Assembly (NCBI RefSeq): GCF_000763375.1
Contig: NZ_JPSY01000003.1
Coordinates: forward strand, 248,001 to 312,000
Length of the DNA stretch: 64,000 nucleotides
Reading direction: 5' to 3'
Origin: Microbacterium profundi
GTDB lineage: Bacteria; Actinomycetota; Actinomycetes; Actinomycetales; Microbacteriaceae
Positions within the stretch are counted from its first letter, which is position 1. Each line of letters opens with the position of its first letter. The position numbers were made by a program, and so were the translations under genes. Below the pieces are notes generated by a model. The model ran no database searches. It had not been told where the DNA came from and worked only from the letters and a program-made list of their open reading frames with translations. Positions 1-64,000 of the stretch are shown one piece after another.

Positions 1-186
1 GCTTCCGGCCCCGACCGTGATCCCCGCTGAATCGGCACGCAGCACCGCGTTGTACCAGACGCTCGCGCCGGGCTCCAGCGTGACGTCGCCCACGATGCGC
101 GCTCCGTCGGCGACGAAGGCGTCGTCCGCGATGCGCGGCGTCTTGGTGCCGAGGGCGAGAACGGATGCTGATGACGAGATGCTCAT
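1..186 (-). CDS. Gamma carbonic anhydrase-like hexapeptide-repeat protein (5' part only)
   Basis: The first 62 codons of a gene that runs off the left edge. After a short leader the protein shows left-handed beta-helix hexapeptide character, with the gamma-carbonic-anhydrase signature ASVWYNAVLRAD at about residues 41-52. Family members are zinc or iron trimers; many have unproven carbonic anhydrase activity and may be acyltransferase-like. The zinc histidines would lie beyond the window, so catalysis cannot be judged. A TAGTCT -10 element (198-193) ends 6 nt before the ATG at 186, which suggests a leaderless mRNA divergent from dps. Confidence 0.8.
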   Translation of the reverse strand, partial: MSISSSASVLALGTKTPRIADDAFVADGARIVGDVTLEPGASVWYNAVLRADSAGITVGAGS

Positions 187-316
187 GAGGCGAGACTATC
201 CTCAATTCCGCGTCATTCCGCGGAAGTGAGCCGAGCCTCAGCTTGCTTGCGGAATGTTTCAGTCTGAGTAGCGTTGTCTCCATCAGGTTCGAATTCGCCG
301 TTCTGGAGGAAGAAAC

Positions 317-802
317 ATGAACAAGGCACAGACCATCTCCACCACCGCCAGCGACCCGACGGTCGCCGCGGCCGCGGCACAGTTCCTCTCCCCCGTCGTA
401 CTCGGGCTGCAGGCTCTGACCGTCAACGGCAAGCAGGCGCACTGGCACGTGCGCGGCGCCAACTTCATCGGCGTCCACGAATTGCTCGACTCGGTCGTCG
501 CACACGCGGGCGCGTTCGCCGACACCGCTGCAGAGCGCATCGTCGCTCTGGGCCTGCCGATCGACGCGCGGCTCAGCACCGTCGCCGCCAAGGTCGCCGC
601 ATCGGCAGTGCCGGCAGGGTTCACGCAGTCGACCGAGCTGATCCGCAACATCGTCGCCGACATCGACGCGATCCTCGTCGACACGAAGGCCGCGATCGAC
701 GGTCTCGACGAAATCGACCTCACGAGCCAGGACGTCGCGATCGAGATCATGCGCGGCCTCGAGAAGGACCGCTGGTTCCTCGTCGCTCACGTCGCCGAGT
801 AG
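317..802 (+). CDS. dps: Dps family ferritin-like DNA-binding protein
   Basis: 161 residues, normal for Dps, which oxidises and stores iron as a dodecamer and protects DNA from peroxide. The inter-subunit ferroxidase ligands are all visible: His42 in KQAHWHVRG, His54 and Asp58 in VHELLD, Asp69 and Glu73 in ADTAAER. A short N-terminal tail rich in Ala/Thr precedes the four-helix bundle. A strong ribosome site (GGAGGAAG, 305-312) fixes the ATG. The gene is monocistronic and ends in an intrinsic terminator at 817-850. I saw no obvious iron box or OxyR site upstream. Confidence 0.93.
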   Translation: MNKAQTISTTASDPTVAAAAAQFLSPVVLGLQALTVNGKQAHWHVRGANFIGVHELLDSVVAHAGAFADTAAERIVALGLPIDARLSTVAAKVAASAVPAGFTQSTELIRNIVADIDAILVDTKAAIDGLDEIDLTSQDVAIEIMRGLEKDRWFLVAHVAE

Positions 803-816
803 TCGGACGACACACG

Positions 817-850
817 AAGAAAGGCACGGGATCCGTCCGGTGCCTTTCTT
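817..850 (+). terminator. Intrinsic terminator after dps
   Basis: The 10-bp perfect stem AAGAAAGGCA (817-826) / TGCCTTTCTT (841-850) encloses a 14-nt loop region and carries A-rich and T-rich flanks, so it could stop transcription from both sides. It lies between dps and the convergent acyltransferase gene, as expected for a bidirectional terminator. Confidence 0.8.
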
Positions 851-874
851 CGTTCCCACGCGGGATGCAGCAGC

Positions 875-2989
875 TCAGCCCGCGGCCGCCATCGCATCCT
901 TCATCGCCTGGGTGTACTGCGGTGCCAGGGTGTCGACGAACGTCACCGTCAGATGATCCTGGTCGCGATACACGTTCGCGCCACCGATGACCGTCTTGCA
1001 GGTATCCTCGTCGCAGAAGACGTCGGTGAAGTCGAGCAGGGTCACATTCTCGGCGCCTTCGGCCGCATCACGCAGCGGATCGTCCTCGAGCAGCACATCC
1101 GCGCGTGCCCCTGAGCATTCCGCCTGATCGCGTGTACGCAGGCATTTGTTCGGGTCGGTTTCGAACACCGGGTTGTCGACGACCGTGATCACCGGGATGC
1201 CGCGATCGGTCATGGTCGACCATGCCTTCTGATACCCGGCCACCGCGGCTTCGTGAGCGGATTCGAACCCGGCAGACGAGTAGGGCGTGTTCGAGATCGC
1301 AGACGTGAAGACGACATCGAAGTCACGGTCCGCGAGTTGGGCGTCCACACCCGCTCTCCAGTCGGAGCACGCGGCACCGAAGGAGCCGCCCGTCGCCAGC
1401 GGCGTAGCGTTCCACGGGCATGCACCCTTGAAATACGTCGTGAGGTGCCAGCCCTCCCGCTCGGCGATCCCCTGGAACGTCGACAGCAGCTGAAAGGCGT
1501 GGCTATCGCCGATGAGGGCAACCTGGGGGGCGTCAGGGTCGTCAGAGCCGAACTCACACGACTTGGCCCGCGAGTCGTTCAACTGGATGAAGCACTGCTC
1601 ATCCGAGGGACGATCGACGCCTGCGAACCCCGGGGCGGGAAGGATCGTGTCGAGCTCAGTACCTGCGCACGACTCATCCAGCACCGATGCCGCGCCGAAG
1701 CAGGCCGGCGGATTCTCACGGACGTCCTCGATCGCCTGCACGCCCTGCTGATACGCCGGCGCGTTGATCGCCCAGCCTCCGGCGGCCACCGCACCGACCA
1801 GGATCATCGCTGCAAGAGCCGCCCACAGCGTCACCTTCGGTGGACGCGTCGTCAACGGCTTCCACGTGCGCGCCGGATCCTCGACGAACCGCTTGGTGAG
1901 CCACGCGAGCACGAAGCAGATCACCAGCAGCGCGACACGGTGGTAGATCGTCAGGCCCCAGAACGGCACAGACGGAGCGATGATGATCAGCGGCCAGTGC
2001 CAGAGATACAGGCTGTACGAGATGTCACCGGTGAAGCGCATCGGCGGTATCGACAGAAGGCGGGTCGGATACCACCAGCGATCGGTGTTCGACGCGGCGA
2101 TGATCGCGGCGGCCCCGAGCGTCGGCAGCAACGCCGCATATCCGGGGAACGGGGTCTGCCCGTCGAAGCGGAACGCCGTGTACAGCAGCGCGATGATTCC
2201 AGCCCAGCCGAGCACGAAGCTCACAACGGCATTGCGCACGCGCAGCATCGGCACGAGGGCGATGACCGCACCGACGCCGAACTGCCACATGCGCCCCATG
2301 GTGACGAAGTACGCCGGTGCAGGATCGGTGATCGTGTATACGACGCAGAACACGAATGACGCCACCGAGACGAGGCCGATCGCGATCGCCGCGGCGCGCA
2401 GTCGATCCCCGCGGAACCACTTGACCGCGACCCATGCCGCAAGCAGCATGATCAGCGGCCACAGCACGTAGAACTGCTCCTCCAGCGAGAGCGACCAGTA
2501 GTGCTGCACCGTCGTGGGGTCTCCGGCCTGCGCCAGATAATCGGCGGAGTTGAAAGCCAGGTACCAGTTCTCCACGTAGAACGTGGAGGCGATGATCTCC
2601 TTGACCTCAGCGGGCAGCGCCGAGGTCGGTGTGAGGAACGGGACCGCCGCGACGATCGCGCAGAACAGCAGCACGAGCAGCGAGGCCGGCAGCAGACGGC
2701 GCGCTCGGCGCGCCCAGAACTGTCCGAGCTTGACCGTTCCGGTGGAGGTGAGCTCCCTCGCGAGATGCGCGGTGATCAGGAAGCCGGAGATGACGAAGAA
2801 GATGTCGACGCCGACGTAGCCGCCGCTGAGGCGGGCGGGCCAGAAGTGGTACAGCACGACGAAGAGGACGGCGATCGCCCTGAGTCCCTGCACGTGCGGG
2901 ATGAACCGCGAGGTTGCCGCATGCTCCGGTGAGCGGTCTCGTCGACGCTGGGACCGAGTGGGAGCCGGAGTCTGCGCTGTGGAGTTCAC
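875..2989 (-). CDS. Membrane acyltransferase 3 / SGNH fusion (OafA-like)
   Basis: 704 residues. A short basic cytoplasmic N-terminus is followed by an acyltransferase-3 domain (about residues 28-390, with the opening signature HVQGLRAIAVLFVVLYHF and about ten membrane segments). An extracytoplasmic SGNH-hydrolase domain follows, with block I ALIGDSHAFQLL near residue 490 and the terminal DxxH dyad D676-H679. Family members O-acetylate cell-envelope polysaccharides or glycolipids: the membrane part moves the acyl group across the membrane and the SGNH part transfers it. The acceptor is unknown. The GTG start has a TACCGT element (3002-2997) 7 nt upstream and no ribosome site, so it may be leaderless. 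Confidence 0.9.
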   Translation of the reverse strand: MNSTAQTPAPTRSQRRRDRSPEHAATSRFIPHVQGLRAIAVLFVVLYHFWPARLSGGYVGVDIFFVISGFLITAHLARELTSTGTVKLGQFWARRARRLLPASLLVLLFCAIVAAVPFLTPTSALPAEVKEIIASTFYVENWYLAFNSADYLAQAGDPTTVQHYWSLSLEEQFYVLWPLIMLLAAWVAVKWFRGDRLRAAAIAIGLVSVASFVFCVVYTITDPAPAYFVTMGRMWQFGVGAVIALVPMLRVRNAVVSFVLGWAGIIALLYTAFRFDGQTPFPGYAALLPTLGAAAIIAASNTDRWWYPTRLLSIPPMRFTGDISYSLYLWHWPLIIIAPSVPFWGLTIYHRVALLVICFVLAWLTKRFVEDPARTWKPLTTRPPKVTLWAALAAMILVGAVAAGGWAINAPAYQQGVQAIEDVRENPPACFGAASVLDESCAGTELDTILPAPGFAGVDRPSDEQCFIQLNDSRAKSCEFGSDDPDAPQVALIGDSHAFQLLSTFQGIAEREGWHLTTYFKGACPWNATPLATGGSFGAACSDWRAGVDAQLADRDFDVVFTSAISNTPYSSAGFESAHEAAVAGYQKAWSTMTDRGIPVITVVDNPVFETDPNKCLRTRDQAECSGARADVLLEDDPLRDAAEGAENVTLLDFTDVFCDEDTCKTVIGGANVYRDQDHLTVTFVDTLAPQYTQAMKDAMAAAG

Positions 2990-3051
2990 GGCTACAACGG
3001 TATCGTGCGCACGCTGAGATCACGCGCACCGCCAAGCGGTGACGGGTGCCC

Positions 3052-3078
3052 CTCGATCACGTCAAGTGCGTGATCGAG
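3052..3078. terminator. Hairpin at the end of the amidohydrolase gene
   Basis: A 10-bp perfect inverted repeat, CTCGATCACG (3052-3061) / CGTGATCGAG (3069-3078), with a 7-nt loop. It spans the last codons and stop of the amidohydrolase gene. No U-tract follows, so its role as a terminator is only likely. Confidence 0.4.
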
Positions 3079-4535
3079 CCGCCGAGCAGTGTCGCCAGCA
3101 CCGGCATCGCGCGCAGCATCGACGGGTCCGCATCCTGCGGATCGGCAGCGCACAGCACCAGATCAGCGGGCTCGCCAGGACGGACGGCGCTGCGGACGCT
3201 CGCAGCGAGCGCCTCGTCGACGCTCAGCCGTTCTTCGGGATGCCACGGCTCGCGCTCGTCGTTCGTCCGATGCACCGCCGCCGCGATGGCCTGCCATGGC
3301 TCCAGCGGCGCCACTGGCGCATCGGAACCCAGTCTCAGCTCGGCCCCGACCCGCAGCAACGACGCCATCGGATACCCCACGGCCGTCTGAACCGCCCAGT
3401 ACTGCTTCACCAGGTCGCGGTCATCGACCGCATGCTGCGGCTGCACGCTGACTGCGAGGCCGAGTCGGGCGAGACGGGCGAGGTCGGCGTGGCGCACCAG
3501 CTGCGCGTGCTCGATCGTTCCGGATGCGCCGGTCACGGTCACCGCGTCCAAAGCGGACGACACCGCGCGGTCGCCGATCGCATGGATGGCGACGGCGAGT
3601 CCGGAGCCGACCGCCTCCGTCAGAAGTCCGATCAGTTCGGCGGGCGGAATGTTCAGCACGCCGAAGTCGGCGGCGTCGCCGGGGTAGGCGTGCGAGCACG
3701 CGGCTGTACGCGTTCCGAGCGACCCGTCCGTGATGATCTTGAGGGATCCGACGCGCACGAGCCCGCCGGTCTCCGGCAGCACCTCACCGGTTCGAAGACC
3801 ACTCGCGATGGCGCGCGCAAGGTCCGCCGGGTACACCGCGAATTCCACCCGCTGCGTATTGAAGCCGGCACTGGCGCGGCGTGCCCACGCATCCGCATTC
3901 CAGGCCATGTCGAAGTCGACGATCCCCGTCACTCCCCTGGCTGCGGCGGCCTGGCCTGCTGCACGCACCGCGAGATCGCCGTGCACAGGCTCCACCGCGT
4001 TCACGCGCTTCGAGATCTCGAAAGCGTCTTCTTCGCGCAGCATCCCGTCGGAAGAGACGAATCCCTCTCGCGCGAGTGCGGTGGAATTCAGCCACACACT
4101 GTGCACGTCCGCGTTGATCAGGTACGTGGGCTCATCTCCCGTCGCTGCGTCGAGAACCTGCAGAGACGGGGAGTCCGCCCACAACGCGTCCCGGAAACCT
4201 GTGCCGACGCGTCGGCCGTCGGCCAGCGGTGCGACGCCAGCCATCCGCGAGGCGGCGTCGACGGCTGAGACAGCGGCGCCCAGTTGTTCCCGTTCGGAAG
4301 CCAGAGCCCACTGCACGGTGTGAACGTGGTTGTCCCACAACCCTGGTACGACCCATGCACCGTCGGCATCGATGGTCTCGCCCCCTACTGGCAGGGCGCC
4401 GGCAGGGGCGATGTCGACGATCCGGCCGCCATCGATGTGGATGTCGACCGGCTCGTCGTCGACGAGGAACTCACGCCCTGGCCCCGCGACCCGAGCATTC
4501 CGGATCACCGAGACGTGGGTGCCGACCTCCGTCAT
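3057..4535 (-). CDS. Amidohydrolase family protein (YtcJ-like)
   Basis: 492 residues from the ATG that overlaps the upstream stop by four bases (ATGA). Longer open frames upstream would lie inside paiB. The protein has the metal-dependent amidohydrolase barrel of the YtcJ/ExoA-like branch: an N-terminal beta-sandwich, the HxH metal motif in LWDNHVH (about residue 70), KIITDGSLGTRTAA, AIHAIGDRA, an EHAQLV histidine and the C-terminal GSDAPVAPLEPW metal aspartate. Such enzymes hydrolyse N-acyl or cyclic amide substrates, but the substrate cannot be read from sequence. It is co-transcribed with the PaiB-like gene. Confidence 0.85.
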   Translation of the reverse strand: MTEVGTHVSVIRNARVAGPGREFLVDDEPVDIHIDGGRIVDIAPAGALPVGGETIDADGAWVVPGLWDNHVHTVQWALASEREQLGAAVSAVDAASRMAGVAPLADGRRVGTGFRDALWADSPSLQVLDAATGDEPTYLINADVHSVWLNSTALAREGFVSSDGMLREEDAFEISKRVNAVEPVHGDLAVRAAGQAAAARGVTGIVDFDMAWNADAWARRASAGFNTQRVEFAVYPADLARAIASGLRTGEVLPETGGLVRVGSLKIITDGSLGTRTAACSHAYPGDAADFGVLNIPPAELIGLLTEAVGSGLAVAIHAIGDRAVSSALDAVTVTGASGTIEHAQLVRHADLARLARLGLAVSVQPQHAVDDRDLVKQYWAVQTAVGYPMASLLRVGAELRLGSDAPVAPLEPWQAIAAAVHRTNDEREPWHPEERLSVDEALAASVRSAVRPGEPADLVLCAADPQDADPSMLRAMPVLATLLGGSITHLT

Positions 4536-5176
4536 GCCGTGCGACCGGGGCGAGCGTCCTGAGCCCTGCGCATCTCGCCGGCCAAGGCGGGGTTCGCATA
4601 GACGCCATCGCCCTGCAGTTCGGCGATGACGCGTTCGACGGTCGCGGCTTCCTTGTTCTGGCTGAGCTTGCGCTTGGCCACCACTCGCGTCGGCGTCAGA
4701 CGGAATCCGACCGTGCCCGAGGCGAGCCTGCGCACGAAGGCCTCGTCGTTCGGCCGCTCCCACATGAGCCGCGGATCCGGCATACGTCCCTCGAAACGTT
4801 CGACCAGCCGGTCGAGCACCCTCAGGTTCTCGTCGTCGCTGAGGATCTCCGGCACGCCCGAGAGGTGCACCGCGATGTAGTTCCAGGTCGGCACGGCCTG
4901 CGTGTCGGGCCCGTACCAGCCGGGAGACACATAGCCGTGCGGGCCCTGGAACACGACCAGGAGTTCGCGCTCCCCCATGCCGTGAATCAGGTCATCGGGG
5001 CGCCCGACATGCCCCACGATGGTGAGGTCATCGCGGTCCTCGTCGAGCATCATCACGTAGTGCGAGGCGACCTGTCCGTCCGCCGCGCCGCTCACGATCG
5101 TCGCCCACGGATTCTGCTCGATGACACGTCGCATCTCGGCGACGTCGGCGAGAGTGAAACTGGGGTTCTGACGCAT
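4532..5176 (-). CDS. FMN-binding PaiB-like protein
   Basis: 214 residues, the usual length for the PaiB family (FMN-binding split barrel, often called negative transcriptional regulator). Signatures are GYVSPGWYG near residue 82, VPTWNYIAVHLSG near 95, and the C-terminal KRKLSQNK segment. Family members bind FMN or haem. In Bacillus PaiB was described with sporulation and degradative-enzyme repression, but no DNA-binding domain is visible and many homologues may be flavoenzymes. TAGGCT (5188-5183) sits 6 nt before the ATG, a leaderless arrangement. This is the first gene of a two-gene operon with the amidohydrolase. Confidence 0.87.
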   Translation of the reverse strand: MRQNPSFTLADVAEMRRVIEQNPWATIVSGAADGQVASHYVMMLDEDRDDLTIVGHVGRPDDLIHGMGERELLVVFQGPHGYVSPGWYGPDTQAVPTWNYIAVHLSGVPEILSDDENLRVLDRLVERFEGRMPDPRLMWERPNDEAFVRRLASGTVGFRLTPTRVVAKRKLSQNKEAATVERVIAELQGDGVYANPALAGEMRRAQDARPGRTA

Positions 5177-5199
5177 GCTCTCAGCCTAGATGCCTGCGC

Positions 5200-6678
5200 T
5201 CACTCGGTCTTCACGACCGGAATGGACTGAGTCTTCCAGTCTTCGAAGGCCTTGTCTCCCGCCATGAACGCGTCGACTTCCTCCGGAGTCGCCCGCAGCT
5301 TCGGGTCGTTGTCGAGGTACTTCTTCGTCTCGCGGGCGACGAGACCGGAAAGGATCAGCAGGCCGATGAGGTTCGGCAGCGCCATGAGGCCGTTCATCAC
5401 ATCCGAGAAGGCCCACACGACCCCCAACTGCACCGTGCAGCCGATGAACACGACGAGTGAGAACAGGATGCGGAACGGTACCACCGCCCGGCGTCCGAAC
5501 AGGCGCTCGGCATTGCGCTCGCCGTAGTACGACCAGCCGAGGATGGTGGATCCGGCGAAGAGCACCAAGCCGATCGTGACGATGTAGTGCCCCCATTCGC
5601 CGGGTAGTCCGTTCGAGAAGGCCTCGCCAGTCATCAGCGCCGGGCTGATCTGCTCACCGGTGTCCGGGTCGGTCTGGTTCCACACGCCGGTCGTGATGAT
5701 GACGAGTCCTGTGCACGTCACGACGATGATCGTGTCGATGAACGTCTGAGTCATCGATACCAGGCCCTGTCGGACGGGGTGGCTCGTCTTCGCGGCGGCG
5801 GCTGCGATCGCTGCTGAACCCATGCCGGACTCGTTGGAGAAGATGCCGCGGGCAACGCCGTATTGCACCGCGATGATGATTGCTGATCCTGCGAATCCGC
5901 CGACGGCGCTGGTTCCGGTGAAGGCGTCTGTGAAGATCTGTGCGATGGCCGCCGGGATGCCTCCGACGTTCGCAATAAGGATGTACAGCGCACCGAGTAC
6001 GTAGAAGATGATCATGATCGGCACGAGACCTGCCGTGACCCGGCCGATCGACTTGATGCCGCCTACGAGCACGACCAGCGCGAACACGGTCAGCACTATC
6101 CCGGAGACCCACGGCGGCACGCTGAAGCTCGACTCGAGGTTCGTCGCGATCGAGTTGCCCTGGGTCATGTTGCCGATGCCGAAGCAGGCGATCAACGCGG
6201 CGACCGAGAAGAACAACGCGAGCGTCTTACCGAACCATCCGCGGATGCCGCGCTCGAGATACTGCTGGGGCCCGCCGTTCTTCTCGCCGGCCTCATCGGT
6301 CACGCGGAACCGTACGCCGAGGAAAGCTTCGGAGTACTTCGACGCCATGCCCAGAAGGCCGGTCACCCACATCCAGAACAAGGCGCCGGGTCCGCCGATG
6401 CCGATGGCGGTGGCGACGCCGACGATGTTGCCGGTTCCCACCGTGGCCGCGAGGGCCGTCGTCAGCGCCTGGAACTGCGAGATGTCACCGTCAGAGCCCG
6501 GATCCTTCCGCGTGAACAGTCCCAGCCGCAACGCGGAGCCGAGGCGGATGAACTGCAGCCCGCCGAGGCGGATCGTGAGATACAGTCCGGTTCCCAGCAG
6601 AAGAGGGATGAGGAACCATGGTCCCCAGATCCAGCCGCTGATTGTCTCTAACGCGCTCTGCAAGCCCGTGAGGTCCAT
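5200..6678 (-). CDS. Sodium:alanine/glycine symporter (AGCS family)
   Basis: 492 residues with about ten membrane helices. The AGCS hallmarks are clear: TVGTGNIVGVATAIGIGGPG near residue 80, GALFWMWVTGLLGMASKYSE, and the FGIGNMTQGNS segment. The family imports alanine or glycine with sodium. The cytoplasmic C-terminus is Lys/Asp-rich and ends near VVKTE. An AGGAG ribosome site lies just before the ATG. No glycine riboswitch is visible in the 42-nt gap to the end of the preceding gene. Confidence 0.92.
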   Translation of the reverse strand: MDLTGLQSALETISGWIWGPWFLIPLLLGTGLYLTIRLGGLQFIRLGSALRLGLFTRKDPGSDGDISQFQALTTALAATVGTGNIVGVATAIGIGGPGALFWMWVTGLLGMASKYSEAFLGVRFRVTDEAGEKNGGPQQYLERGIRGWFGKTLALFFSVAALIACFGIGNMTQGNSIATNLESSFSVPPWVSGIVLTVFALVVLVGGIKSIGRVTAGLVPIMIIFYVLGALYILIANVGGIPAAIAQIFTDAFTGTSAVGGFAGSAIIIAVQYGVARGIFSNESGMGSAAIAAAAAKTSHPVRQGLVSMTQTFIDTIIVVTCTGLVIITTGVWNQTDPDTGEQISPALMTGEAFSNGLPGEWGHYIVTIGLVLFAGSTILGWSYYGERNAERLFGRRAVVPFRILFSLVVFIGCTVQLGVVWAFSDVMNGLMALPNLIGLLILSGLVARETKKYLDNDPKLRATPEEVDAFMAGDKAFEDWKTQSIPVVKTE

Positions 6679-6721
6679 GATGCTCCTGTCTGCGTCGGTG
6701 CAGTCGATGGGACCACATTAG

Positions 6722-7738
6722 TCAGGCCTGGCACCTCGGACACCAGTAGAGCTTCCGCGCGCCGAGTTCTTCGAGTGCGATCTCGGTACCGCATACGCGG
6801 CACGGCAGGCCGGCACGGTGGTAGACCCAGTGCCGATCGTCACGGCTCGCCATGGCCGCACGATAGTCGGTCGGTGACAGGTCGTCCATGGTCATCATCT
6901 GGCCGGTCTCGACGCCGATGGCGAGTAGCCGCACCCAGTCGTGCCAGAGCTGGTGAACGATCTCCTCCGGCACGTCGCGGCCAGGCGTGTGCGGGTTCAG
7001 ACGCGCCCGGTACAGCATCTCGGCGCGGTACACGTTGCCGATGCCGCTCACCACCGACTGATCCATCAGCAACAGGGCGATCGGGGTCTGCTTCTTGCGC
7101 ACCGCTCGGACGAAGCGCTCCTCGTTCTCGATCGGGTCGCCCACGAGAGGGTCAGGGCCGAGTTTGGCGACGCTGGCGAGCATCTCATCCGGCGTCTGCA
7201 ACTCGCACGCCGTCGGTCCGCGTAGGTCGGCCGCCGTGATGTCGGTCATCAGGCGAAGCCGCACCTGACCCACGATCGGCGGGGGCCACTCCGAACCCTC
7301 GTCCGCGAGACCCTTGGTCTGCTCGGACATGCGCACGTGCACCCGCGCGCGCCTGGGCGCGCCGATCGACGCCAGCGAGTTCTCGCCCGCGCTGTCGAGG
7401 ATCGGGGCGTCATCGAGCATCGGAGCGTCCAGATCCGTGCCGCGCTGATTCGTCTGCCCCATGCGTCCGTTCGCGGACGCGATGGTCGGGTCGATGAGGA
7501 TCTCGCCCGCGAAGTCCCATGCGCCGTAGAGGCCCAGGTGGACCCTTAGCCACAGGTCGCCCTCGGCCTCGAGGAACATCTGCTTGCCGACGGCCTTGAC
7601 GCTGACGGCCTCTCGTCCGTCGAGCAGCGCCGCTCCCTCCGCGAAGCGGCCCTGAGGGCTGGAGGCGTGCAGCCGCTTGCCGATGAAGTTACGCTCGAAC
7701 TGCCGAGCGATCCGGTGGACGGAGTGACCCTCTGGCAT
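6722..7738 (-). CDS. Fpg/Nei family DNA glycosylase (Nei-like) with an internal insertion
   Basis: 338 residues against about 260-290 for most relatives. It begins MPEGHSVHR: after Met removal Pro becomes the Schiff-base nucleophile and Glu3 the catalytic acid, as in Nei-type endonuclease VIII. A helix-two-turn-helix precedes the C-terminal zinc finger (CRVCG ... CPRC). It excises oxidised pyrimidines and cuts the abasic site. Residues about 80-157 form an Asp/Ser/Gly-rich stretch that looks like an insertion in the N-terminal domain. The ATG at 7738 is chosen because family members start at this Pro. The gene directly follows rpiB with a 1-nt gap, so the two are co-transcribed. Confidence 0.9.
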   Translation of the reverse strand: MPEGHSVHRIARQFERNFIGKRLHASSPQGRFAEGAALLDGREAVSVKAVGKQMFLEAEGDLWLRVHLGLYGAWDFAGEILIDPTIASANGRMGQTNQRGTDLDAPMLDDAPILDSAGENSLASIGAPRRARVHVRMSEQTKGLADEGSEWPPPIVGQVRLRLMTDITAADLRGPTACELQTPDEMLASVAKLGPDPLVGDPIENEERFVRAVRKKQTPIALLLMDQSVVSGIGNVYRAEMLYRARLNPHTPGRDVPEEIVHQLWHDWVRLLAIGVETGQMMTMDDLSPTDYRAAMASRDDRHWVYHRAGLPCRVCGTEIALEELGARKLYWCPRCQA

Positions 7739-7739
7739 G

Positions 7740-8243
7740 TCAGGCCTGCGGGTCTGACAGCTCGCGGGGGTCAGGGAGCAAGGAGCCGTCGCGTTCGAAA
7801 TCCGCGATCTGGCCGATCCGACGCACATGGCGCTCCTCGTCCGAGAACGGCGTCGAGATGAAACGGTCGATGAACGCGGTGACCTCGTCGAACGTGTGCT
7901 GGCGCGCACCGATCGAGATCACGTTCGCGTCGTTGTGCTCACGGGCGAGCTCGGCGGTGGACAGATTCCATACGAGTGCCGCGCGGATGCCCTGCACCTT
8001 GTTCGCAGCGATCTGCTCGCCGTTGCCCGAGCCGCCGAACACGATGCCCAGTGCCACGACGCCCGCAACCTGATCGGCGACGACGCCCTGCGCCGCACGG
8101 ATGCAGAACGCCGGATAGTCGTCGACGGCGTCGTACTCGAGCGGACCGTGGTCGATGACCTCGTGATTCGCGGCTCGCAGGTGGTCCTGCAGCTTCGTGG
8201 AGAATTCCAGTCCCGCGTGGTCGGTGGCGATGTGGATGCGCAT
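7740..8243 (-). CDS. rpiB: Ribose-5-phosphate isomerase B
   Basis: 167 residues. It interconverts ribose-5-phosphate and ribulose-5-phosphate in the pentose phosphate pathway. The ATDHAG motif (residues 6-11) and GGSGNGE (70-76) are present. Residue 76 is Glu where proteobacterial RpiB uses a catalytic Cys nearby; mycobacterial RpiB is known to use this Glu (Glu75) instead, so this is the actinobacterial type. The ATG at 8243 lies 7 nt after a TAGGAT element (8256-8251), supporting leaderless initiation there rather than at the ATG three codons earlier. Confidence 0.93.
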   Translation of the reverse strand: MRIHIATDHAGLEFSTKLQDHLRAANHEVIDHGPLEYDAVDDYPAFCIRAAQGVVADQVAGVVALGIVFGGSGNGEQIAANKVQGIRAALVWNLSTAELAREHNDANVISIGARQHTFDEVTAFIDRFISTPFSDEERHVRRIGQIADFERDGSLLPDPRELSDPQA

Positions 8244-8280
8244 GCTCACCATCCTAGAAGCGTCTGCATGCCGGCCCGCG

Positions 8281-9462
8281 TCAGGGCGTGAGACCGGCCG
8301 CGGCCGGCTTGAAACCGAGCCGCACGTTCTCGCAGTCCCCGGCGCGCGACACGTCGTACCAGGGCCCGAGGTCGGTCAGGTGCGGGCGCTCGGATGCCGG
8401 TGTCCCCTCGACGCGCTCGATCACGAGGTCGACCAGTCCGGCGACGAACGCGGGGTGCACGCCCGGCGTCTGCGTCCGCGTGGCGAGCAGGCCCGCCTCT
8501 GCGGCCGACTCCATGGCCTCGGTGTCCAGATCCCACATGACCTCCATGTGGTCGCTGACGAACCCGAGCGGCACGATCACGACCGCCTTCGCACCTGCTG
8601 CCGGCAGCTCGGCGATCACGTCGTTGATGTCGGGCTCGAGCCACGGCTGCGTGGGAGGACCGGAGCGCGACTGGAACACCAGCTGCCAGGGCACTGTCGT
8701 GCCACCGGTGACCGCGGCCACATTCTCGATGATGTGGGCGGCGACGGCACGGTGCTGTGCGACGTACGCGCCGCCCTCGCCCCAGTCGATATCCCTGGGT
8801 CCTGAGCGTTCGGCGTCTGCGGTCGGGATCGAGTGGGTCGAGAACAGTACGTGGATGTCGGATGCCGCGACCCCCTGCTCGAGGAACCCGGCGACCGCGG
8901 CATCCACACCCTCCTGGAAGGGCTGCACGAAACCGGGGTGGTCGAAGTAGAGACGCACCTTGTCGGCGGTCACACGATCTTCGAGGCCCGCGTCCGTGAT
9001 CGCGCGGGCGATGTCCTCGCGGTACTGCCGGTCACTGGAGTACGAGCTGTATGCACTGGTGGCCAGCACGAGCAGCGTCGAGTGCCCGTCATCGGTGGCT
9101 GCCGTGAAGGCATCGTCGAGATAGGGGGCCCAGTTGCGGTTGCCCCAGTACACCGGCAGATCGATGCCGCGGCGCGCGAGCTCTGCCTCGAGTGCGGTCT
9201 TCAGCTCGCGGTTGTGGGCGTTGATCGGGCTGATCCCGCCGAAGTGCCGGTAGTGGTGCGCCACCTCTTCGAGCCGCTCGTCCGGGATGCCGCGGCCTCT
9301 CGTCACGTTGCGCAGGAACGGGATCACGTCATCCTGCCCTTCCGGCCCGCCGAAGCTGGCCAGCACCAGGGCGTCGTACGCCACCGGCGTCTCGACGAAC
9401 TCGGGGCCGTCTGCGGCAGCGGCGGATGCGAATGGAACGAGGTCAGGAGCGGATGCAGTCAC
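8281..9462 (-). CDS. cpfC: Coproporphyrin III ferrochelatase
   Basis: 393 residues from the GTG at 9462, which has a GGAAAG ribosome site; upstream in-frame codons are low-quality. It inserts ferrous iron into coproporphyrin III in the coproporphyrin-dependent haem route of Gram-positive bacteria. The metal-binding histidine lies in LFSTHSIP, and the other catalytic segment is GFVSDHMEVMWDLD. The sequence has only one cysteine (GDCEN near the C-terminus), so it cannot bind the four-cysteine [2Fe-2S] cluster known from mycobacterial homologues. The gene is divergent from pepN. No other haem genes are nearby. Confidence 0.93.
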   Translation of the reverse strand: MTASAPDLVPFASAAAADGPEFVETPVAYDALVLASFGGPEGQDDVIPFLRNVTRGRGIPDERLEEVAHHYRHFGGISPINAHNRELKTALEAELARRGIDLPVYWGNRNWAPYLDDAFTAATDDGHSTLLVLATSAYSSYSSDRQYREDIARAITDAGLEDRVTADKVRLYFDHPGFVQPFQEGVDAAVAGFLEQGVAASDIHVLFSTHSIPTADAERSGPRDIDWGEGGAYVAQHRAVAAHIIENVAAVTGGTTVPWQLVFQSRSGPPTQPWLEPDINDVIAELPAAGAKAVVIVPLGFVSDHMEVMWDLDTEAMESAAEAGLLATRTQTPGVHPAFVAGLVDLVIERVEGTPASERPHLTDLGPWYDVSRAGDCENVRLGFKPAAAGLTP

Positions 9463-9586
9463 ACGTCCATCTTTCCACCACCGCGCACCGACAACGCCCG
9501 GGTCCTGGCGTAGGCTGTCATGGTTGCCGTCGGCGCCAGCCGCGTCGGATCTCGGTGCCGACCCCGAACCCCTGGGAGAATCAGCT

Positions 9587-12154
9587 GTGCCTGGAGAGAA
9601 TCTCACTCGAATCGAAGCTCAGGAGCGACGCGCTCTCATCGACACGCAGTCCTACGGGATCTCGCTCGATCTGACGAAGGGCGAAGAGGTCTTCGGTTCC
9701 CGCAGCGTCGTGCACTTCCGTGCGACTCCCGGAAGCTTCACCTTCATCGACCTGATCGCGCGCGACGTGCGTGAGATCTCGCTCAACGGCGAGCAGCTCG
9801 ACCCCAGCGAGGTCTTCGACGACTCGCGTATCGCACTGTCGGGTCTGCAGGAGGAGAACGTCCTCGTCGTCGACGCCGACTGCCTGTACACCAACACGGG
9901 CGAGGGCCTGCACCGCTTCGTCGATCCTGTCGACGGCGAGGTGTACCTCTACTCGCAGTTCGAGGTACCGGACTCGCGCCGCGTCTTCGCCGTGTTCGAG
10001 CAGCCCGACCTGAAGGCGACGTTCCAGTTCACCGTCACTGCTCCCGAGGCGTGGAAGGTCATCTCGAACTCGCCGACGCCGGAGCCGATCAACCACGACG
10101 AGAACGCCACCGCCACCTGGGGCTTCGAGCCCACCCCGCGCATCTCCTCGTACATCACGGCCCTGATCGCAGGACCGTACGAGTCCACGTTCTCCGAGCT
10201 GACCAGCGCCTCGGGCGATGTCATCCCGCTCGGTGTCTACGGCCGCAAGAGCCTGTGGCAGCACCTCGACGCCGACTACATCTTCGACAAGACCCGTGAG
10301 GGCTTCGCCTACTACGAGGAGAAGTTCGGCGTCCCGTACCCGTTCGCGAAGTACGACCAGCTGTTTGTGCCCGAGTTCAATGCGGGTGCGATGGAGAACG
10401 CGGGCGCCGTCACGTTCACGGAGACATACGTCTTCCGCAGCAAGGTGACGGATGCCGTCAAGGAGCGCCGGGTCGTCACGATCCTGCACGAACTCGCACA
10501 CATGTGGTTCGGCGATCTCGTCACCATGAAGTGGTGGAACGACCTGTGGCTGAACGAGTCGTTCGCCGAATGGGCGTCGACCATCGCGACGGCCGAGGCC
10601 ACCGAGTGGACCGAGGCGTGGACCACGTTCAACGCCATGGAGAAGACCTGGGCGTACCGCCAGGATCAGCTGCCGTCCACGCACCCGATCGTCGCCGAGA
10701 TCAACGACCTCGAAGACGTGCAGGTCAACTTCGACGGCATCACGTACGCCAAGGGCGGGTCGGTTCTCAAGCAGCTCGCGGCCTGGGTCGGCATCGACGC
10801 GTTCTTCGCCGGTGTCGGGCAGTACTTCCAGAAGCATGCGTGGGGCAACACCGAGGTGAGCGACCTGCTCACCGAGCTCGAGGCCACCAGCGGCCGCGAT
10901 CTCAGCACCTGGTCCAAGAAGTGGCTCGAGACCGCCGGTGTGAACACGCTCTCCCCCGTCATCGCCGAGGACTCCGACGGCGTCATCACGCGCTTCGCGG
11001 TGACTCAGACGGCACCAGCCGACTACCCGACGATCCGCCCCCACCGCCTGGGCATCGGCTTCTACGACCTGTCAGACGGCACCCTCACTCGCACGCACTA
11101 CGCGGAGATCGATGTCGACGGCGATCGCACCGAGGTCCCAGAGCTGCAGGGCCGCAGCCGTCCCGACCTCGTACTGCTCAACGACAACGACCTCGCGTAC
11201 GCGAAGATCCGGCTCGACGAGCGCTCGCTGGCGACCGCGATCGATCATCTCGACGCGATCGCCGATCCCCTCGCACGCTCGCTCGTATGGGGTGCGGCCT
11301 GGGATCAGACCCGCGACGCCGAGAGCACGGCATCCGACTACATCGAGCTCGTGCTGCGCAACATCGGCAGGGAGTCCGAGTCGACGACGGTGCGCACCAC
11401 GCTCGCGCAGCTGCGCACGGCCGCGACGCTGTACGTCGCACCGTCCGAGCGTGACGCCGCGCGTCTGAAGATCGCCGACGGCCTGTGGGATCTCGCGCAC
11501 GGCGCCGAGGCCGGCAGCGACAGCCAGCTGCAGTTCGTCACGGCCTTCGCCAACACTCTCGTGAACTCGGAGCACGCCGGTATCGTCGGACGCCTTCGCT
11601 CCGGTGAGGAGACGCTCCCGGGCCTCGAGATCGACACCGATCTCTCCTGGCAGCTGCTCGTCGGCCTCGCCACGATCGGTGCGACGGATGCCGCGTCCAT
11701 CGACGCCGCCCTCGCCGCGGACAACACCTCCAAGGGTGGGGAGTTCGCCGCTCAGGCCAGGGCCGCGCTGCCGACCCAGGCGGACAAGCGCGCGGCGTGG
11801 ACCTCGCTCATCGACGACGACAACCTGCCGAACACGATCGTGCGCTCCGCAGCGCTCGGCTTCGGGCACCCGAACAGCACGGCAGTACTCGGCGAATTCG
11901 TGCCGGAGTACTTCGACATGCTGCTCCCGGTATGGGAGTCGCGCACCTACCAGATCGCCAGTTACCTCATCGTCGGGCTGTACCCGACGGCGCTGGCGAA
12001 CGCCGATCTGCGTGACGCGACGCGGTCCTGGCTCTCGGCGAACGGTGACGCCGCTCCTGCTCTGCGTCGCCTCGTCAGCGAAGGACTCGCCGACGTCGAA
12101 CGTGCCCTCGCCGCGCAGTCGCGTGACGCCGAAGGCGACGAGGAGCACAACTGA
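9587..12154 (+). CDS. pepN: Aminopeptidase N (M1 family)
   Basis: 855 residues from the GTG at 9587, preceded by GGGAGAA; the longer upstream frame lies in the divergent promoter. It is a zinc metallopeptidase that removes N-terminal residues from peptides in the cytoplasm. The substrate motif GAMENAG lies near residue 267 and the zinc site HELAH is at 301-305, with the third ligand Glu324 in LWLNESFAEW. A C-terminal ERAP1-like helical domain completes the normal actinobacterial PepN length. A TAGGCT element (9511-9516) fits a promoter with a leader of about 60 nt. A strong hairpin follows at 12165-12214. Confidence 0.95.
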   Translation: MPGENLTRIEAQERRALIDTQSYGISLDLTKGEEVFGSRSVVHFRATPGSFTFIDLIARDVREISLNGEQLDPSEVFDDSRIALSGLQEENVLVVDADCLYTNTGEGLHRFVDPVDGEVYLYSQFEVPDSRRVFAVFEQPDLKATFQFTVTAPEAWKVISNSPTPEPINHDENATATWGFEPTPRISSYITALIAGPYESTFSELTSASGDVIPLGVYGRKSLWQHLDADYIFDKTREGFAYYEEKFGVPYPFAKYDQLFVPEFNAGAMENAGAVTFTETYVFRSKVTDAVKERRVVTILHELAHMWFGDLVTMKWWNDLWLNESFAEWASTIATAEATEWTEAWTTFNAMEKTWAYRQDQLPSTHPIVAEINDLEDVQVNFDGITYAKGGSVLKQLAAWVGIDAFFAGVGQYFQKHAWGNTEVSDLLTELEATSGRDLSTWSKKWLETAGVNTLSPVIAEDSDGVITRFAVTQTAPADYPTIRPHRLGIGFYDLSDGTLTRTHYAEIDVDGDRTEVPELQGRSRPDLVLLNDNDLAYAKIRLDERSLATAIDHLDAIADPLARSLVWGAAWDQTRDAESTASDYIELVLRNIGRESESTTVRTTLAQLRTAATLYVAPSERDAARLKIADGLWDLAHGAEAGSDSQLQFVTAFANTLVNSEHAGIVGRLRSGEETLPGLEIDTDLSWQLLVGLATIGATDAASIDAALAADNTSKGGEFAAQARAALPTQADKRAAWTSLIDDDNLPNTIVRSAALGFGHPNSTAVLGEFVPEYFDMLLPVWESRTYQIASYLIVGLYPTALANADLRDATRSWLSANGDAAPALRRLVSEGLADVERALAAQSRDAEGDEEHN

Positions 12155-12164
12155 CCCACCCTTT

Positions 12165-12214
12165 CGATCGGGCCTCTGCCGCGCTGCCGTCCAGCCGGTG
12201 CAGAGGCCCGATCG
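12165..12214 (+). terminator. Long perfect hairpin after pepN
   Basis: A 15-bp perfect stem, CGATCGGGCCTCTGC (12165-12179) / its complement (12200-12214), with a 20-nt loop. It lies between pepN and the co-directional mscS. No U-tract follows, as is common for actinobacterial hairpin terminators. Confidence 0.65.
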
Positions 12215-12233
12215 CTAGGATCGGAGGGTGCTG

Positions 12234-13307
12234 ATGCTTCCCTTCGAGACCGACACCGCGCCGGACACGGCGAACGAGGTGTGGGTGTCATTCCTCGAGA
12301 TCCTCAAGGTGATCGGCGGCAAGGCGATCACCATCGCGATCATCATCGTGGTCGCGTTCCTCATCGGACTGGCACTCCGTTTCGTCGTCCGCCGGGTCGT
12401 GCACCGCATCGTCGACACCGCCAAGTCGAAGGCGAACGTCGAGGACACGCAGGCGCTCGAGCGATCCCCTCTCGCCGACATGCGCCTGATCCAGCGCACC
12501 CGCACGCTCGGCAGCATCCTGCACAACATCATCAACGTCGCCGTCGTGATCGTGGCGTTGCTGATGGTGATGGCGGTGATCGCCCCTGATCTGATCACGT
12601 CTCTCACCCTGCTCACCGCCGCGATCGGCGCCGGCCTCGGTTTCGGGGCGCAGAACATCGTCAAGGACGTGCTGAACGGCCTGTTCATCGTCGCCGAGGA
12701 TCAGATCGGCATCGGCGACGTCGTCGACACCGGACTCGCCAGCGGCGTCGTCGAGCACGTGAGCGTACGCGTCACGCAGGTGCGCGATGTGAACGGAACG
12801 CTCTGGTACGTCCGCAACGGCGAGATGCTGCGCATCGGGAACATGTCGCAGGGCTGGGCCCGCGCGATCATCGATCTCGGCGTGCCGGTGGATGCCGTCG
12901 TGCCAGACGTCGAGGCCGCCCTCCTGGAAGCCGCACTGGGTCTCTCGAAGGATCCCAAGTGGCGCACCCGCATCGTAGAGCGTCCGGAGGTGTGGGGGCT
13001 CGAATCGATCTCGGGTGAGGCCCTCGTCATCCGCGTGGTGCTGAAGACCCGCGCGAACGCGAAGGATGATGTCGCGCGCGAGCTGCGCATGCGGCTCAAG
13101 GTCGCGATCGAGGACATGGGGCTCGCCATCCCCAGCCTCGAATCGGTCGTCCCCACAGGTCCAGAGGGTGCACGGCGCGTGCGCGGCGCGAATCCGCCCA
13201 CCACCAAGCCCAATGCCGTCACCGGCGTGCCGCCGGTCTCTCGCGGCATCTGGCGCAAGAAGGACACCAGGGCAGCCCCGAAGAACAAGCCGGAGGACGA
13301 GTCATGA
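12234..13307 (+). CDS. MscS-family small-conductance mechanosensitive channel
   Basis: 357 residues. An N-terminal membrane helix (about 20-45), a second hydrophobic pair (about 90-140) and the pore helix [18 protein letters not shown] introduce the MscS beta domain and the alpha/beta cytoplasmic domain. The C-terminal tail is Lys/Pro-rich and disordered. The channel releases solutes on hypo-osmotic shock. The ATG at 12234 is preferred because GGAGGG (12223-12228) precedes it; a GTG at 12228 would overlap that site. The stop overlaps the globin start (ATGA). Confidence 0.92.
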
Positions 13308-13756
13308 CTTTCTACGACGAGGTCGGCGGATACGCCACATTCGAGACGATCGTCAACGGCTTCTATCGAGAGGTGGCGCTCGATCCGGTGCTGCGCCCCA
13401 TGTATCCCGAAGAGGATCTCGGGCCGGCCGCAGAGCGGTTCACGATGTTCCTCGCCCAGTACTGGGGCGGTCCGTCCACGTACAGCGAGACGAGGGGCCA
13501 TCCGCGCCTGCGGATGCGTCATATGCCGTTCCACGTCGATCCGGATGCACGCGACCGCTGGCTTCGCTGCATGCGCACGTCGCTCGACGAGGTGCAGTTG
13601 TCCCCGCTGCACGATGCCACCCTCTGGGACTACCTGGAGCGCGCCGCTTATGCCATGGTGAACACCACGGAGCCGTCGGGCATCGGTCCGGCGCCCGCTG
13701 GGCGATCGACCCTCGAGACCCGCAGCAGCAGTCAGGATTCAACGGAGACCCCATGA
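13304..13756 (+). CDS. glbO: Truncated haemoglobin, group II (TrHbO)
   Basis: 150 residues: a 2-on-2 globin core of about 125 residues plus a polar Ser/Thr/Gly tail. Haem-pocket residues of group II are visible: Tyr21 (B10), Tyr53 (CD1 region), the proximal His73 (F8) in RMRHMPF and Trp86 (G8). Group II globins bind oxygen tightly and take part in peroxide or NO chemistry or oxygen delivery to membrane oxidases. It is translationally coupled by ATGA overlaps to mscS upstream and to the flavoprotein downstream. Confidence 0.94.
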
Positions 13757-15417
13757 CCACCACGCCCCTTTCCGCAGACGTTCTCGTGATCGGATGGGGG
13801 TTGGCGGGCCTCGTCGCCGCTGTTGAGGCCACGACCGCAGGCAGACGCGTCATCCTCATCGATCAGGAACCGCGCTCGAACCTCGGCGGACAGGCGTGGT
13901 GGTCGTTCGGCGGGCTCTTCCTGATCGACTCGCCCGAACAGCGCCGGCTCGGCATCAAGGATTCCCTCGAGCTCGCCACGCAGGACTGGTTCGGCAATGC
14001 GGGGTTCGACCGCGAGGAGGACCGCTGGCCACGCGCATGGGCCGATGCCTACCTGCAGTTCGCCGCAGACGAGAAACGTGCGTGGCTGCGAGAACGCGGC
14101 GTCGGGTTCTTCCCCGTCGTCGGCTGGGCGGAGCGCGGCGGCTACGGTGCGATCGGCCCAGGCAACTCGGTGCCGAGGTTCCACATCACCTGGGGTACCG
14201 GCCCCGGCATCGTCGCTCCGTTCGCTGATGCCGCGCATCGCGCCGAGGATTCCGGATCCCTCACGATCCTCCCCCGCCATCGCGTCACCGAACTGATCGT
14301 CACCGACGGTGCGGTGGTCGGTGCGAGAGGCGACGTGCTGGTCGAAGACCCGGCCGCACGGGGAGTGGCATCGGCGCGCGATGTCGTCGGCGACTTCGAG
14401 ATCACCGCGGGTGCGACGATCGTGTCCTCCGGCGGTATCGGCGGCAACCACGACCTGGTGCGTGCGGCATGGCCGGACCGGCTGGGCACTCCGCCTGGGC
14501 ACATGCTCACCGGAGTCCCCGCATACGTCGACGGGTCGATGTATCCGGTCGCGGCGGGTGCGGGGGCGAACCTGATCAACGGCGATCGGATGTGGCACTA
14601 CGTCGAGGGCATCAAGAACTGGGATCCTGTGTGGCCGGCGCACGGCATCCGGATCCTGCCTGGACCGTCGTCGCTCTGGCTGGACGCGACGGGCAAGCGT
14701 CTGCCTGTGCCGCTGTTTCCGGGTTTCGACACGCTCGGCACGCTGCAGCATCTGCGTGCGACCGGACACGACCATTCCTGGTTCGTCACCTCGCGCCAGA
14801 TCGTCGAGAAGGAGTTCGCGCTGTCGGGCAGCGAGCAGAACCCGGATCTCACCGGCAAGGACGTCGCACTGCTGTTGAAGTCACGTCTCGCGAAAGGTCC
14901 GACCGGCCCTGTGCAGTCCTTCCTCGACGAAGGCGAGGACTTCATCGTGGAGAACGACCTCGACTCGCTGCTGCAGCAGATGGGAAAGGCCGATGGAGGC
15001 GATCTGCTCGATCTGGAGCTGGTACGGCGCGAAGTGATCGCCCGAGACCGCGAGATCGGGAACGACTTCACCAAGGACGCGCAGATCGGGATGCTGCGAT
15101 CCATGCGTGCCTACCGCGGGGACAAGCTCATCCGCACAGCGAGCCCGCACCGGCTCCAGGACGCGTCCGCCGGCCCGATGATCGCGGTGAAGCTGCACGT
15201 GCTCACACGCAAGTCGCTCGGCGGGATCGAGACGGATCTCGACGGACGCGTTCTGGCAGCCGACGGATCGGTCGTCTCCGGCCTGTACGCTGCGGGCGAG
15301 GCGAGCGGATTCGGTGGCGGCGGCGTGCACGGATACCGGGCGCTGGAGGGCACGTTCCTCGGCGGGTGCCTGTTCTCCGGGCGGCAGGCCGGCCGGGCGG
15401 CTGCGCGGACGCTCTAG
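13753..15417 (+). CDS. FAD-binding dehydrogenase (3-ketosteroid-dehydrogenase/fumarate-reductase-like fold)
   Basis: 554 residues. The N-terminal FAD motif is GWGLAG (14-19) followed by an acidic strand ([20 protein letters not shown]). The C-terminal FAD segment is [29 protein letters not shown]. The family (annotated as FAD-binding dehydrogenase) is related to ketosteroid dehydrogenases and flavocytochrome fumarate reductases, but the substrate is unknown. The ATG overlaps the globin stop (ATGA). Its end overlaps by 4 bp the end of the convergent hypothetical gene. Confidence 0.85.
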
Positions 15418-16079
15418 TTCTGCGTCCCCGTGCTGCGCACGGCGGTGAGTCCGCTGGCCATCGGACCGCGGGCGAGCACGTGGCCCCGGCGGAACGCCAG
15501 TCGTGTCCACCGTCCCGACGTGGTCACCGGGATCTGCTCTTCTCCGGAGATGAATCCGAACGCGTGCGCCGCGAACGCGATGCCGCGCACGAGACCCCCG
15601 AGGTCTTCGTCTGATTCACCCCAGATCGCCGCTCTGAGCGCCCTGACGGCCTCTTCGCCCGCACCAGGCGTCGCGCCACGGGCGACGGCGGAGATCCCCC
15701 ACTGCGCGCGGCGGGCGATCGTCGCGGAGTCCAGTCGGCCGGCAGGCTCCCACCCGCCGCGCGGCGGCGCCACCCCGGCCCACGCGGGTGAACGCCCGGT
15801 CTCCGGCAGTGTCAGCATCCGCTCGTCCTGATCCTGCGCGAGTTCGTCGACGACGATGTCGCACTCCAGTTCGGGGTCGGCATGCACGATCCGCATCGCG
15901 AGGACCGTCGGCGTCTGATCGAACAGCCCCTTGGGCGCGAGCGCAGACGCCGTCAGTGCGAGAACGCCATTTCTGCCCTGCAGGCGGATGCCGTCGTCAG
16001 AGACCCGCATCGCGCGGCCGAGGAACGTGAGAACGTCTCGAGCCGTGTCGGAATCGGAGAGAACGAGACGAGGGGGCAC
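15414..16079 (-). CDS. Conserved-looking hypothetical protein
   Basis: 221 residues from the GTG at 16079. I do not recognise a family. The protein is mixed alpha/beta, acidic in the middle (DELAQDQDERM), and ends in a basic RLAFRRGHVLARG segment. No signal peptide or membrane helix is seen. The start is chosen because TAGTTT (16092-16087) lies 7 nt upstream, a leaderless pattern; an ATG at 16157 would run into the divergent tesB. Confidence 0.7.
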   Translation of the reverse strand: MPPRLVLSDSDTARDVLTFLGRAMRVSDDGIRLQGRNGVLALTASALAPKGLFDQTPTVLAMRIVHADPELECDIVVDELAQDQDERMLTLPETGRSPAWAGVAPPRGGWEPAGRLDSATIARRAQWGISAVARGATPGAGEEAVRALRAAIWGESDEDLGGLVRGIAFAAHAFGFISGEEQIPVTTSGRWTRLAFRRGHVLARGPMASGLTAVRSTGTQN

Positions 16080-16085
16080 GCGTTC

Positions 16086-16092
16086 TAAACTA
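16086..16092. promoter_or_regulatory. Overlapping divergent -10 elements
   Basis: The 7-bp stretch TAAACTA reads as TAAACT (16086-16091) for tesB on the plus strand and as TAGTTT (16092-16087) for the leaderless hypothetical gene on the minus strand. Only one polymerase could occupy it at a time. Confidence 0.6.
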
Positions 16093-16129
16093 CCAACGAG
16101 GCGGCCGTGCGGTCGCAGTGAGGAGAGCC

Positions 16130-17014
16130 ATGAGCGAAGCGGCACGGGCTCAGGCATCCGTCGACAACCTGCTCGAGGTGCTGGATCTGGACGAGACGCA
16201 GGCGCGCACCGAAGAAGACATCTTCACCGGACGCTCGCACAGCATGCCCACCGGACGCATCTACGGCGGCCAGGTGCTGGGTCAGTCCCTCATCGCGGCC
16301 GAGCGGACGATGCCGGAGGATCGCGCGGTGCATTCCATGCACGGCTACTTCCTCCGCCCCGGCGATTCCACGCAGGGACTCACGATCGCCGTCGATCGCA
16401 TCCATGACGGTCGCTCCTTCTCGACACGGCGTTCGCAGGCCTACCAGAACGGCGTGCCGATCTTCTCGATGATCGCGTCGTTCCAGGACGAAGCGCCGGG
16501 CGTCGAGCACGCGCAGCCGATGCCGGGGGGCGTCCCCGCACCGGATGACATCCCATCGGATGAAGCACGCGTCGAGGGCGGGCACCCGCAGGCACTGCGG
16601 ATGCTGACGGACCGTCCGGTCGACATGCGTCACGTCGAGTCCCCGCTGTATCTCGTGGCCGACGGCGAACGCAAGGCGCAGCAGGCCGTGTGGATGCGGA
16701 TGCGCGCTCCGATGCCGGAGGATCCCCGCCTCCACCGGGCCGCGCTCGCGTATCTCAGTGACATGAGCATCCAGGAGTCGATCCTGCGCGCCCACGGCGT
16801 GCCGTGGGCGATGCCCGGGCTGAAAGTGGCCAGCCTCGATCATGCGATGTGGTGGCATCGTCCGGCGCGCGTCGACGAGTGGCTGCTGTACGTGCAGGAG
16901 TCACCGAATGCCCGTGGCGGTCGCGGACTCGCCACCGGACGCATCTATACGCACGACGGCGACCTCGCGGCGAGTGTGACGCAGGAGATCATGATCAGGG
17001 TCCCGGACGCCTGA
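16130..17014 (+). CDS. tesB: Acyl-CoA thioesterase II
   Basis: 294 residues, a tandem double hot-dog protein of normal TesB length. It hydrolyses acyl-CoA to free fatty acid and CoA. N-terminal landmarks are GRIYGGQVLGQS and MHGYFLRPGD. The catalytic residues of the C-terminal half are visible as Asp in AYLSDMS, the SLDHAMWWHRP segment and Gln in VTQEIMIR. The ATG at 16130 has a GAGGAGA ribosome site; an earlier ATG at 16118 has none. The plus-strand TAAACT at 16086 would give a leader of about 35 nt. Confidence 0.93.
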   Translation: MSEAARAQASVDNLLEVLDLDETQARTEEDIFTGRSHSMPTGRIYGGQVLGQSLIAAERTMPEDRAVHSMHGYFLRPGDSTQGLTIAVDRIHDGRSFSTRRSQAYQNGVPIFSMIASFQDEAPGVEHAQPMPGGVPAPDDIPSDEARVEGGHPQALRMLTDRPVDMRHVESPLYLVADGERKAQQAVWMRMRAPMPEDPRLHRAALAYLSDMSIQESILRAHGVPWAMPGLKVASLDHAMWWHRPARVDEWLLYVQESPNARGGRGLATGRIYTHDGDLAASVTQEIMIRVPDA

Positions 17015-17051
17015 TCGAACTCACCTGCTGATCACGCCGTCGGCGCGAACG

Positions 17052-17546
17052 TCAGCGGTGCGCGTAGGTGATCGGTTCGCCGATGTACGGCGTCCATGCT
17101 TCACGCATCTCCGGAGTGATGCGCTTCGGGCGTCCGCTCTGCGCATCCACGAGCACGATCACGGCGGTCGAGCGCGCGTAGAGCACGCGCGTCTCGTTCG
17201 CAGGGTCGGTGTACACCTCGTAGCAGACCTCAAGACTTGACCCGCCGAGTTTGCCGAACCACATCTGCACCTCGAGGGGGCGCCGCTGATACGGCACCGG
17301 TGCGAGGTACTCGATCTCCTGCCGCGCGATCAGCGTCAGCGTCCCCGCCTCGATGCCTGAGTTGAGCACGGCCGTGGGCGGCGCAGTCTCCCCCTCCTCG
17401 GCCTTCCAGAAGGCGCGCACGCGCGCCTCCTCGAGAAGCTTGAGCATCGAGGTGTTGTTGACGTGATTGAACGCGTCGAGGTCGCCCCACCGCAGGTGGA
17501 TGGGAACGTGCAGCCTCGACGCGACCGCGGTGGGAGCGTCAGTCAC
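17052..17546 (-). CDS. Single hot-dog acyl-CoA thioesterase (YbgC/FadM-like)
   Basis: 164 residues with a single hot-dog fold. The signature RWGDLDAFNHVNNTSMLKLLEEAR (about residues 19-42) carries the catalytic Asp of the 4-hydroxybenzoyl-CoA thioesterase class. The physiological acyl-CoA is unknown. Its GTG start overlaps the 3' end of ettA by 8 bp, so it is the second gene of an ettA operon and has no promoter of its own. Confidence 0.88.
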   Translation of the reverse strand: MTDAPTAVASRLHVPIHLRWGDLDAFNHVNNTSMLKLLEEARVRAFWKAEEGETAPPTAVLNSGIEAGTLTLIARQEIEYLAPVPYQRRPLEVQMWFGKLGGSSLEVCYEVYTDPANETRVLYARSTAVIVLVDAQSGRPKRITPEMREAWTPYIGEPITYAHR

Positions 17547-19218
17547 GCGTCAGCTTGCGGTGCGTCGAGCGGTGCGGGTTGGCGGCATCCGGGCCGAGGC
17601 GTTCGATCTTGTTCTTCTCATAGGACTCGAAGTTGCCCTCGAACCAGTGCCACTGGGCCGGGTTCTCGTCCGTGCCCTCGTAGGCCAGGATGTGCGTCGC
17701 GATGCGGTCGAGGAACCACCGGTCGTGAGTGATGACCACGGCGCAGCCGGGGAACTCGAGCAGTGCATTCTCGAGTGAACCGAGGGTCTCGATGTCCAGG
17801 TCGTTGGTCGGCTCATCGAGGAGGAGCAGGTTGCCGCCCTCCTTGAGCGTCAGAGCGAGGTTCAGGCGGTTGCGCTCACCACCGGAGAGCACGCCCGCCT
17901 TCTTCTGCTGGTCCGGTCCCTTGAAGCCGAACTTCGACACGTAGGCGCGCGAGGGGATCTCGGTCTTGCCGACAGTGATGAAGTCGAGCCCGTCGGAGAC
18001 GACCTCCCACAGGTTCTTGTCGGGGTCGATGCTGGCGCGCGACTGGTCGACGTAGCTGATCTTGACCGTCTCACCGATCTTGAGATCTCCGCTGTCCAGT
18101 GGCTCGAGACCGACGATCGTCTTGAACAGCGTGGTCTTTCCCACACCGTTGGCACCGATGATGCCGACGATGCCGTTGGGTGGGAGGCTGAAGCTCAGCC
18201 CATCGATGAGCGTGCGATCGCCGAAGCCCTTCTTGAGATTCTTCGCCTCGATGACGACGCTGCCGAGACGCGGACCCGCAGGGATCTGGATCTCCTCGAA
18301 GTCGAGTTTCCTGGTGCGCTCCGCCTCGGTCGCCATCTCCTCGTAGCGAGCCAGACGCGCCTTCGACTTCGTCTGGCGGCCCTTGGCGCTGGAGCGCACC
18401 CACTCGAGTTCGTCCTTGAGACGCTTGGCGAGCTTGGCGTCCTTCTTGCCCTGGATCGCGAGGCGCTCGCCCTTCTTCTCCAGGTAGGTCGAGTAGTTGC
18501 CCTCGTAGCCGATCAGGCGGCCACGGTCGACCTCGGCGATCCACTCCGCGACGTTGTCGAGGAAGTACCGGTCGTGGGTGATGGCGATGACAGCGCCCTT
18601 GTACGCCTGCAGATGCTGCTCGAGCCACAGCACGCTCTCGGCGTCGAGGTGGTTGGTTGGCTCATCGAGCAGCAGCAGGTCCGGCTTCTGCAGCAGGAGC
18701 TTGGCCAGTGCCACACGGCGCTTCTCACCGCCGGAGAGGGGGGCGATCTCGGCGTCTCCGGGAGGGGTGCGAAGCGCATCCATGGCCTGCTCGAGCTGGG
18801 AGTCGAGGTCCCAGCCGTCTGCCGCGTCGATCTCCTCCTGCAGCACGCCCATCTCGGCGAGCAGCGTGTCGAAGTCGGCGTCAGGATCCGCCATCTGTGC
18901 GGAGATCTCGTTGAACCGGTCGAGCTTCGGCTTGATCGCGACGCCCTCCTGGATGTTCTCGAGCACCGACTTCGTCTCGTCGAGCACGGGCTCCTGCATG
19001 AGGATGCCGACGGTGTACCCGGGCGACAGCTTCGCTTCACCGTTCGACGGCTGGTCAAGGCCGGCCATGATCTTGAGGATCGTCGACTTACCAGCGCCGT
19101 TCGGGCCGACCATGCCGATCTTCGCCCCCGGGAGGAATGACATCGTCACGTCATCGAGGATGAGCTTGTCGCCCACCGCCTTGCGCGCACGAACCATCGA
19201 GTAGATGTACTCAGCCAC
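17539..19218 (-). CDS. ettA: Energy-dependent translational throttle ABC-F protein EttA
   Basis: 559 residues, exactly the EttA class. Two ABC ATPase domains carry Walker A motifs (GPNGAGKST near 39; GANGVGKTT near 355), two LSGGE signatures and two Walker B motifs (LLLDEPTNHLD and LLLDEPTNDLD), joined by a charged P-site tRNA-interaction linker and with an arm insertion in the first domain. EttA binds the ribosomal E site and tunes the first peptide bond to cellular energy; it is not a transporter. The GTG start has an AGGAG site about nine bases upstream. Confidence 0.95.
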   Translation of the reverse strand: MAEYIYSMVRARKAVGDKLILDDVTMSFLPGAKIGMVGPNGAGKSTILKIMAGLDQPSNGEAKLSPGYTVGILMQEPVLDETKSVLENIQEGVAIKPKLDRFNEISAQMADPDADFDTLLAEMGVLQEEIDAADGWDLDSQLEQAMDALRTPPGDAEIAPLSGGEKRRVALAKLLLQKPDLLLLDEPTNHLDAESVLWLEQHLQAYKGAVIAITHDRYFLDNVAEWIAEVDRGRLIGYEGNYSTYLEKKGERLAIQGKKDAKLAKRLKDELEWVRSSAKGRQTKSKARLARYEEMATEAERTRKLDFEEIQIPAGPRLGSVVIEAKNLKKGFGDRTLIDGLSFSLPPNGIVGIIGANGVGKTTLFKTIVGLEPLDSGDLKIGETVKISYVDQSRASIDPDKNLWEVVSDGLDFITVGKTEIPSRAYVSKFGFKGPDQQKKAGVLSGGERNRLNLALTLKEGGNLLLLDEPTNDLDIETLGSLENALLEFPGCAVVITHDRWFLDRIATHILAYEGTDENPAQWHWFEGNFESYEKNKIERLGPDAANPHRSTHRKLTRD

Positions 19219-19276
19219 TGAGAACCGCTCCTTTTGTAGGCGTCGAAGATCGACACTCCAGCCTACCGGCTAAGGA

Positions 19277-19780
19277 TCACCAGTCGATCGGGCGGGTGTT
19301 GCCGACCAGGCAGCGTCCCTCAGCGAGTTGGTCGACGACCACCGTGACGGGTTCTCCTGTGGATGGCCCGACCTGACCGATGAGGCATTCGTCCTCACCC
19401 CACCGCACCGAGAACTGCAGACTCTCGACCGGGTTGCCGACCGTCGTCAGGTCCTGCGTCACCTGCATCGCGGTCCGGTCGAATCCCGACGCGATCAGTG
19501 CGTCGATGTAAGCGCGACCGGAAGCGCGGTTCTCAGATGCCCAGACCTGGCCGGTGATCGCGGAGAAGATCGGCAGGTTGTCCTCGGCGGAGCCATCCGG
19601 CTGGATGACCGGCGCATCCGGTGTCGTCGAGGCCGATGGCGTCGACTCCGCGCTCGCCGATGGACTCGCCGTCGGCGTCACGGTCGATTCGGGGGCGCAG
19701 CCCGCCAGCGCGAGCCCTGCCATCAGGAGCACCACTCCCATCAGCCCACGCAGACGGAGGGCGGGGAGTCGACGGGGCAC
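19277..19780 (-). CDS. Small secreted lipoprotein of unknown function
   Basis: 167 residues. A basic n-region and hydrophobic segment end in the lipobox LAGC (cysteine at residue 28). A Ser/Thr/Pro-rich linker of about 40 residues follows, then a globular domain with two cysteines (GEDECLIG, EGRCLVG) that could form a disulfide. It resembles the DUF6993-type actinobacterial lipoproteins, but I cannot confirm this. TAGAAT (19792-19787) precedes the GTG by 6 nt, a leaderless pattern. Confidence 0.8.
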   Translation of the reverse strand: MPRRLPALRLRGLMGVVLLMAGLALAGCAPESTVTPTASPSASAESTPSASTTPDAPVIQPDGSAEDNLPIFSAITGQVWASENRASGRAYIDALIASGFDRTAMQVTQDLTTVGNPVESLQFSVRWGEDECLIGQVGPSTGEPVTVVVDQLAEGRCLVGNTRPIDW

Positions 19781-19863
19781 GCTCTGATTCTAAAGGTTTC
19801 CCGTCGTGCTCCCCACCTCGCCGCGTGGCGAGGGCGCTCAGGCAGTGCGACTGCCCGGCTGCG

Positions 19864-20388
19864 TCAATCCTCGGTCGACCACGGCCCACCGACGAGTGCC
19901 ATCGCCGGCTCCGTCGACGACGCGTGCTCGCTGTCGGAGTCATCGGCTTCTGCATCCGGCTCGGCACCGAGAACCTCTCCCGTTGCGGGGTCGACATCGG
20001 TCGGAGTCGAGTCGTGCGCCGCAGCAGAGGGACGGCTCGCCTTCGCGAAGGCGCTGGCGCCCCAACGCAGATCGTGCCCGATGGCCTCCGCGTCGATGTC
20101 GGCGCTCATCCCCTTGCGTTCGGCGTTCTCCCACTCGCGAAGCTTCAGCTTCCCGGTCACGATGACGCCATCGCCCTGGTGCAGCGAGGACTTCACGTGA
20201 TCGGCCAGCTGGCGAAACGCGGAGACGTTGTACCAGTTGGTGCCCGTCTCGATCCACGTCTGCGTCTTCGAATCGAAGCGGCGCTGCGGGCTGGCGACGC
20301 GGAAGTTCACCACCGCGACCCCGTTCGCGGTCTCACTTCGTTTCGGATCGGCGCCGACGCGCCCCAGGATCGTCACGTTGTCGTTCAT
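19864..20388 (-). CDS. ssb: Single-stranded DNA-binding protein
   Basis: 174 residues. An OB-fold domain (about 1-112) begins NDNVTILGRVGADPKRSETA and includes WYNVSAFRQLADHV and GDGVIVTGKLKLREWE. An acidic disordered tail follows. The usual DDDIPF-like C-terminal tip is absent (the end is GGPWSTED), so this may be an accessory SSB rather than the replication SSB. The ATG at 20388 has GAGGAGAT upstream. It is divergent from the small gene behind a LexA-like box at 20557-20572. Confidence 0.88.
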   Translation of the reverse strand: MNDNVTILGRVGADPKRSETANGVAVVNFRVASPQRRFDSKTQTWIETGTNWYNVSAFRQLADHVKSSLHQGDGVIVTGKLKLREWENAERKGMSADIDAEAIGHDLRWGASAFAKASRPSAAAHDSTPTDVDPATGEVLGAEPDAEADDSDSEHASSTEPAMALVGGPWSTED

Positions 20389-20556
20389 GTCAATCTCCTC
20401 TTCCATCAAGTGCCCGGGACGCGCCCGGATCGCCCCAGAGTGCCTCGTCGCGCGCATCGCGCGCAGCGCAGAACCCACGTTCGGTGGAGAGAGGGGACGA
20501 AAGCCTGATCAGTGGAGGAAAGGATGCGGCCGCTCCTGTCATCGCAATGTCCGTGG

Positions 20557-20572
20557 TCGGTCATATGTTCGA
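20557..20572 (+). promoter_or_regulatory. LexA-like SOS box
   Basis: TCGGTCATATGTTCGA matches the Gram-positive LexA consensus TCGAAC-N4-GTTCGA at 10 of 12 defined positions. It ends 17 bp before the start codon of the 88-residue gene at 20590, a position where LexA would block transcription. Confidence 0.6.
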
Positions 20573-20589
20573 ATCGGAAGGAGAACCAG

Positions 20590-20856
20590 ATGTCCGATAC
20601 ACAGATCCTGCACCTGCCAGAGGTGCGATACGCCACGCCGCAGCTCGAATCGAAACGAGAGCAGCTCGTCAGAGCCTCCGAACAGCTGTGGCGAGTTCAA
20701 GACGCCACCGGCCGCATCCTGGGTCACCTGCGCATCGTCGCCGACCCGCTCGGGCTCCGCTATCGCGCTGAGCGTCTGCATCTCGCGACGGGCGCATTCC
20801 GCATCGTGGGCGAATTCTGGCGACCAGACGACGCGGTGCAGTCCCTTCTTCATTGA
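20590..20856 (+). CDS. Small protein, possibly SOS-regulated
   Basis: 88 residues, no recognised family. The N-terminal half is helical and charged (LESKREQLVRASEQLWRVQ); the C-terminal half is beta-rich (GRILGHLRIVADPLGLRYRAERL, then FRIVGEFWRPDDA). The ATG has a clear GGAAGGAGAA ribosome site. A LexA-like box lies just upstream and ssb is the divergent neighbour, so a role in DNA damage is a fair guess. Its end is 10 bp from the tRNA-Arg gene on the other strand. Confidence 0.75.
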   Translation: MSDTQILHLPEVRYATPQLESKREQLVRASEQLWRVQDATGRILGHLRIVADPLGLRYRAERLHLATGAFRIVGEFWRPDDAVQSLLH

Positions 20857-20866
20857 TAGCGGTGCG

Positions 20867-20941
20867 TGGTGCCCCCGGCAGGGTTCGAACCTGCGACCAA
20901 CGGCTTAGAAGACCGATGCTCTTCCACTGAGCTACGGAGGC
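20867..20941 (-). tRNA. tRNA-Arg (anticodon TCT), CCA encoded
   Basis: On the minus strand the cloverleaf is complete: acceptor GCCTCCG / CGGGGGC (one G-T pair), D-arm AGCTCAGTGGAAGAGC, anticodon stem with loop CTTCTAA giving anticodon TCT, and T-arm GCAGGTTCGAACCCTGC. The discriminator A is followed by a genome-encoded CCA at 20869-20867. Confidence 0.95.
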
Positions 20942-21000
20942 GGAATACCTCTACGGTACCGTGATCCGGGCGATGTCCATGCGCTCAGTAGACTGAACGC

Positions 21001-21627
21001 ATGGTAGCTGCGTCCGAGAATGATCGACTCGTCTGGATCGACTGCGAGATGACGGGACTCGATCTTTCGGTTGACGAACTCGTCGAGATCGCCGTCGTCA
21101 TCACCGACTTCGAGCTCCGCCCACTCGACCCCGGGTTCCAGGTCGTCATCAAACCCAACGCCTCGGCACTCGCGAACATGAACGATTTCGTCACGAAGAT
21201 GCACGAGTCGTCAGGTCTGATCAATGAGATCCCCGACGGCGTCTCGCTGGCGGATGCCGAGGCTCAGACGCTCGAGTACATCAAGCGGTTCGTGCCGCTC
21301 GAGCGCAAGGCACCGCTGGCGGGCAACACGATCGGCACCGATCGCATGTTCCTGGCGAAGTACATGCCGCAGATCGATCAGTGGCTGCATTATCGCAACG
21401 TCGACGTCTCCAGCTTCAAGGAACTCTCGCGCCGCTGGTACCCGCGCGTGTTCTTCCAGGCGCCGGCCAAAGACGGCGGGCATCGCGCACTGGCAGACAT
21501 CCTCGAGTCGATCCGCGAGCTGCAGTACTACCGCGAAGCGGTGTTCGTGGCCGAGCCTGGGCCATCGAGTGATGAGGCCCGCGCCATCTCGGAACGCACC
21601 GTGTCGTCGTTCACCCCGGACGTGTAA
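21001..21627 (+). CDS. orn: Oligoribonuclease
   Basis: 208 residues, a DEDDh 3'-5' exoribonuclease that degrades 2-5 nt RNA fragments and linear cyclic-dinucleotide products. The exonuclease motifs are WIDCEMTGLD near residue 12 (D, E), the middle aspartate in GTDRMFL, and HRALADI with the catalytic His/Asp near residue 161. TAGACT (20989-20994) lies 6 nt before the ATG with no ribosome site, so the mRNA is probably leaderless. Confidence 0.95.
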   Translation: MVAASENDRLVWIDCEMTGLDLSVDELVEIAVVITDFELRPLDPGFQVVIKPNASALANMNDFVTKMHESSGLINEIPDGVSLADAEAQTLEYIKRFVPLERKAPLAGNTIGTDRMFLAKYMPQIDQWLHYRNVDVSSFKELSRRWYPRVFFQAPAKDGGHRALADILESIRELQYYREAVFVAEPGPSSDEARAISERTVSSFTPDV

Positions 21628-21663
21628 TAGAATCGTCTGGTTGCCTGCTCCGGCCGGCACATG

Positions 21664-21736
21664 GTGGCTATAGCTCAGTTGGTAGAGCACCGCGTTGTGG
21701 TCGCGGGGGTCGCGGGTTCAAGCCCCGTTAGCCACC
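21664..21736 (+). tRNA. tRNA-His (anticodon GTG)
   Basis: Cloverleaf with acceptor GTGGCTA / TAGCCAC, D-arm GCTCAGTTGGTAGAGC, anticodon loop TTGTGGT (anticodon GTG) and T-arm GCGGGTTCAAGCCCCGT. A G at 21663 could be the extra G-1 typical of tRNA-His, opposite the C discriminator at 21736. CCA is not encoded. The accessory region begins directly downstream, but I saw no repeated copy of the tRNA 3' end further right. Confidence 0.95.
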
Positions 21737-21743
21737 CACAGAC

Positions 21744-21802
21744 GGGTCAGGTGTGAACTTTCGACCAAGGGACCACCCTTGGAGGAAGTTCGCACCTGGC
21801 CC
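21744..21802 (+). terminator. Two-tier hairpin downstream of tRNA-His
   Basis: An outer 17-bp stem (21744-21760 with 21786-21802; two G-T pairs) closes an asymmetric internal loop (TCGA / AGG). A 7-bp inner stem CCAAGGG / CCCTTGG is capped by ACCA. A pyrimidine tract (CTATTTCTTTGCC) follows. It could simply terminate tRNA-His transcription, but its geometry matches the hairpin at 35183-35243. Confidence 0.6.
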
Positions 21803-21898
21803 TATTTCTTTGCCTCGGCGGCCCACCAGGGAAAAGCATGGCGAGGGCCACACTTGCTCGGCGTGCTTACCGAGGCACGGAGACGCCCGCCGGAATCT

Positions 21899-22183
21899 CT
21901 AAGCGAGCGAGAGGAAGAGCTTCTCCAGCTCGTCGATGCGCTCGCCGTCGCCCGGCTCCTCGGCTAGGCACTCCTTCAGGGCACCGGCGACCACCAGGAA
22001 GCCAGCCCGGTCGACGGCCTTCGACACTGCGGAGAGCTGCTGCACGACGTCGCGGCAGTGGGCCTCGTCCTCGACCGCAGCGATGACGGCTGCCAGCTGG
22101 CCGTGCGCGCGCCGCAGCCGATTCACGATCTTGCGCTTCGCCTCCGGGTCGTGCGCCGCGACGATGTCTGGGCTGATGCTCAT
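21899..22183 (-). CDS. cstR: CsoR/CstR-family repressor, probably persulfide-sensing
   Basis: 94 residues, an all-helical CsoR/RcnR/CstR-type repressor. Cys43 and Cys72 are conserved with the 29-residue spacing of CsoR. The copper-ligand histidine four residues before the second Cys is replaced by Ala68 (GALKEC). CsoR needs Cys-His-Cys for Cu(I), whereas CstR lacks that His and senses persulfide by joining the two cysteines. Together with the sulfur genes next door this favours a CstR role. AGGAGG-like ribosome site before the ATG. It is divergent from its probable targets, with two operators between. Confidence 0.85.
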   Translation of the reverse strand: MSISPDIVAAHDPEAKRKIVNRLRRAHGQLAAVIAAVEDEAHCRDVVQQLSAVSKAVDRAGFLVVAGALKECLAEEPGDGERIDELEKLFLSLA

Positions 22184-22198
22184 CGGATTCCTCCTGGG

Positions 22199-22249
22199 TT
22201 GACATCCACCATACTCCCCAGGGTATAGTTTGGATACCCCCCGGGGTAT
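22199..22249 (+). promoter_or_regulatory. Promoter with two tandem CstR/CsoR-type operators
   Basis: TTGACA (22199-22204), a 19-bp spacer and TATAGT (22224-22229) form a good plus-strand promoter. Operator 1, ATACTCCCCAGGGTAT (22211-22226), covers the spacer and -10. Operator 2, ATACCCCCCGGGGTAT (22234-22249), covers the predicted start of transcription. Both resemble the G/C-tract dyads flanked by AT that CsoR-family repressors bind. The minus-strand promoter of the repressor must overlap them too. Confidence 0.75.
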
Positions 22250-22281
22250 TCAACCTTCATCGACACCGCCAGGAGGGCGAG

Positions 22282-22467
22282 ATGTGCAGAGCCGCGAAGT
22301 GCAACATCTGCGGGAAGACGACCTGGGCTGGCTGCGGCCAGCACGTGAACGACGTGCGCCGCACGGTCCCGGCATCCGACTGGTGCCCCGGCCGGCACAC
22401 GCAGCGCGACATCGATGAGGCGAAGGCCTCGCGACCCGGCTTCCTCGCGCGCCTGTTCGGCCGCTGA
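22282..22467 (+). CDS. Cys-rich mini-protein A
   Basis: 61 residues. Cys2, Cys7, Cys10, Cys18 and Cys35 plus His21 suggest a small metal-binding or thiol-carrier fold (C-x4-C-x2-C-x7-C-x2-H). The core is ICGKTTWAGCGQHV. The C-terminal 20 residues are charged and amphipathic (DIDEAKASRPGFLARLFGR), which could touch a partner or membrane. GGAGGGCG lies just upstream of the ATG. First gene after the double operator, so probably de-repressed by reactive sulfur. No function is known to me. Confidence 0.8.
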   Translation: MCRAAKCNICGKTTWAGCGQHVNDVRRTVPASDWCPGRHTQRDIDEAKASRPGFLARLFGR

Positions 22468-22490
22468 TCCACTGACGAGAGGACATCACC

Positions 22491-22604
22491 ATGTGCGCAC
22501 GCATCACCTGCGACCGCTGCGGCAAGCCGAGCTGGGCCGGATGCGGCCAGCACGTCGAGGAGGCCCTCGGGGGCGTCCCGGCGGCCGACCGCTGCCACTG
22601 CTGA
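22491..22604 (+). CDS. Cys-rich mini-protein B
   Basis: 37 residues, MCARITCDRCGKPSWAGCGQ onward. It aligns without gaps to mini-protein A: Cys2, 7, 10, 18, 35 and His21 are in identical places, and Cys37 is extra. It lacks the amphipathic tail. GAGAGGA precedes the ATG at a suitable distance. A duplicated pair of such short proteins in one operon supports real translation. Zinc or persulfide carriage is a guess. Confidence 0.75.
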   Translation: MCARITCDRCGKPSWAGCGQHVEEALGGVPAADRCHC

Positions 22605-22642
22605 CGACTACAACGACGACGACGACGAACAAGGAGAGCATC

Positions 22643-24055
22643 ATGCTGCTGGAGCGCATCTACGACGAGGACCTCGCACAGGCGAGTTACGTCATCGGTT
22701 GCCAGGCGACCGGCGAGGCGATCGTGATCGACCCCCGCCGCGACGTCGACGAGTACATGCGACTGGCCGACAAGCACGGCCTGCGCATCGCGCACGTCAC
22801 CGAGACCCATATCCACGCCGACTACCTCTCAGGCACCCGCGAGTTCGCGGCGCGCACCGGTGCCCGCATGCACGTCTCCGACGAGGGCGGACCCGACTGG
22901 ACCTACGGCACCGGCTTCGACGACGCCGACCGGATGCACGACGGCGACGAGATCGTCGTCGGCAACGTGACGCTGCGAGCGGTGCACACCCCCGGCCACA
23001 CGCCCGAACACCTGTCGTTCCTCGTGACCGACGGCGCGCAGGCCCAGGAGCCGGGCTTCATGCTCACCGGCGACTTCGTGTTCGTCGGCGACGTCGGCCG
23101 ACCGGACCTGCTCGACGAGGCGGCCGGCGGCGTCGACACCCGCTTCGAGGGCGCTCACCAACTCTTCGCGAGCCTGCGCGACCGCTTCCTGACACTGCCC
23201 GACTACGTCCAGGTGCTGCCAGCGCACGGTGCCGGCAGCGCGTGCGGCAAGTCGCTCGGCGCGATCGCGGCGACGACCGTCGGCTACGAGCGCGCCTTCT
23301 CGTGGTGGGCTCCCTACCTCGCCGCCGACGACGAGCAAGGCTTCGTCGACGAGCTACTCTCCGGCCAGCCCGACGCCCACGCGTACTTCGCCCGAATGAA
23401 GTCCCAGAACCGCACCGGCCCCGCGGTGCTCCACCCCCGCGCACCGCTCCCCGAGCGGTCCACTGCGGAGGTGCAGCACCTCCTGGAGCGCGACCTCGCG
23501 ATCCTGGTGGACACTCGGGACCGCCGGCAGGTGCACGACGGCACCGTGGTCGGTTCCCTCAACATCCCGGGCGCAGCGAAGGCCGCGACCTACGGGGCGT
23601 GGGTCTACGATCCGGAGGCGGAGCACCGGCCGCTCGTTCTCCTCGCGGACGACCGCGAGGAGGCGGAGCGGATGCGCGACCACCTCGTGCGGGTCGGCAT
23701 CGACGCCGTCGACGGTTTCATCCGCTCCCTCGACGGGCTCGAGCTGGTGCAGCCCCGACTGCTGCAGCCGGAGGAGCTCGACGGCCTCGCCGACGTGAAC
23801 CTGGTCGACGTGCGCGGCAGCTCCGAGCACGCCGACGGGCACATCCCCGGCTCCGCGCACCTCAGCGGCGGCCGCGCGCTGTGGCACCTCGACGAGTTGC
23901 CCGCGGACGGCACCGTCGTGACGTACTGCCAGAGCGGCGTGCGCAACAGCGTCGTCGCCAGCGCACTGCGCCGGGCCGGCGTCGACGTCGTCGAGCTCGA
24001 CGGCTCCTACCTCGGGTGGCTCCAGACAACCGGGCGCGAGCCGGCGACCAGCTGA
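22643..24055 (+). CDS. Persulfide dioxygenase-sulfurtransferase (MBL + rhodanese, CstB-like)
   Basis: 470 residues. An N-terminal metallo-beta-lactamase/ETHE1 domain (about 1-245) carries THIHADY (His56, His58, Asp60), HTPGHTPEH and LTGDFVFVGDVGRPDL. A first rhodanese-like domain (about 260-355) has no catalytic Cys (LVLLADDREEAE). A C-terminal rhodanese (about 365-465) has the active loop TYCQSGVRNS. This is the three-part plan of CstB, which oxidises persulfides and yields thiosulfate. The ATG has a GGAGAG site. It lies in the same operon as the mini-proteins and exporter. Confidence 0.92.
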   Translation: MLLERIYDEDLAQASYVIGCQATGEAIVIDPRRDVDEYMRLADKHGLRIAHVTETHIHADYLSGTREFAARTGARMHVSDEGGPDWTYGTGFDDADRMHDGDEIVVGNVTLRAVHTPGHTPEHLSFLVTDGAQAQEPGFMLTGDFVFVGDVGRPDLLDEAAGGVDTRFEGAHQLFASLRDRFLTLPDYVQVLPAHGAGSACGKSLGAIAATTVGYERAFSWWAPYLAADDEQGFVDELLSGQPDAHAYFARMKSQNRTGPAVLHPRAPLPERSTAEVQHLLERDLAILVDTRDRRQVHDGTVVGSLNIPGAAKAATYGAWVYDPEAEHRPLVLLADDREEAERMRDHLVRVGIDAVDGFIRSLDGLELVQPRLLQPEELDGLADVNLVDVRGSSEHADGHIPGSAHLSGGRALWHLDELPADGTVVTYCQSGVRNSVVASALRRAGVDVVELDGSYLGWLQTTGREPATS

Positions 24056-24077
24056 CCGCCGAGGATCGAGGCGCCCG

Positions 24078-24851
24078 ATGACGCCGACCGCCACCATCGC
24101 CGTTCTTGCGCTCGCCCTGCTGGTCGGCATCAGCCTCGGCCTGCTGGGCGGCGGCGGCTCGATCCTCGCCGTGCCCATCCTGACCGCCGTCGGCGGCGTG
24201 GAGCCGCGAGCCGCCATCGCGTCGTCACTGCTCATCGTCGGCACGACGAGCGCCCTCGGACTGCTGCAGCACGCTCGCGCGGGCCGCGTGCGCTGGCGTG
24301 TCGGGGTAGTCTTCGGAGCGGCCGGTGTCGTCGGCGCGCTCGTCGGCGGGCTGCTCGGCCGCACGCTGCCCCCAGGCGTGCTCATGGTGCTGCTCGCCGG
24401 CACGATGATCGCCGCCGCGGTGGCGATGCTTCGCCGGCGCCCGCGTCACGACCGGGCGGAGCCCGCTCGGCCGCGCATCGCCCTCGTCCTCGTGCTCGGA
24501 ACGGTTGTCGGCTCACTCGCCGGGCTGGTCGGCGCGGGGGGCGGCTTCCTCATCGTCCCCGCGCTGATCCTGCTCGCCGGCCTGCCCGCGTCGGCCGCGA
24601 TCGGCACATCCTTGCTCGTCATCGCGATGCAATCGCTCGCCGGGCTCGCGGCCCAACCAGCACTCCCCGACATCCCCTGGGCGCTGGTGCTGCCGTTCAC
24701 CGCAATCGCCGTGGCGGGCTCCTTCCTCGGCTCGGCGCTCACCGGCCGCATCCCCGAACGGGCACTGCGCACCGGATTCGCGGTGCTCGTGCTCAGCGTG
24801 GCCGTCGCGCTGCTCGTGCAGCAGCTCGCGCTCCACCTCCCGCTCACCTGA
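24078..24851 (+). CDS. TauE/SafE family sulfite (sulfur-anion) exporter
   Basis: 257 residues, a two-repeat membrane protein of about eight helices. Glycine-rich repeats GLLGGGGSILAVPIL near residue 18 and SLAGLVGAGGGFLIVPALI near residue 145 are the TauE/SafE hallmark. The family moves sulfite, sulfonates or related anions. In Staphylococcus the cst operon includes tauE and dioxygenase genes, as here, so export of sulfite or thiosulfate from persulfide oxidation is likely. It starts 22 nt after the dioxygenase stop. Confidence 0.9.
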   Translation: MTPTATIAVLALALLVGISLGLLGGGGSILAVPILTAVGGVEPRAAIASSLLIVGTTSALGLLQHARAGRVRWRVGVVFGAAGVVGALVGGLLGRTLPPGVLMVLLAGTMIAAAVAMLRRRPRHDRAEPARPRIALVLVLGTVVGSLAGLVGAGGGFLIVPALILLAGLPASAAIGTSLLVIAMQSLAGLAAQPALPDIPWALVLPFTAIAVAGSFLGSALTGRIPERALRTGFAVLVLSVAVALLVQQLALHLPLT

Positions 24852-24876
24852 ACGACACCGCTCACCGGAGAACACC

Positions 24877-25242
24877 ATGACCAGAACCCAGCTCGCCGGC
24901 CTCGCCGGCCTCGCGCTCGCCGCCGTCACGACAGGCTGCGCATCGACGCCCCCTGGCAGCGTCGCAGCTCCAGCGGACGCCGTCGTCATCGACGTGCGCA
25001 CCGCGCCCGAGTTGGCATCCGGTCACCTCGACGGCGCGGTCCTCCTCGACGTGTCGAACGGCGACCTCGCCGCGGCACTGCCCTCGCTCGACCCTGATGC
25101 GCCCTACTTCGTCCACTGCAGGTCCGGCAGCCGGTCAGCACAGGCGGTCGCGCTCATGCGCGAGGCCGGCTTCGCGGACGTCACCGACCTCGGCGCGCTC
25201 AAGAGCGCGTCAGCGGCGACCGGCCTCGCAATCGGGCGCTGA
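24877..25242 (+). CDS. Rhodanese-domain lipoprotein
   Basis: 121 residues. The signal peptide ends in a lipobox (VTTGC, lipid-attached Cys21). A compact rhodanese domain has the active-site loop HCRSGSRS with catalytic Cys81. Being anchored outside the membrane, it would handle sulfane sulfur at the cell surface, while the CstB-like enzyme acts inside. It belongs to the operon starting at 22282, separated by only 25 nt from the exporter. Confidence 0.88.
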   Translation: MTRTQLAGLAGLALAAVTTGCASTPPGSVAAPADAVVIDVRTAPELASGHLDGAVLLDVSNGDLAAALPSLDPDAPYFVHCRSGSRSAQAVALMREAGFADVTDLGALKSASAATGLAIGR

Positions 25243-25287
25243 CGCCGGCCCATCCGACCATCACCGATCCAGGGAGCAACCCCGAAC

Positions 25288-25665
25288 ATGACCACGCGTG
25301 ACATCACCATCGAAACGATCGACTCGACCATCGCCGGCGACGGCATGGTGCTCCTCGACTTCTGGGCGGCATGGTGCGGCCCCTGCCGCAGCTTCGCGCC
25401 CGTCTTCGACCGAGCTGCCGCGTCGAACACCGACATCGTGTTCGGTAAGGTCGACACCGAGGACCAGCAGCAGCTGGCCGCGGCGTTCCGCATCACGTCC
25501 ATCCCGACGCTCATGGCCTTCCGCGACGGGATCCTCGTCTTCTCGCAGCCCGGCGCGCTGGGCCAGGCCCAGCTCGACAGCCTCATCGCCGGCGTCCGCG
25601 CGCTCGACATGGACGACGTGCGCCGCCAGGTCGCCGAGCAGCGCGCAGCCGCCGAGGCGCCGTGA
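25288..25665 (+). CDS. Thioredoxin
   Basis: 125 residues with the classical active site FWAAWCGPC (Cys30, Cys33) and the cis-proline segment ITSIPTLMAF. No signal peptide, so it is cytoplasmic. In this operon it probably reduces persulfides or recycles the sulfurtransferase or mini-protein thiols. The C-terminal tail is Arg/Ala-rich. The stop overlaps the next start as GTGA. Confidence 0.92.
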   Translation: MTTRDITIETIDSTIAGDGMVLLDFWAAWCGPCRSFAPVFDRAAASNTDIVFGKVDTEDQQQLAAAFRITSIPTLMAFRDGILVFSQPGALGQAQLDSLIAGVRALDMDDVRRQVAEQRAAAEAP

Positions 25666-25943
25666 CTTCCCGCCGCCGCGCCCCGGTCTGCGCTCCGGGA
25701 AGCATCGAACGCGTCGTGCAGGCCGCTGTCGGCGCGCTGACCGGCGCGTTCGCGCTCAGCAACCTGCACGACGCGCCGCTCGCCATCGCCGCCACGCTCG
25801 GCGCTGCGCTCCTCCTCACCGGCGCAGTCCGCGGCTGGTGCCCGGCATCGCTGCTCGCGCGAGTCAGTGCCACCGCCGCAGAGCACAACACGCTTGGCAT
25901 CCCCGAAGCCCGCCAGCCGCTCGACCAGCGAGGCCCCCGCTAG
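25662..25943 (+). CDS. DUF2892 (YgaP-like) inner membrane protein
   Basis: 93 residues from a GTG overlapping the thioredoxin stop. Two hydrophobic helices (about 25-40 and 43-58) are followed by the family motif RGWCPASLLARV. DUF2892 is often fused to or beside rhodanese domains (YgaP), so a role in membrane handling of sulfur fits. It is the last intact gene of the operon; decayed sequence follows. Confidence 0.85.
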   Translation: MTSRRRAPVCAPGSIERVVQAAVGALTGAFALSNLHDAPLAIAATLGAALLLTGAVRGWCPASLLARVSATAAEHNTLGIPEARQPLDQRGPR

Positions 25944-26123
25944 AGCGCAGGCTTCAGCCGCCCCCTCGTGCTGCCTCGCCGATTGCTAGTCGTCGAGGAC
26001 GTGTCGTGGGCCGTCGGTTCCGATGACGAGGGCTCCGGCGCAGTGCGCCGAGACGCACTCGCGCCAACGCCGCGGCGAGCTCGCGTGCAGATCGGCCCGC
26101 CAGCGCGGCCGAGCAGGATCAGT

Positions 26124-26300
26124 TCATCGGCCACGATCCGATGCCGTCACCGCATCCGCTCCGGCTGGCGGTGCGGATGCTGCGCGGTGTCCGCGGCGCG
26201 CCAGCGCGATCGTCCAGGCGACGCCGGCGAGGAGCAGTAGCCCGCCGGCGGCATTCCACGCGACGTCATACGGCAGCAGCTCCCCCGCCTCGGCTCGCGC
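26124..26300 (-). pseudogene. Remnant of a DUF2243 membrane protein gene
   Basis: Only the C-terminal piece is recognisable: ELLPYDVAWNAAGGLLLLAG and a following hydrophobic stretch, the typical last helix of DUF2243 proteins. The upstream sequence (26300-26590) no longer reads as the rest of the gene in any frame that I could follow. DUF2243 genes often sit beside cytochrome-oxidase assembly genes, and a ctaG remnant lies 290 bp upstream on the same strand. Confidence 0.6.
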
Positions 26301-26591
26301 GGCGCGCGGCATGCAATGGGGGACGGCATCGACATGCGCCCAGGGTTGCACGGGTACGGATCCTGGCTATCGGCGGACGCTCAGATCCCCATGGCGCCCG
26401 AGGCATTCTGCGCTCGTCCGGACGTCCTTAACACTCCCGGCTCCGACACCACGTCCAAGACGCTCCACCGCGAATCGGAGAGCGATGGCGCGGCATGCGC
26501 CGGTACGACGCGGTCTCTTTGAAGCGACTCGATCGCCGGTCCGGGCCGCGGCGTCCTGCCGCTCCGGTGACGGCTCCCTCCGCCGGGGAGC

Positions 26592-27072
26592 TCAGCGCAC
26601 TTGGCTTACCGCCACGCCGCCGGGCCGCCGGCGGGACGCATGACGTCCGGCTTCTCGGTACCAGCGCGCGCAGAAGAGCGCCACGATCGCGGCCTCGATC
26701 AGCTGCCCGCGTAGTACGTGAGCTGCGCGCCGGCTGCACGTCACCGACGGCATACAGGTCGGGAGGAGTGGCGAAGAGCGTCTTGGCGAGGATGCTGTGC
26801 GACGCCATCGTGGCGAGGGGTGCGACTGCGGTGATGAGGTGAGGCGCTCGATGCGGTGTCGAGTCGAGGCCGATGGCCGCGGTCGTCAGGAGGTAGCCCG
26901 CGAGGAGCAGGTGGGCGTGGACCGCCACGTGCACCAGCGAACCGGACTGCATCCAGCCGACCAGGGGTGTCGAATAGATCTGCCACAGTCCGCCGGCATT
27001 GAGACACGCTGCGGTGACGGCTCGCGTGTCGCCTCTCGCCTGGATGGACAGACGCGGGTCGGCGGGCGCCGC
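26592..27072 (-). pseudogene. Truncated, frameshifted ctaG (cytochrome c oxidase assembly protein)
   Basis: The translation LNAGGLWQIYSTPLVGW, then HVAVHAHLLLAGYLLTTAAI and MASHSILAKTL, matches the caa3-type CtaG membrane family. The frame must change near 26718 to read AQLTYYAG and again near 26690 to read QLIEAAIVALFCARWYREAG. Both changes fit loss of one G in a G-run. A stop and the next operon's promoter replace the N-terminal half. The gene is dead unless the two frameshifts are sequencing errors, and even then it is truncated. Confidence 0.7.
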
Positions 27073-27088
27073 CCTCGCTCATCCACTC

Positions 27089-27117
27089 TTGTTCTCGAAT
27101 ACTCCTGGGGGTATAGT
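27089..27117 (+). promoter_or_regulatory. Promoter with a third CstR/CsoR-type operator
   Basis: TTGTTC (27089-27094), a 17-bp spacer and TATAGT (27112-27117) form a promoter. The operator ATACTCCTGGGGGTAT (27099-27114) overlaps the spacer and -10 in exactly the way operator 1 does at 22211. It places the DUF302-SHOCT-oxidase genes under the same repressor. Confidence 0.7.
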
Positions 27118-27201
27118 TGGATGCATCAGCGGGGACCGCGGATCGTGCCGGCACAAGCCTTCGGCCGACTCCCGCCCGCCCCGAGTCGCTTGGAGCAAGT
27201 C

Positions 27202-27603
27202 ATGAGCTACGGCATCACCACGACAGTCGCCCTCCCCTTCGACGAAACGGTCACCGCGATCCGCGCGGCGCTCGCCACGCAGGGATTCGGCGTGCTGACC
27301 GAGATCGACATGGCGGCGACGCTCAAGGCGAAGCTCGATGTCGACATGCCCCCGCAGGTGATCCTGGGCGCGTGCAATCCTCCGCTCGCGCTCCGCGCGC
27401 TCCAGGCGGAGGAGTCCATCGGACTGCTGCTCCCCTGCAACGTCACGGTGCGCGACGCCGGCGACGGTACGTCGGTCGTCGAGGCGCTCGACCCGAAGGT
27501 CATGGTCGGCGTCACCGGGAACGAGGCGCTGCGAGCGGTCGCAGACGAAGCGGCGGACCGCCTGGGCGCAGCGCTGGCCGAAGTCGGCAGCGGCAACGAG
27601 TGA
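27202..27603 (+). CDS. DUF302 domain protein
   Basis: 133 residues. The whole protein is a DUF302 domain (LPFDETVTAIRAALATQGFG near residue 10, then LGACNPPLALRAL and LLPCNVTVRD). DUF302 proteins are small cytoplasmic proteins of unknown role, frequently found beside copper- or sulfur-related genes. Two cysteines (in GACNPP and LPCNV) are visible. The ATG at 27202 has GGAG upstream; an in-frame ATG at 27121 near the transcription start would add 27 residues but has no site. First gene behind operator 3. Confidence 0.88.
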   Translation: MSYGITTTVALPFDETVTAIRAALATQGFGVLTEIDMAATLKAKLDVDMPPQVILGACNPPLALRALQAEESIGLLLPCNVTVRDAGDGTSVVEALDPKVMVGVTGNEALRAVADEAADRLGAALAEVGSGNE

Positions 27604-27646
27604 CGGCGCGACTGCGCCTTAAGCACGAGAACGGGGAGGTCGAAGC

Positions 27647-27937
27647 ATGTTGATGGGCAACTGGAGCGGCATGGGCAACTGGAGCGGCATGGGCAACTGG
27701 GGCGGCATGGGCCCCGGAATGGGGTGGGTGTTCCTGCTCTTGATGATCGCGGGCATCGCGGCGCTCGTCGTCCTGACGGTGCGGCTCGCGACCGGCGGTC
27801 TGAACCGCGGAGGCCACCGGCCACCGGAGCCGCGAGGCGGATCGGCGCGCGCCATTCTCGACGAGCGCTACGCGCGTGGCGAGATCGACCACGCTGAGTA
27901 CGACGAGCGAGTCGCACGCCTGCGCGACGCTCCTTGA
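27647..27937 (+). CDS. SHOCT-domain membrane protein with Met/Trp/Gly repeats
   Basis: 96 residues. The N-terminus has three copies of MGNWSG/GG encoded by a perfect-register 18-bp tandem repeat (27653-27706). One membrane helix (VFLLLMIAGIAALVVLTVRL) follows, then a C-terminal SHOCT motif (ARAILDERYARGEIDHAEYDERV). Met-rich outer segments can bind Cu(I), which would fit the oxidase next door, but this is a guess. Its stop overlaps the oxidase start by one base (TGATG). Confidence 0.85.
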   Translation: MLMGNWSGMGNWSGMGNWGGMGPGMGWVFLLLMIAGIAALVVLTVRLATGGLNRGGHRPPEPRGGSARAILDERYARGEIDHAEYDERVARLRDAP

Positions 27938-29397
27938 TGGAGCCGATCACCCGCCGCCAGGCTCTGCTGCTGGGCGCCTGCGGCGCCGCGGGCGTGGTAG
28001 TCGGTGGGCTCGGGCTCAGCAGCACGGGTCTGCCCTGGACCTCGCCCGATGCAACGCCCTCCGGGCCGCTGGCCGAGCCGAGCTCGCTGCGAAGCCGCGG
28101 GGGCGTGCTCCGCACCGAGCTGGTCGCCGCGGAGCACGAGAACGAGATAGCCGGCCGCAGGGCGCTCGTGCTCGGCTACAACGGCAGCGTCCCGGCCTCG
28201 ACGTGGCGCGTGCGCCCGGGCGACCGCATCGAGGTCCGCCTCGAGAACCGTCTTCGCGAGCCGACCAATCTCCACACGCATGGGCTCCACGTCTCCCCGA
28301 CAGGGAACGGAGACAATCCCCTCATCAGCCTCGCACCCGGCGAGGTGTTCGACTACCGCTTCGACATCCCGCGCGACCACCCCAGCGGCGTGTTCTGGTA
28401 TCACCCCCACCACCACGGCAACGTCGCCGATCAGATCTTCGGCGGCCTCTTCGGTGCCATCGTGGTCGAAGGCGACGCGCTCCCGGTCGCCCGCGAGCGC
28501 GTGCTCGTGATCTCGGACATCTCGTTCGCCGGCGGAGCCGTCGCTGCCGCTTCGGAGGCAGATCGCATGATGGGCCGGGAGGGCGACTTCCTGATGGTCA
28601 ACGGTCAACTGCTGCCCGAGATCGTCGCGCGGCCGCGGGAGCGGGAGCGCTGGCGGATCGTCAATGCCTGCACGGCGCGCTACCTCCGACTCGCGCTGCC
28701 TGGTCAGCGGCTGGAGCTCCTGGGCATCGACTCCGGGCACGAACCGCGGCCCCGCGCCGTCGATGAGGTCCTGCTGGCTCCCGGCAACAGGGCGGATCTC
28801 CTGGTGACGATGCAGGCCGGAAGTGCCCAGCTGCGCACACTCGGCTACGACCGGGGCGCCGCCATGATGGGCGGGATGATGGCCGGCGGGGGCAGCTCCT
28901 CCGGCCCGGCGCTGCTCGCCTTCGTCGAAGTTCGCGGGCCCGACGCCGCGGTGCTGCCCGCCGTGCCCCCGCGCGCGCCCGACGCCGACCTGCGCTCCCG
29001 CACTCCCGACGCGCTGCGCGAGATCTCCTTCACCATGACCATGGGGATGGGCATGCCGCAGCAGGGCGGGATGATGGCCCTGGGTTTCGACGGGCGCGCA
29101 TTCGACGCGGGGCGCATCGATCAGCGCGTCGGCGCGGAGACCGTGGAGGAGTGGACGATCCGCAACCCCACGCCGATGGATCATCCGTTCCACCTGCACG
29201 TCTGGCCGATGCAGCTGATCCAGGTGAACGGATCGGCGATCGACGGCACCCAGTGGCGGGACGTCGTGAACGTCCCGGCTCAGGGCTCGGTCGTGGTGCG
29301 CATCGACTTCGCACGGTTCACGGGCCTCACGGTCTACCACTGCCACATCCTCGATCACGAGGACCTAGGGATGATGGGAACGGTCAAGGCTGCATGA
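27937..29397 (+). CDS. Tat-exported multicopper oxidase
   Basis: 486 residues. The twin-arginine signal (ITRRQALLLGACGAAG) predicts export. All four copper-binding motifs are present: HTHGLH, WYHPHHHG, HPFHLHVWPMQ and the type-1/trinuclear HCHILDHEDLGMM. Met-rich stretches (MMGGMMAGG; MTMGMGMPQQGGMM) resemble those of CueO-type cuprous oxidases. It couples oxidation of Cu(I), metals or phenols to water formation. The ATG at 27937 overlaps the SHOCT stop; a TTG one codon earlier is less likely. Confidence 0.93.
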   Translation: MEPITRRQALLLGACGAAGVVVGGLGLSSTGLPWTSPDATPSGPLAEPSSLRSRGGVLRTELVAAEHENEIAGRRALVLGYNGSVPASTWRVRPGDRIEVRLENRLREPTNLHTHGLHVSPTGNGDNPLISLAPGEVFDYRFDIPRDHPSGVFWYHPHHHGNVADQIFGGLFGAIVVEGDALPVARERVLVISDISFAGGAVAAASEADRMMGREGDFLMVNGQLLPEIVARPRERERWRIVNACTARYLRLALPGQRLELLGIDSGHEPRPRAVDEVLLAPGNRADLLVTMQAGSAQLRTLGYDRGAAMMGGMMAGGGSSSGPALLAFVEVRGPDAAVLPAVPPRAPDADLRSRTPDALREISFTMTMGMGMPQQGGMMALGFDGRAFDAGRIDQRVGAETVEEWTIRNPTPMDHPFHLHVWPMQLIQVNGSAIDGTQWRDVVNVPAQGSVVVRIDFARFTGLTVYHCHILDHEDLGMMGTVKAA

Positions 29398-29791
29398 GCG
29401 GCGGCCAGCTGCTGGACACCGAGGTTCGCTACCTCACCGAAGACGACGAGTCGATCGATAGCCGGAGCGTTCGACCAGTTCAAGTCCGGTGGGCGACGGA
29501 CCTATTTCCGTCCCCACTCTCCAATCAGTCACTTGCGTGGGCTCCCTCATCAGCGCCTGCCCAGCACGCTTACAGGGCACCGAGGCCAGCTCTCGAGCGT
29601 GCAGCCCTTCGCGGGGTACCCTCAGCGCATGCCATGCCCATGACCCCCCGCCGAACTGGCTGCACAACTCGGCCACGATGACGACGGGCGCGCAATCCGC
29701 GCCTTCTTCGTTACCCGACGACGGACGCGGGCACTTCAGCACACATCCCCTGCAAGCTGACGCCCGAGCAGGCCGAACGGGTGCGCGAGCG
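29398..29791. other. Gene-poor gap with possible mobile-element remnant
   Basis: An open frame from 29394 (95 codons, ATGA overlap with the oxidase stop) loses protein character after about 22 residues, so I do not call it. Near 29753-29806 the plus strand reads KLTPEQAERVRERYVAR, which resembles the helix-turn-helix end of Hin/resolvase-type recombinases. A weak stem-loop lies at about 29488-29520. Nothing else is recognisable. Confidence 0.4.
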
Positions 29792-30622
29792 CTACGTCGC
29801 AAGGGCTGTCTGCTGTCGATGCCGCGCGGTGAGATAGAGCCGGTGCGCGGTGATGACGACCGCGAGCCAGCCCACTCCCAACATCCATGCGACGAGCACG
29901 TCGGTGAACCAGTGGTGGCCGAGGTAGATGCGGCTGATGCCGATGCTGACGGCGAACACCACGGCCACGGCGATGGTCGCGACCTGGACGACACGGCTCG
30001 ACTGCCGCAGGAGCAGCATGTAGGCGATCGCGCCCGCAATCGCTGTGGCGTTGAGCGTGTGCCCACTTGGGAACGAGGGCGAATGCTCGAACGGTGGCAC
30101 GGCGTCGTTGAACCCCGGCCGCACCCGCGCGACGAGTCCCTTGCCGACGACCGTCATCAGCAGCGATCCCACGCCCGCGGCCCCGATGATCAGAACCGGC
30201 GCCCAGTTGCGGCGACGCAGCGTCAGCACGACGATGGCGAGCACGGCGATGATCGGCATCACGATCACGCCGCCGATGTTCGTGTACCACGTCACCGCCG
30301 TATCGAGCCACGGCGACCTAACCGTCACGAACGCCGCGAGCACCGGACGGTCCAAGCCTGCGACGCCGTCGGATTCTGTCACCGCGTCGTAGACCCAGGC
30401 CGCCGCGAGCGTCGCGAGCGCTGCGACCACCGCGCCGACCGCCAGGATGAGGACGAGAGCCGCGTGAGGCCCGAGCAGCTCGCTCAGGCGGTGGACCATC
30501 AAAGCGCCGACCCGGCCGGCGCGCGACGGCCAACGGGTCAGATCCTTCGTGCCCAGGTGGCGCTCGACCTCGACTTCCGCGTCGGGACCCGTCTGCTTCG
30601 GGTCCTCGCGATCCCGCTGCAT
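29792..30622 (-). CDS. PAP2-family membrane phosphatase
   Basis: 276 residues with about six membrane helices. The three phosphatase motifs are present: KGLVARVRP, PSFPSGHTLN (catalytic His) and SRIYLGHHWFTDVL (nucleophilic His). Likely substrates are lipid phosphates such as phosphatidate or isoprenyl pyrophosphate. The ATG at 30622 follows AGGAG. It faces the PepSY gene, and a 22-bp palindrome sits 72 bp upstream of the start, suggesting control by the nearby response regulator. Confidence 0.9.
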   Translation of the reverse strand: MQRDREDPKQTGPDAEVEVERHLGTKDLTRWPSRAGRVGALMVHRLSELLGPHAALVLILAVGAVVAALATLAAAWVYDAVTESDGVAGLDRPVLAAFVTVRSPWLDTAVTWYTNIGGVIVMPIIAVLAIVVLTLRRRNWAPVLIIGAAGVGSLLMTVVGKGLVARVRPGFNDAVPPFEHSPSFPSGHTLNATAIAGAIAYMLLLRQSSRVVQVATIAVAVVFAVSIGISRIYLGHHWFTDVLVAWMLGVGWLAVVITAHRLYLTARHRQQTALAT

Positions 30623-30693
30623 CGATGCTCCTGTCCGCCGGCCTGGAGCGATCCTGGCACGGCGTTCCCGATCGAGCACGCCTGCGGCGCTCG

Positions 30694-30715
30694 CACCTGA
30701 GAGCGCTCTCAGGTG
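30694..30715. promoter_or_regulatory. 22-bp perfect palindrome, copy 1 of CCTGAGAGCGCTCTCAGG
   Basis: The 18-bp core CCTGAGAGCGCTCTCAGG (30696-30713) extends by two complementary bases on each side. The same 18-bp core followed by TGG recurs at 34243-34260 upstream of the histidine kinase. It lies in the divergent promoter region of the PAP2 and PepSY genes, so it is probably the binding site of the local response regulator. Confidence 0.6.
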
Positions 30716-30819
30716 GTCTCAGAGTCGCCACAGTGCCGGACCGGGAGTCTCATCACATCGACTCGATCACCGGGTCGGCCCGGACCGGCAAGGGTTCGGA
30801 AACCGAACAGGAGCACACC

Positions 30820-31338
30820 ATGAAGAACCTCAAGAAGAAGGCAGCCGTGACCGGCATCATCGCCACGACGCTCGCCTTCGGTGGAGCCGGCCTCGCCATG
30901 GCGGCGAACCCCGACAGCACGCAGCCGTCGTCCTCGGCGACCGACGAGCAGGAACCGTCGTACACGGGCACCGTGCAGGCGCCGCAGGACGCGACCTCCC
31001 CCGACGGCACCGACACGGAGCTGTCCGAGGCCGACGAGGCCGCGAGCCTGCAGAGCCTCGCCACGGTCACGCCCGAGGAGGCGACGGCAGCAGCGCTCGC
31101 AGCGGTGCCCGGCACCGCCGGCGACGCGACGCTCGAGGACGAGAACGGCTACGTCGTCTACGAGGTCCAGGTGACCGCGGCCGACGGCTCCGTGATCGAG
31201 GTCAAGGTCGACGCCGGCGACGCGAGCGTGCTCGCGCAGGAGGCTGACGAGCCCGAGTGCACCGACGAGGCCACCGAGAACGGCACCGAGCAGCAGGACG
31301 AGACGGGCGAGAACGGCGCCGAAGACCCCAACACCTGA
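30820..31338 (+). CDS. Secreted PepSY-domain protein
   Basis: 172 residues. A signal peptide (basic MKNLKKK, hydrophobic core, AMA cleavage near residue 28) leads to a Ser/Thr/Glu-rich linker. A PepSY repeat (VTPEEATAAALAAVPGTAGD through YEVQVTAADGSVIEVKVDA) and an acidic tail follow. PepSY proteins may inhibit peptidases or sense envelope state and often neighbour two-component systems. AGGAG before the ATG. It is divergent from PAP2 across the palindrome. Confidence 0.88.
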   Translation: MKNLKKKAAVTGIIATTLAFGGAGLAMAANPDSTQPSSSATDEQEPSYTGTVQAPQDATSPDGTDTELSEADEAASLQSLATVTPEEATAAALAAVPGTAGDATLEDENGYVVYEVQVTAADGSVIEVKVDAGDASVLAQEADEPECTDEATENGTEQQDETGENGAEDPNT

Positions 31339-31423
31339 CCCCCGACCACCGCCGGCGGAGCAACGCGCTCCGTCGGCGCTGTCGCACGCTCAGCGTCAGT
31401 CCGATGAATCAGGAGAATCACAC

Positions 31424-32056
31424 GTGCCCGACGTCTTCCTCGCAGGCCTGCTCGACCCGGTCTCGCTCCTCACCGGAGCAGGGCCGTGGGTGCTGCTCGC
31501 CCTCGCCGCCATCATCTTCGTCGAGACGGGACTGCTGTTCCCCTTCCTGCCGGGCGACAGCCTGCTGTTCGCCGCCGGACTGCTGAGCCCGCAGCTCGGC
31601 CTTCCCATCCCGCTCGTGCTGGTCGTCGCGGCGGCCGCAGCCATTGCCGGCGATCAGATCGGCTACCTGCTGGGTCGGCGCTACGGTCGGCGGCTGTTCT
31701 CGCCTGACGCGAGGATCCTCAAGTCCTCATATCTCGAGCAGGCGGACGCGTTCTTCCTCAAGCACGGCGCGAGAGCGCTCGTGCTGGCTCGCTTCGTGCC
31801 GATCGCGCGCACCTTCGTTCCACCGGTCGTGGGAATGTCCCGCCTGCCGTACCGCACCTTCGTCCTCTGGAACGTGCTCGGGGCGGTCGCGTGGGTCGCG
31901 ATCGCCGTGCTCGCCGGGCGGTGGCTCGGCGGCGTGCCGCGGGTCGCGCACAACGTCGACGCCATCGCCCTTGCGGTCGTCGCGATCTCTGTCGTCCCGC
32001 TGGTGATCGAGGTGGTGCGCGCTCGCCGAGCGGCACGCCTGCGCGACGCGGACTGA
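31424..32056 (+). CDS. DedA-family membrane protein
   Basis: 210 residues with about five hydrophobic segments. DedA hallmarks are FPFLPGDSLLFAAGLL, AGDQIGYLLGRRYGR and RFVPIARTFVPPVVGMSRLPY. DedA proteins include lipid scramblases (undecaprenyl phosphate or phosphatidylethanolamine) needed for envelope homeostasis, which suits a neighbour PAP2 phosphatase. The GTG start has AGGAGAA upstream. It starts 85 nt after the PepSY stop and may be co-transcribed. Confidence 0.92.
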   Translation: MPDVFLAGLLDPVSLLTGAGPWVLLALAAIIFVETGLLFPFLPGDSLLFAAGLLSPQLGLPIPLVLVVAAAAAIAGDQIGYLLGRRYGRRLFSPDARILKSSYLEQADAFFLKHGARALVLARFVPIARTFVPPVVGMSRLPYRTFVLWNVLGAVAWVAIAVLAGRWLGGVPRVAHNVDAIALAVVAISVVPLVIEVVRARRAARLRDAD

Positions 32057-32096
32057 ACGACCACGGGAGTGGAGCGCGGCAGTCACAATGGAACGC

Positions 32097-32771
32097 ATGC
32101 GGGTGCTGCTTGTGGAGGACGAACGACGGCTGGCCGAGGCGGTCCGACACGGGCTGATCGCCGAGGCGTTCAGCGTCGACTGGGCCGACAACGGCATCGA
32201 CGGACTGTGGAAGGCCAAGGAGCAGCAGTACGACGTCGTGGTGCTGGACATCATGCTGCCGGGCCTCAACGGCTACAAGGTGTGCGAGGGCATGCGCGCA
32301 GCCGGCATCTGGACGCCCGTGCTGATGCTGACGGCGAAGGACGGAGAATACGACCAGGCGGATGCCTTCGACCTGGGTGCCGACGACTACCTGATCAAGC
32401 CGTGCTCGTTCATCGTGCTCGTCGCGAGGCTGCGAGCGCTCGTGCGCCGCGGCGCGCCGGAGCGGCCGGTCGCGCTCAGCGTGGGCGACCTTTCGCTGGA
32501 TCCGGTGCGCCACCGCGTCGAGCGCGGCGGGACGGAGATCGCGCTCACGCCGCGGGAGTTCGGGCTGCTCGAGTTCTTGATGCGGCACCCCGGCGAGGTC
32601 GCCACGAAGACGCAGATCGTGGAGGCGGTCTGGGACGCGGCCTACGAGGGCGACCACAACGTGGTGGAGGTCTACATCGGCTACCTGAGGAAGAAGATTG
32701 ACCAGCCGTTCGGACGCACATCGATCAGGACGGTGCGCGGTGTCGGCTATCGACTCATAGCTCGGGACTGA
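32097..32771 (+). CDS. OmpR-family response regulator
   Basis: 224 residues from the ATG at 32097 (an in-frame ATG at 32088 adds three residues; neither has a clear ribosome site). Receiver domain with phospho-acceptor Asp51 (VVVLDIMLPG), Thr79 and Lys101. The C-terminal winged helix is LTPREFGLLEFLMRHPGEVATK ... YIGYLRKKID ... RTVRGVGYRL. The residue after Lys-Pro is Cys rather than the usual Phe/Tyr. It is convergent with the sensor kinase gene, an unusual layout. The palindrome at 30694 and 34243 is its likely site. Confidence 0.9.
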   Translation: MRVLLVEDERRLAEAVRHGLIAEAFSVDWADNGIDGLWKAKEQQYDVVVLDIMLPGLNGYKVCEGMRAAGIWTPVLMLTAKDGEYDQADAFDLGADDYLIKPCSFIVLVARLRALVRRGAPERPVALSVGDLSLDPVRHRVERGGTEIALTPREFGLLEFLMRHPGEVATKTQIVEAVWDAAYEGDHNVVEVYIGYLRKKIDQPFGRTSIRTVRGVGYRLIARD

Positions 32772-32811
32772 CCTCTCGAGTCCGGGTCCGTCCGCGTCGT
32801 CACGCCCGGCG

Positions 32812-34185
32812 TCACGCCTCGCGCTGCCGCGGCAGCGTGACGCGCAGCGCAGCTCCGGTGCCGCTGTCGACGACCTCGACCTTGCCGCCGTGAGCGAGCA
32901 CGATCTCCTTGACGATCGCGAGGCCGAGTCCGGTGCCGCCCTCGTCGCGGGCCCTGCTCTCGTCCAGCCGCACGAAGCGGTCGAACACGCGCTCCCGGTC
33001 GGCGGCGGGGATGCCCGGCCCGTCGTCGCGCACTTCGATGACGGCAATGCCGTCCTCGGCTCGCACACTCAGCGCCACCACCTCGCGCGCGTGCCGCACG
33101 GCATTGTCGACGAGGTTCCGGACGGCCTGGGCCAGCTGAGGCGACGACCCAGAGACGCGCACCGCCTCGATCCTCGCCTCGACCGTCAAGGCGGTGGTGG
33201 AGCGGATGCGGTCGCGCTCGTCAGCTCGGGCGAGCAGCAGCAGCCCGTTCACGAGCCGCTCCATCCGTGTCGCCTCCTCGACGAAAGCCTCCGCGGCGGT
33301 CCCAGAGAGCGCCCCGTCGGGATGGGCGACGACCGTCTCCCCCATCGCCTTGATCGTGGCGATCGGGCTGCGCAGCTCGTGGCTGGCGTCGGCGACGAAC
33401 CGCCGCTGCGAGAGCTGAGCCGCCTCCAGCCGCCCCAGCATCCCATTCATCGTCACGGCCAGCCGGCCGATCTCGTCCTGCGCCGCGGGGACGGGCACGC
33501 GCTCGGTCAACTGCCGTCCGCCGATCGCGGCCACCTTCGCACGGATGGCCTCCACCGGCTGCAGCGAGCGACCAACGAGCCAGTACGTCGAGACAGCGAC
33601 GACGAGCACAAGGATGGGGTAGCCGATCGCCAGCAGCGGCAGCACTGCGGCCGTGCTCTCGTCCACCGACTGGAGCGACTGCGCGACGAGGACGGTGTAC
33701 GTCCCGGTCGGCGTCCCGATGGCGGCGCGCGCGACTCGGTACGCCTCTTCCTCCTCCACCGGCAGCGTCGCATCGTCCCAGACGATCCCGTCGGCGGGGT
33801 CGAGGGGCTGGCCGAGCGCAGGCTCACCTTCCAGGTCGGCCGACTGGCTCGCCACGTCGCCGTCGGCGGTGAGGATCTGCACGACCGTGCCCTGGCGCGA
33901 CGCGCTCTGCGCGGTCGACCCTAGCGACCGCGCCAGCGCGTCGGCGCTCGTTCCAGCCGGGATCGCCTCGAGCTCGACGAAGACCTCCTCGACGCGGTCC
34001 TGCACCGACGCCTCGACACTCGCGCTCAACGAGCGCCGCAGCAGCAGTACGAGCGCCGCCGAACCCAGCGCGAGCGCGACGGCGACGATGATGGTGGCGG
34101 CCAGCGCTGCTCGGGCTCGAACCCCGATGACGCCGCGCAGCGGCTCCGGCGCGCGAGACGAGCTCGTGCTGGTGCCGTGATTCAT
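32812..34185 (-). CDS. Sensor histidine kinase
   Basis: 457 residues. A membrane helix (about 25-50), a periplasmic sensor of about 130 residues, a second helix (about 180-200), HAMP, HisKA with phospho-accepting His in DASHELRSPIATIK, and HATPase with RNLVDNAVRHA, DDGPGIP and GTGLGLAIVKEI. The stretch between the HisKA helix and the N-box is about 20 residues shorter than in typical relatives. GGAG precedes the ATG. The palindrome copy at 34243-34260 lies upstream, so it may be controlled by its own regulator. Confidence 0.9.
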   Translation of the reverse strand: MNHGTSTSSSRAPEPLRGVIGVRARAALAATIIVAVALALGSAALVLLLRRSLSASVEASVQDRVEEVFVELEAIPAGTSADALARSLGSTAQSASRQGTVVQILTADGDVASQSADLEGEPALGQPLDPADGIVWDDATLPVEEEEAYRVARAAIGTPTGTYTVLVAQSLQSVDESTAAVLPLLAIGYPILVLVVAVSTYWLVGRSLQPVEAIRAKVAAIGGRQLTERVPVPAAQDEIGRLAVTMNGMLGRLEAAQLSQRRFVADASHELRSPIATIKAMGETVVAHPDGALSGTAAEAFVEEATRMERLVNGLLLLARADERDRIRSTTALTVEARIEAVRVSGSSPQLAQAVRNLVDNAVRHAREVVALSVRAEDGIAVIEVRDDGPGIPAADRERVFDRFVRLDESRARDEGGTGLGLAIVKEIVLAHGGKVEVVDSGTGAALRVTLPRQREA

Positions 34186-34242
34186 CGCTCCGCCCTTGCC
34201 ATGGCCGAACGATATCCCAGCCGATTCAGCGGTGTGCTCGCG

Positions 34243-34260
34243 CCTGAGAGCGCTCTCAGG
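34243..34260. promoter_or_regulatory. 18-bp palindrome, copy 2
   Basis: CCTGAGAGCGCTCTCAGG, identical to the core at 30696-30713 and followed by the same TGG. It lies 58 bp upstream of the sensor kinase start, as expected for autoregulation. Confidence 0.55.
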
Positions 34261-34339
34261 TGGCCAGGTCGGCCCGGATCGGCAGCGGTCCGCCGTGCCG
34301 CTCAGCCAATGGACGCGGGCACCTCGTAGTCGGTTGCGG

Positions 34340-34642
34340 CTAGGTCCAGCTCATCCGGTCCCGAATCGGCGTCGACGATCGAGACGGCGCTCGGACGTCA
34401 GACTGCTGAACCTGGGCGATGCTCATAGCCACGTCCTTCGCCTCCGGTGCGCTGAAACGGGCGCGCCAGACCTGCGCATCCACGGCGAGGCGCACCACCG
34501 CTCCATCGCGTTCGGCGAGCGGCTCAACAGCTCCGAGGCGAGCCAGGATGCGGCCCATCACCGGATCGTTGGGTTCGACGAGCATAGACCGCGCCATTCG
34601 CGCCGTTCGTTCGTCGGTCGCCAGTTCACTCAAGCTCGGCAT
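34340..34642 (-). CDS. Small hypothetical protein
   Basis: 100 residues, no recognised family. The N-terminal half is helical (ELATDERTARMARSMLVEPN), with a basic/hydrophobic central strand segment (AVVRLAVDAQVWRARF). A GAGAGGAA ribosome site precedes the ATG, which supports translation. It lies between the kinase gene and the HTH element gene on the same strand. Confidence 0.5.
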   Translation of the reverse strand: MPSLSELATDERTARMARSMLVEPNDPVMGRILARLGAVEPLAERDGAVVRLAVDAQVWRARFSAPEAKDVAMSIAQVQQSDVRAPSRSSTPIRDRMSWT

Positions 34643-34716
34643 CGTCGGTTCCTCTCGGCGTTCGTCACCGACGACGTGCGCCGACAGCCCTGGGGGATCA
34701 GCGGCGCGGAGGTGCG

Positions 34717-35118
34717 TTATGAACCGTCGCTGGCGTCGTCCATGATGAGCCCAGCCTCGACCAGCGCCGCTCGCACGGCCGTGCGGTGGACACCCATCCG
34801 GCGACCGATCGCCCGCATCGAGACTCCCGCTCGCGCAAGGCGCACGGCCTCCGCTTTCTCATCAATGCCGAGCCCGGGCCGACGGCTCGGTACGTTGCGA
34901 CGACGGAGGTGGGAGAACACCGTGGCACGATGGATTCCGTACCGCTCCGCGAGGTGCTTGACGCCCATCCCGGCCAGGTAGTCGCCCACGAGAGCGTCCA
35001 CCTCAGCAGCGGTCAGAAAAGTTTGAGCCGTCTCGACAGTCCTTACGACTGGCCCCCGATCGTCCCTCGGAGCGCTACTCAGGGGACGCCGCGAGATCTC
35101 GTACACACCACGATTCAT
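34717..35118 (-). CDS. Helix-turn-helix protein of mobile-element type
   Basis: 133 residues from the ATG at 35118; the open frame extends to 35217 but that part overlaps a hairpin. Two Hin/resolvase-like helix-turn-helix segments are visible: GVKHLAERYGIHRATVFSHLR near residue 50 and VSMRAIGRRMGVHRTAVRAAL near residue 100. A recurring actinobacterial sequence EISRRPLSSAP opens the protein. There is no catalytic recombinase domain, so it may be an orphan DNA-binding part of a lost or partner transposon. Confidence 0.7.
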   Translation of the reverse strand: MNRGVYEISRRPLSSAPRDDRGPVVRTVETAQTFLTAAEVDALVGDYLAGMGVKHLAERYGIHRATVFSHLRRRNVPSRRPGLGIDEKAEAVRLARAGVSMRAIGRRMGVHRTAVRAALVEAGLIMDDASDGS

Positions 35119-35182
35119 GCGGTTGACTAGGGTCTTCGTCTTCGGGGAGGAGTTGCCGAACGTGCTACCCAGGCACCCTGAT

Positions 35183-35243
35183 GTGGTGAGGTTCAAACCC
35201 TCGACGAGAGTCTCCACTCTCGCGAAGGTCTGAACCTCACCAC
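35183..35243 (+). terminator. Two-tier hairpin upstream of the HTH gene
   Basis: Outer stem of 17 pairs (35183-35199 with 35227-35243, one A-C mismatch), internal loop CTCGA / CGAA, inner 7-bp stem CGAGAGT / ACTCTCG, 4-nt loop CTCC, then the T-rich tract TTTTCTTTTTCC. Read on the plus strand it looks like a terminator, yet both neighbouring genes are on the minus strand. The layout matches 21744-21802. Confidence 0.55.
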
Positions 35244-35395
35244 TTTTCTTTTTCCTGGAGCGTGCCGCAGCCGCCCAGTCAACGCGTTCGTCTGCTCCTG
35301 CGCGTTGCAGAGCGACCCGAACTGCCGCTCGTACTGCTGAGGTCAGACATTGCGGGTTACTCCGATTCTGTGTGCGCGACGATGTGCATTGCCCT

Positions 35396-36820
35396 TCATG
35401 CGCAGCAGGAGAGCAGCGACGGGTCGGTGGTGAAGGCCTTCGCTGCGATCCGGATGCCCTCGGACATGGTCAGGTAAGGGGCCCACGCGTCGGCGACCTC
35501 AGCGATGGTCTTGCCGAGCACGTGGACTCCTGCGGCGGCGAGTTCACCGGCGTCCTTGGCGACGGCGGTGAGGCCGAGGATCTCGCTCGTGTCGGCGTCC
35601 ACGACGATCTTGATGAACCCGCGGGTGTCGCGGTTCACCAAGGCGCGGGGCACGTGATGTAGGGGCAGGACACGGCAGTCGCAGCGGATCCCCGCGGCGA
35701 CGACCTCTTTCTCGGTCATCCCGACCGCGCCGATCGCCGGTCCGGTGAATGTCACCCGCGGCAGCTTGGTGTAGTCGACGGACCGGTCGGTGTCGGCGAA
35801 CGCGTTCTCGGCGACCAGGGTGCCGTGGTGGGCGGCGACGTACACGAACTCCGGGTGTCCGGTCACGTCACCCGCAGCCCAGACCCGCGGATTGGACGAC
35901 TGCAGCCGGTCGGAGACGACCACCTCGCCGGATTCCCCGGTCTTCACTCCGACCGCGTCGAGGTTCAGGCCGTCGGTGACGGGACGGCGTCCGAGAGCGA
36001 CGAGCAGCTGATCGGCGCGGAACTCCTGCGAGCCGCCGGACACGTCCGCGGAGACCACGGCCTGCCCGGTCGCCGCGTCTCGGGACACCAGGGTCGGCAC
36101 CGCGCGGCGGACGACCCGAATGCCCTCGTCGGCGAACACCTCCTGCAGCGTCCTGGACACCTCCGGCTCCTCCTTCGACGCGAGCCGGGACCGCACCAGC
36201 ACGGTGACCCCGGAGCCGAGGCGGGCGAACAGTTGCGCCTGCTCCAGGGCGACGTAACCGCCGCCGAGCACCAGCAGTGACTCGGGGACCTCGGTCAGTT
36301 CCATCGACGTCGTCGAGGTCAGGTACCCGGTCTCGTCCAGGCCATCGATCGGCGGGGCCCACGGCCGGGCACCGGTCGCGACCAGGTAGTGCTCGGCCTC
36401 GATCGTCTCGACGCTCCCGTCGTTCCCGGCGACGTGGAGGATCGGCGCGTCCGGGGTGCCAGCGAACGTGGCGTCTCCCCGCTGCACCCGCCACCCGTAT
36501 GAGTCGGCGACGTCGGCGTACTTCTCGCCCCGCATCGTCTCGACCAGCGCCTGCTTTCCGGCGATCAGCGCGGGCATGTCTACCGGGCCCGCCGTTGTCG
36601 CGATCCCCGGAAACCGATCGGCGGCGTCGGCGGCGACGTGCCGTGCATCGGCGGCGGCGATGAGGGCCTTCGACGGCACGCAGCCCGTGTTCACGCAGGT
36701 GCCGCCGAGCGTTCCGCGCTCGATCATCACCACCGACTTCCCGAGCGTGGTCGCGCGGATCGCGGCGGCGAACGCTCCGCCGCCCGATCCGATGATGGCG
36801 AGGTCGTATTTCGTCGGCAT
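35396..36820 (-). CDS. merA: Mercuric reductase
   Basis: 474 residues, a class-I flavin disulfide reductase. FAD motif GSGGGAFAA near residue 11, redox pair Cys42/Cys47 in GTCVNTGCVPSK, NAD(P)-binding GGGYVALE, and the C-terminal vicinal pair Cys472-Cys473 (LLSCCA) that delivers Hg(II) in MerA. The N-terminal heavy-metal-binding domain is absent. It reduces Hg2+ to volatile Hg0 with NADPH. The ATG at 36820 has AGGAG at a suitable distance; an ATG at 36838 overlaps that site. Divergent from merR. No merT, merP or merB seen. Confidence 0.92.
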   Translation of the reverse strand: MPTKYDLAIIGSGGGAFAAAIRATTLGKSVVMIERGTLGGTCVNTGCVPSKALIAAADARHVAADAADRFPGIATTAGPVDMPALIAGKQALVETMRGEKYADVADSYGWRVQRGDATFAGTPDAPILHVAGNDGSVETIEAEHYLVATGARPWAPPIDGLDETGYLTSTTSMELTEVPESLLVLGGGYVALEQAQLFARLGSGVTVLVRSRLASKEEPEVSRTLQEVFADEGIRVVRRAVPTLVSRDAATGQAVVSADVSGGSQEFRADQLLVALGRRPVTDGLNLDAVGVKTGESGEVVVSDRLQSSNPRVWAAGDVTGHPEFVYVAAHHGTLVAENAFADTDRSVDYTKLPRVTFTGPAIGAVGMTEKEVVAAGIRCDCRVLPLHHVPRALVNRDTRGFIKIVVDADTSEILGLTAVAKDAGELAAAGVHVLGKTIAEVADAWAPYLTMSEGIRIAAKAFTTDPSLLSCCA

Positions 36821-36871
36821 CGCTGCTGCTCCTGTCAATGTTTGGACTTCTGTTCCGTTTCAGCCATACTG

Positions 36872-36895
36872 GACCTTCCAGTGCAGAGGAAGGTC
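36872..36895. promoter_or_regulatory. MerR-type operator in the merA-merR promoter
   Basis: Perfect dyad GACCTTCC-N8-GGAAGGTC. On the minus strand TTGACC and CAGTAT flank it with a 20-bp spacer, the over-long spacing typical of promoters that MerR family proteins activate by untwisting DNA. Confidence 0.7.
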
Positions 36896-36929
36896 AAGCG
36901 CGGCCCCTGCGAAGAGATCGGAGGCCGCT

Positions 36930-37319
36930 ATGCGCATCGGAGAACTCGCCGAACGCGCGGGCACCACCTCGAAGACTCTCCGGTTCTACGAAGAGCAGGG
37001 CCTGCTGCCCCCGGCCGACCGGACGCCGTCCGGGTACCGCGACTACGCGCCCGACGCTGTCGTCCGGATTGACTTCGTCCACCGTGGCCAGGCCGCGGGC
37101 CTCACCCTCGCCCAGATCCGCCAGATCCTCGACATCCGCGATAGCGGCCACGCTCCCTGCGCGCACGTGCGCGACCTCCTCGACGCGCGCCTGAACGAGA
37201 TTGAGCAGCAGATCTCCCAGCTCACCGCCCTGCAAGGCACCATCGCCGACCTCAGGCACGACGCCGCGCACCCGGACCCTGACACGTGCAGCGCGGACCA
37301 GGTCTGCCGATACCTGTAG
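36930..37319 (+). CDS. merR: MerR-family metal-responsive regulator
   Basis: 129 residues. N-terminal winged helix (MRIGELAERAGTTSKTLRFY, YRDYAPDAVVRIDFV), dimerisation helix, and a C-terminal metal loop. Cys77 (GHAPC), Cys120 and Cys126 can supply the three mercury thiols known in MerR, though the 120/126 spacing is shorter than the usual nine residues, so Zn, Cd or Pb sensing is also possible. The divergent merA favours mercury. Operator dyad lies directly upstream. Confidence 0.88.
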   Translation: MRIGELAERAGTTSKTLRFYEEQGLLPPADRTPSGYRDYAPDAVVRIDFVHRGQAAGLTLAQIRQILDIRDSGHAPCAHVRDLLDARLNEIEQQISQLTALQGTIADLRHDAAHPDPDTCSADQVCRYL

Positions 37320-37520
37320 GTCTCCCCGCAGGCGAAAGGCCATCGCCGATCGGTCAACCCGCGGTTCCCGGGCCAATCAGACGAATGTCGATCAGCAGCA
37401 CGGTCCAGTCACCGTGCGCGTGCATCGGACAGCATCGCGCCGCGCAGCCCGAAGAACGTGGTGGATCGTCTGCTCAAGGGTGCGCGAATGCACGCGTGAA
37501 TGCCGCCATAGGATTGCCTG

Positions 37521-38150
37521 GTGTCACTGACGGTCTGGCTCTCCCTGCTCGCGGCATCCGCCGTCATCAGCTTCACTCCCGGGGCCGGCGCCATCAACAC
37601 GATGTCGACGTCGCTCGCCGAAGGATGGCGGCGCTCGATCTGGGGCGTGATCGGCCTGCAACTGGCCCTGATCGTGCACGTCGTGATCGTCGCGGCGGGA
37701 GTCGGCCTCATCGTCTCGCGATCGCCCGTGCTGTTCGCTCTGATCCGCTACGCGGGTGCGGCTTACCTCGCGTATCTCGGGATCAGGCTGATCCTGACGC
37801 GCGTCCGCGATGCCGGTGAGAAAGCGGCAGACGGACCGCGGCCGCCGACGAGCCGCTGGTCGATGATCAGGCGCGGATTCTGGGTGAACCTGCTCAATCC
37901 GAAGGCGATCGTGTTCTTCCTCGCCTTCATCCCGCAGTTCATCCGGCTCGACCAGCCCGCCCTCCCCCAGTACCTGATCCTGATCGCCACTGTCGTCACA
38001 GTGGACGTGCTCGTGATGTGGGGCTTCTTCGCGACCGCGGCACGGCCGTTCCAGCGCGTGACGGGAACCGCACGTGGCCAGCGCATCCTGAACACCGTGT
38101 TCGGGGTGCTGTTCCTCGCCGTCGCCGCACTGCTGCTGTTCGTCCACTGA
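37521..38150 (+). CDS. LysE/RhtB-family amino acid exporter
   Basis: 209 residues with about six membrane helices. The family signature FTPGAGAINTMSTSLAEG (about 15-32) and NLLNPKAIVFFLAFIPQF (near 130) are clear. Relatives export lysine, threonine or other amino acids; the substrate is not predictable. TAGGAT (37509-37514) is 6 nt before the GTG, a leaderless arrangement. The first core gene after the accessory region. Confidence 0.9.
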   Translation: MSLTVWLSLLAASAVISFTPGAGAINTMSTSLAEGWRRSIWGVIGLQLALIVHVVIVAAGVGLIVSRSPVLFALIRYAGAAYLAYLGIRLILTRVRDAGEKAADGPRPPTSRWSMIRRGFWVNLLNPKAIVFFLAFIPQFIRLDQPALPQYLILIATVVTVDVLVMWGFFATAARPFQRVTGTARGQRILNTVFGVLFLAVAALLLFVH

Positions 38151-38175
38151 CGCCGCCCTGGCCATAGGCTGATCG

Positions 38176-38526
38176 ATGATGGAAATGGATGCCGCGACCT
38201 TCGAACAGCTCGTCGTCGACGAGCTCGACAGACTGCCCGACGAGATGGTCGACGGCCTGGAGAATCTGATCTTCGTCGTCGAAGACCGTCCTGAGGACGG
38301 GAGCCTCGATCTGCTCGGAATGTACGACGGACTCGCACTGACAGAACGCGGCCAGTACGGCATGGGCGAGTTGCCCGATCGCATCATCCTGTTCCGAGAA
38401 TCCCATCTCGCCGAGTGCGATGATGAAGAGGAACTCCGCGAAGAGGTCCACACGACTCTCGTACACGAGATCGCACACTTCTTCGGCATCGACGACACGC
38501 AGCTGCACGAGATGGGATGGGCATGA
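38176..38526 (+). CDS. Zinicin-like metallopeptidase
   Basis: 116 residues, a minimal zincin with LVHEIAHFFGIDD (His97, Glu98, His101 and a likely third ligand Asp). Known as the zinicin-like or metallopeptidase family found upstream of clpS in many actinobacteria. The substrate is unknown. TAGGCT (38165-38170) lies 5 nt before the first ATG, suggesting a leaderless mRNA. The stop overlaps the clpS start (ATGA). Confidence 0.88.
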   Translation: MMEMDAATFEQLVVDELDRLPDEMVDGLENLIFVVEDRPEDGSLDLLGMYDGLALTERGQYGMGELPDRIILFRESHLAECDDEEELREEVHTTLVHEIAHFFGIDDTQLHEMGWA

Positions 38527-38819
38527 GCACTCCGATCGCCACGCCCGATCTCGGCGAGGCCACCGACCTGCAGGCCACTCCGCTGGAGCCGTGGGAGGTC
38601 GTCGTCTGGAACGATCCGGTGAACCTGATGGGCTACGTCGCGCGCGTCTTCCGGACTTACTTCGGCTACTCGGCCGAGCAGGCCACGACCCTCATGCTCG
38701 CCGTGCACAACGACGGCCACGCGATCGTCGCCACCGGTCCCCGCGAGACCATGGAGGTGCATGCGCAGGCCATGCACGACTACGGCCTGTGGGCGACTGT
38801 TCGAAAGGCTCCGCAATGA
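38523..38819 (+). CDS. clpS: ATP-dependent Clp protease adaptor ClpS
   Basis: 98 residues. Delivers N-degron substrates to ClpAP/ClpCP. The binding pocket segments VVVWNDPVNLMGYVARVF and LMLAVHNDGHAIVATG are typical. The ATG at 38523 overlaps the metallopeptidase stop; an ATG at 38517 is two codons earlier. Tail ends RKAPQ. Coupled to DUF2017 by ATGA. Confidence 0.93.
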   Translation: MSTPIATPDLGEATDLQATPLEPWEVVVWNDPVNLMGYVARVFRTYFGYSAEQATTLMLAVHNDGHAIVATGPRETMEVHAQAMHDYGLWATVRKAPQ

Positions 38820-39328
38820 CCGACGCCGTGATCCGCCTCCCGCTCGCCGTCGTCGAGGGGATTCATCTGGCGGGTCTCGTCGAGGAATTCACCGACGTCC
38901 TCGCCGGCTCAGACGGCGAGCCTGATCCAGGATTGAGCCGGCTCACGCCGGACCCCTACCCGGAGGACGCCGAGGCCTCCGCGGAATTCGCGGCAGCCAC
39001 CCACGACGATCTTCTCGACCGGCGAACAGCCGACGCCGCCGTGGTGCGGAACGGACTGACACCGTTTCTCACCATCGCTGCCGAAGACCTCGCCGAGGAC
39101 GACGCGCTCGCCCGACAGGATGTCGTGATCCCGGCATCCGATATCGATGCCTGGCTTCGCACGCTCACCGCACTCCGCCTCGTGATCGCCACCCGCCTCG
39201 ACATCACCGCGGAAGACGATGAACACGATCTGGAAGACCCGCGCTTCGGTGTCTACGACTGGCTGGGCTTCCGCCTCGACGGCCTCATCGCCCTCGCCGA
39301 TGCGCACGACGAGTATTCCGCGCATTAG
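38816..39328 (+). CDS. DUF2017 family protein
   Basis: 170 residues, acidic and helical, with AVVRNGLTPFLTIAAEDLAED in the centre and YDWLGFRLDGLIAL near the end. DUF2017 genes follow clpS in many actinobacteria, so it may be a partner of protein turnover, but its function is unknown. ATGA overlap with clpS. Confidence 0.87.
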   Translation: MTDAVIRLPLAVVEGIHLAGLVEEFTDVLAGSDGEPDPGLSRLTPDPYPEDAEASAEFAAATHDDLLDRRTADAAVVRNGLTPFLTIAAEDLAEDDALARQDVVIPASDIDAWLRTLTALRLVIATRLDITAEDDEHDLEDPRFGVYDWLGFRLDGLIALADAHDEYSAH

Positions 39329-39363
39329 AGAAGCTCATCACCAGACCGACCGGGTGTGGCCGG

Positions 39364-39945
39364 TTAAGGGACTGCGACACGCAACGTCGCAAGCGCACGC
39401 GGATCGTCGCGCTCCAGATGCCGCTCCTCCTGTGCAGCCCAGCCGTCCCAGTGCGGACGGAACCCTTCTCCGTCTCGGTCGAGCGCGCGTCGCTTGCGCG
39501 CAGCATCCGGAGACTCCACCCACACGCCGACGTCGGCGAGGCGTGCGGTCGCCGGGTTCACCGCGCCGCAGCCTTCGAGGATGACTCCGAGGGCAGGCGT
39601 CACCGCGTGTGCTTCGGCGTCGGTCTCCGATTCCCAGTCCCAGCGGCGCCACGTGCTGAGCAGACCGCGCGCATGCGGGCGCAGGATGTCGTGCAGCGCG
39701 CGTTCGACGCCGGCGTCGAGCCCGTCCCATCCGGGATAAAGCGAGTCCAGCGCGATGAGCTGCGGTCGTCCGGCCACGGGCCAATTCGCAGCCACCATGC
39801 GTGACAGGGTCGTCTTTCCCGCCCCGGCCCGGCCATCGATCAGGACGACAGGGTTGGATGCTTCGACGGCGACGATCGCGTCGATGATGCTGACAGCCGC
39901 GCGCTGAAGAGCCTGCGCGACCGGGTCGTCATTTCTTGAGGGCAC
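39364..39945 (-). CDS. P-loop nucleoside/uridine kinase-like ATPase
   Basis: 193 residues with Walker A DGRAGAGKTTLSR near residue 38 and a downstream LDSLYPGWDGLDAG segment like that of uridine-kinase-type phosphotransferases. The C-terminal part is rich in Arg/Trp (RPHWDGWAAQEERH). Cytoplasmic. The substrate is uncertain. The GTG start overlaps the end of the GerW-like gene by 17 bp, so the two genes are translationally linked. Confidence 0.83.
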   Translation of the reverse strand: MPSRNDDPVAQALQRAAVSIIDAIVAVEASNPVVLIDGRAGAGKTTLSRMVAANWPVAGRPQLIALDSLYPGWDGLDAGVERALHDILRPHARGLLSTWRRWDWESETDAEAHAVTPALGVILEGCGAVNPATARLADVGVWVESPDAARKRRALDRDGEGFRPHWDGWAAQEERHLERDDPRALATLRVAVP

Positions 39946-40249
39946 GGATCACGCGCGAGAGCGCGCGGCCTGCGACCCACACGAACGGGATCGCCACCGC
40001 CAGCAGAGCCACCAGGTTCGGCTCGAAGCGCAGACCCTCTTCACGACGGACGTATACGCCGACCGGAATGGACACCCCACCGCCACCGCCGCCGCCGTTG
40101 CCCTCCTGATCCGCGCCGCCGCCGAAGCCCGCCCACGTCAGGGCGACCGGCGTGATGCTCACCCCATCGACATCCTGAGGCTCCCCATAGGCGCTCTTCA
40201 CGCCGAAAGAGGCGACTTGCTTTCCGAGGTCCAGTGCGATGTTCGGCAT
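39929..40249 (-). CDS. GerW-like small protein with C-terminal anchor
   Basis: 106 residues. The first 50 residues resemble the GerW/YtfJ family (FGVKSAYGEPQDVDGVSITPVALTW), then a Gly-rich run of about ten residues, a Val/Ile segment and a C-terminal hydrophobic helix (LVALLAVAIPFVWVAGRAL) that probably anchors it. Actinobacteria without spores carry such proteins with unknown function. TAGCGT (40261-40256) lies 6 nt before the ATG. Confidence 0.75.
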   Translation of the reverse strand: MPNIALDLGKQVASFGVKSAYGEPQDVDGVSITPVALTWAGFGGGADQEGNGGGGGGGVSIPVGVYVRREEGLRFEPNLVALLAVAIPFVWVAGRALSRVIRALKK

Positions 40250-40286
40250 GACTCCACGCTAGTCGACAGACGGGCAGCTCGGGAGA

Positions 40287-41543
40287 TCAATCGACGCCGT
40301 GATCCTTCGGATGTCGCGCGGCGCCGCGACCGTCGCCGCGCGCCACGTGCCTGGCACGCGTGATCGTGGCGCTGCCGAAACGTGCGCGAGCGTCATCGAG
40401 AGCACCTTCGACCTTGCGCCAGTGCTCGTCATCGTCCCACAGCGCGAACGCCGCTCCCCCGGCCGGCCGCAGCTTCTCGGCGCGCACTCCCACCAGCCGC
40501 ACCGGGTCACGCCGGTCGATCGACTCGTACAGCTTCTGCGCCGCCTCGCCGATCCTCTGCCCGACGGACGTCGGCTCTGCAAGCGTCTGGGACCGGCTCA
40601 GGGTGGTGAAGTCGTCGAAGCGGATCTTGATCGCGACGGTAGCGCACTCCCACCCTGCCTTCCGCAGTCGCACCGCGACTCGATCCGCGAGCCTGAGCAG
40701 CTCTGCACGGAGGAACTCGCGATCGCTCACATCGATGTCGAACGTCTCCTCGTGGCCGACGCTCTTCTCGACCCGCTCGGTCTCGACCGACCTGGCGTCC
40801 TCTCCGCGCGCGAGCTGTGCGATGCGCGCACCCAGCGCCTGACCGACGGCGCGGTCGAGCATGTCCTGCGGCGAATCACGGATGTCGCCGATCGTGCGGA
40901 TGCCGCGGGCTTCCAGCGCATCCGACGCCTTCGGCCCCACGCCCCACATCGTGCGGACGGAGCGCGGCGCCAGGAAGTCGAGCGTGTCGGCGGCGGCGAC
41001 GATCAGCATCCCGTCCGGTTTGGAGATGGTCGACGCCATCTTCGCCACGTGCTTCGTCGCAGCGACCCCGACGCTGCAGCTGATGCCGACCTCGGCCTGC
41101 ACGCGCTCCCTGACCAGTCGCGCGATCTGCCCCGGGCTCCCCCACAGGCGCCTGACGCCCTGCACATCGAGAAACGCCTCGTCGACCGAGAGCGGCTCGA
41201 CCAGGGGCGTGATCGACTCGAAGACCGCCATCACCTGGCGCGACACCGCCTGGTAGCGGTCGAAGTGCGGCATGACGATCTTGGCGGTCGGGCACAGCCG
41301 CATGGCCTGGCCGACCGGCATCGCGGCGCGTACCCCGTATCGTCGCGCCTCGTACGAGGCACTGGAGACCACGGAGCGTCCGTCAGGAGCCCCGATGATG
41401 ATCGGCAGTCCGCGCAGCGAGGGGTCATCCATCACCTCGACCGCGGCATAGAAGGCATCCATGTCGACGTGCAGGATGCGTGTACCGGTGTCGTCCGCAC
41501 CGTCAGGAGAGACGAGTCTGCCTCGTCCGTCACCGCGCCCCAT
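40287..41543 (-). CDS. dinB: DNA polymerase IV
   Basis: 418 residues, a Y-family translesion polymerase. Catalytic motifs are HVDMDAFYAAVE, the nucleotide-site RRYGVRAAMPVG and SVDEAFLDV. Helix-hairpin-helix (GVGPKASDALEARGIRTIGD) and little-finger domains follow. The C-terminus ends KDHGVD, without an evident QLxLF clamp-binding peptide. A basic extension replaces it. GAGAAT lies 6 nt before the ATG. No LexA box is visible close to the start. Confidence 0.94.
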   Translation of the reverse strand: MGRGDGRGRLVSPDGADDTGTRILHVDMDAFYAAVEVMDDPSLRGLPIIIGAPDGRSVVSSASYEARRYGVRAAMPVGQAMRLCPTAKIVMPHFDRYQAVSRQVMAVFESITPLVEPLSVDEAFLDVQGVRRLWGSPGQIARLVRERVQAEVGISCSVGVAATKHVAKMASTISKPDGMLIVAAADTLDFLAPRSVRTMWGVGPKASDALEARGIRTIGDIRDSPQDMLDRAVGQALGARIAQLARGEDARSVETERVEKSVGHEETFDIDVSDREFLRAELLRLADRVAVRLRKAGWECATVAIKIRFDDFTTLSRSQTLAEPTSVGQRIGEAAQKLYESIDRRDPVRLVGVRAEKLRPAGGAAFALWDDDEHWRKVEGALDDARARFGSATITRARHVARGDGRGAARHPKDHGVD

Positions 41544-41589
41544 GATTCCATTCTCGCGCAGGCCGCGGACATCCGCGCTTCAGCGGCAC

Positions 41590-43122
41590 CTACTGCGCTG
41601 CACGCTCCAGGATGAGTTCGCGCACGCGAGCAGCATCCGCCTGGCCCTTCATTGCCTTCATGACGGCGCCGATGACGGCCCCTGCGGCCTGCACCTTGCC
41701 GTCCTTGATCTTGGCCATGACGTCGGGCTGCGCGGCGAGAGCATCATCGATCGCGGCGATGAGCGCGCCGTCGTCCGAGACGACGGCCAGTCCTCGACCG
41801 TCGACGACCTCCTGCGGTGTACCCTCGCCTGCGATGACGCCTTCGAGCACCTGGCGCGCGAGCTTGTCGGTGAGGGTGCCCTCGTCGATGAGCTTCTGCA
41901 ATGCGGCGACGTTCTCGGGAGCGATCAGGCCCGCGGCATCCTTGTCCTGCGCGTTCGCGAGGCGGGAGATCTCACCGGTCCACCACTTGCGTGCAGCGGC
42001 CGGCGTGGCGCCTGCGGCTATGGTCGCCTCGACCTCGTCGATCAGGTTGCCGTTGCGCACGTCCTGGAACTCCAGGTCGGTGAAGTTCCACTCCGCCTTG
42101 AGCCTGCGGCGGCGCGCGACGGGCTGCTCGGGGAGCTCCGCCCGCAGCTCCTCGATCAGGGCGCTGGTCGGCTGCACGGGCAGCAGGTCGGGCTCCGGGA
42201 AGTAGCGGTAGTCGTCGGCGTCCGACTTCGGCCGGCCGGGTGAGGTCGTGCCGGTGTCCTCATGCCAGTGACGGGTCTCCTGGATGATCGTGCCGCCGTC
42301 GGCGAGGATCTGCGCCTGACGCTGGATCTCGTGACGCACAGCGCGCTCGACCGAGCGCATCGAGTTGACGTTCTTCGTCTCAGTGCGTGTACCGAGCGGC
42401 GCCGGCTGCTCACCCTCGGCGACGCGCGGCCGCAGTGAGACGTTCGCGTCGCAGCGCAGGTTGCCGCGTTCGAGGCGCGCCTCGGAGATGCCGAGGCTGC
42501 GCACGATGTCGCGGATCGTGGAGACGTACGCCTTCGCGACCTCCGGCGCACGATGTTCGGTGCCGAAGATGATGTCTGTGACGATCTCCACCAGTGGGAC
42601 GCCGGCGCGGTTGTAGTCGACCAGCGAGTACTCCGCACCCTGGATGCGGCCGGTCGCTCCTCCCATGTGGGTGAGCTTTCCGGCGTCCTCCTCCATGTGG
42701 GCGCGCTCGATCGGCACGGTCACGAGAGTGCCGTCCTCGAGCTCGACCACGACGGATCCACGGTAGGCGATCGGCTCGTCGTACTGCGAGATCTGGTAGT
42801 TCTTGCCGAGATCCGGGTAGAAGTAGTTCTTCCTGGCGAAGCGGCTGGACTCCGCGATCGAGCAGCCCAGTGCGAGTCCGAGGCTTATCGACGAGCGGAT
42901 CGCCGTTTCGTTCACGACGGGCATGGCACCGGGAAGGCCCATGTCGACCGGAGCGATGAGCGTGTTCGGCTCGGCGGCGTGATACTTCTCGTTGGCCGGG
43001 TTCGGCGCATCGGAGAACATCTTCGTGTTCGTGTTGAGCTCGACGTGCACTTCGAATCCGAGCACCGGCTCGAACAGCTCGAGGGCCTTGTCGAAGTCCA
43101 TCAGCTTTGCTGCGGCAGCCAT
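41590..43122 (-). CDS. gatB: Asp-tRNA(Asn)/Glu-tRNA(Gln) amidotransferase subunit B
   Basis: 510 residues. GatB phosphorylates and amidates the misacylated tRNA with ammonia from GatA. The opening LGFEVHVELNT and cradle motifs KMFSDAPNP, ARKNYFYPDLGKNYQISQYD and DYNRAGVPLVEIVTD are present, with the YqeY-like tail at the C-terminus. Third gene of gatCAB; its ATG overlaps the gatA stop by one base. Confidence 0.95.
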   Translation of the reverse strand: MAAAAKLMDFDKALELFEPVLGFEVHVELNTNTKMFSDAPNPANEKYHAAEPNTLIAPVDMGLPGAMPVVNETAIRSSISLGLALGCSIAESSRFARKNYFYPDLGKNYQISQYDEPIAYRGSVVVELEDGTLVTVPIERAHMEEDAGKLTHMGGATGRIQGAEYSLVDYNRAGVPLVEIVTDIIFGTEHRAPEVAKAYVSTIRDIVRSLGISEARLERGNLRCDANVSLRPRVAEGEQPAPLGTRTETKNVNSMRSVERAVRHEIQRQAQILADGGTIIQETRHWHEDTGTTSPGRPKSDADDYRYFPEPDLLPVQPTSALIEELRAELPEQPVARRRRLKAEWNFTDLEFQDVRNGNLIDEVEATIAAGATPAAARKWWTGEISRLANAQDKDAAGLIAPENVAALQKLIDEGTLTDKLARQVLEGVIAGEGTPQEVVDGRGLAVVSDDGALIAAIDDALAAQPDVMAKIKDGKVQAAGAVIGAVMKAMKGQADAARVRELILERAAQ

Positions 43123-44675
43123 CAGCGGGTTCCTCCTGCTGGTTCCTGTGCTTCGACAGGCTCAGCAACCGATCTCAAAGCGGGGGCAAGATTGAGCAGC
43201 GGAGCTCCCCAGGAGTCGACGAGTGCGGCCTCCAGGGCAGCTCCGACGCGGTACAGCCGGGCATCTTCATGCGCCGGCGCGAGGAACTGAATGCCGACGG
43301 GCATGCCGTCCTCCTCCGCGAGGCCGGACGGGATCGAGATGCCGGGGACGCCGGCGAGGTTCGCCGGGATCGTCGTGACATCGTTCAAGTACATCTGCAG
43401 AGGGTCGTCGATCTTCTCGCCGATCTTGAACGCCGTGGTCGGCGCCGACGGCGTCGCGATGACGTCGACCTGCGCGAACGCATCGTCGAAGTCCTTCTGG
43501 ATGAGCGTGCGCACCTTCTGCGCACTGCCGTAGTAGGCGTCGTAGTAACCCGCCGACAGTGCGTAGGTGCCGAGGATGATGCGGCGCTTGACCTCGTCGC
43601 CGAACCCCGCCTCGCGCGTGGCGGACATGACGTCCTCCACCGTGGGGTTTCCGTCGGGAGTGACCCGCAGACCGAAACGCACTGAGTCGAATTTCGCCAG
43701 GTTGCTGGATGCTTCGGCCGGGAGGATCAGGTAGTACGCCGCGACGCCGTATTCGAAGTGCGGTGTGGAGATCTCGACGATCTCGGCGCCGTTCGCCTCG
43801 AGCAGGTCGAGCGATGCACGGAAGGATGCTGCGACTCCGGGCTGGAAGCCCGAATCGGGCAGCTCCTTGATGACGCCGACCTTGAGTCCCTTGAGCACGT
43901 CGCCGCGCGCGCCCTCTCGGGCGGCATCCGCGAATGACGGCCACGCGTCGGTGAGCGAGGTGGAGTCCTTCGGGTCGTGGCCGCCGATGATGTCGTGCAG
44001 CAGACCGGAGTCGAGCACCGTGCGCGTGACAGGTCCGACCTGGTCGAGGCTCGAGGCCAGGGCGATCGCGCCGTAGCGGCTCACACCGCCGTAAGTCGGC
44101 TTGATTCCGACCGTGCCGGTGACGTGTGCGGGCTGACGGATCGATCCACCGGTGTCGGAGCCGAGGGCGAGCGGCGCTTCAAAGGCGGCGACGGCAGCCG
44201 CCGAGCCTCCGCCCGAACCGCCGGGGATCCGGTCGAGATCCCACGGGTTGCGGGTCGGACCGTACGCGGAGTGCTCGGTGGACGAGCCCATCGCGAACTC
44301 GTCCATGTTGGTCTTGCCCAGCGGCACGAGGCCGGCAGCGCGCGCACGCGCGACGACGGTGGCGTCGTAGGGCGACATGTAGCCCTCGAGGATCTTCGAT
44401 CCGCTCGTGGTCGGCTGGTCGGTCGTGACCAGGACGTCCTTGATCGCAAGCGGCACACCGGCGAGCGGATGCAGTCGCTCCCCCGCTGCCCGAGCGTCGT
44501 CGACCGCGTCGGCCGCGGCGAGAGCACCGTCGTTCACATGCAGGAACGCGTGCACGTCGCCGTCGACGGCGGCGATCCGGTCGAGATGCGCCTGCGTGGC
44601 CTCACGGCTGGAAACCTCGCCGGCGGTGAGCTTGTCCGCGAGCTCCGCGGCTGTCCAGCGGATGATGTCGCTCAC
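43122..44675 (-). CDS. gatA: Asp-tRNA(Asn)/Glu-tRNA(Gln) amidotransferase subunit A
   Basis: 517 residues from a GTG at 44675 (homologues begin SDIIR; an ATG at 44693 overlapping the gatC stop would add six residues). Amidase-signature enzyme releasing ammonia from glutamine: Lys in AIKDVLVTT, Ser/Gly-rich [13 protein letters not shown] and nucleophile [11 protein letters not shown]. The final 16 residues ([12 protein letters not shown]) are encoded by a dispersed REP-like repeat at 43150-43170. Second gene of gatCAB. Confidence 0.93.
43150..43170. repeat. REP-like repeat, copy 1, inside the gatA 3' end
   Basis: GCTTCGACAGGCTCAG followed by CAACC. A second copy (15 of 16 bases identical) is at 54618-54637. 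Read in frame it gives the AEPVEAQ residues of GatA. Such short palindromic-core repeats are common in actinobacterial genomes. Confidence 0.6.
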
Positions 44676-44689
44676 TGCTCCTCGCTCCG

Positions 44690-44989
44690 TCATTGTTCTT
44701 CACCAAGGATCGCGGTCACGCGGAAACGGCCGTCCGCGGCATCCGGTGCGTTCTGCAGCACCTGCTCATGGGTCAGCGTCTCGCCGACCACATCGGCACG
44801 GAACACGTTCGCGAGCGGAATCGGGTGGCTGGTGGCCGCCACGTCGGACGTCGCCACCTCCGACACCTTCGCGATGTTGTCGACGATGGCGTCGAGCTGG
44901 CCCGTGAGCCGCGTCACCTCGTCGTCGTTCAGCTGGATGCGCGCGAGTACGCCGAGATGGCGCACGAGCTCAGGGGTGATTTCAGACAC
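44690..44989 (-). CDS. gatC: Asp-tRNA(Asn)/Glu-tRNA(Gln) amidotransferase subunit C
   Basis: 99 residues, the small helical subunit that wraps GatA and Gat[21 protein letters not shown] at the N-terminus and the central FRADVVGET match the family. The GTG start lies 6 nt after TAGACT (45001-44996), a leaderless arrangement; this is the operon promoter. The stop overlaps the gatA frame (ATGA). Confidence 0.94.
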
Positions 44990-45061
44990 GACATCAGTCT
45001 AGTTCGCCGCATCAACTCCCCCGCTCCGTCTGGCGCCGCACTCTCGGAATAGGCTGTCGAC

Positions 45062-46762
45062 ATGACGATGTTCGATCCCCCTCGCCCCTGGGTCGCCAGT
45101 TACGCCGAGGGCGTTCCGGAAGACCTCCCTGCCGTCGACGGCTCGCTGATCGATATCGTCGCAGCATCCGCGCGCGACTATCCGGATGCTGTCGCCCTGC
45201 AGTTCTTCGGGCAGGAGACGACGTACGCCGCCATGCAGAGCGCGATCGATCGCGCGGCCGCCGGGCTGCGCGATCTGGGCGTTCGCGCCGGCGACCCGGT
45301 CGCGATCGTGCTCCCGAACTGTCCGCAGCACATCATCGCCTTCTACGCTGTCCTGCGCCTCGGCGCCGTGGTCGTGGAGCACAATCCGCTGTACACGCCG
45401 CGAGAGCTGCGCAAGCAGTTCGAGGACCACGGGGCGAAGCACGCCATCGTGTGGAGCAAGGTCGTGGGGACCGTCCAGGAGTTCCCCGCAGACCTCGCCG
45501 TCACGTCACTGGTATCGGTGGATGTCACCACTGCGATGCCGCTGCTCACGCGAATCGCTCTGACGCTGCCGATCGCGAAGGCGCGGGAATCACGAGCTGC
45601 CCTCACCGAGAAGGTGCGCGGCGCGATCGACTGGAAGCAGATCGTCGGTTCCGCTCCGCTGCCGGCGTCGCACCCGAAGCCGGCCACCGACGACCTTGCG
45701 ATCATCCAATACACCTCAGGAACGACCGGGACTCCCAAGGGCGCGGCGCTGACCCACCGCAATCTGCTCTCGAACGCGGGGCAGGCCAAGGCCTGGGTGC
45801 CGTCGATCCAACGCGGGCACGGATGCGTCGTCTACGCCGTGCTGCCGATGTTCCACGCCTACGGCCTCACTCTGTGTCTGACATTCGCGATGTCGATGGG
45901 CGCCCGGCTCGTGCTGTTCCCGAAGTTCGACCCCGACCTGGTGCTCGACGTCGTGAAGAAGCATCCGGCGACCTTCCTGCCACTCGTGCCCCCGATCGCC
46001 GAGCGGCTGCTCAAGGCCGCCGAGGCCAGGGGCATCTCGCTCGCCGGCACGGAGGGCGCGATCTCCGGCGCGATGGCGCTGCCGCACGAGCTCGTCGTGC
46101 CGTTCGAGGAGGCCACCGGCGGATATCTCGTCGAGGGGTATGGACTCAGCGAGTGCTCGCCCGTGCTGATCGCGAACCCCGTCGCGCAGAACCGCGTGCC
46201 GGGAAGCGTCGGGCTGCCGCTCCCCGGCACCGAATGCCGCGTCGTCGATCCCGAGAATCCAGTTCAGGACGTGGAGCCCGGTATGCCCGGCGAGCTCGTC
46301 GTCCGCGGACCGCAGGTGTTCGGCGGGTACTACGGCAAGCCTGAGGCGACCGAGGAGTCCTTCGTCGACGGCTGGTATCGCACGGGAGACATCGTGACCA
46401 TCGATGACGCCGGGTTCGTGCGGATCGTCGATCGCATCAAGGAGCTCATCGTCACCGGCGGCTTCAATGTGGCACCGACCGAGGTCGAGAACGCGCTGCG
46501 GCAGCATCCATCCGTGGCGGACGCCGCCGTTGTGGGGCTGCACAGCGACCACTCCGGTGAGGAGGTCGTCGCTGCCGTCGTCCTCGATCCCGGTGCGGAG
46601 CTCGATGAGGAGGCGATCAGACAGTTCGCCCGCAGCATCCTGACGGCCTACAAGGTGCCGCGCAGGATCTTCGTCGTGGACGAATTACCGAAGTCTCTGA
46701 TCGGCAAGGTGCTGCGTCGTCAGGTCAAGGAGAAGCTCGAAACTCTCACGAACGGCGGCTGA
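45062..46762 (+). CDS. Long-chain fatty acid-CoA ligase
   Basis: 566 residues of the AMP-forming acyl-adenylate family. P-loop-like IQYTSGTTGTPKGAALTH, adenine motif GYGLSECSPV, the hinge Asp in WYRTGDIVTIDDAGFVRIVDR and the catalytic Lys in PKSLIGKVLRRQV. It activates fatty acids with ATP and CoA; the chain length is uncertain. TAGGCT (45050-45055) is 6 nt before the ATG, a leaderless arrangement. Divergent from gatCAB. Confidence 0.92.
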   Translation: MTMFDPPRPWVASYAEGVPEDLPAVDGSLIDIVAASARDYPDAVALQFFGQETTYAAMQSAIDRAAAGLRDLGVRAGDPVAIVLPNCPQHIIAFYAVLRLGAVVVEHNPLYTPRELRKQFEDHGAKHAIVWSKVVGTVQEFPADLAVTSLVSVDVTTAMPLLTRIALTLPIAKARESRAALTEKVRGAIDWKQIVGSAPLPASHPKPATDDLAIIQYTSGTTGTPKGAALTHRNLLSNAGQAKAWVPSIQRGHGCVVYAVLPMFHAYGLTLCLTFAMSMGARLVLFPKFDPDLVLDVVKKHPATFLPLVPPIAERLLKAAEARGISLAGTEGAISGAMALPHELVVPFEEATGGYLVEGYGLSECSPVLIANPVAQNRVPGSVGLPLPGTECRVVDPENPVQDVEPGMPGELVVRGPQVFGGYYGKPEATEESFVDGWYRTGDIVTIDDAGFVRIVDRIKELIVTGGFNVAPTEVENALRQHPSVADAAVVGLHSDHSGEEVVAAVVLDPGAELDEEAIRQFARSILTAYKVPRRIFVVDELPKSLIGKVLRRQVKEKLETLTNGG

Positions 46763-46811
46763 CGCCGCGTCTTCACAGGCGCGGGGCGACCCGACGCGCT
46801 ACCTTTAGGTA

Positions 46812-48644
46812 GTGACCCCTGAAGATGCAGATTTGAACGAGCCCACCGAAGAATCCCCCGCGACCCCCGGATTCGAGGAACTCGGCATCACCGGACCCGT
46901 CCTCGCCGCCATCCGCGGCCTCGGGTACGAGACCCCATCGCCCATCCAGGCGGCCACCATCCCGACGCTTCTCGGCGGCCGCGACGTCGTGGGTATGGCA
47001 CAGACGGGAACGGGCAAGACGGCCGCGTTCGCGCTGCCGGTGCTGGAACGCCTCGACGTCTCGCAGAAGACGCCGCAGGCACTCGTACTGGCGCCGACCC
47101 GTGAGCTCGCGCTCCAGGTCTGTGAGGCGTTCGAGTCGTACGCAGCGAAGATGAAGGGCGTGCACGTGCTGCCCGTCTACGGCGGCCAGGGCTATGGTGT
47201 GCAGCTTTCCGCGCTGCGCCGCGGCGTGCACGTCATCGTCGGAACCCCCGGTCGTATCATGGACCACCTCGCCAAAGGCACCCTCGACCTCTCGGCGCTG
47301 AAGTACCTGGTGCTCGATGAGGCCGACGAGATGCTGAAGATGGGCTTCGCAGAGGATGTCGAGCAGATCCTTGCTCAGACGCCTGCCGAGAAGCAGGTCG
47401 CCCTGTTCTCGGCGACCATGCCGCCGCAGATCCGCCGCCTCGCCCAGAAGTACCTGCGCGATGCGGAGGAGATCACGGTCAAGTCGAAGACGGCGTCGAG
47501 CACGAACATCACGCAGCGCTACCTCGTCGTCTCGTACCAGCAGAAGGTCGACGCGCTCACGCGCATCCTCGAGGTCGAGAACTTCGACGGCATGATCGTC
47601 TTCGTCCGCACGAAGAACGAGACCGAGACCCTCGCCGAGAAGCTGCGTGCGCGTGGCTATTCCGCAGCCGCCATCAACGGCGACGTTGCACAGGTGCAGC
47701 GCGAGCGCAGCGTCAACCAGCTCAAGGACGGCAAGCTCGACATCCTCGTCGCCACCGACGTCGCCGCCCGCGGTCTGGACGTGGAGCGCATCAGCCACGT
47801 CGTCAACTACGACATCCCCACCGACACCGAGTCGTACACGCACCGCATCGGCCGCACCGGCCGCGCAGGCCGCACTGGCGATGCCATCAGCTTCATCACG
47901 CCGCGCGAGCGCTACCTGCTCAAGAGCATCGAGAAGGCAACCCGCCAGGCGCCGACGCAGATGACTCTTCCGAGCACGGACGACGTGAACACCACGCGTC
48001 TCGCGCGCTTCGACGACGGCATCACTGCAGCACTTGCAGAGACCAGCCGCATTGAGGCCTTCCGCGACATCGTCGCCCACTACGTGCGAAACCACGATGT
48101 GCCGGAGGGCGATGTCGCGGCGGCGCTGGCCGTCGTCGCGCAGGGCAAGACGCCACTGCTGCTCGACCCCGCCAACGATCCGCTCGCAAGGTCGGTCGAG
48201 GCGGACAACCGCCCGCGTCGCGACTCCGGCGACCGTGCCGAGCGAGGAACAGGACCACGTACCGAGCGACGCAGTCGCAGCGACTACGCGCCGTACCGCA
48301 TCGAGGTCGGCCGTCGTCACCGGGTCGAGCCGCGACAGATCGTCGGTGCGCTGGCCAATGAGGGCGGCCTCGGCCGCGATGACTTCGGGGGGATCAAGAT
48401 CAACCCGGATTTCTCGATCGTCGAGCTGCCCGCGAACCTCAGCCCTTCGGTTCTCGACAAGCTCAAGGACACCCGCATCTCCGGTCGTCTGATCGAGATC
48501 AAGGCCGACCGCGGAGCCCCCGGGCGACGCAGCGGTGGCGACGGCGGAGCCCGAGGCGGCTACGAGCGCCGCGACCGCCCCTCGTACAGCGACCGTCCGG
48601 CTCGTGACGACAGGCCCGCCCGGAAGCCGCGTCACAAGGACTGA
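46812..48644 (+). CDS. DEAD-box RNA helicase (DeaD/CsdA-like)
   Basis: 610 residues. Helicase motifs: Q motif near residue 28, AQTGTGKTAAF, PTRELALQV, DEAD in LVLDEADEML, FSATMPPQ, and HRIGRTGRAGR. The C-terminal part has a DbpA-like RNA-binding domain (YRIEVGRRHRVEPRQIVGAL ... RLIEIKA), then an Arg/Asp-rich tail. It remodels RNA in ribosome assembly or at low temperature. The GTG follows TACCTT (46800-46805) by 6 nt, a leaderless pattern. A terminator follows. Confidence 0.93.
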   Translation: MTPEDADLNEPTEESPATPGFEELGITGPVLAAIRGLGYETPSPIQAATIPTLLGGRDVVGMAQTGTGKTAAFALPVLERLDVSQKTPQALVLAPTRELALQVCEAFESYAAKMKGVHVLPVYGGQGYGVQLSALRRGVHVIVGTPGRIMDHLAKGTLDLSALKYLVLDEADEMLKMGFAEDVEQILAQTPAEKQVALFSATMPPQIRRLAQKYLRDAEEITVKSKTASSTNITQRYLVVSYQQKVDALTRILEVENFDGMIVFVRTKNETETLAEKLRARGYSAAAINGDVAQVQRERSVNQLKDGKLDILVATDVAARGLDVERISHVVNYDIPTDTESYTHRIGRTGRAGRTGDAISFITPRERYLLKSIEKATRQAPTQMTLPSTDDVNTTRLARFDDGITAALAETSRIEAFRDIVAHYVRNHDVPEGDVAAALAVVAQGKTPLLLDPANDPLARSVEADNRPRRDSGDRAERGTGPRTERRSRSDYAPYRIEVGRRHRVEPRQIVGALANEGGLGRDDFGGIKINPDFSIVELPANLSPSVLDKLKDTRISGRLIEIKADRGAPGRRSGGDGGARGGYERRDRPSYSDRPARDDRPARKPRHKD

Positions 48645-48683
48645 GACCCTTGCCTGGCCCGAGCACTGCTTCGGATGTCAGGA

Positions 48684-48723
48684 ACGAAACGCCGTGGAAC
48701 TTCTCGTTCACACGGCGTTTCGT
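48684..48723 (+). terminator. Intrinsic terminator after the DEAD-box helicase gene
   Basis: A 13-bp perfect stem ACGAAACGCCGTG (48684-48696) / CACGGCGTTTCGT (48711-48723). An inner GAAC/GTTC pair tightens it further. The next bases are GTTTCC. Confidence 0.8.
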
Positions 48724-48806
48724 GTTTCCGCCGCAAACCGGCGCAGCGCACAAGTGCACGGTCGGGCAAGCATTCGCTGACCGCCGGTACCGCCACGAAT
48801 CGAGTC

Positions 48807-49202
48807 TCAGACGCGGATCAGTTCGACTCCCTGGATGCCGATCAACGCATCGAAGTCGGCGTCCTGGGTGACGATCGGCAGCCCGTTCGCGACTCCGATT
48901 GCGGCGATCCAGAGGTCATTCACGTTCATTCGGCGACCACGGTCGCGAAGTTCGACGCGCAACCGAGCCCACTGCGCTGCAGCGCGATCGTCGGCTTCGA
49001 AGATCTTCATGCGGGTGACGTTCTCCAATGAACGCAGTCGAGTGGCGCGCTCTGCCGGACTCGAAGCGGTGAGTACCCCGGTGCGCAACTCCGCCAAGGT
49101 GATGATCGAAGCCGCGAGCTCCGCCGGCAGTGCCTCGGTGTCCAAGGATCGTCCTGACTCGGCAGCGATGAGAACGGATGTATCCAGCAGACCGCTCGTC
49201 AC
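48807..49202 (-). CDS. PIN-domain toxin of a VapBC-type module
   Basis: 131 residues. PIN ribonuclease fold with acidic residues in LLDTSVLIA, ITLAELRTG, NVNDLWIAA and VTQDADFD. VapC toxins cleave tRNA or rRNA and stop translation. The GTG at 49202 overlaps the antitoxin stop (GTGA); another GTG at 49211 is also in frame. Target unknown. Confidence 0.9.
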   Translation of the reverse strand: MTSGLLDTSVLIAAESGRSLDTEALPAELAASIITLAELRTGVLTASSPAERATRLRSLENVTRMKIFEADDRAAAQWARLRVELRDRGRRMNVNDLWIAAIGVANGLPIVTQDADFDALIGIQGVELIRV

Positions 49203-49462
49203 CGTTCCCACGGGTCCGCCAAATCATCCGTGGTCTCGTCGATCAGTTCGGCAAGCTCACCACGAAGTCCGCTGTCGGCTTGGAACTCTGACAGGTGCGC
49301 GATGAACTCGCGTGCTGGCAACCACCGCCGCTCGTGCGCGATCGGAACAACCTTGGCGACCGGGTGCCCATGCACGGTGATCGTCACGTCTTCGCCGTCT
49401 TGCACGCGCCGCAGCACCGCTGCGGTGTTGTTCCGCAGATCCCGCGCTGCAACGTCGACCAT
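49199..49462 (-). CDS. Phd/YefM-type antitoxin
   Basis: 87 residues. The Phd/YefM DNA-binding N-terminus (VDVAARDLRNNTAAVLRRVQDGEDVTIT) and a toxin-neutralising acidic C-terminus (DETTDDLADPWER). Leaderless: TACACT (49474-49469) is 6 nt before the ATG. Three GCTACA repeats spaced 10 bp (49476-49496 region) overlap this promoter, probably for autoregulation. Confidence 0.9.
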   Translation of the reverse strand: MVDVAARDLRNNTAAVLRRVQDGEDVTITVHGHPVAKVVPIAHERRWLPAREFIAHLSEFQADSGLRGELAELIDETTDDLADPWER

Positions 49463-49468
49463 GCGGCC

Positions 49469-49496
49469 AGTGTAGCCCTGTGTAGCAGTTTGTAGC
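49469..49496 (-). promoter_or_regulatory. Antitoxin promoter with three tandem TGTAGC repeats
   Basis: On the plus strand TGTAGC occurs at 49471-49476, 49481-49486 and 49491-49496, exactly one helical turn apart, so the sites face the same side of DNA. The first overlaps the -10 element. This is what co-operative VapB-VapC autoregulation would need. Confidence 0.65.
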
Positions 49497-49500
49497 CTTG

Positions 49501-49998
49501 TCATGCACGAAACTCCCCCGGCCGCGGCTGTACCCACGCGGGAATGGCGTAGCCGTCGTCCCACGGGAAGCGTCCTTGTTCGTCGTCGTACGTGAGCTGG
49601 AACGCTGGGACGGAGAATTCATCAGGGCGCCGGTAGAACGAGTTCGCAGCGAACAGGATGTGCGCGGGGTTCGGCAGCACCTCGACCGTCAGACGATGGT
49701 TCCAGTCGTCGAACTCGATCGTCTGTCCCGACGTCAGATCGGCGCCGCTACGCACCCGCGCCGACACGTCGTTCAGCACACGCTGCGCAGTCTTCCCGCA
49801 GATGCCGAGCACGAGGAGTTCCGGATGGCCCATGCCGAACAGCCCCACGGTGTATGCGAAACACGTCATCCGAAACATCTGCTCGCCGCTCACGGACTGT
49901 ATGAATACGCCATGCCGCCGAATCACCTGCCCGGTGAACCTGTCTTCCTCCTCACGCCACGCGTCGATCTCTGCCTCCGTCGGCTGCTTATTCGTCAT
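49501..49998 (-). CDS. DUF4262 domain protein
   Basis: 165 residues. DUF4262 fold near residues 18-145 (FAYTVGLFGMGHPELLVLG and WNHRLTVEVLPNPAHILFAA). Cytoplasmic, function unknown. GAGGAGGG precedes the ATG. The stop is close to the antitoxin promoter. Confidence 0.85.
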   Translation of the reverse strand: MTNKQPTEAEIDAWREEEDRFTGQVIRRHGVFIQSVSGEQMFRMTCFAYTVGLFGMGHPELLVLGICGKTAQRVLNDVSARVRSGADLTSGQTIEFDDWNHRLTVEVLPNPAHILFAANSFYRRPDEFSVPAFQLTYDDEQGRFPWDDGYAIPAWVQPRPGEFRA

Positions 49999-50086
49999 CG
50001 TGCCCTCCTCGGCTCTGTGTGCGATCGAGATTAGAACATAGGTACGACAAAGGACGTGACGAGGGAGATCCTGGCATTGTTGAACC

Positions 50087-50362
50087 ATGAGGTCGGTGCG
50101 AACGAGCACGCGTGGGCGTGTACAGGGAGTCGGGTACCGGTGGTTCGCACAGGACGCGGCCGCGGCTCACGCCGTCACGGGCTGGGTGCGAAATCGCCGC
50201 GACGGGACGGTGGAAGCCGAGTTGCACGGGGCGGATGCTGACGTGCAGGCCGTCCTCGACGCGCTGAAGCAGGGGCCAGCGGGTGCGCAGGTCGACGAAG
50301 TGACGGTGACCGACGTGCCGGCGTCGTCGTCAGGAGGATTCGAGATCCGCGCGACCATCTGA
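50087..50362 (+). CDS. acyP: Acylphosphatase
   Basis: 91 residues, hydrolyses acyl phosphates. The loop GRVQGVGYRWFAQDAA holds the phosphate-binding Arg, and GWVRNRRDGTVEAELHG holds the catalytic Asn. A CATTGT stretch lies 6 nt before the ATG, possibly a weak leaderless -10. Divergent from the DUF4262 gene, convergent with ligA. Confidence 0.93.
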   Translation: MRSVRTSTRGRVQGVGYRWFAQDAAAAHAVTGWVRNRRDGTVEAELHGADADVQAVLDALKQGPAGAQVDEVTVTDVPASSSGGFEIRATI

Positions 50363-50428
50363 GACAGGTCCTTCCGCTCGAAACGGGCTGTGCCACTCCC
50401 TGTTTCGTGTGGTCGGTCCTGTTTCAGG

Positions 50429-52807
<2,379 letters not shown>

Positions 52808-52901
52808 CTATGAGCGGGCGCCGACATCAGAAGCGGCTCGCTCCCCCGTTTCGAGCTGCCCTCGGTCAACGACCCCGATACGCCTCGCTCGGAGAACAGC
52901 A

Positions 52902-53282
52902 CTAACTTCGGAGCGAAACGGCCAACCCTGTCCGAAGATGCTGCAGTTCTCCGGGTTTAGCGCGGTTTAGCGCCGGCTCGCGCCCTCCGCCGGCATGCGC
53001 TAGCGCTTTCATCAGGTCCACTCCGCACTCTGCATACGCCGAGATGAAGACTGCCGAAAGCGCATTCCACCAGGCCTCTGCCGACAAAGGCTCGCGGGTC
53101 ACCTCTGGCGTATGCCAGGGAATGCCGCTTTTCGGATTCCGCGCGAGTTCTGCCCTTTCCAGCTGAAGGATCAATCCGACGCCCAGCAAGACCTGCGTTG
53201 GCGCGTAGCCGAACGGCGCCGGCCGCGGTTTCGGCTCGCCTGCGGCTCGCTCAACCCGTTTCGTCTCGCTGCGCTCGCTCAA
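52902..53282 (-). CDS. Doubtful small hypothetical protein
   Basis: 126 codons. The central part (WWNALSAVFISAYAECGVDLMKAL) could be a real small helical protein, but the first 30 residues are repeat-derived (RSETKRVERAAGEPKPRP) and overlap the tandem repeat. I saw no clear ribosome site or family. It may be a chance frame in high-GC intergenic DNA. Confidence 0.3.
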   Translation of the reverse strand: MSERSETKRVERAAGEPKPRPAPFGYAPTQVLLGVGLILQLERAELARNPKSGIPWHTPEVTREPLSAEAWWNALSAVFISAYAECGVDLMKALAHAGGGREPALNRAKPGELQHLRTGLAVSLRS

Positions 53283-53492
53283 CGACCCGCGGGCTACGCT
53301 CGCTCAACCACCCGAGAGCTGCGCTCGCTCAACCACCCGAGAGCTGCGCTCGCTCAACCACCCGAGGGCTACGCTCGCTCAACGACCCGAGAGCTACGCG
53401 CGCTCAACGACCCGAGGGCTACGCTCGCTCAACGACCCGAGAGCTGCGCTCGCTCAACCACCCGAGAGCTGCGCTCGCTCAACCACCCGAGA
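53268..53492. repeat. Nine-unit 25-bp tandem repeat
   Basis: Nine near-identical 25-bp units, each a GCTRCGCTCGCTC block plus an AACSACCCGMGR block, run without spacers from 53268 to 53492. Small purine/pyrimidine variations show drift. The array lies between ligA and mnmA and just after the mnmA stop. It is not a CRISPR array, since there are no unique spacers. Confidence 0.9.
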
Positions 53493-53497
53493 GCGGC

Positions 53498-54595
53498 TCA
53501 CGCGTCGACCGGAACCGCCGAGACCGTCTTGTCGATCGTGAACTGCCCGAGCACGCGGGTGCCGATGTAGAGCACTGCCGTCTGCCCAGGGGCGACGCCG
53601 TCGAGTGGCACCTCCGGCACGACGCGAACCCCGTCGACCGTCACGTGAGCAGCAGCGGGCACCGGTTCGGAGTGCGCGCGGATCTGCACGTGGCACTCGA
53701 ACTCCGATGTCGTCGGCACAGCGCCCGCCCACGAGTACCGCTCTCCTGAGATCTCACCGATCGCCAGCGCTTCCTTGGGACCGACCACCACGGTGTTCGA
53801 CACCGGCCGCACCTCGAGCACGAACCGCGGTTTGCCGTCGGCTGCAGGGATTCCGAGCTTCAGTCCCTTGCGCTGTCCGACAGTGAACGCGTGCGCGCCC
53901 TCGTGCGAACCGATCACGGTGCCGGAACGGTCCAGGATCTCGCCCTGCTCCGCACCGACCTTCTCGGCCAACCATCCGCGCGTGTCTCCGTCGGGGATGA
54001 AGCAGATGTCGTGGCTGTCGGGCTTCTGCGCGACGCTGAGGCCGCGCTCGGCCGCCTCGGCACGCACGAGCGCCTTCGACGGCGTCGAGCCGAGCGGGAA
54101 ATAGGTGTGCGCGAGCTGCTCGGCGTTGAGCACGCCCAGCACGTACGACTGGTCCTTCGCGTTGTCCGATGCCCGATGCAGCTCGAGCCCCCCCTCGCCC
54201 TCGACGAGGGTCGCGTAGTGCCCGGTGCACACGGCATCGAAGCCGAGTTCGATCGCGCGCTCGAGGAGGGCGGCGAACTTGATCTTCTCGTTGCATCGCA
54301 TGCACGGGTTCGGCGTGCGGCCGGCCCGGTACTCGGAGATGAAGTCATCGATCACGTCGTCGCGGAAGCGCTCGGAGAAGTCCCAGACATAGAACGGGAT
54401 GCCGAGCTTGTCAGACGCCCTGCGCGCATCCATGGCGTCCTCGATCGTGCAGCACCCTCTGCTGCCGGTGCGCAGCGTGCCGCCGGCCCTGGAGAGCGCG
54501 AGATGCACCCCGGTGACGTCGTGTCCTGCCTCGACGGCGCGTGCCGCCGCAACGGCTGAGTCCACGCCACCGCTCATGGCCGCAAGAATTCGCAT
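53498..54595 (-). CDS. mnmA: tRNA-specific 2-thiouridylase MnmA
   Basis: 365 residues. PP-loop [11 protein letters not shown] (about 5-16) for ATP, catalytic Cys in [13 protein letters not shown] and second Cys in [16 protein letters not shown]. It thiolates U34 of tRNA Lys, Gln and Glu with sulfur from a cysteine desulfurase, and one is encoded immediately upstream. TAGACT (54607-54602) is 6 nt before the ATG, a leaderless pattern, so it may also have its own promoter. Confidence 0.95.
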
Positions 54596-54617
54596 TGGTA
54601 CAGTCTACGAGCGTGAC

Positions 54618-54637
54618 GCTTCGGCAGGCTCAGTGAG
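54618..54637. repeat. REP-like repeat, copy 2, at the desulfurase stop codon
   Basis: GCTTCGGCAGGCTCAGTGAG, 15 of 16 core bases shared with 43150-43165. The repeat supplies the stop codon of the cysteine desulfurase (54632-54630). Confidence 0.55.
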
Positions 54638-55814
54638 CGCTCAGTTTTCCGGATGCTCGCGCGTACGCATCGGCGATCGCCCCGAGCACCGCGTCGACCT
54701 CGGCGTCGGTCGAGGTGCGCCCGAGCGTGAAGCGCAGAACGCTGCGCGCATCCCGCTCCCCGCGGCCCATCGCCATCACGACGTGTGACGGCTCGGCGAC
54801 GCCGGCCTGGCAGGCGGAGCCGGTGGATGCCGCGACCCCGGCGACATCGAGCAGGAAGAGCAGGCTCTCTCCCACTGCCCCCGGAAAAAGCATGTGCACG
54901 TTGTTCGGGAGACGGTCGACCGGATCGCCGAGAAGTTCTGCCGACGGCACAGCGGTGCGGATGCCGTCGATCAGACGATCACGCAGTGCCGTGAGCCGCG
55001 CTCCCTCGGTTTCGCGCTCCGCCTCGGCGAGCTCCAGTGCGACCGCGAAGGCAGCAGCACCTGCGACGTCCTGCGTTCCGGCGCGGAGCCCTCGTTGCTG
55101 CGCACCTCCGTGCAGCAGACGGGTGAGCTTGGCCGTACGTGCGACGACGAGCGCGCCGACACCCACCGGGGCGCCGATCTTGTGCCCCGCGACGCTCATC
55201 GCGACCAGACCGACGCCCGCGCCGGCATCCGCTCGAAGGTCCCGGAACGACAGCGCCACATGTCCGAAGGCGCCTACTGCGTCCAAGTGCAACGGCACAC
55301 GAGCCGCCGCCGCCGCGCCCGCGAGAGCGGCGGCATCGTTGATCGTGCCCACTTCGTTGTTCGCGACGAGCGCCGTGGCCAGTGCAGCCCGCTCGTATGC
55401 TGCGCCGGCCAAGGCGCGTGCGAACGCATCCGCCTCGATGCGCCCGGCCGCGGTCAGCGGTACCCGACGCAACACGGCGCCTTCGGCCGCAAGAGCACCG
55501 GCCGTGTCCATGCTCGCGTGGTGCTCGCCGTCCGGCAGCACGATGATCTCGGCATCCGCCTCCCGCGCATCCCAGAGCCCGCGCAGGGCCGTATTGATCG
55601 ACTCGGTGCCGCCAGAGGTCAACACGACCTCAATGGGGTCGCACCCCAGCACCGCGGCGATCCGCTCGCGCGACTCTTCGAGCAGCCTGCGGGCATCCTG
55701 ACCCGCGCCGTGGGTCGATGACGCGTTGCCGACGACTTCCGTGGCATCCAGCCAGGCATCGCGCGCCTCAGGGCGCAGCGGCGTGGTCGCAGCGTGATCG
55801 AGATAGAACCTCAT
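54630..55814 (-). CDS. Cysteine desulfurase (class V aminotransferase)
   Basis: 394 residues. PLP-Lys in SVAGHKIGAPVG, ASSTHGAGQ and the catalytic Cys loop GSACQAGVAEPSH. It takes sulfur from cysteine to give an enzyme persulfide, here probably for MnmA, whose gene follows 34 bp downstream on the same strand. No iron-sulfur scaffold genes are nearby. The stop codon lies in the REP-like repeat. Confidence 0.93.
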   Translation of the reverse strand: MRFYLDHAATTPLRPEARDAWLDATEVVGNASSTHGAGQDARRLLEESRERIAAVLGCDPIEVVLTSGGTESINTALRGLWDAREADAEIIVLPDGEHHASMDTAGALAAEGAVLRRVPLTAAGRIEADAFARALAGAAYERAALATALVANNEVGTINDAAALAGAAAAARVPLHLDAVGAFGHVALSFRDLRADAGAGVGLVAMSVAGHKIGAPVGVGALVVARTAKLTRLLHGGAQQRGLRAGTQDVAGAAAFAVALELAEAERETEGARLTALRDRLIDGIRTAVPSAELLGDPVDRLPNNVHMLFPGAVGESLLFLLDVAGVAASTGSACQAGVAEPSHVVMAMGRGERDARSVLRFTLGRTSTDAEVDAVLGAIADAYARASGKLSAH

Positions 55815-55906
55815 CCCTCAACTCTCCCCCATTTCTCGCGACACGGCACATGGAACTGAGTACGCGCTGTCATGAGACTGCAACACATCCCGCCTAATGT
55901 GTACTC

Positions 55907-57976
<2,070 letters not shown>

Positions 57977-58039
57977 CGCTGCCCGGACACGGCATGGTGG
58001 CGGGTGTCGAGTCTCGTCGCGGCGGGGTACATTCAGGGT

Positions 58040-60154
58040 GTGGCTGCACGTTCTGGCAATCGTCCCGCGGCGCTTCGAAGCCCCGCACAGATCCCCCTGC
58101 GGCCCCGTGCCGCGGATGAACGAGAGGTCACGGTACGCACCGGGGTGAAGGATGCTCCGGCGCACCTCACGCAGACGCTCACCGGGCGCATCCCGCTCGC
58201 GGATGCGACCCCGGCCGCGCCGGGTGGGTTCCCTGCCAAGGCCTTCGTCGGCGAAGTGGTGCCTTTCCGGGTCGTCGCGTTCCGCGAGGGCCACGATCGG
58301 ATCGGCGTGCATGTGCGTCTTACGGCGCCGAACGGCGAGGAGAGTCTGCACCGCCTGGCGGCACTTCACGACGGCACCGACTCCTGGCGCACCGAGATCG
58401 CGCTCGATGTGCAGGGACTGTGGCGGTACCGGTTCGAGGCTTTCGCGGACGATCACGCCACCTGGGCCCACGCCGCTGCGGTGAAGATCGCGGCAGAAGT
58501 CGACGTGGAGGTGATGGCCGCCCTCGGCCGGGAGCTGTTCACGCGCGCCGCGGGCGAGAAGGCCAGGCCCGCGGCAGAGCGCGCGCGTCTCAGAGCGGTC
58601 GCCGCGACGCTCACCGGGGCGGATGCCGCCACCGCACTGTCGGTCGCCACGGATCCAGGCCTCGCCGCGCTGTTCGCCGCCAGGCCGCTCGCCTCGCTCA
58701 CCTCGGCCTCCGCCGAGCAGACGCTGGTCGTCGAGCGGACCACCGCGGGCGTGGGCGCATGGTACGAGTTCTTCCCTCGCTCGGAGGGAGCGAAGCGCAA
58801 GGCCGATGGCACGATCAGGAGCGGCACGTTCCGCACCGCGGCGAAGCGCCTTCCGGGCGTCGCCGCCATGGGCTTCGACGTGCTCTACCTGCCACCGATC
58901 CACCCGATCGGCAGAACGCACCGCAAGGGACCGAACAACGCCCTGGATGCCGCGCCCGCAGACCCTGGTTCGCCCTGGGCGATCGGGGCAGCAGAGGGCG
59001 GACACGATGCAGTGCATCCGGATCTCGGCACTCCGGCGGACTTCCGATTCTTCGTGCGCGAGGCGCGGAAGGTCGGTCTCGAGGTCGCTCTCGACCTGGC
59101 GCTGCAGGCCTCCCCCGATCATCCGTGGGTCACCTCCCACCCCGAGTGGTTCACGACCCTTCCCGACGGGACCATCGCCTACGCCGAGAACCCGCCGAAG
59201 AAGTATCAGGACATCTATCCGCTGAACTTCGATGGCGACCCCGACGGGCTCTCGACCGAGGTGCTGCGCATCGTCGAGCACTGGGTGTCGCAGGGCGTGT
59301 CGATCTTCCGCGTGGACAACCCGCACACCAAGCCGCTCCGGTTCTGGGAGTGGCTCATCGCTCGCGTGACCGCGGCGCATCCCGACGTCGTGTTCCTCGC
59401 AGAGGCGTTCACCCGGCCGGCCCCGCTACGGGGCCTGGCTGCGGCAGGCTTCCAGCAGAGCTACACGTACTTCACGTGGCGCAACACGAAGCGCGAACTC
59501 GAGGACTTCCTCACCGGGCTCGCCACTGGGACGGCGGACTTCCTCCGCCCGAACCTGTTCGTGAACACCCCCGATATCCTCACCGAGTATCTGCAGTTCG
59601 GCGGTCGGGCCGCGTACCGCATCCGGGCGGCCATCGCCGCGACCGCAGCCCCGACCTACGGTGTGTACGCCGGTTTCGAACTGTACGAGAACGTCGCGCG
59701 TCCGGGGTCCGAGGAGAACATCGACAACGAGAAGTACGAGTACAAGCTGCGCGACTTCGCCGCTGCTGAGGCATCCGGCGATTCGCTCGCTCCTTTCCTC
59801 CGGCGACTGAATGAGATCCGTGCAGCCCATCCGGCTCTGCGGCAGCTGCGCAACCTCAGGGTGCACTGGAGCGACGACGACAGCATCCTGGTGTACTCCA
59901 AGCATCTCGACGCCGCGTTCACCGGCACCGGGTCCTCCGACACGATCATCGTCGTCGTCAACGTCGATCCCCACTCGGTGCGTGAGACCACCGTGCACGT
60001 GGACACATCGGCGTGGGGCGTCGACGGCGGTACCGAGTACGAGGTCGAGGATCTCGTCACCGGCGCGGTATGGACCTGGTCCGATCACAACTTCGTCAGA
60101 CTCGACGCCTTCGTCGAGCCGGTGCACATCCTCAAGGTGAAGGAGCGGTCATGA
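58040..60154 (+). CDS. glgE: Alpha-1,4-glucan:maltose-1-phosphate maltosyltransferase GlgE
   Basis: 704 residues of the GH13_3 family. Maltose-1-phosphate is transferred to a growing glucan. N-terminal domain, catalytic barrel with DVLYLPPIHPIG, the nucleophile in FRVDNPHTKP and acid in VFLAEAFTRP. GTG at 58040 follows TACATT (58028-58033) by 6 nt, so an earlier start at 58004 is unlikely. The stop overlaps glgB (ATGA). Confidence 0.94.
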   Translation: MAARSGNRPAALRSPAQIPLRPRAADEREVTVRTGVKDAPAHLTQTLTGRIPLADATPAAPGGFPAKAFVGEVVPFRVVAFREGHDRIGVHVRLTAPNGEESLHRLAALHDGTDSWRTEIALDVQGLWRYRFEAFADDHATWAHAAAVKIAAEVDVEVMAALGRELFTRAAGEKARPAAERARLRAVAATLTGADAATALSVATDPGLAALFAARPLASLTSASAEQTLVVERTTAGVGAWYEFFPRSEGAKRKADGTIRSGTFRTAAKRLPGVAAMGFDVLYLPPIHPIGRTHRKGPNNALDAAPADPGSPWAIGAAEGGHDAVHPDLGTPADFRFFVREARKVGLEVALDLALQASPDHPWVTSHPEWFTTLPDGTIAYAENPPKKYQDIYPLNFDGDPDGLSTEVLRIVEHWVSQGVSIFRVDNPHTKPLRFWEWLIARVTAAHPDVVFLAEAFTRPAPLRGLAAAGFQQSYTYFTWRNTKRELEDFLTGLATGTADFLRPNLFVNTPDILTEYLQFGGRAAYRIRAAIAATAAPTYGVYAGFELYENVARPGSEENIDNEKYEYKLRDFAAAEASGDSLAPFLRRLNEIRAAHPALRQLRNLRVHWSDDDSILVYSKHLDAAFTGTGSSDTIIVVVNVDPHSVRETTVHVDTSAWGVDGGTEYEVEDLVTGAVWTWSDHNFVRLDAFVEPVHILKVKERS

Positions 60155-62349
60155 ACTACATCGAGGACGTCGTCGCATCACACGACTGGGAAGCCGTCGC
60201 GGCAGGTGCGCATCACGCTCCGCACGACGTGCTCGGGGCGCACCCGATGAAGGACGCGACCGGCCGCACCCGCACCACGATCCGCGTGCGACGTCCGCTG
60301 GCGGAGAGAGTGGATGCCGTCTTCAGCGACGACACGCGCCTGACGCTCGTCCATGCCGAGCACGGCATATGGGAGGGGCAGCACGACGGATCACCCGTTC
60401 CGTATCGGATCGCCACGGTATACGAAGGCCAGGACGAGCAGGTGGCAGGCGACCCCTACCGCCATCTTCCGACCGTCGGCGACCTCGACCTGCACCTGAT
60501 CGCCGAAGGCCGCCATGAGCGCCTCTGGGAGGTTCTGGGTGCGAACGTGCATCTGCTCGACGGTGAGATCGGAGTGTCGTTCGCCGTCTGGGCCCCCAAT
60601 GCCCGGGCCGTCCGGGTGGTGGGCGAGCACAACGGCTGGAGTGGCGAGGGCCACAGCATGCGTTCGATGGGCGTGAGCGGGCTCTGGGAGCTGTTCATCC
60701 CGGACCTCAGCCCTGGAGCGCTCTACAAGTACGAGATCCTGACGCGTGACGGTCGCTGGATCCTCAAGGCGGATCCGATGGCGCGCCGCACGCAGGTCCC
60801 GCCGCTGACGGCATCGGTCGTCCCGTTCTCCGCGTATTCGTGGCAGGACGGCGCCTGGATGACCCGGCGCGCGGCGACGCATGCCGTCGCACAGCCGATG
60901 TCGATCTACGAAGTGCACCTCGGCTCCTGGCGCAACGGACTGGGATACCGTGAGATCGCCGACCCGCTCATCGACCATGTGCTGGAGACCGGGTTCACGC
61001 ATGTCGAGTTCATGCCGCTCGCCGAGCATCCGTTCGGCGGCTCCTGGGGCTATCAGGTGAGCGGATACTATGCGCCGACAGCGCGCTTCGGGACGCCGGA
61101 CGACCTGCGCTATCTCGTCGATCGCCTGCACCAGGCCGGCATCGGTGTCATCCTCGACTGGGTGCCTGGCCACTTCCCGAAGGATGACTTCGCACTCGCC
61201 CGTTTCGACGGCCTGCCCGTGTACGAGCATCCGGATCCGCGCCGCGGAGAGCATCAGGACTGGGGCACGCTGATCTTCGACTACGGTCGCCCTGAAGTGC
61301 GCGGCTTCCTCGTCGCGAACGCGCTGTACTGGTTCGATCAGTTCCACATCGACGGCCTCCGCGTCGACGCAGTCGCCTCGATACTCTACCTCGACTACTC
61401 GCGACAGGACGGCGAGTGGGAGCCGAACATCCACGGCGGTCGGGAGAATCTCGAAGCGATCCGCTTCCTTCAGGAGGTCAACGCGACCGCGTACCGGGCC
61501 CACCCTGGGATCGTGATGATCGCGGAGGAGTCGACCAGTTTCCCGGGGGTCACCGGTCCCACCGATCACGCGGGGCTCGGGTTCGGGTTCAAGTGGAACA
61601 TGGGCTGGATGAACGACTCGCTGCAGTACATCGCGCGCGACCCGATGTATCGTGCGCACCACGAGGGCGAGATGACGTTCTCGTTCGTGTACGCCTTCGG
61701 CGAGAACTACCTGCTCCCGATCAGCCACGACGAAGTCGTGCACGGCAAGGGCAGTCTGCTGTCGAAGATGCCTGGCGATCACGCGCACAAGCTCTCGAAC
61801 GTGCGTGCCTATCTCGCGTACATGTGGGGGCACCCTGGCAAGAACCTGCTGTTCATGGGTCAGGAGTTCGGACAGCTCGCGGAGTGGTCCGAGTCCAGGC
61901 AGCTGGATTGGTGGCTCCTCGATCAACCGTCGCATGCGCAGCTGCAGCACTTCGTGGCCGAGATGAACGGCGCCTACCGCGCCAGCGCTCCGCTGTGGGA
62001 ACGAGACGGCGACAGCACGCGCTTCCGTCGCCTCGGCGCACCGTCGTGGGATCCGAACGTGATCGCCTTCGAACGCCGTGACGAACACGGCGGCCGCATC
62101 GTGGTGATCAGCAACTTCGCCGGTGTCGAACGCGCCGGACTCCCGCTGCACCTGCCGGTGCAGGGCGTGTGGGACGAGATCCTCAACACGGATGCCGTGG
62201 AGTTCGGCGGCTCCGGGATCGGCAACTACGGCCGCATCGCCGCGCATGTCGACGGCGAGCACGGCACTCCGACGACGAAGATCACCCTGCCTGCACTGTC
62301 GACGATCTGGCTGCGATACCGCGCGGAGCGACTAGAACAGCAGCGATGA
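60151..62349 (+). CDS. glgB: 1,4-alpha-glucan branching enzyme GlgB
   Basis: 732 residues: two N-terminal CBM48-like modules, then the GH13_9 barrel with GLRVDAVASILYLDYSR (nucleophile), MIAEESTSFPGVT (acid) and LLPISHDEVVHGKG. It makes alpha-1,6 branches using GlgE product. ATGA overlap with glgE shows translational coupling. The end overlaps that of the convergent thioredoxin-TPR gene by 18 bp. Confidence 0.95.
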   Translation: MNYIEDVVASHDWEAVAAGAHHAPHDVLGAHPMKDATGRTRTTIRVRRPLAERVDAVFSDDTRLTLVHAEHGIWEGQHDGSPVPYRIATVYEGQDEQVAGDPYRHLPTVGDLDLHLIAEGRHERLWEVLGANVHLLDGEIGVSFAVWAPNARAVRVVGEHNGWSGEGHSMRSMGVSGLWELFIPDLSPGALYKYEILTRDGRWILKADPMARRTQVPPLTASVVPFSAYSWQDGAWMTRRAATHAVAQPMSIYEVHLGSWRNGLGYREIADPLIDHVLETGFTHVEFMPLAEHPFGGSWGYQVSGYYAPTARFGTPDDLRYLVDRLHQAGIGVILDWVPGHFPKDDFALARFDGLPVYEHPDPRRGEHQDWGTLIFDYGRPEVRGFLVANALYWFDQFHIDGLRVDAVASILYLDYSRQDGEWEPNIHGGRENLEAIRFLQEVNATAYRAHPGIVMIAEESTSFPGVTGPTDHAGLGFGFKWNMGWMNDSLQYIARDPMYRAHHEGEMTFSFVYAFGENYLLPISHDEVVHGKGSLLSKMPGDHAHKLSNVRAYLAYMWGHPGKNLLFMGQEFGQLAEWSESRQLDWWLLDQPSHAQLQHFVAEMNGAYRASAPLWERDGDSTRFRRLGAPSWDPNVIAFERRDEHGGRIVVISNFAGVERAGLPLHLPVQGVWDEILNTDAVEFGGSGIGNYGRIAAHVDGEHGTPTTKITLPALSTIWLRYRAERLEQQR

Positions 62350-63291
62350 GAGGCGGTTGCGCGCCGCGATCACCCGAGCATCGCCGGTGCCGATGAGCCC
62401 GAACAGTTCGACGAGGCGCTCCCGCACCGGGGCGCGCTCGTCGGACGGCAGGGCCGCGAAGAGATCGAGCAGTCTTCCGAACGCGTCGTCCACGTGGCCA
62501 CCGGAGATATCGAGGTCGGCGACGGCGAACTGCGCCTGCACGTCGAGCGGTGCAGCAGCTGCGGCCGCCCGCGCCTGCTGAAGATCGAGGCCCTGCACGC
62601 GATCGAGCAGCCGCACCTGGCCGAGTCCTGCGCGAGCGTCCTCGTCGCGCGGGTTCTCCGCGAGCGCCTTCTCGTAGGCGGTGATGGCCGCCGGGAAGTC
62701 ACCCGCCTCGATCGCCGCGAACGCCTCCGCGTGCAGAGGCGGCAGCGGAGCCTCTTGCGGCTCCTCCGCGTCATCGGCACCCGGTTCCCCTGAGTCGGCC
62801 GCAGCGCCCGCGACTGATCCGGTGACACCGTTCTGGGCGGCCACCTGCAGCAGCTGATCGAACACCTGACGCACCTGCTCCTCGGGAACCGCACCGGTGA
62901 ACATCGGTACCGGCTGCCCGGCGATCAGGGCGACGACCATCGGAATGGACTGCGCGCGGAAGCTCTGCGCGAGCTGCGGATTCGCATCCACGTCGACTTT
63001 GGCGAGCACGACACGTCCGCCGAGCTCCGTGACGACCTTCTCGAGGATCGGGCTGAGCTGCTTGCAGGGCCCGCACCATTCGGCCCACAGGTCGACGACG
63101 ATCGGCACGGTGCGCGAGAGCTCCATGATCTGGCCGAACGTGGCGTCCGTGACATCGACGATGAATCCGCCCGCGGCTGGAGTCTCGGCGCCCGCCGGTG
63201 CCGGCGAGGCGTCGGCGGGAGGCGCCGGTCGGTTGCGCAGGCTCGAGAGGTCGACGGCGCCACGAAGGGCGGCTGGTGAGATGTCGCTCAT
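62332..63291 (-). CDS. Thioredoxin-TPR co-chaperone-like protein (CnoX-like)
   Basis: 319 residues. A Pro/Ala-rich N-terminus, a thioredoxin fold (about 50-155) with WAEWCGPCKQLSP and the cis-Pro segment SIPMVVAL, an acidic linker, then a C-terminal TPR-like helical region (about 210-319). Similar to YbbN/CnoX, which holds client proteins for chaperones under oxidative stress. The ATG overlaps the stop of the upstream gene (ATGA). Confidence 0.88.
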   Translation of the reverse strand: MSDISPAALRGAVDLSSLRNRPAPPADASPAPAGAETPAAGGFIVDVTDATFGQIMELSRTVPIVVDLWAEWCGPCKQLSPILEKVVTELGGRVVLAKVDVDANPQLAQSFRAQSIPMVVALIAGQPVPMFTGAVPEEQVRQVFDQLLQVAAQNGVTGSVAGAAADSGEPGADDAEEPQEAPLPPLHAEAFAAIEAGDFPAAITAYEKALAENPRDEDARAGLGQVRLLDRVQGLDLQQARAAAAAAPLDVQAQFAVADLDISGGHVDDAFGRLLDLFAALPSDERAPVRERLVELFGLIGTGDARVIAARNRLSSLLF

Positions 63292-64000
63292 TGGATCACT
63301 TCCACGTTGAGGATGTCTTGACGCACGGCGAGGAGGCGGATCTGCTCCGATGACCCCTGGGCGGGCACCGAGAAGAACAGCTGGAGTCCATATGTGGTCA
63401 CGACGCCCTTGGCAGCCTCCTCGACCCCAGTGAGCGTCTTCGCTTCGGGGTTCTCCCCGAACTTGATCACCGCGTCCGTCGACGTCGGCGCGATGGTCTC
63501 GCTGTCGACCATCGACACGGCCACGATCGCTCCGCTGTCCAGCGTCGCCAAGGCCACGGCGGGCTGGTCGGCCGGCACGATGTCGAACGCTGTGCTCGAG
63601 GTCTCGGCGGCGCCGTTGTCCACGAGCGACTGCGTGACGGCCGCGCGGCTCGCCGAGATGGAGTCCGCCAGCGTGATGCTCACCGGATCGAACAGCGAAC
63701 GGAACTCGCTCTTCTCGCCGCTGTCCACCACATCCGCGAAGGCCGTCGCGAGCTCTTCGGGTGCGAGTGCGAGGAACGCGGATGCGTTCTCCGTGATGAG
63801 GCTGGTCCCCAGCCATGCGGGGGCGAGCTCCGGCACCTCGGCAGAAGCCTGCATCTCGGCGACGTTGGCGACCTGGTAGTTCGACCACGGATCGGCCTGC
63901 GTCATGGTGAGGATGACCGGTGGCACAGTGTCGTCGCTCTTGCTCTTGCTGAGCGCGAGAACGGTGCGCGGCCACTCGTCCGTCGCCTGAGGCAGGAGCA
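63288..64000 (-). CDS. Unknown protein (3' part only)
   Basis: The last 236 codons of a gene that begins outside the window. The reading frame stays open to the edge with residues LLPQATDEWPRTVLALSKSK before the first internal start (GTG at 63926). The domain reads mostly alpha/beta (TQADPWSNYQVANVAEM) with Val/Ala-rich beta strands. No motif is recognised. It is translationally coupled to the CnoX-like gene. Confidence 0.7.
   Translation of the reverse strand, partial: LLPQATDEWPRTVLALSKSKSDDTVPPVILTMTQADPWSNYQVANVAEMQASAEVPELAPAWLGTSLITENASAFLALAPEELATAFADVVDSGEKSEFRSLFDPVSITLADSISASRAAVTQSLVDNGAAETSSTAFDIVPADQPAVALATLDSGAIVAVSMVDSETIAPTSTDAVIKFGENPEAKTLTGVEEAAKGVVTTYGLQLFFSVPAQGSSEQIRLLAVRQDILNVEVIQ

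Follow-up and report, generated by a model that had tools for sequence, protein, structure and literature searches.

A CstR-type repressor and its 16-bp operator class probably join sulfane-sulfur genes to a DUF302-SHOCT-multicopper oxidase unit in Microbacterium profundi

Genes and operators at the locus

The window analyzed here (the whole stretch of 64,000 nucleotides from Microbacterium profundi) contains a repressor gene, a divergent sulfane-sulfur unit and a copper unit (Table 1). The gene content of both units, as described in a first-pass annotation made from the DNA letters, was confirmed by domain matches.

Table 1. Features of the locus, in window coordinates
Feature	Position	Strand	Basis
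Repressor, CsoR/RcnR fold, assigned to the CstR type	21899..22183	-	PF02583 E 1e-22; residues; operator class of relatives
16-bp operator 1, ATACTCCCCAGGGTAT	22211..22226	.	Pattern matches in window and genome
16-bp operator 2, ATACCCCCCGGGGTAT	22234..22249	.	Pattern matches in window and genome
61-residue Cys-rich protein	22282..22467	+	Unmatched in Pfam and NCBIfam at E 0.001
Persulfide dioxygenase-type MBL-fold protein with rhodanese domain	22643..24055	+	PF00753, PF00581 (domain scan begun at 22646)
TauE/SafE sulfite exporter type	24078..24851	+	PF01925 E 4e-49
Rhodanese, lipoprotein-like start (by eye)	24877..25242	+	PF00581
Thioredoxin	25288..25665	+	PF00085; TIGR01068 barely above cut-off
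YgaP-like membrane protein	25662..25943	+	PF11127
16-bp operator 3, ATACTCCTGGGGGTAT	27099..27114	.	Pattern matches; operator class tests
DUF302 protein	27202..27603	+	PF03625 E 2e-23
Small Met/Gly/Trp-rich membrane protein with SHOCT domain	27647..27937	+	PF09851, sequence
Multicopper oxidase (MCO)	27934..29397	+	PF07731, PF07732, PF00394

In the sulfur unit, the Cys-rich protein has relatives at 8 of 26 operator-centred loci, and no second small Cys-rich frame was found 3′ of 22467 in the single frame read.

The first product of the copper unit belongs to the DUF302 family by both PF03625 and fold: its predicted model (pLDDT 88.5) matches structures 1q9u and 1j3m, released in 2004, whose entries give no function, and Cys58 and Cys79 are invariant across six aligned sequences. 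Neither this protein nor the SHOCT protein had any match in NCBIfam. The multicopper oxidase combines cupredoxin domains with the conserved His/Cys copper-binding motifs, Met-rich loops at 311 and 368, and a start that looks Tat-like by eye (RRQALLLGAC). Among its nearest solved chains are a Thermus laccase (2xu9, E 1e-113) and CueO (1kv7, E 2e-46). An identity as CueO was rejected, the score for NF008205 (158.4 bits) lying far under the cut-off of 525, and no NCBIfam model matched the oxidase above its cut-off. The Thermus DUF302 and laccase genes are presumably two locus numbers apart. The DNA directly upstream of 27099 (about 26.1-26.95 kb) is decayed.

The near-palindromic operators that the first-pass annotation had placed at 22211, 22234 and 27099 were all recovered by the pattern scan. 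With up to 3 mismatches the window gave 7 matches, 6 of them being these three sites on both strands; shuffled windows gave a mean of 1.94, and 2 of 100 shuffles reached 7. Throughout the 3.37 Mb of the genome the operator occurs at 0-1 mismatch in six places, namely the three in the window, C1:1245174, C1:1245207 and C1:293011, and in four further places with 2 mismatches, while a reversed control pattern found one match per strand at up to 2 mismatches. The operators at C1:1245174 and C1:1245207 adjoin a second CstR-like gene (C1:1245278-1245544), which has its own PDO-TauE set and whose product is 72% identical to the local repressor. The earlier picture of three operators and one repressor thus gives way to five operators and two CstR-like repressors in the genome.

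It had also been proposed that the operators lie over the -10 element. Indeed, AGTT directly follows the operators at 22211 and 27099, so that TATAGT falls over the right arm of each. Nevertheless, a promoter scan of 21850-29500 returned no sigma-70-like site, and TATANT occurs in only 7 of the 30 readable operators ahead of related oxidase genes (from 32 rows, 2 misplaced ones being left out); for these reasons the case for an overlap with promoters is weak. A terminator scan of the locus found none.

Class of the repressor and length of its operator

The repressor is a CsoR-family protein of 94 residues (PF02583, 80.6 bits against a cut-off of 22.8), without an NCBIfam match above cut-off. 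As the first-pass annotation had seen, it keeps both cysteines (Cys43 and Cys72, at CsoR spacing) and has Ala in place of the copper-binding His (Ala68, four residues ahead of the second Cys). A copper-sensor CsoR identity was rejected, since the Cys-His-Cys site is broken by this Ala, which is also found at that position in 26 of 47 relatives lacking the His. Furthermore, sulfane-sulfur genes (PDO type, TauE, rhodanese, thioredoxin) stand divergent and adjacent to the gene, and its operators are of the 16-bp class. Comparative evidence across genera supports the CstR type rather than the copper type, and such a protein would be predicted to leave the DNA on exposure to persulfide or polysulfide. 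Structures 7mq1-7mq3, deposited as csoR, are of a pneumococcal CstR.

The length of the operator is informative in this respect. According to the available text of the respective sources, copper CsoR sites read TAC-X9-GTA (PMC3902906), and the site of the sulfane-sensing ScCsoR reads ATACC-n6-GGTAT, i.e., TAC-X8-GTA (PMC7533328). In the loci that we fetched, an operator lies near 27 of 47 CstR-type genes (no His), always including one of 16 bp and never one of 17, and near 13 of 32 CsoR-type genes (His, Cys), all of 17 bp. The split persists after collapse at 80% identity (16 versus 6, zero exceptions, p 1e-5). Such a difference of one base may offer a simple rule for separating sulfur from copper CsoR-family regulons in actinobacterial genomes.

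This bears on whether a copper CsoR could control the DUF302-SHOCT-MCO unit, its likeness to the sulfur operators being incidental. The genome has three CsoR-type genes, the unit encodes a copper enzyme that has Met-rich loops, and relatives adjoin copZ/copA. Against this, the operator at 27099 has the 16 bp of the CstR class, a length seen near 0 of 32 CsoR-type genes, and the copper loci of the same genome carry 17-bp sites (at copZ/csoR, next to a second csoR and ahead of copZ-copA), save the csoR at C3:51456, near which no operator was detected. Control by a copper CsoR is therefore very unlikely.

Recurrence in relatives

The search of related genomes for the shared operator, which the first-pass annotation had suggested, covered 80 relatives of the oxidase, and its counts ignore shared ancestry. 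Where the oxidase is paired with DUF302, a 16-bp operator lies within 1 kb upstream in 20 of 23 cases (one other, L090, has a 17-bp site, and two have none); where DUF302 is lacking, it does so in 9 of 57. No 16-bp site appeared in 1600 shuffled upstream sequences. The enzyme itself is not sulfur-specific, because 47 of the 80 relatives have neither a 16- nor a 17-bp site, and the fetched stretch contains a CopA- or CopZ-like match in 31, including 7 of the 23 with DUF302. Likewise, in the fetched stretches of the 29 oxidase loci with a 16-bp site, a further sulfur-gene match occurs in only 9 and a CstR match in 8, some of them short, and a CopA/CopZ match in 9.

Seen from the operator, 23 of 26 loci centred on an exact match, one per genome, adjoin sulfur-type genes. 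CstR and SHOCT-MCO-DUF302 share one cluster in L080, L081, L092, L095, L107 and L113, and on the Rhodococcus opacus plasmid pRho-G13 the genes for CstR, DUF302, PDO/TauE, SHOCT and MCO are consecutive, with a near-operator TAC-X8-GTA that only a looser pattern catches. The strict pattern had no match in L230 to L233, two of which (L232 and L233) have TAC-X8-GTA under the looser one.

Around DUF302 genes, 29 wide loci were fetched. The 10 loci of a distant DUF302 group (142,801 bases) have no 16-bp site, so the presence of a DUF302 gene as such does not mark the regulon. Among the 19 loci with window-like DUF302, 15 have the site; it was not found in L071, L072, L078 and L085, the last of which has a CstR-like gene. 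DUF302 is rare, being present in 6 of 149 genomes of the genus and 31 of 299 of the family.

On a tree of the oxidases, built by a quick method, 10 changes are counted for the operator and 5 for DUF302; in independent pairs the two agree in about 3 of 4 and are never opposite, numbers too small for significance. The outgroup, an oxidase of the same genome, has a branch length of 10, which makes the root worthless; the change counts are independent of it. Among plasmids, the island DNA had matches in two records: 29% of the query (PDO-TauE) aligned with a Microbacterium plasmid at 74%, and 63 bases aligned with one from Deinococcus. Altogether, these comparisons support the view that the DUF302-SHOCT-MCO unit carries the operator class of the sulfur unit across genera.

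It could still be argued that the site at 27099 is a leftover or a chance palindrome ahead of a constitutive copper unit, given the decayed DNA directly upstream and the lack of a recognisable promoter in the scan. Nevertheless, shuffled upstreams yielded no comparable site, the site is identical in F0373 and G284 even though neighbouring positions vary, and distinct versions of it occur in other genera, where the genes are ordered differently. We regard this possibility as extremely remote.

A proposed joint response

From these elements, it is likely that a CstR-type sulfane-sulfur repressor governs both the sulfur unit and the DUF302-SHOCT-MCO copper unit. The first-pass annotation attributed this link to a single repressor; the common operator class upholds the link, and the second CstR-like gene unsettles the singular. 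Since the operators of that gene belong to the same class, 27099 may be under either repressor or under both. That the second one controls the copper unit in place of the local one would be favored by its two operators, caught by the same pattern, and by N-terminal helices that look alike by eye. In G284, placed in another genus, the local repressor and the copper unit move together at 95.7-99.9% identity, which makes exclusive control by the second repressor quite improbable.

Under joint control by a CstR-type, persulfide-responsive repressor, the protein would occupy ATACY-N6-RGTAT operators ahead of two transcription units, one with the small Cys-rich protein, persulfide dioxygenase, TauE, rhodanese, thioredoxin and YgaP-like protein, the other with DUF302, SHOCT and multicopper oxidase. 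Sulfane sulfur would modify Cys43/Cys72, the repressor would leave the DNA and both units would be expressed. In the cytosol, the dioxygenase would convert persulfide to sulfite, to be exported by TauE, while at the cell surface the oxidase would clear a product of the same stress, most likely Cu(I) held or reduced by sulfur compounds. The SHOCT protein may be the membrane partner of the oxidase, and DUF302 a cytosolic two-Cys helper. An unlikely variant is that the exported oxidase is itself a sulfur enzyme, an O2-dependent copper oxidase acting at the cell surface on sulfide, persulfide or sulfite and standing in for sulfide:quinone oxidoreductase in these clusters, while DUF302 would carry sulfane sulfur from one cytosolic step to the next. 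Should the joint response hold, reactive-sulfur sensing would be connected to copper chemistry through one operator class, the sulfur response would possess a copper arm, and DUF302 would gain a setting.

Comparison with known systems

The system had been put forward as undescribed. Its sulfur half and the CsoR-DUF302-sulfur neighbourhood are already in print; as for the oxidase branch of a CstR-type regulon, we found no description in the open-access literature.

In the available text on the Streptomyces coelicolor ScCsoR sulfane-sulfur circuit (sco0620), a persulfide operon of known kind, a two-Cys CsoR-family repressor accompanies persulfide dioxygenase, rhodanese and TauE, with two 16-bp ATACCn6GGTAT sites ahead of the dioxygenase, as here; that text makes no mention of a unit with DUF302, SHOCT or multicopper oxidase (PMC7533328). 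The SUL modules of Antarctic Arthrobacter plasmids also cluster a CsoR-family regulator, a sulfur dioxygenase and a small protein, together with two rhodaneses, TauE and DUF302; they are described by annotation only, "multicopper" is absent from the main text, and the part available gives neither operators nor a CstR assignment (PMC6305408). Staphylococcus aureus CstR and Bacillus licheniformis YrkD are likewise persulfide-sensing CsoR relatives placed over sulfur oxidation genes, in a Firmicutes regulon with SQR, DsrE and TusA homologs and, as far as the accessible account goes, no copper oxidase (PMC9918477). The CsoR-copZA system of Streptomyces lividans shares the repressor fold and the TAC/GTA palindrome; it is a copper sensor, and its site, TAC-X9-GTA, is one base longer in the text at hand (PMC3902906). 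Thermus TTHA1953 offers another case of CsoR-family control of sulfur oxidation, with sox genes and, in the portion available, a different consensus (tested oligo TACTATACCTTGGTATGGTA) (PMC10318464). Finally, CueO and the Thermus laccase are among the closest solved kin of the oxidase, which sits here under an operator of the sulfur class.

Operator Length and Sensor Type

Among the CsoR-family genes of the window and of the loci sampled, each distinct core being counted once (n = 85: 32 having both His and Cys, 47 lacking His and 6 of RcnR-like type), operator length follows sensor type. A strict pattern, applied to the 350 bases before and the 120 bases after the approximate gene start, identified an operator at 27 of the 47 non-His genes, a 16-bp one in each of the 27 (three with an additional 15- or 18-bp match) and a 17-bp one in none; His genes presented an operator in 13/32 cases, exclusively of 17 bp, and RcnR-like genes a 17-bp site in 2/6. 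Within this span, the strict pattern found no operator at 20/47 non-His and 19/32 His genes. The split is exceptionless also after collapsing sequences at 90% and 80% identity, and agrees with the published sites: copper CsoR has TAC-X9-GTA (PMC3902906), and ScCsoR, which senses sulfane sulfur, has ATACC-n6-GGTAT (PMC7533328). Separately, one RcnR-like gene (L021, 4970-5317) adjoins, as judged by eye, apparent histidine-utilisation genes; two of its relatives (L217, L218) have 17-bp sites.

The local repressor carries Cys43, Cys72 and Ala68. The gene content and three operators described in the first-pass annotation were recovered on re-check, and the three 16-bp palindromes exceed the chance background in the window. 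Its picture of three operators under one repressor needs widening: since two sites adjoin a second CstR-like gene, there are at least five operators and two candidate repressors. With 0-1 mismatch the genome holds the 16-bp pattern at six places: three in the window, two by this second gene and one at C1:293011. Its six CsoR-family genes comprise two CstR-like, three with the copper-sensor His and one RcnR-like, and the 17-bp form (up to one mismatch) occurs seven times: twice ahead of copZ with csoR, once next to a second csoR, once ahead of a copZ-copA pair and three times elsewhere.

Features of the two units and of operator-bearing loci elsewhere
Feature	Location	Strand	Remarks
Cys-rich 61-residue protein, MCRAAKCNICGKTTW...	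window 22282-22467		present at 8/26 operator-centred loci
Decayed CtaG-type cytochrome oxidase assembly gene	window 26124-26952	minus	PF09678, E 2e-11; between the two units; weak DUF2243 trace in the same interval
Second CstR-like gene locus	L017, own genome C1:1235000-1252000		two 16-bp operators; divergent PDO-rhodanese, TauE, Cys-rich protein set
Pyridine-nucleotide disulfide oxidoreductase loci beside 16-bp operators	L241, L242, L244, L245, L252, L257, L259		seven genomes

Genes Adjoining the Operator

The search of related genomes proposed in the first-pass annotation found sulfur-type genes at 23/26 operator loci. Of 80 family genomes searched with the exact pattern, 27 contain 16-bp sites; leaving out the own genome, 26 loci were taken, one per genome. 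Fifteen adjoin CstR, PDO, thioredoxin, rhodanese or the Cys-rich protein, four by thioredoxin alone and six by the Cys-rich protein alone. Seven others adjoin a pyridine-nucleotide disulfide oxidoreductase with dimerisation domain (rhodanese match in three), which we take to be of the CoA-disulfide-reductase type. The remainder have TauE, an OsmC protein or a P-type ATPase as neighbour (one each), and L247 is counted in the denominator without a class. The Cys-rich protein gave no family match and is an unnamed regular member of such sulfur regulons.

The Oxidase, DUF302 and Copper

Scanning genome_contigs with eight related oxidases and taking the best 80 of 559 relatives, we observed within 1 kb upstream a 16-bp site in 29, a 17-bp site in 4 and neither in 47. 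Among these best 80 of 559, oxidases with adjacent DUF302 (n = 23) had 20, 1 and 2, respectively, and those without it (n = 57) had 9, 3 and 45 (Fisher p 3e-9 for a 16-bp site against all else, ancestry ignored); shuffled upstream sequences (n = 1600) yielded no 16-bp and one 17-bp site. One of the two siteless DUF302-linked loci, L092, has a 16-bp site 2.8 kb upstream, followed by PDO, Cys-rich protein, CstR, SHOCT, MCO and DUF302. At L090, the DUF302-linked oxidase has a 17-bp copper-class site (2614), possibly a switch of regulon. Weighing against the operator-oxidase link are CopA- or CopZ-like matches in 31 of the best 80 of 559 oxidase stretches, nine of them among the 29 that have a 16-bp site, and other sulfur genes near just 9 of these 29.

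A tree built from 86 oxidases requires 10 changes of the operator and five of DUF302; among independent pairs differing in DUF302, the operator differs in the same direction in about 3 of 4 and in the opposite direction in none. The closest group to the window oxidase includes its Georgenia and Actinotalea counterparts, which carry the 16-bp site but lack DUF302, and DUF302 comes first in the window, the usual order among relatives being SHOCT-MCO-DUF302; this suggests that the same gene set was assembled separately.

What SHOCT, DUF302 and the oxidase do in the proposed mechanism is inferred. A copper role is supported by the CtaG remnant and a weak DUF2243 trace between the two units (E 0.16, under its cut-off), by the DUF2243 and cytochrome c oxidase assembly genes adjoining DUF302 in Streptomyces clavifer (L227), and by nearby genes for a sulfocyanin-like protein and for CopC in Rhodococcus antarcticus and Mycobacterium gallinarum.

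Probable Mobility of the Segment

Window 21022-35178 recurs, with gaps, as blocks 95.7-99.9% identical in a genome assigned to a different genus of this family (L070), and the fetched parts of Microbacterium sp. oral taxon 186 F0373 (L066, L086), from 22489 on, hold blocks 96.7-99.9% identical to the window; this near-identity makes recent transfer of the segment likely. A tRNA-His gene lies inside it (21664-21737), and in F0373 tauE is split by an IS110-type transposase gene (L066 15571-16884).

Comparison With Known Systems

A literature search mostly outside subscription journals found no paper treating CstR together with DUF302. PMC3909829 has a single mention of CstR, within a table that lists copper factors, and passages of PMC7760498 mention DUF302 and multicopper oxidase in separate places. 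The Arthrobacter plasmid modules, as described in the main text of PMC6305408, are without the oxidase, unlike the window, with which they share CsoR, sulfur dioxygenase, TauE and DUF302.
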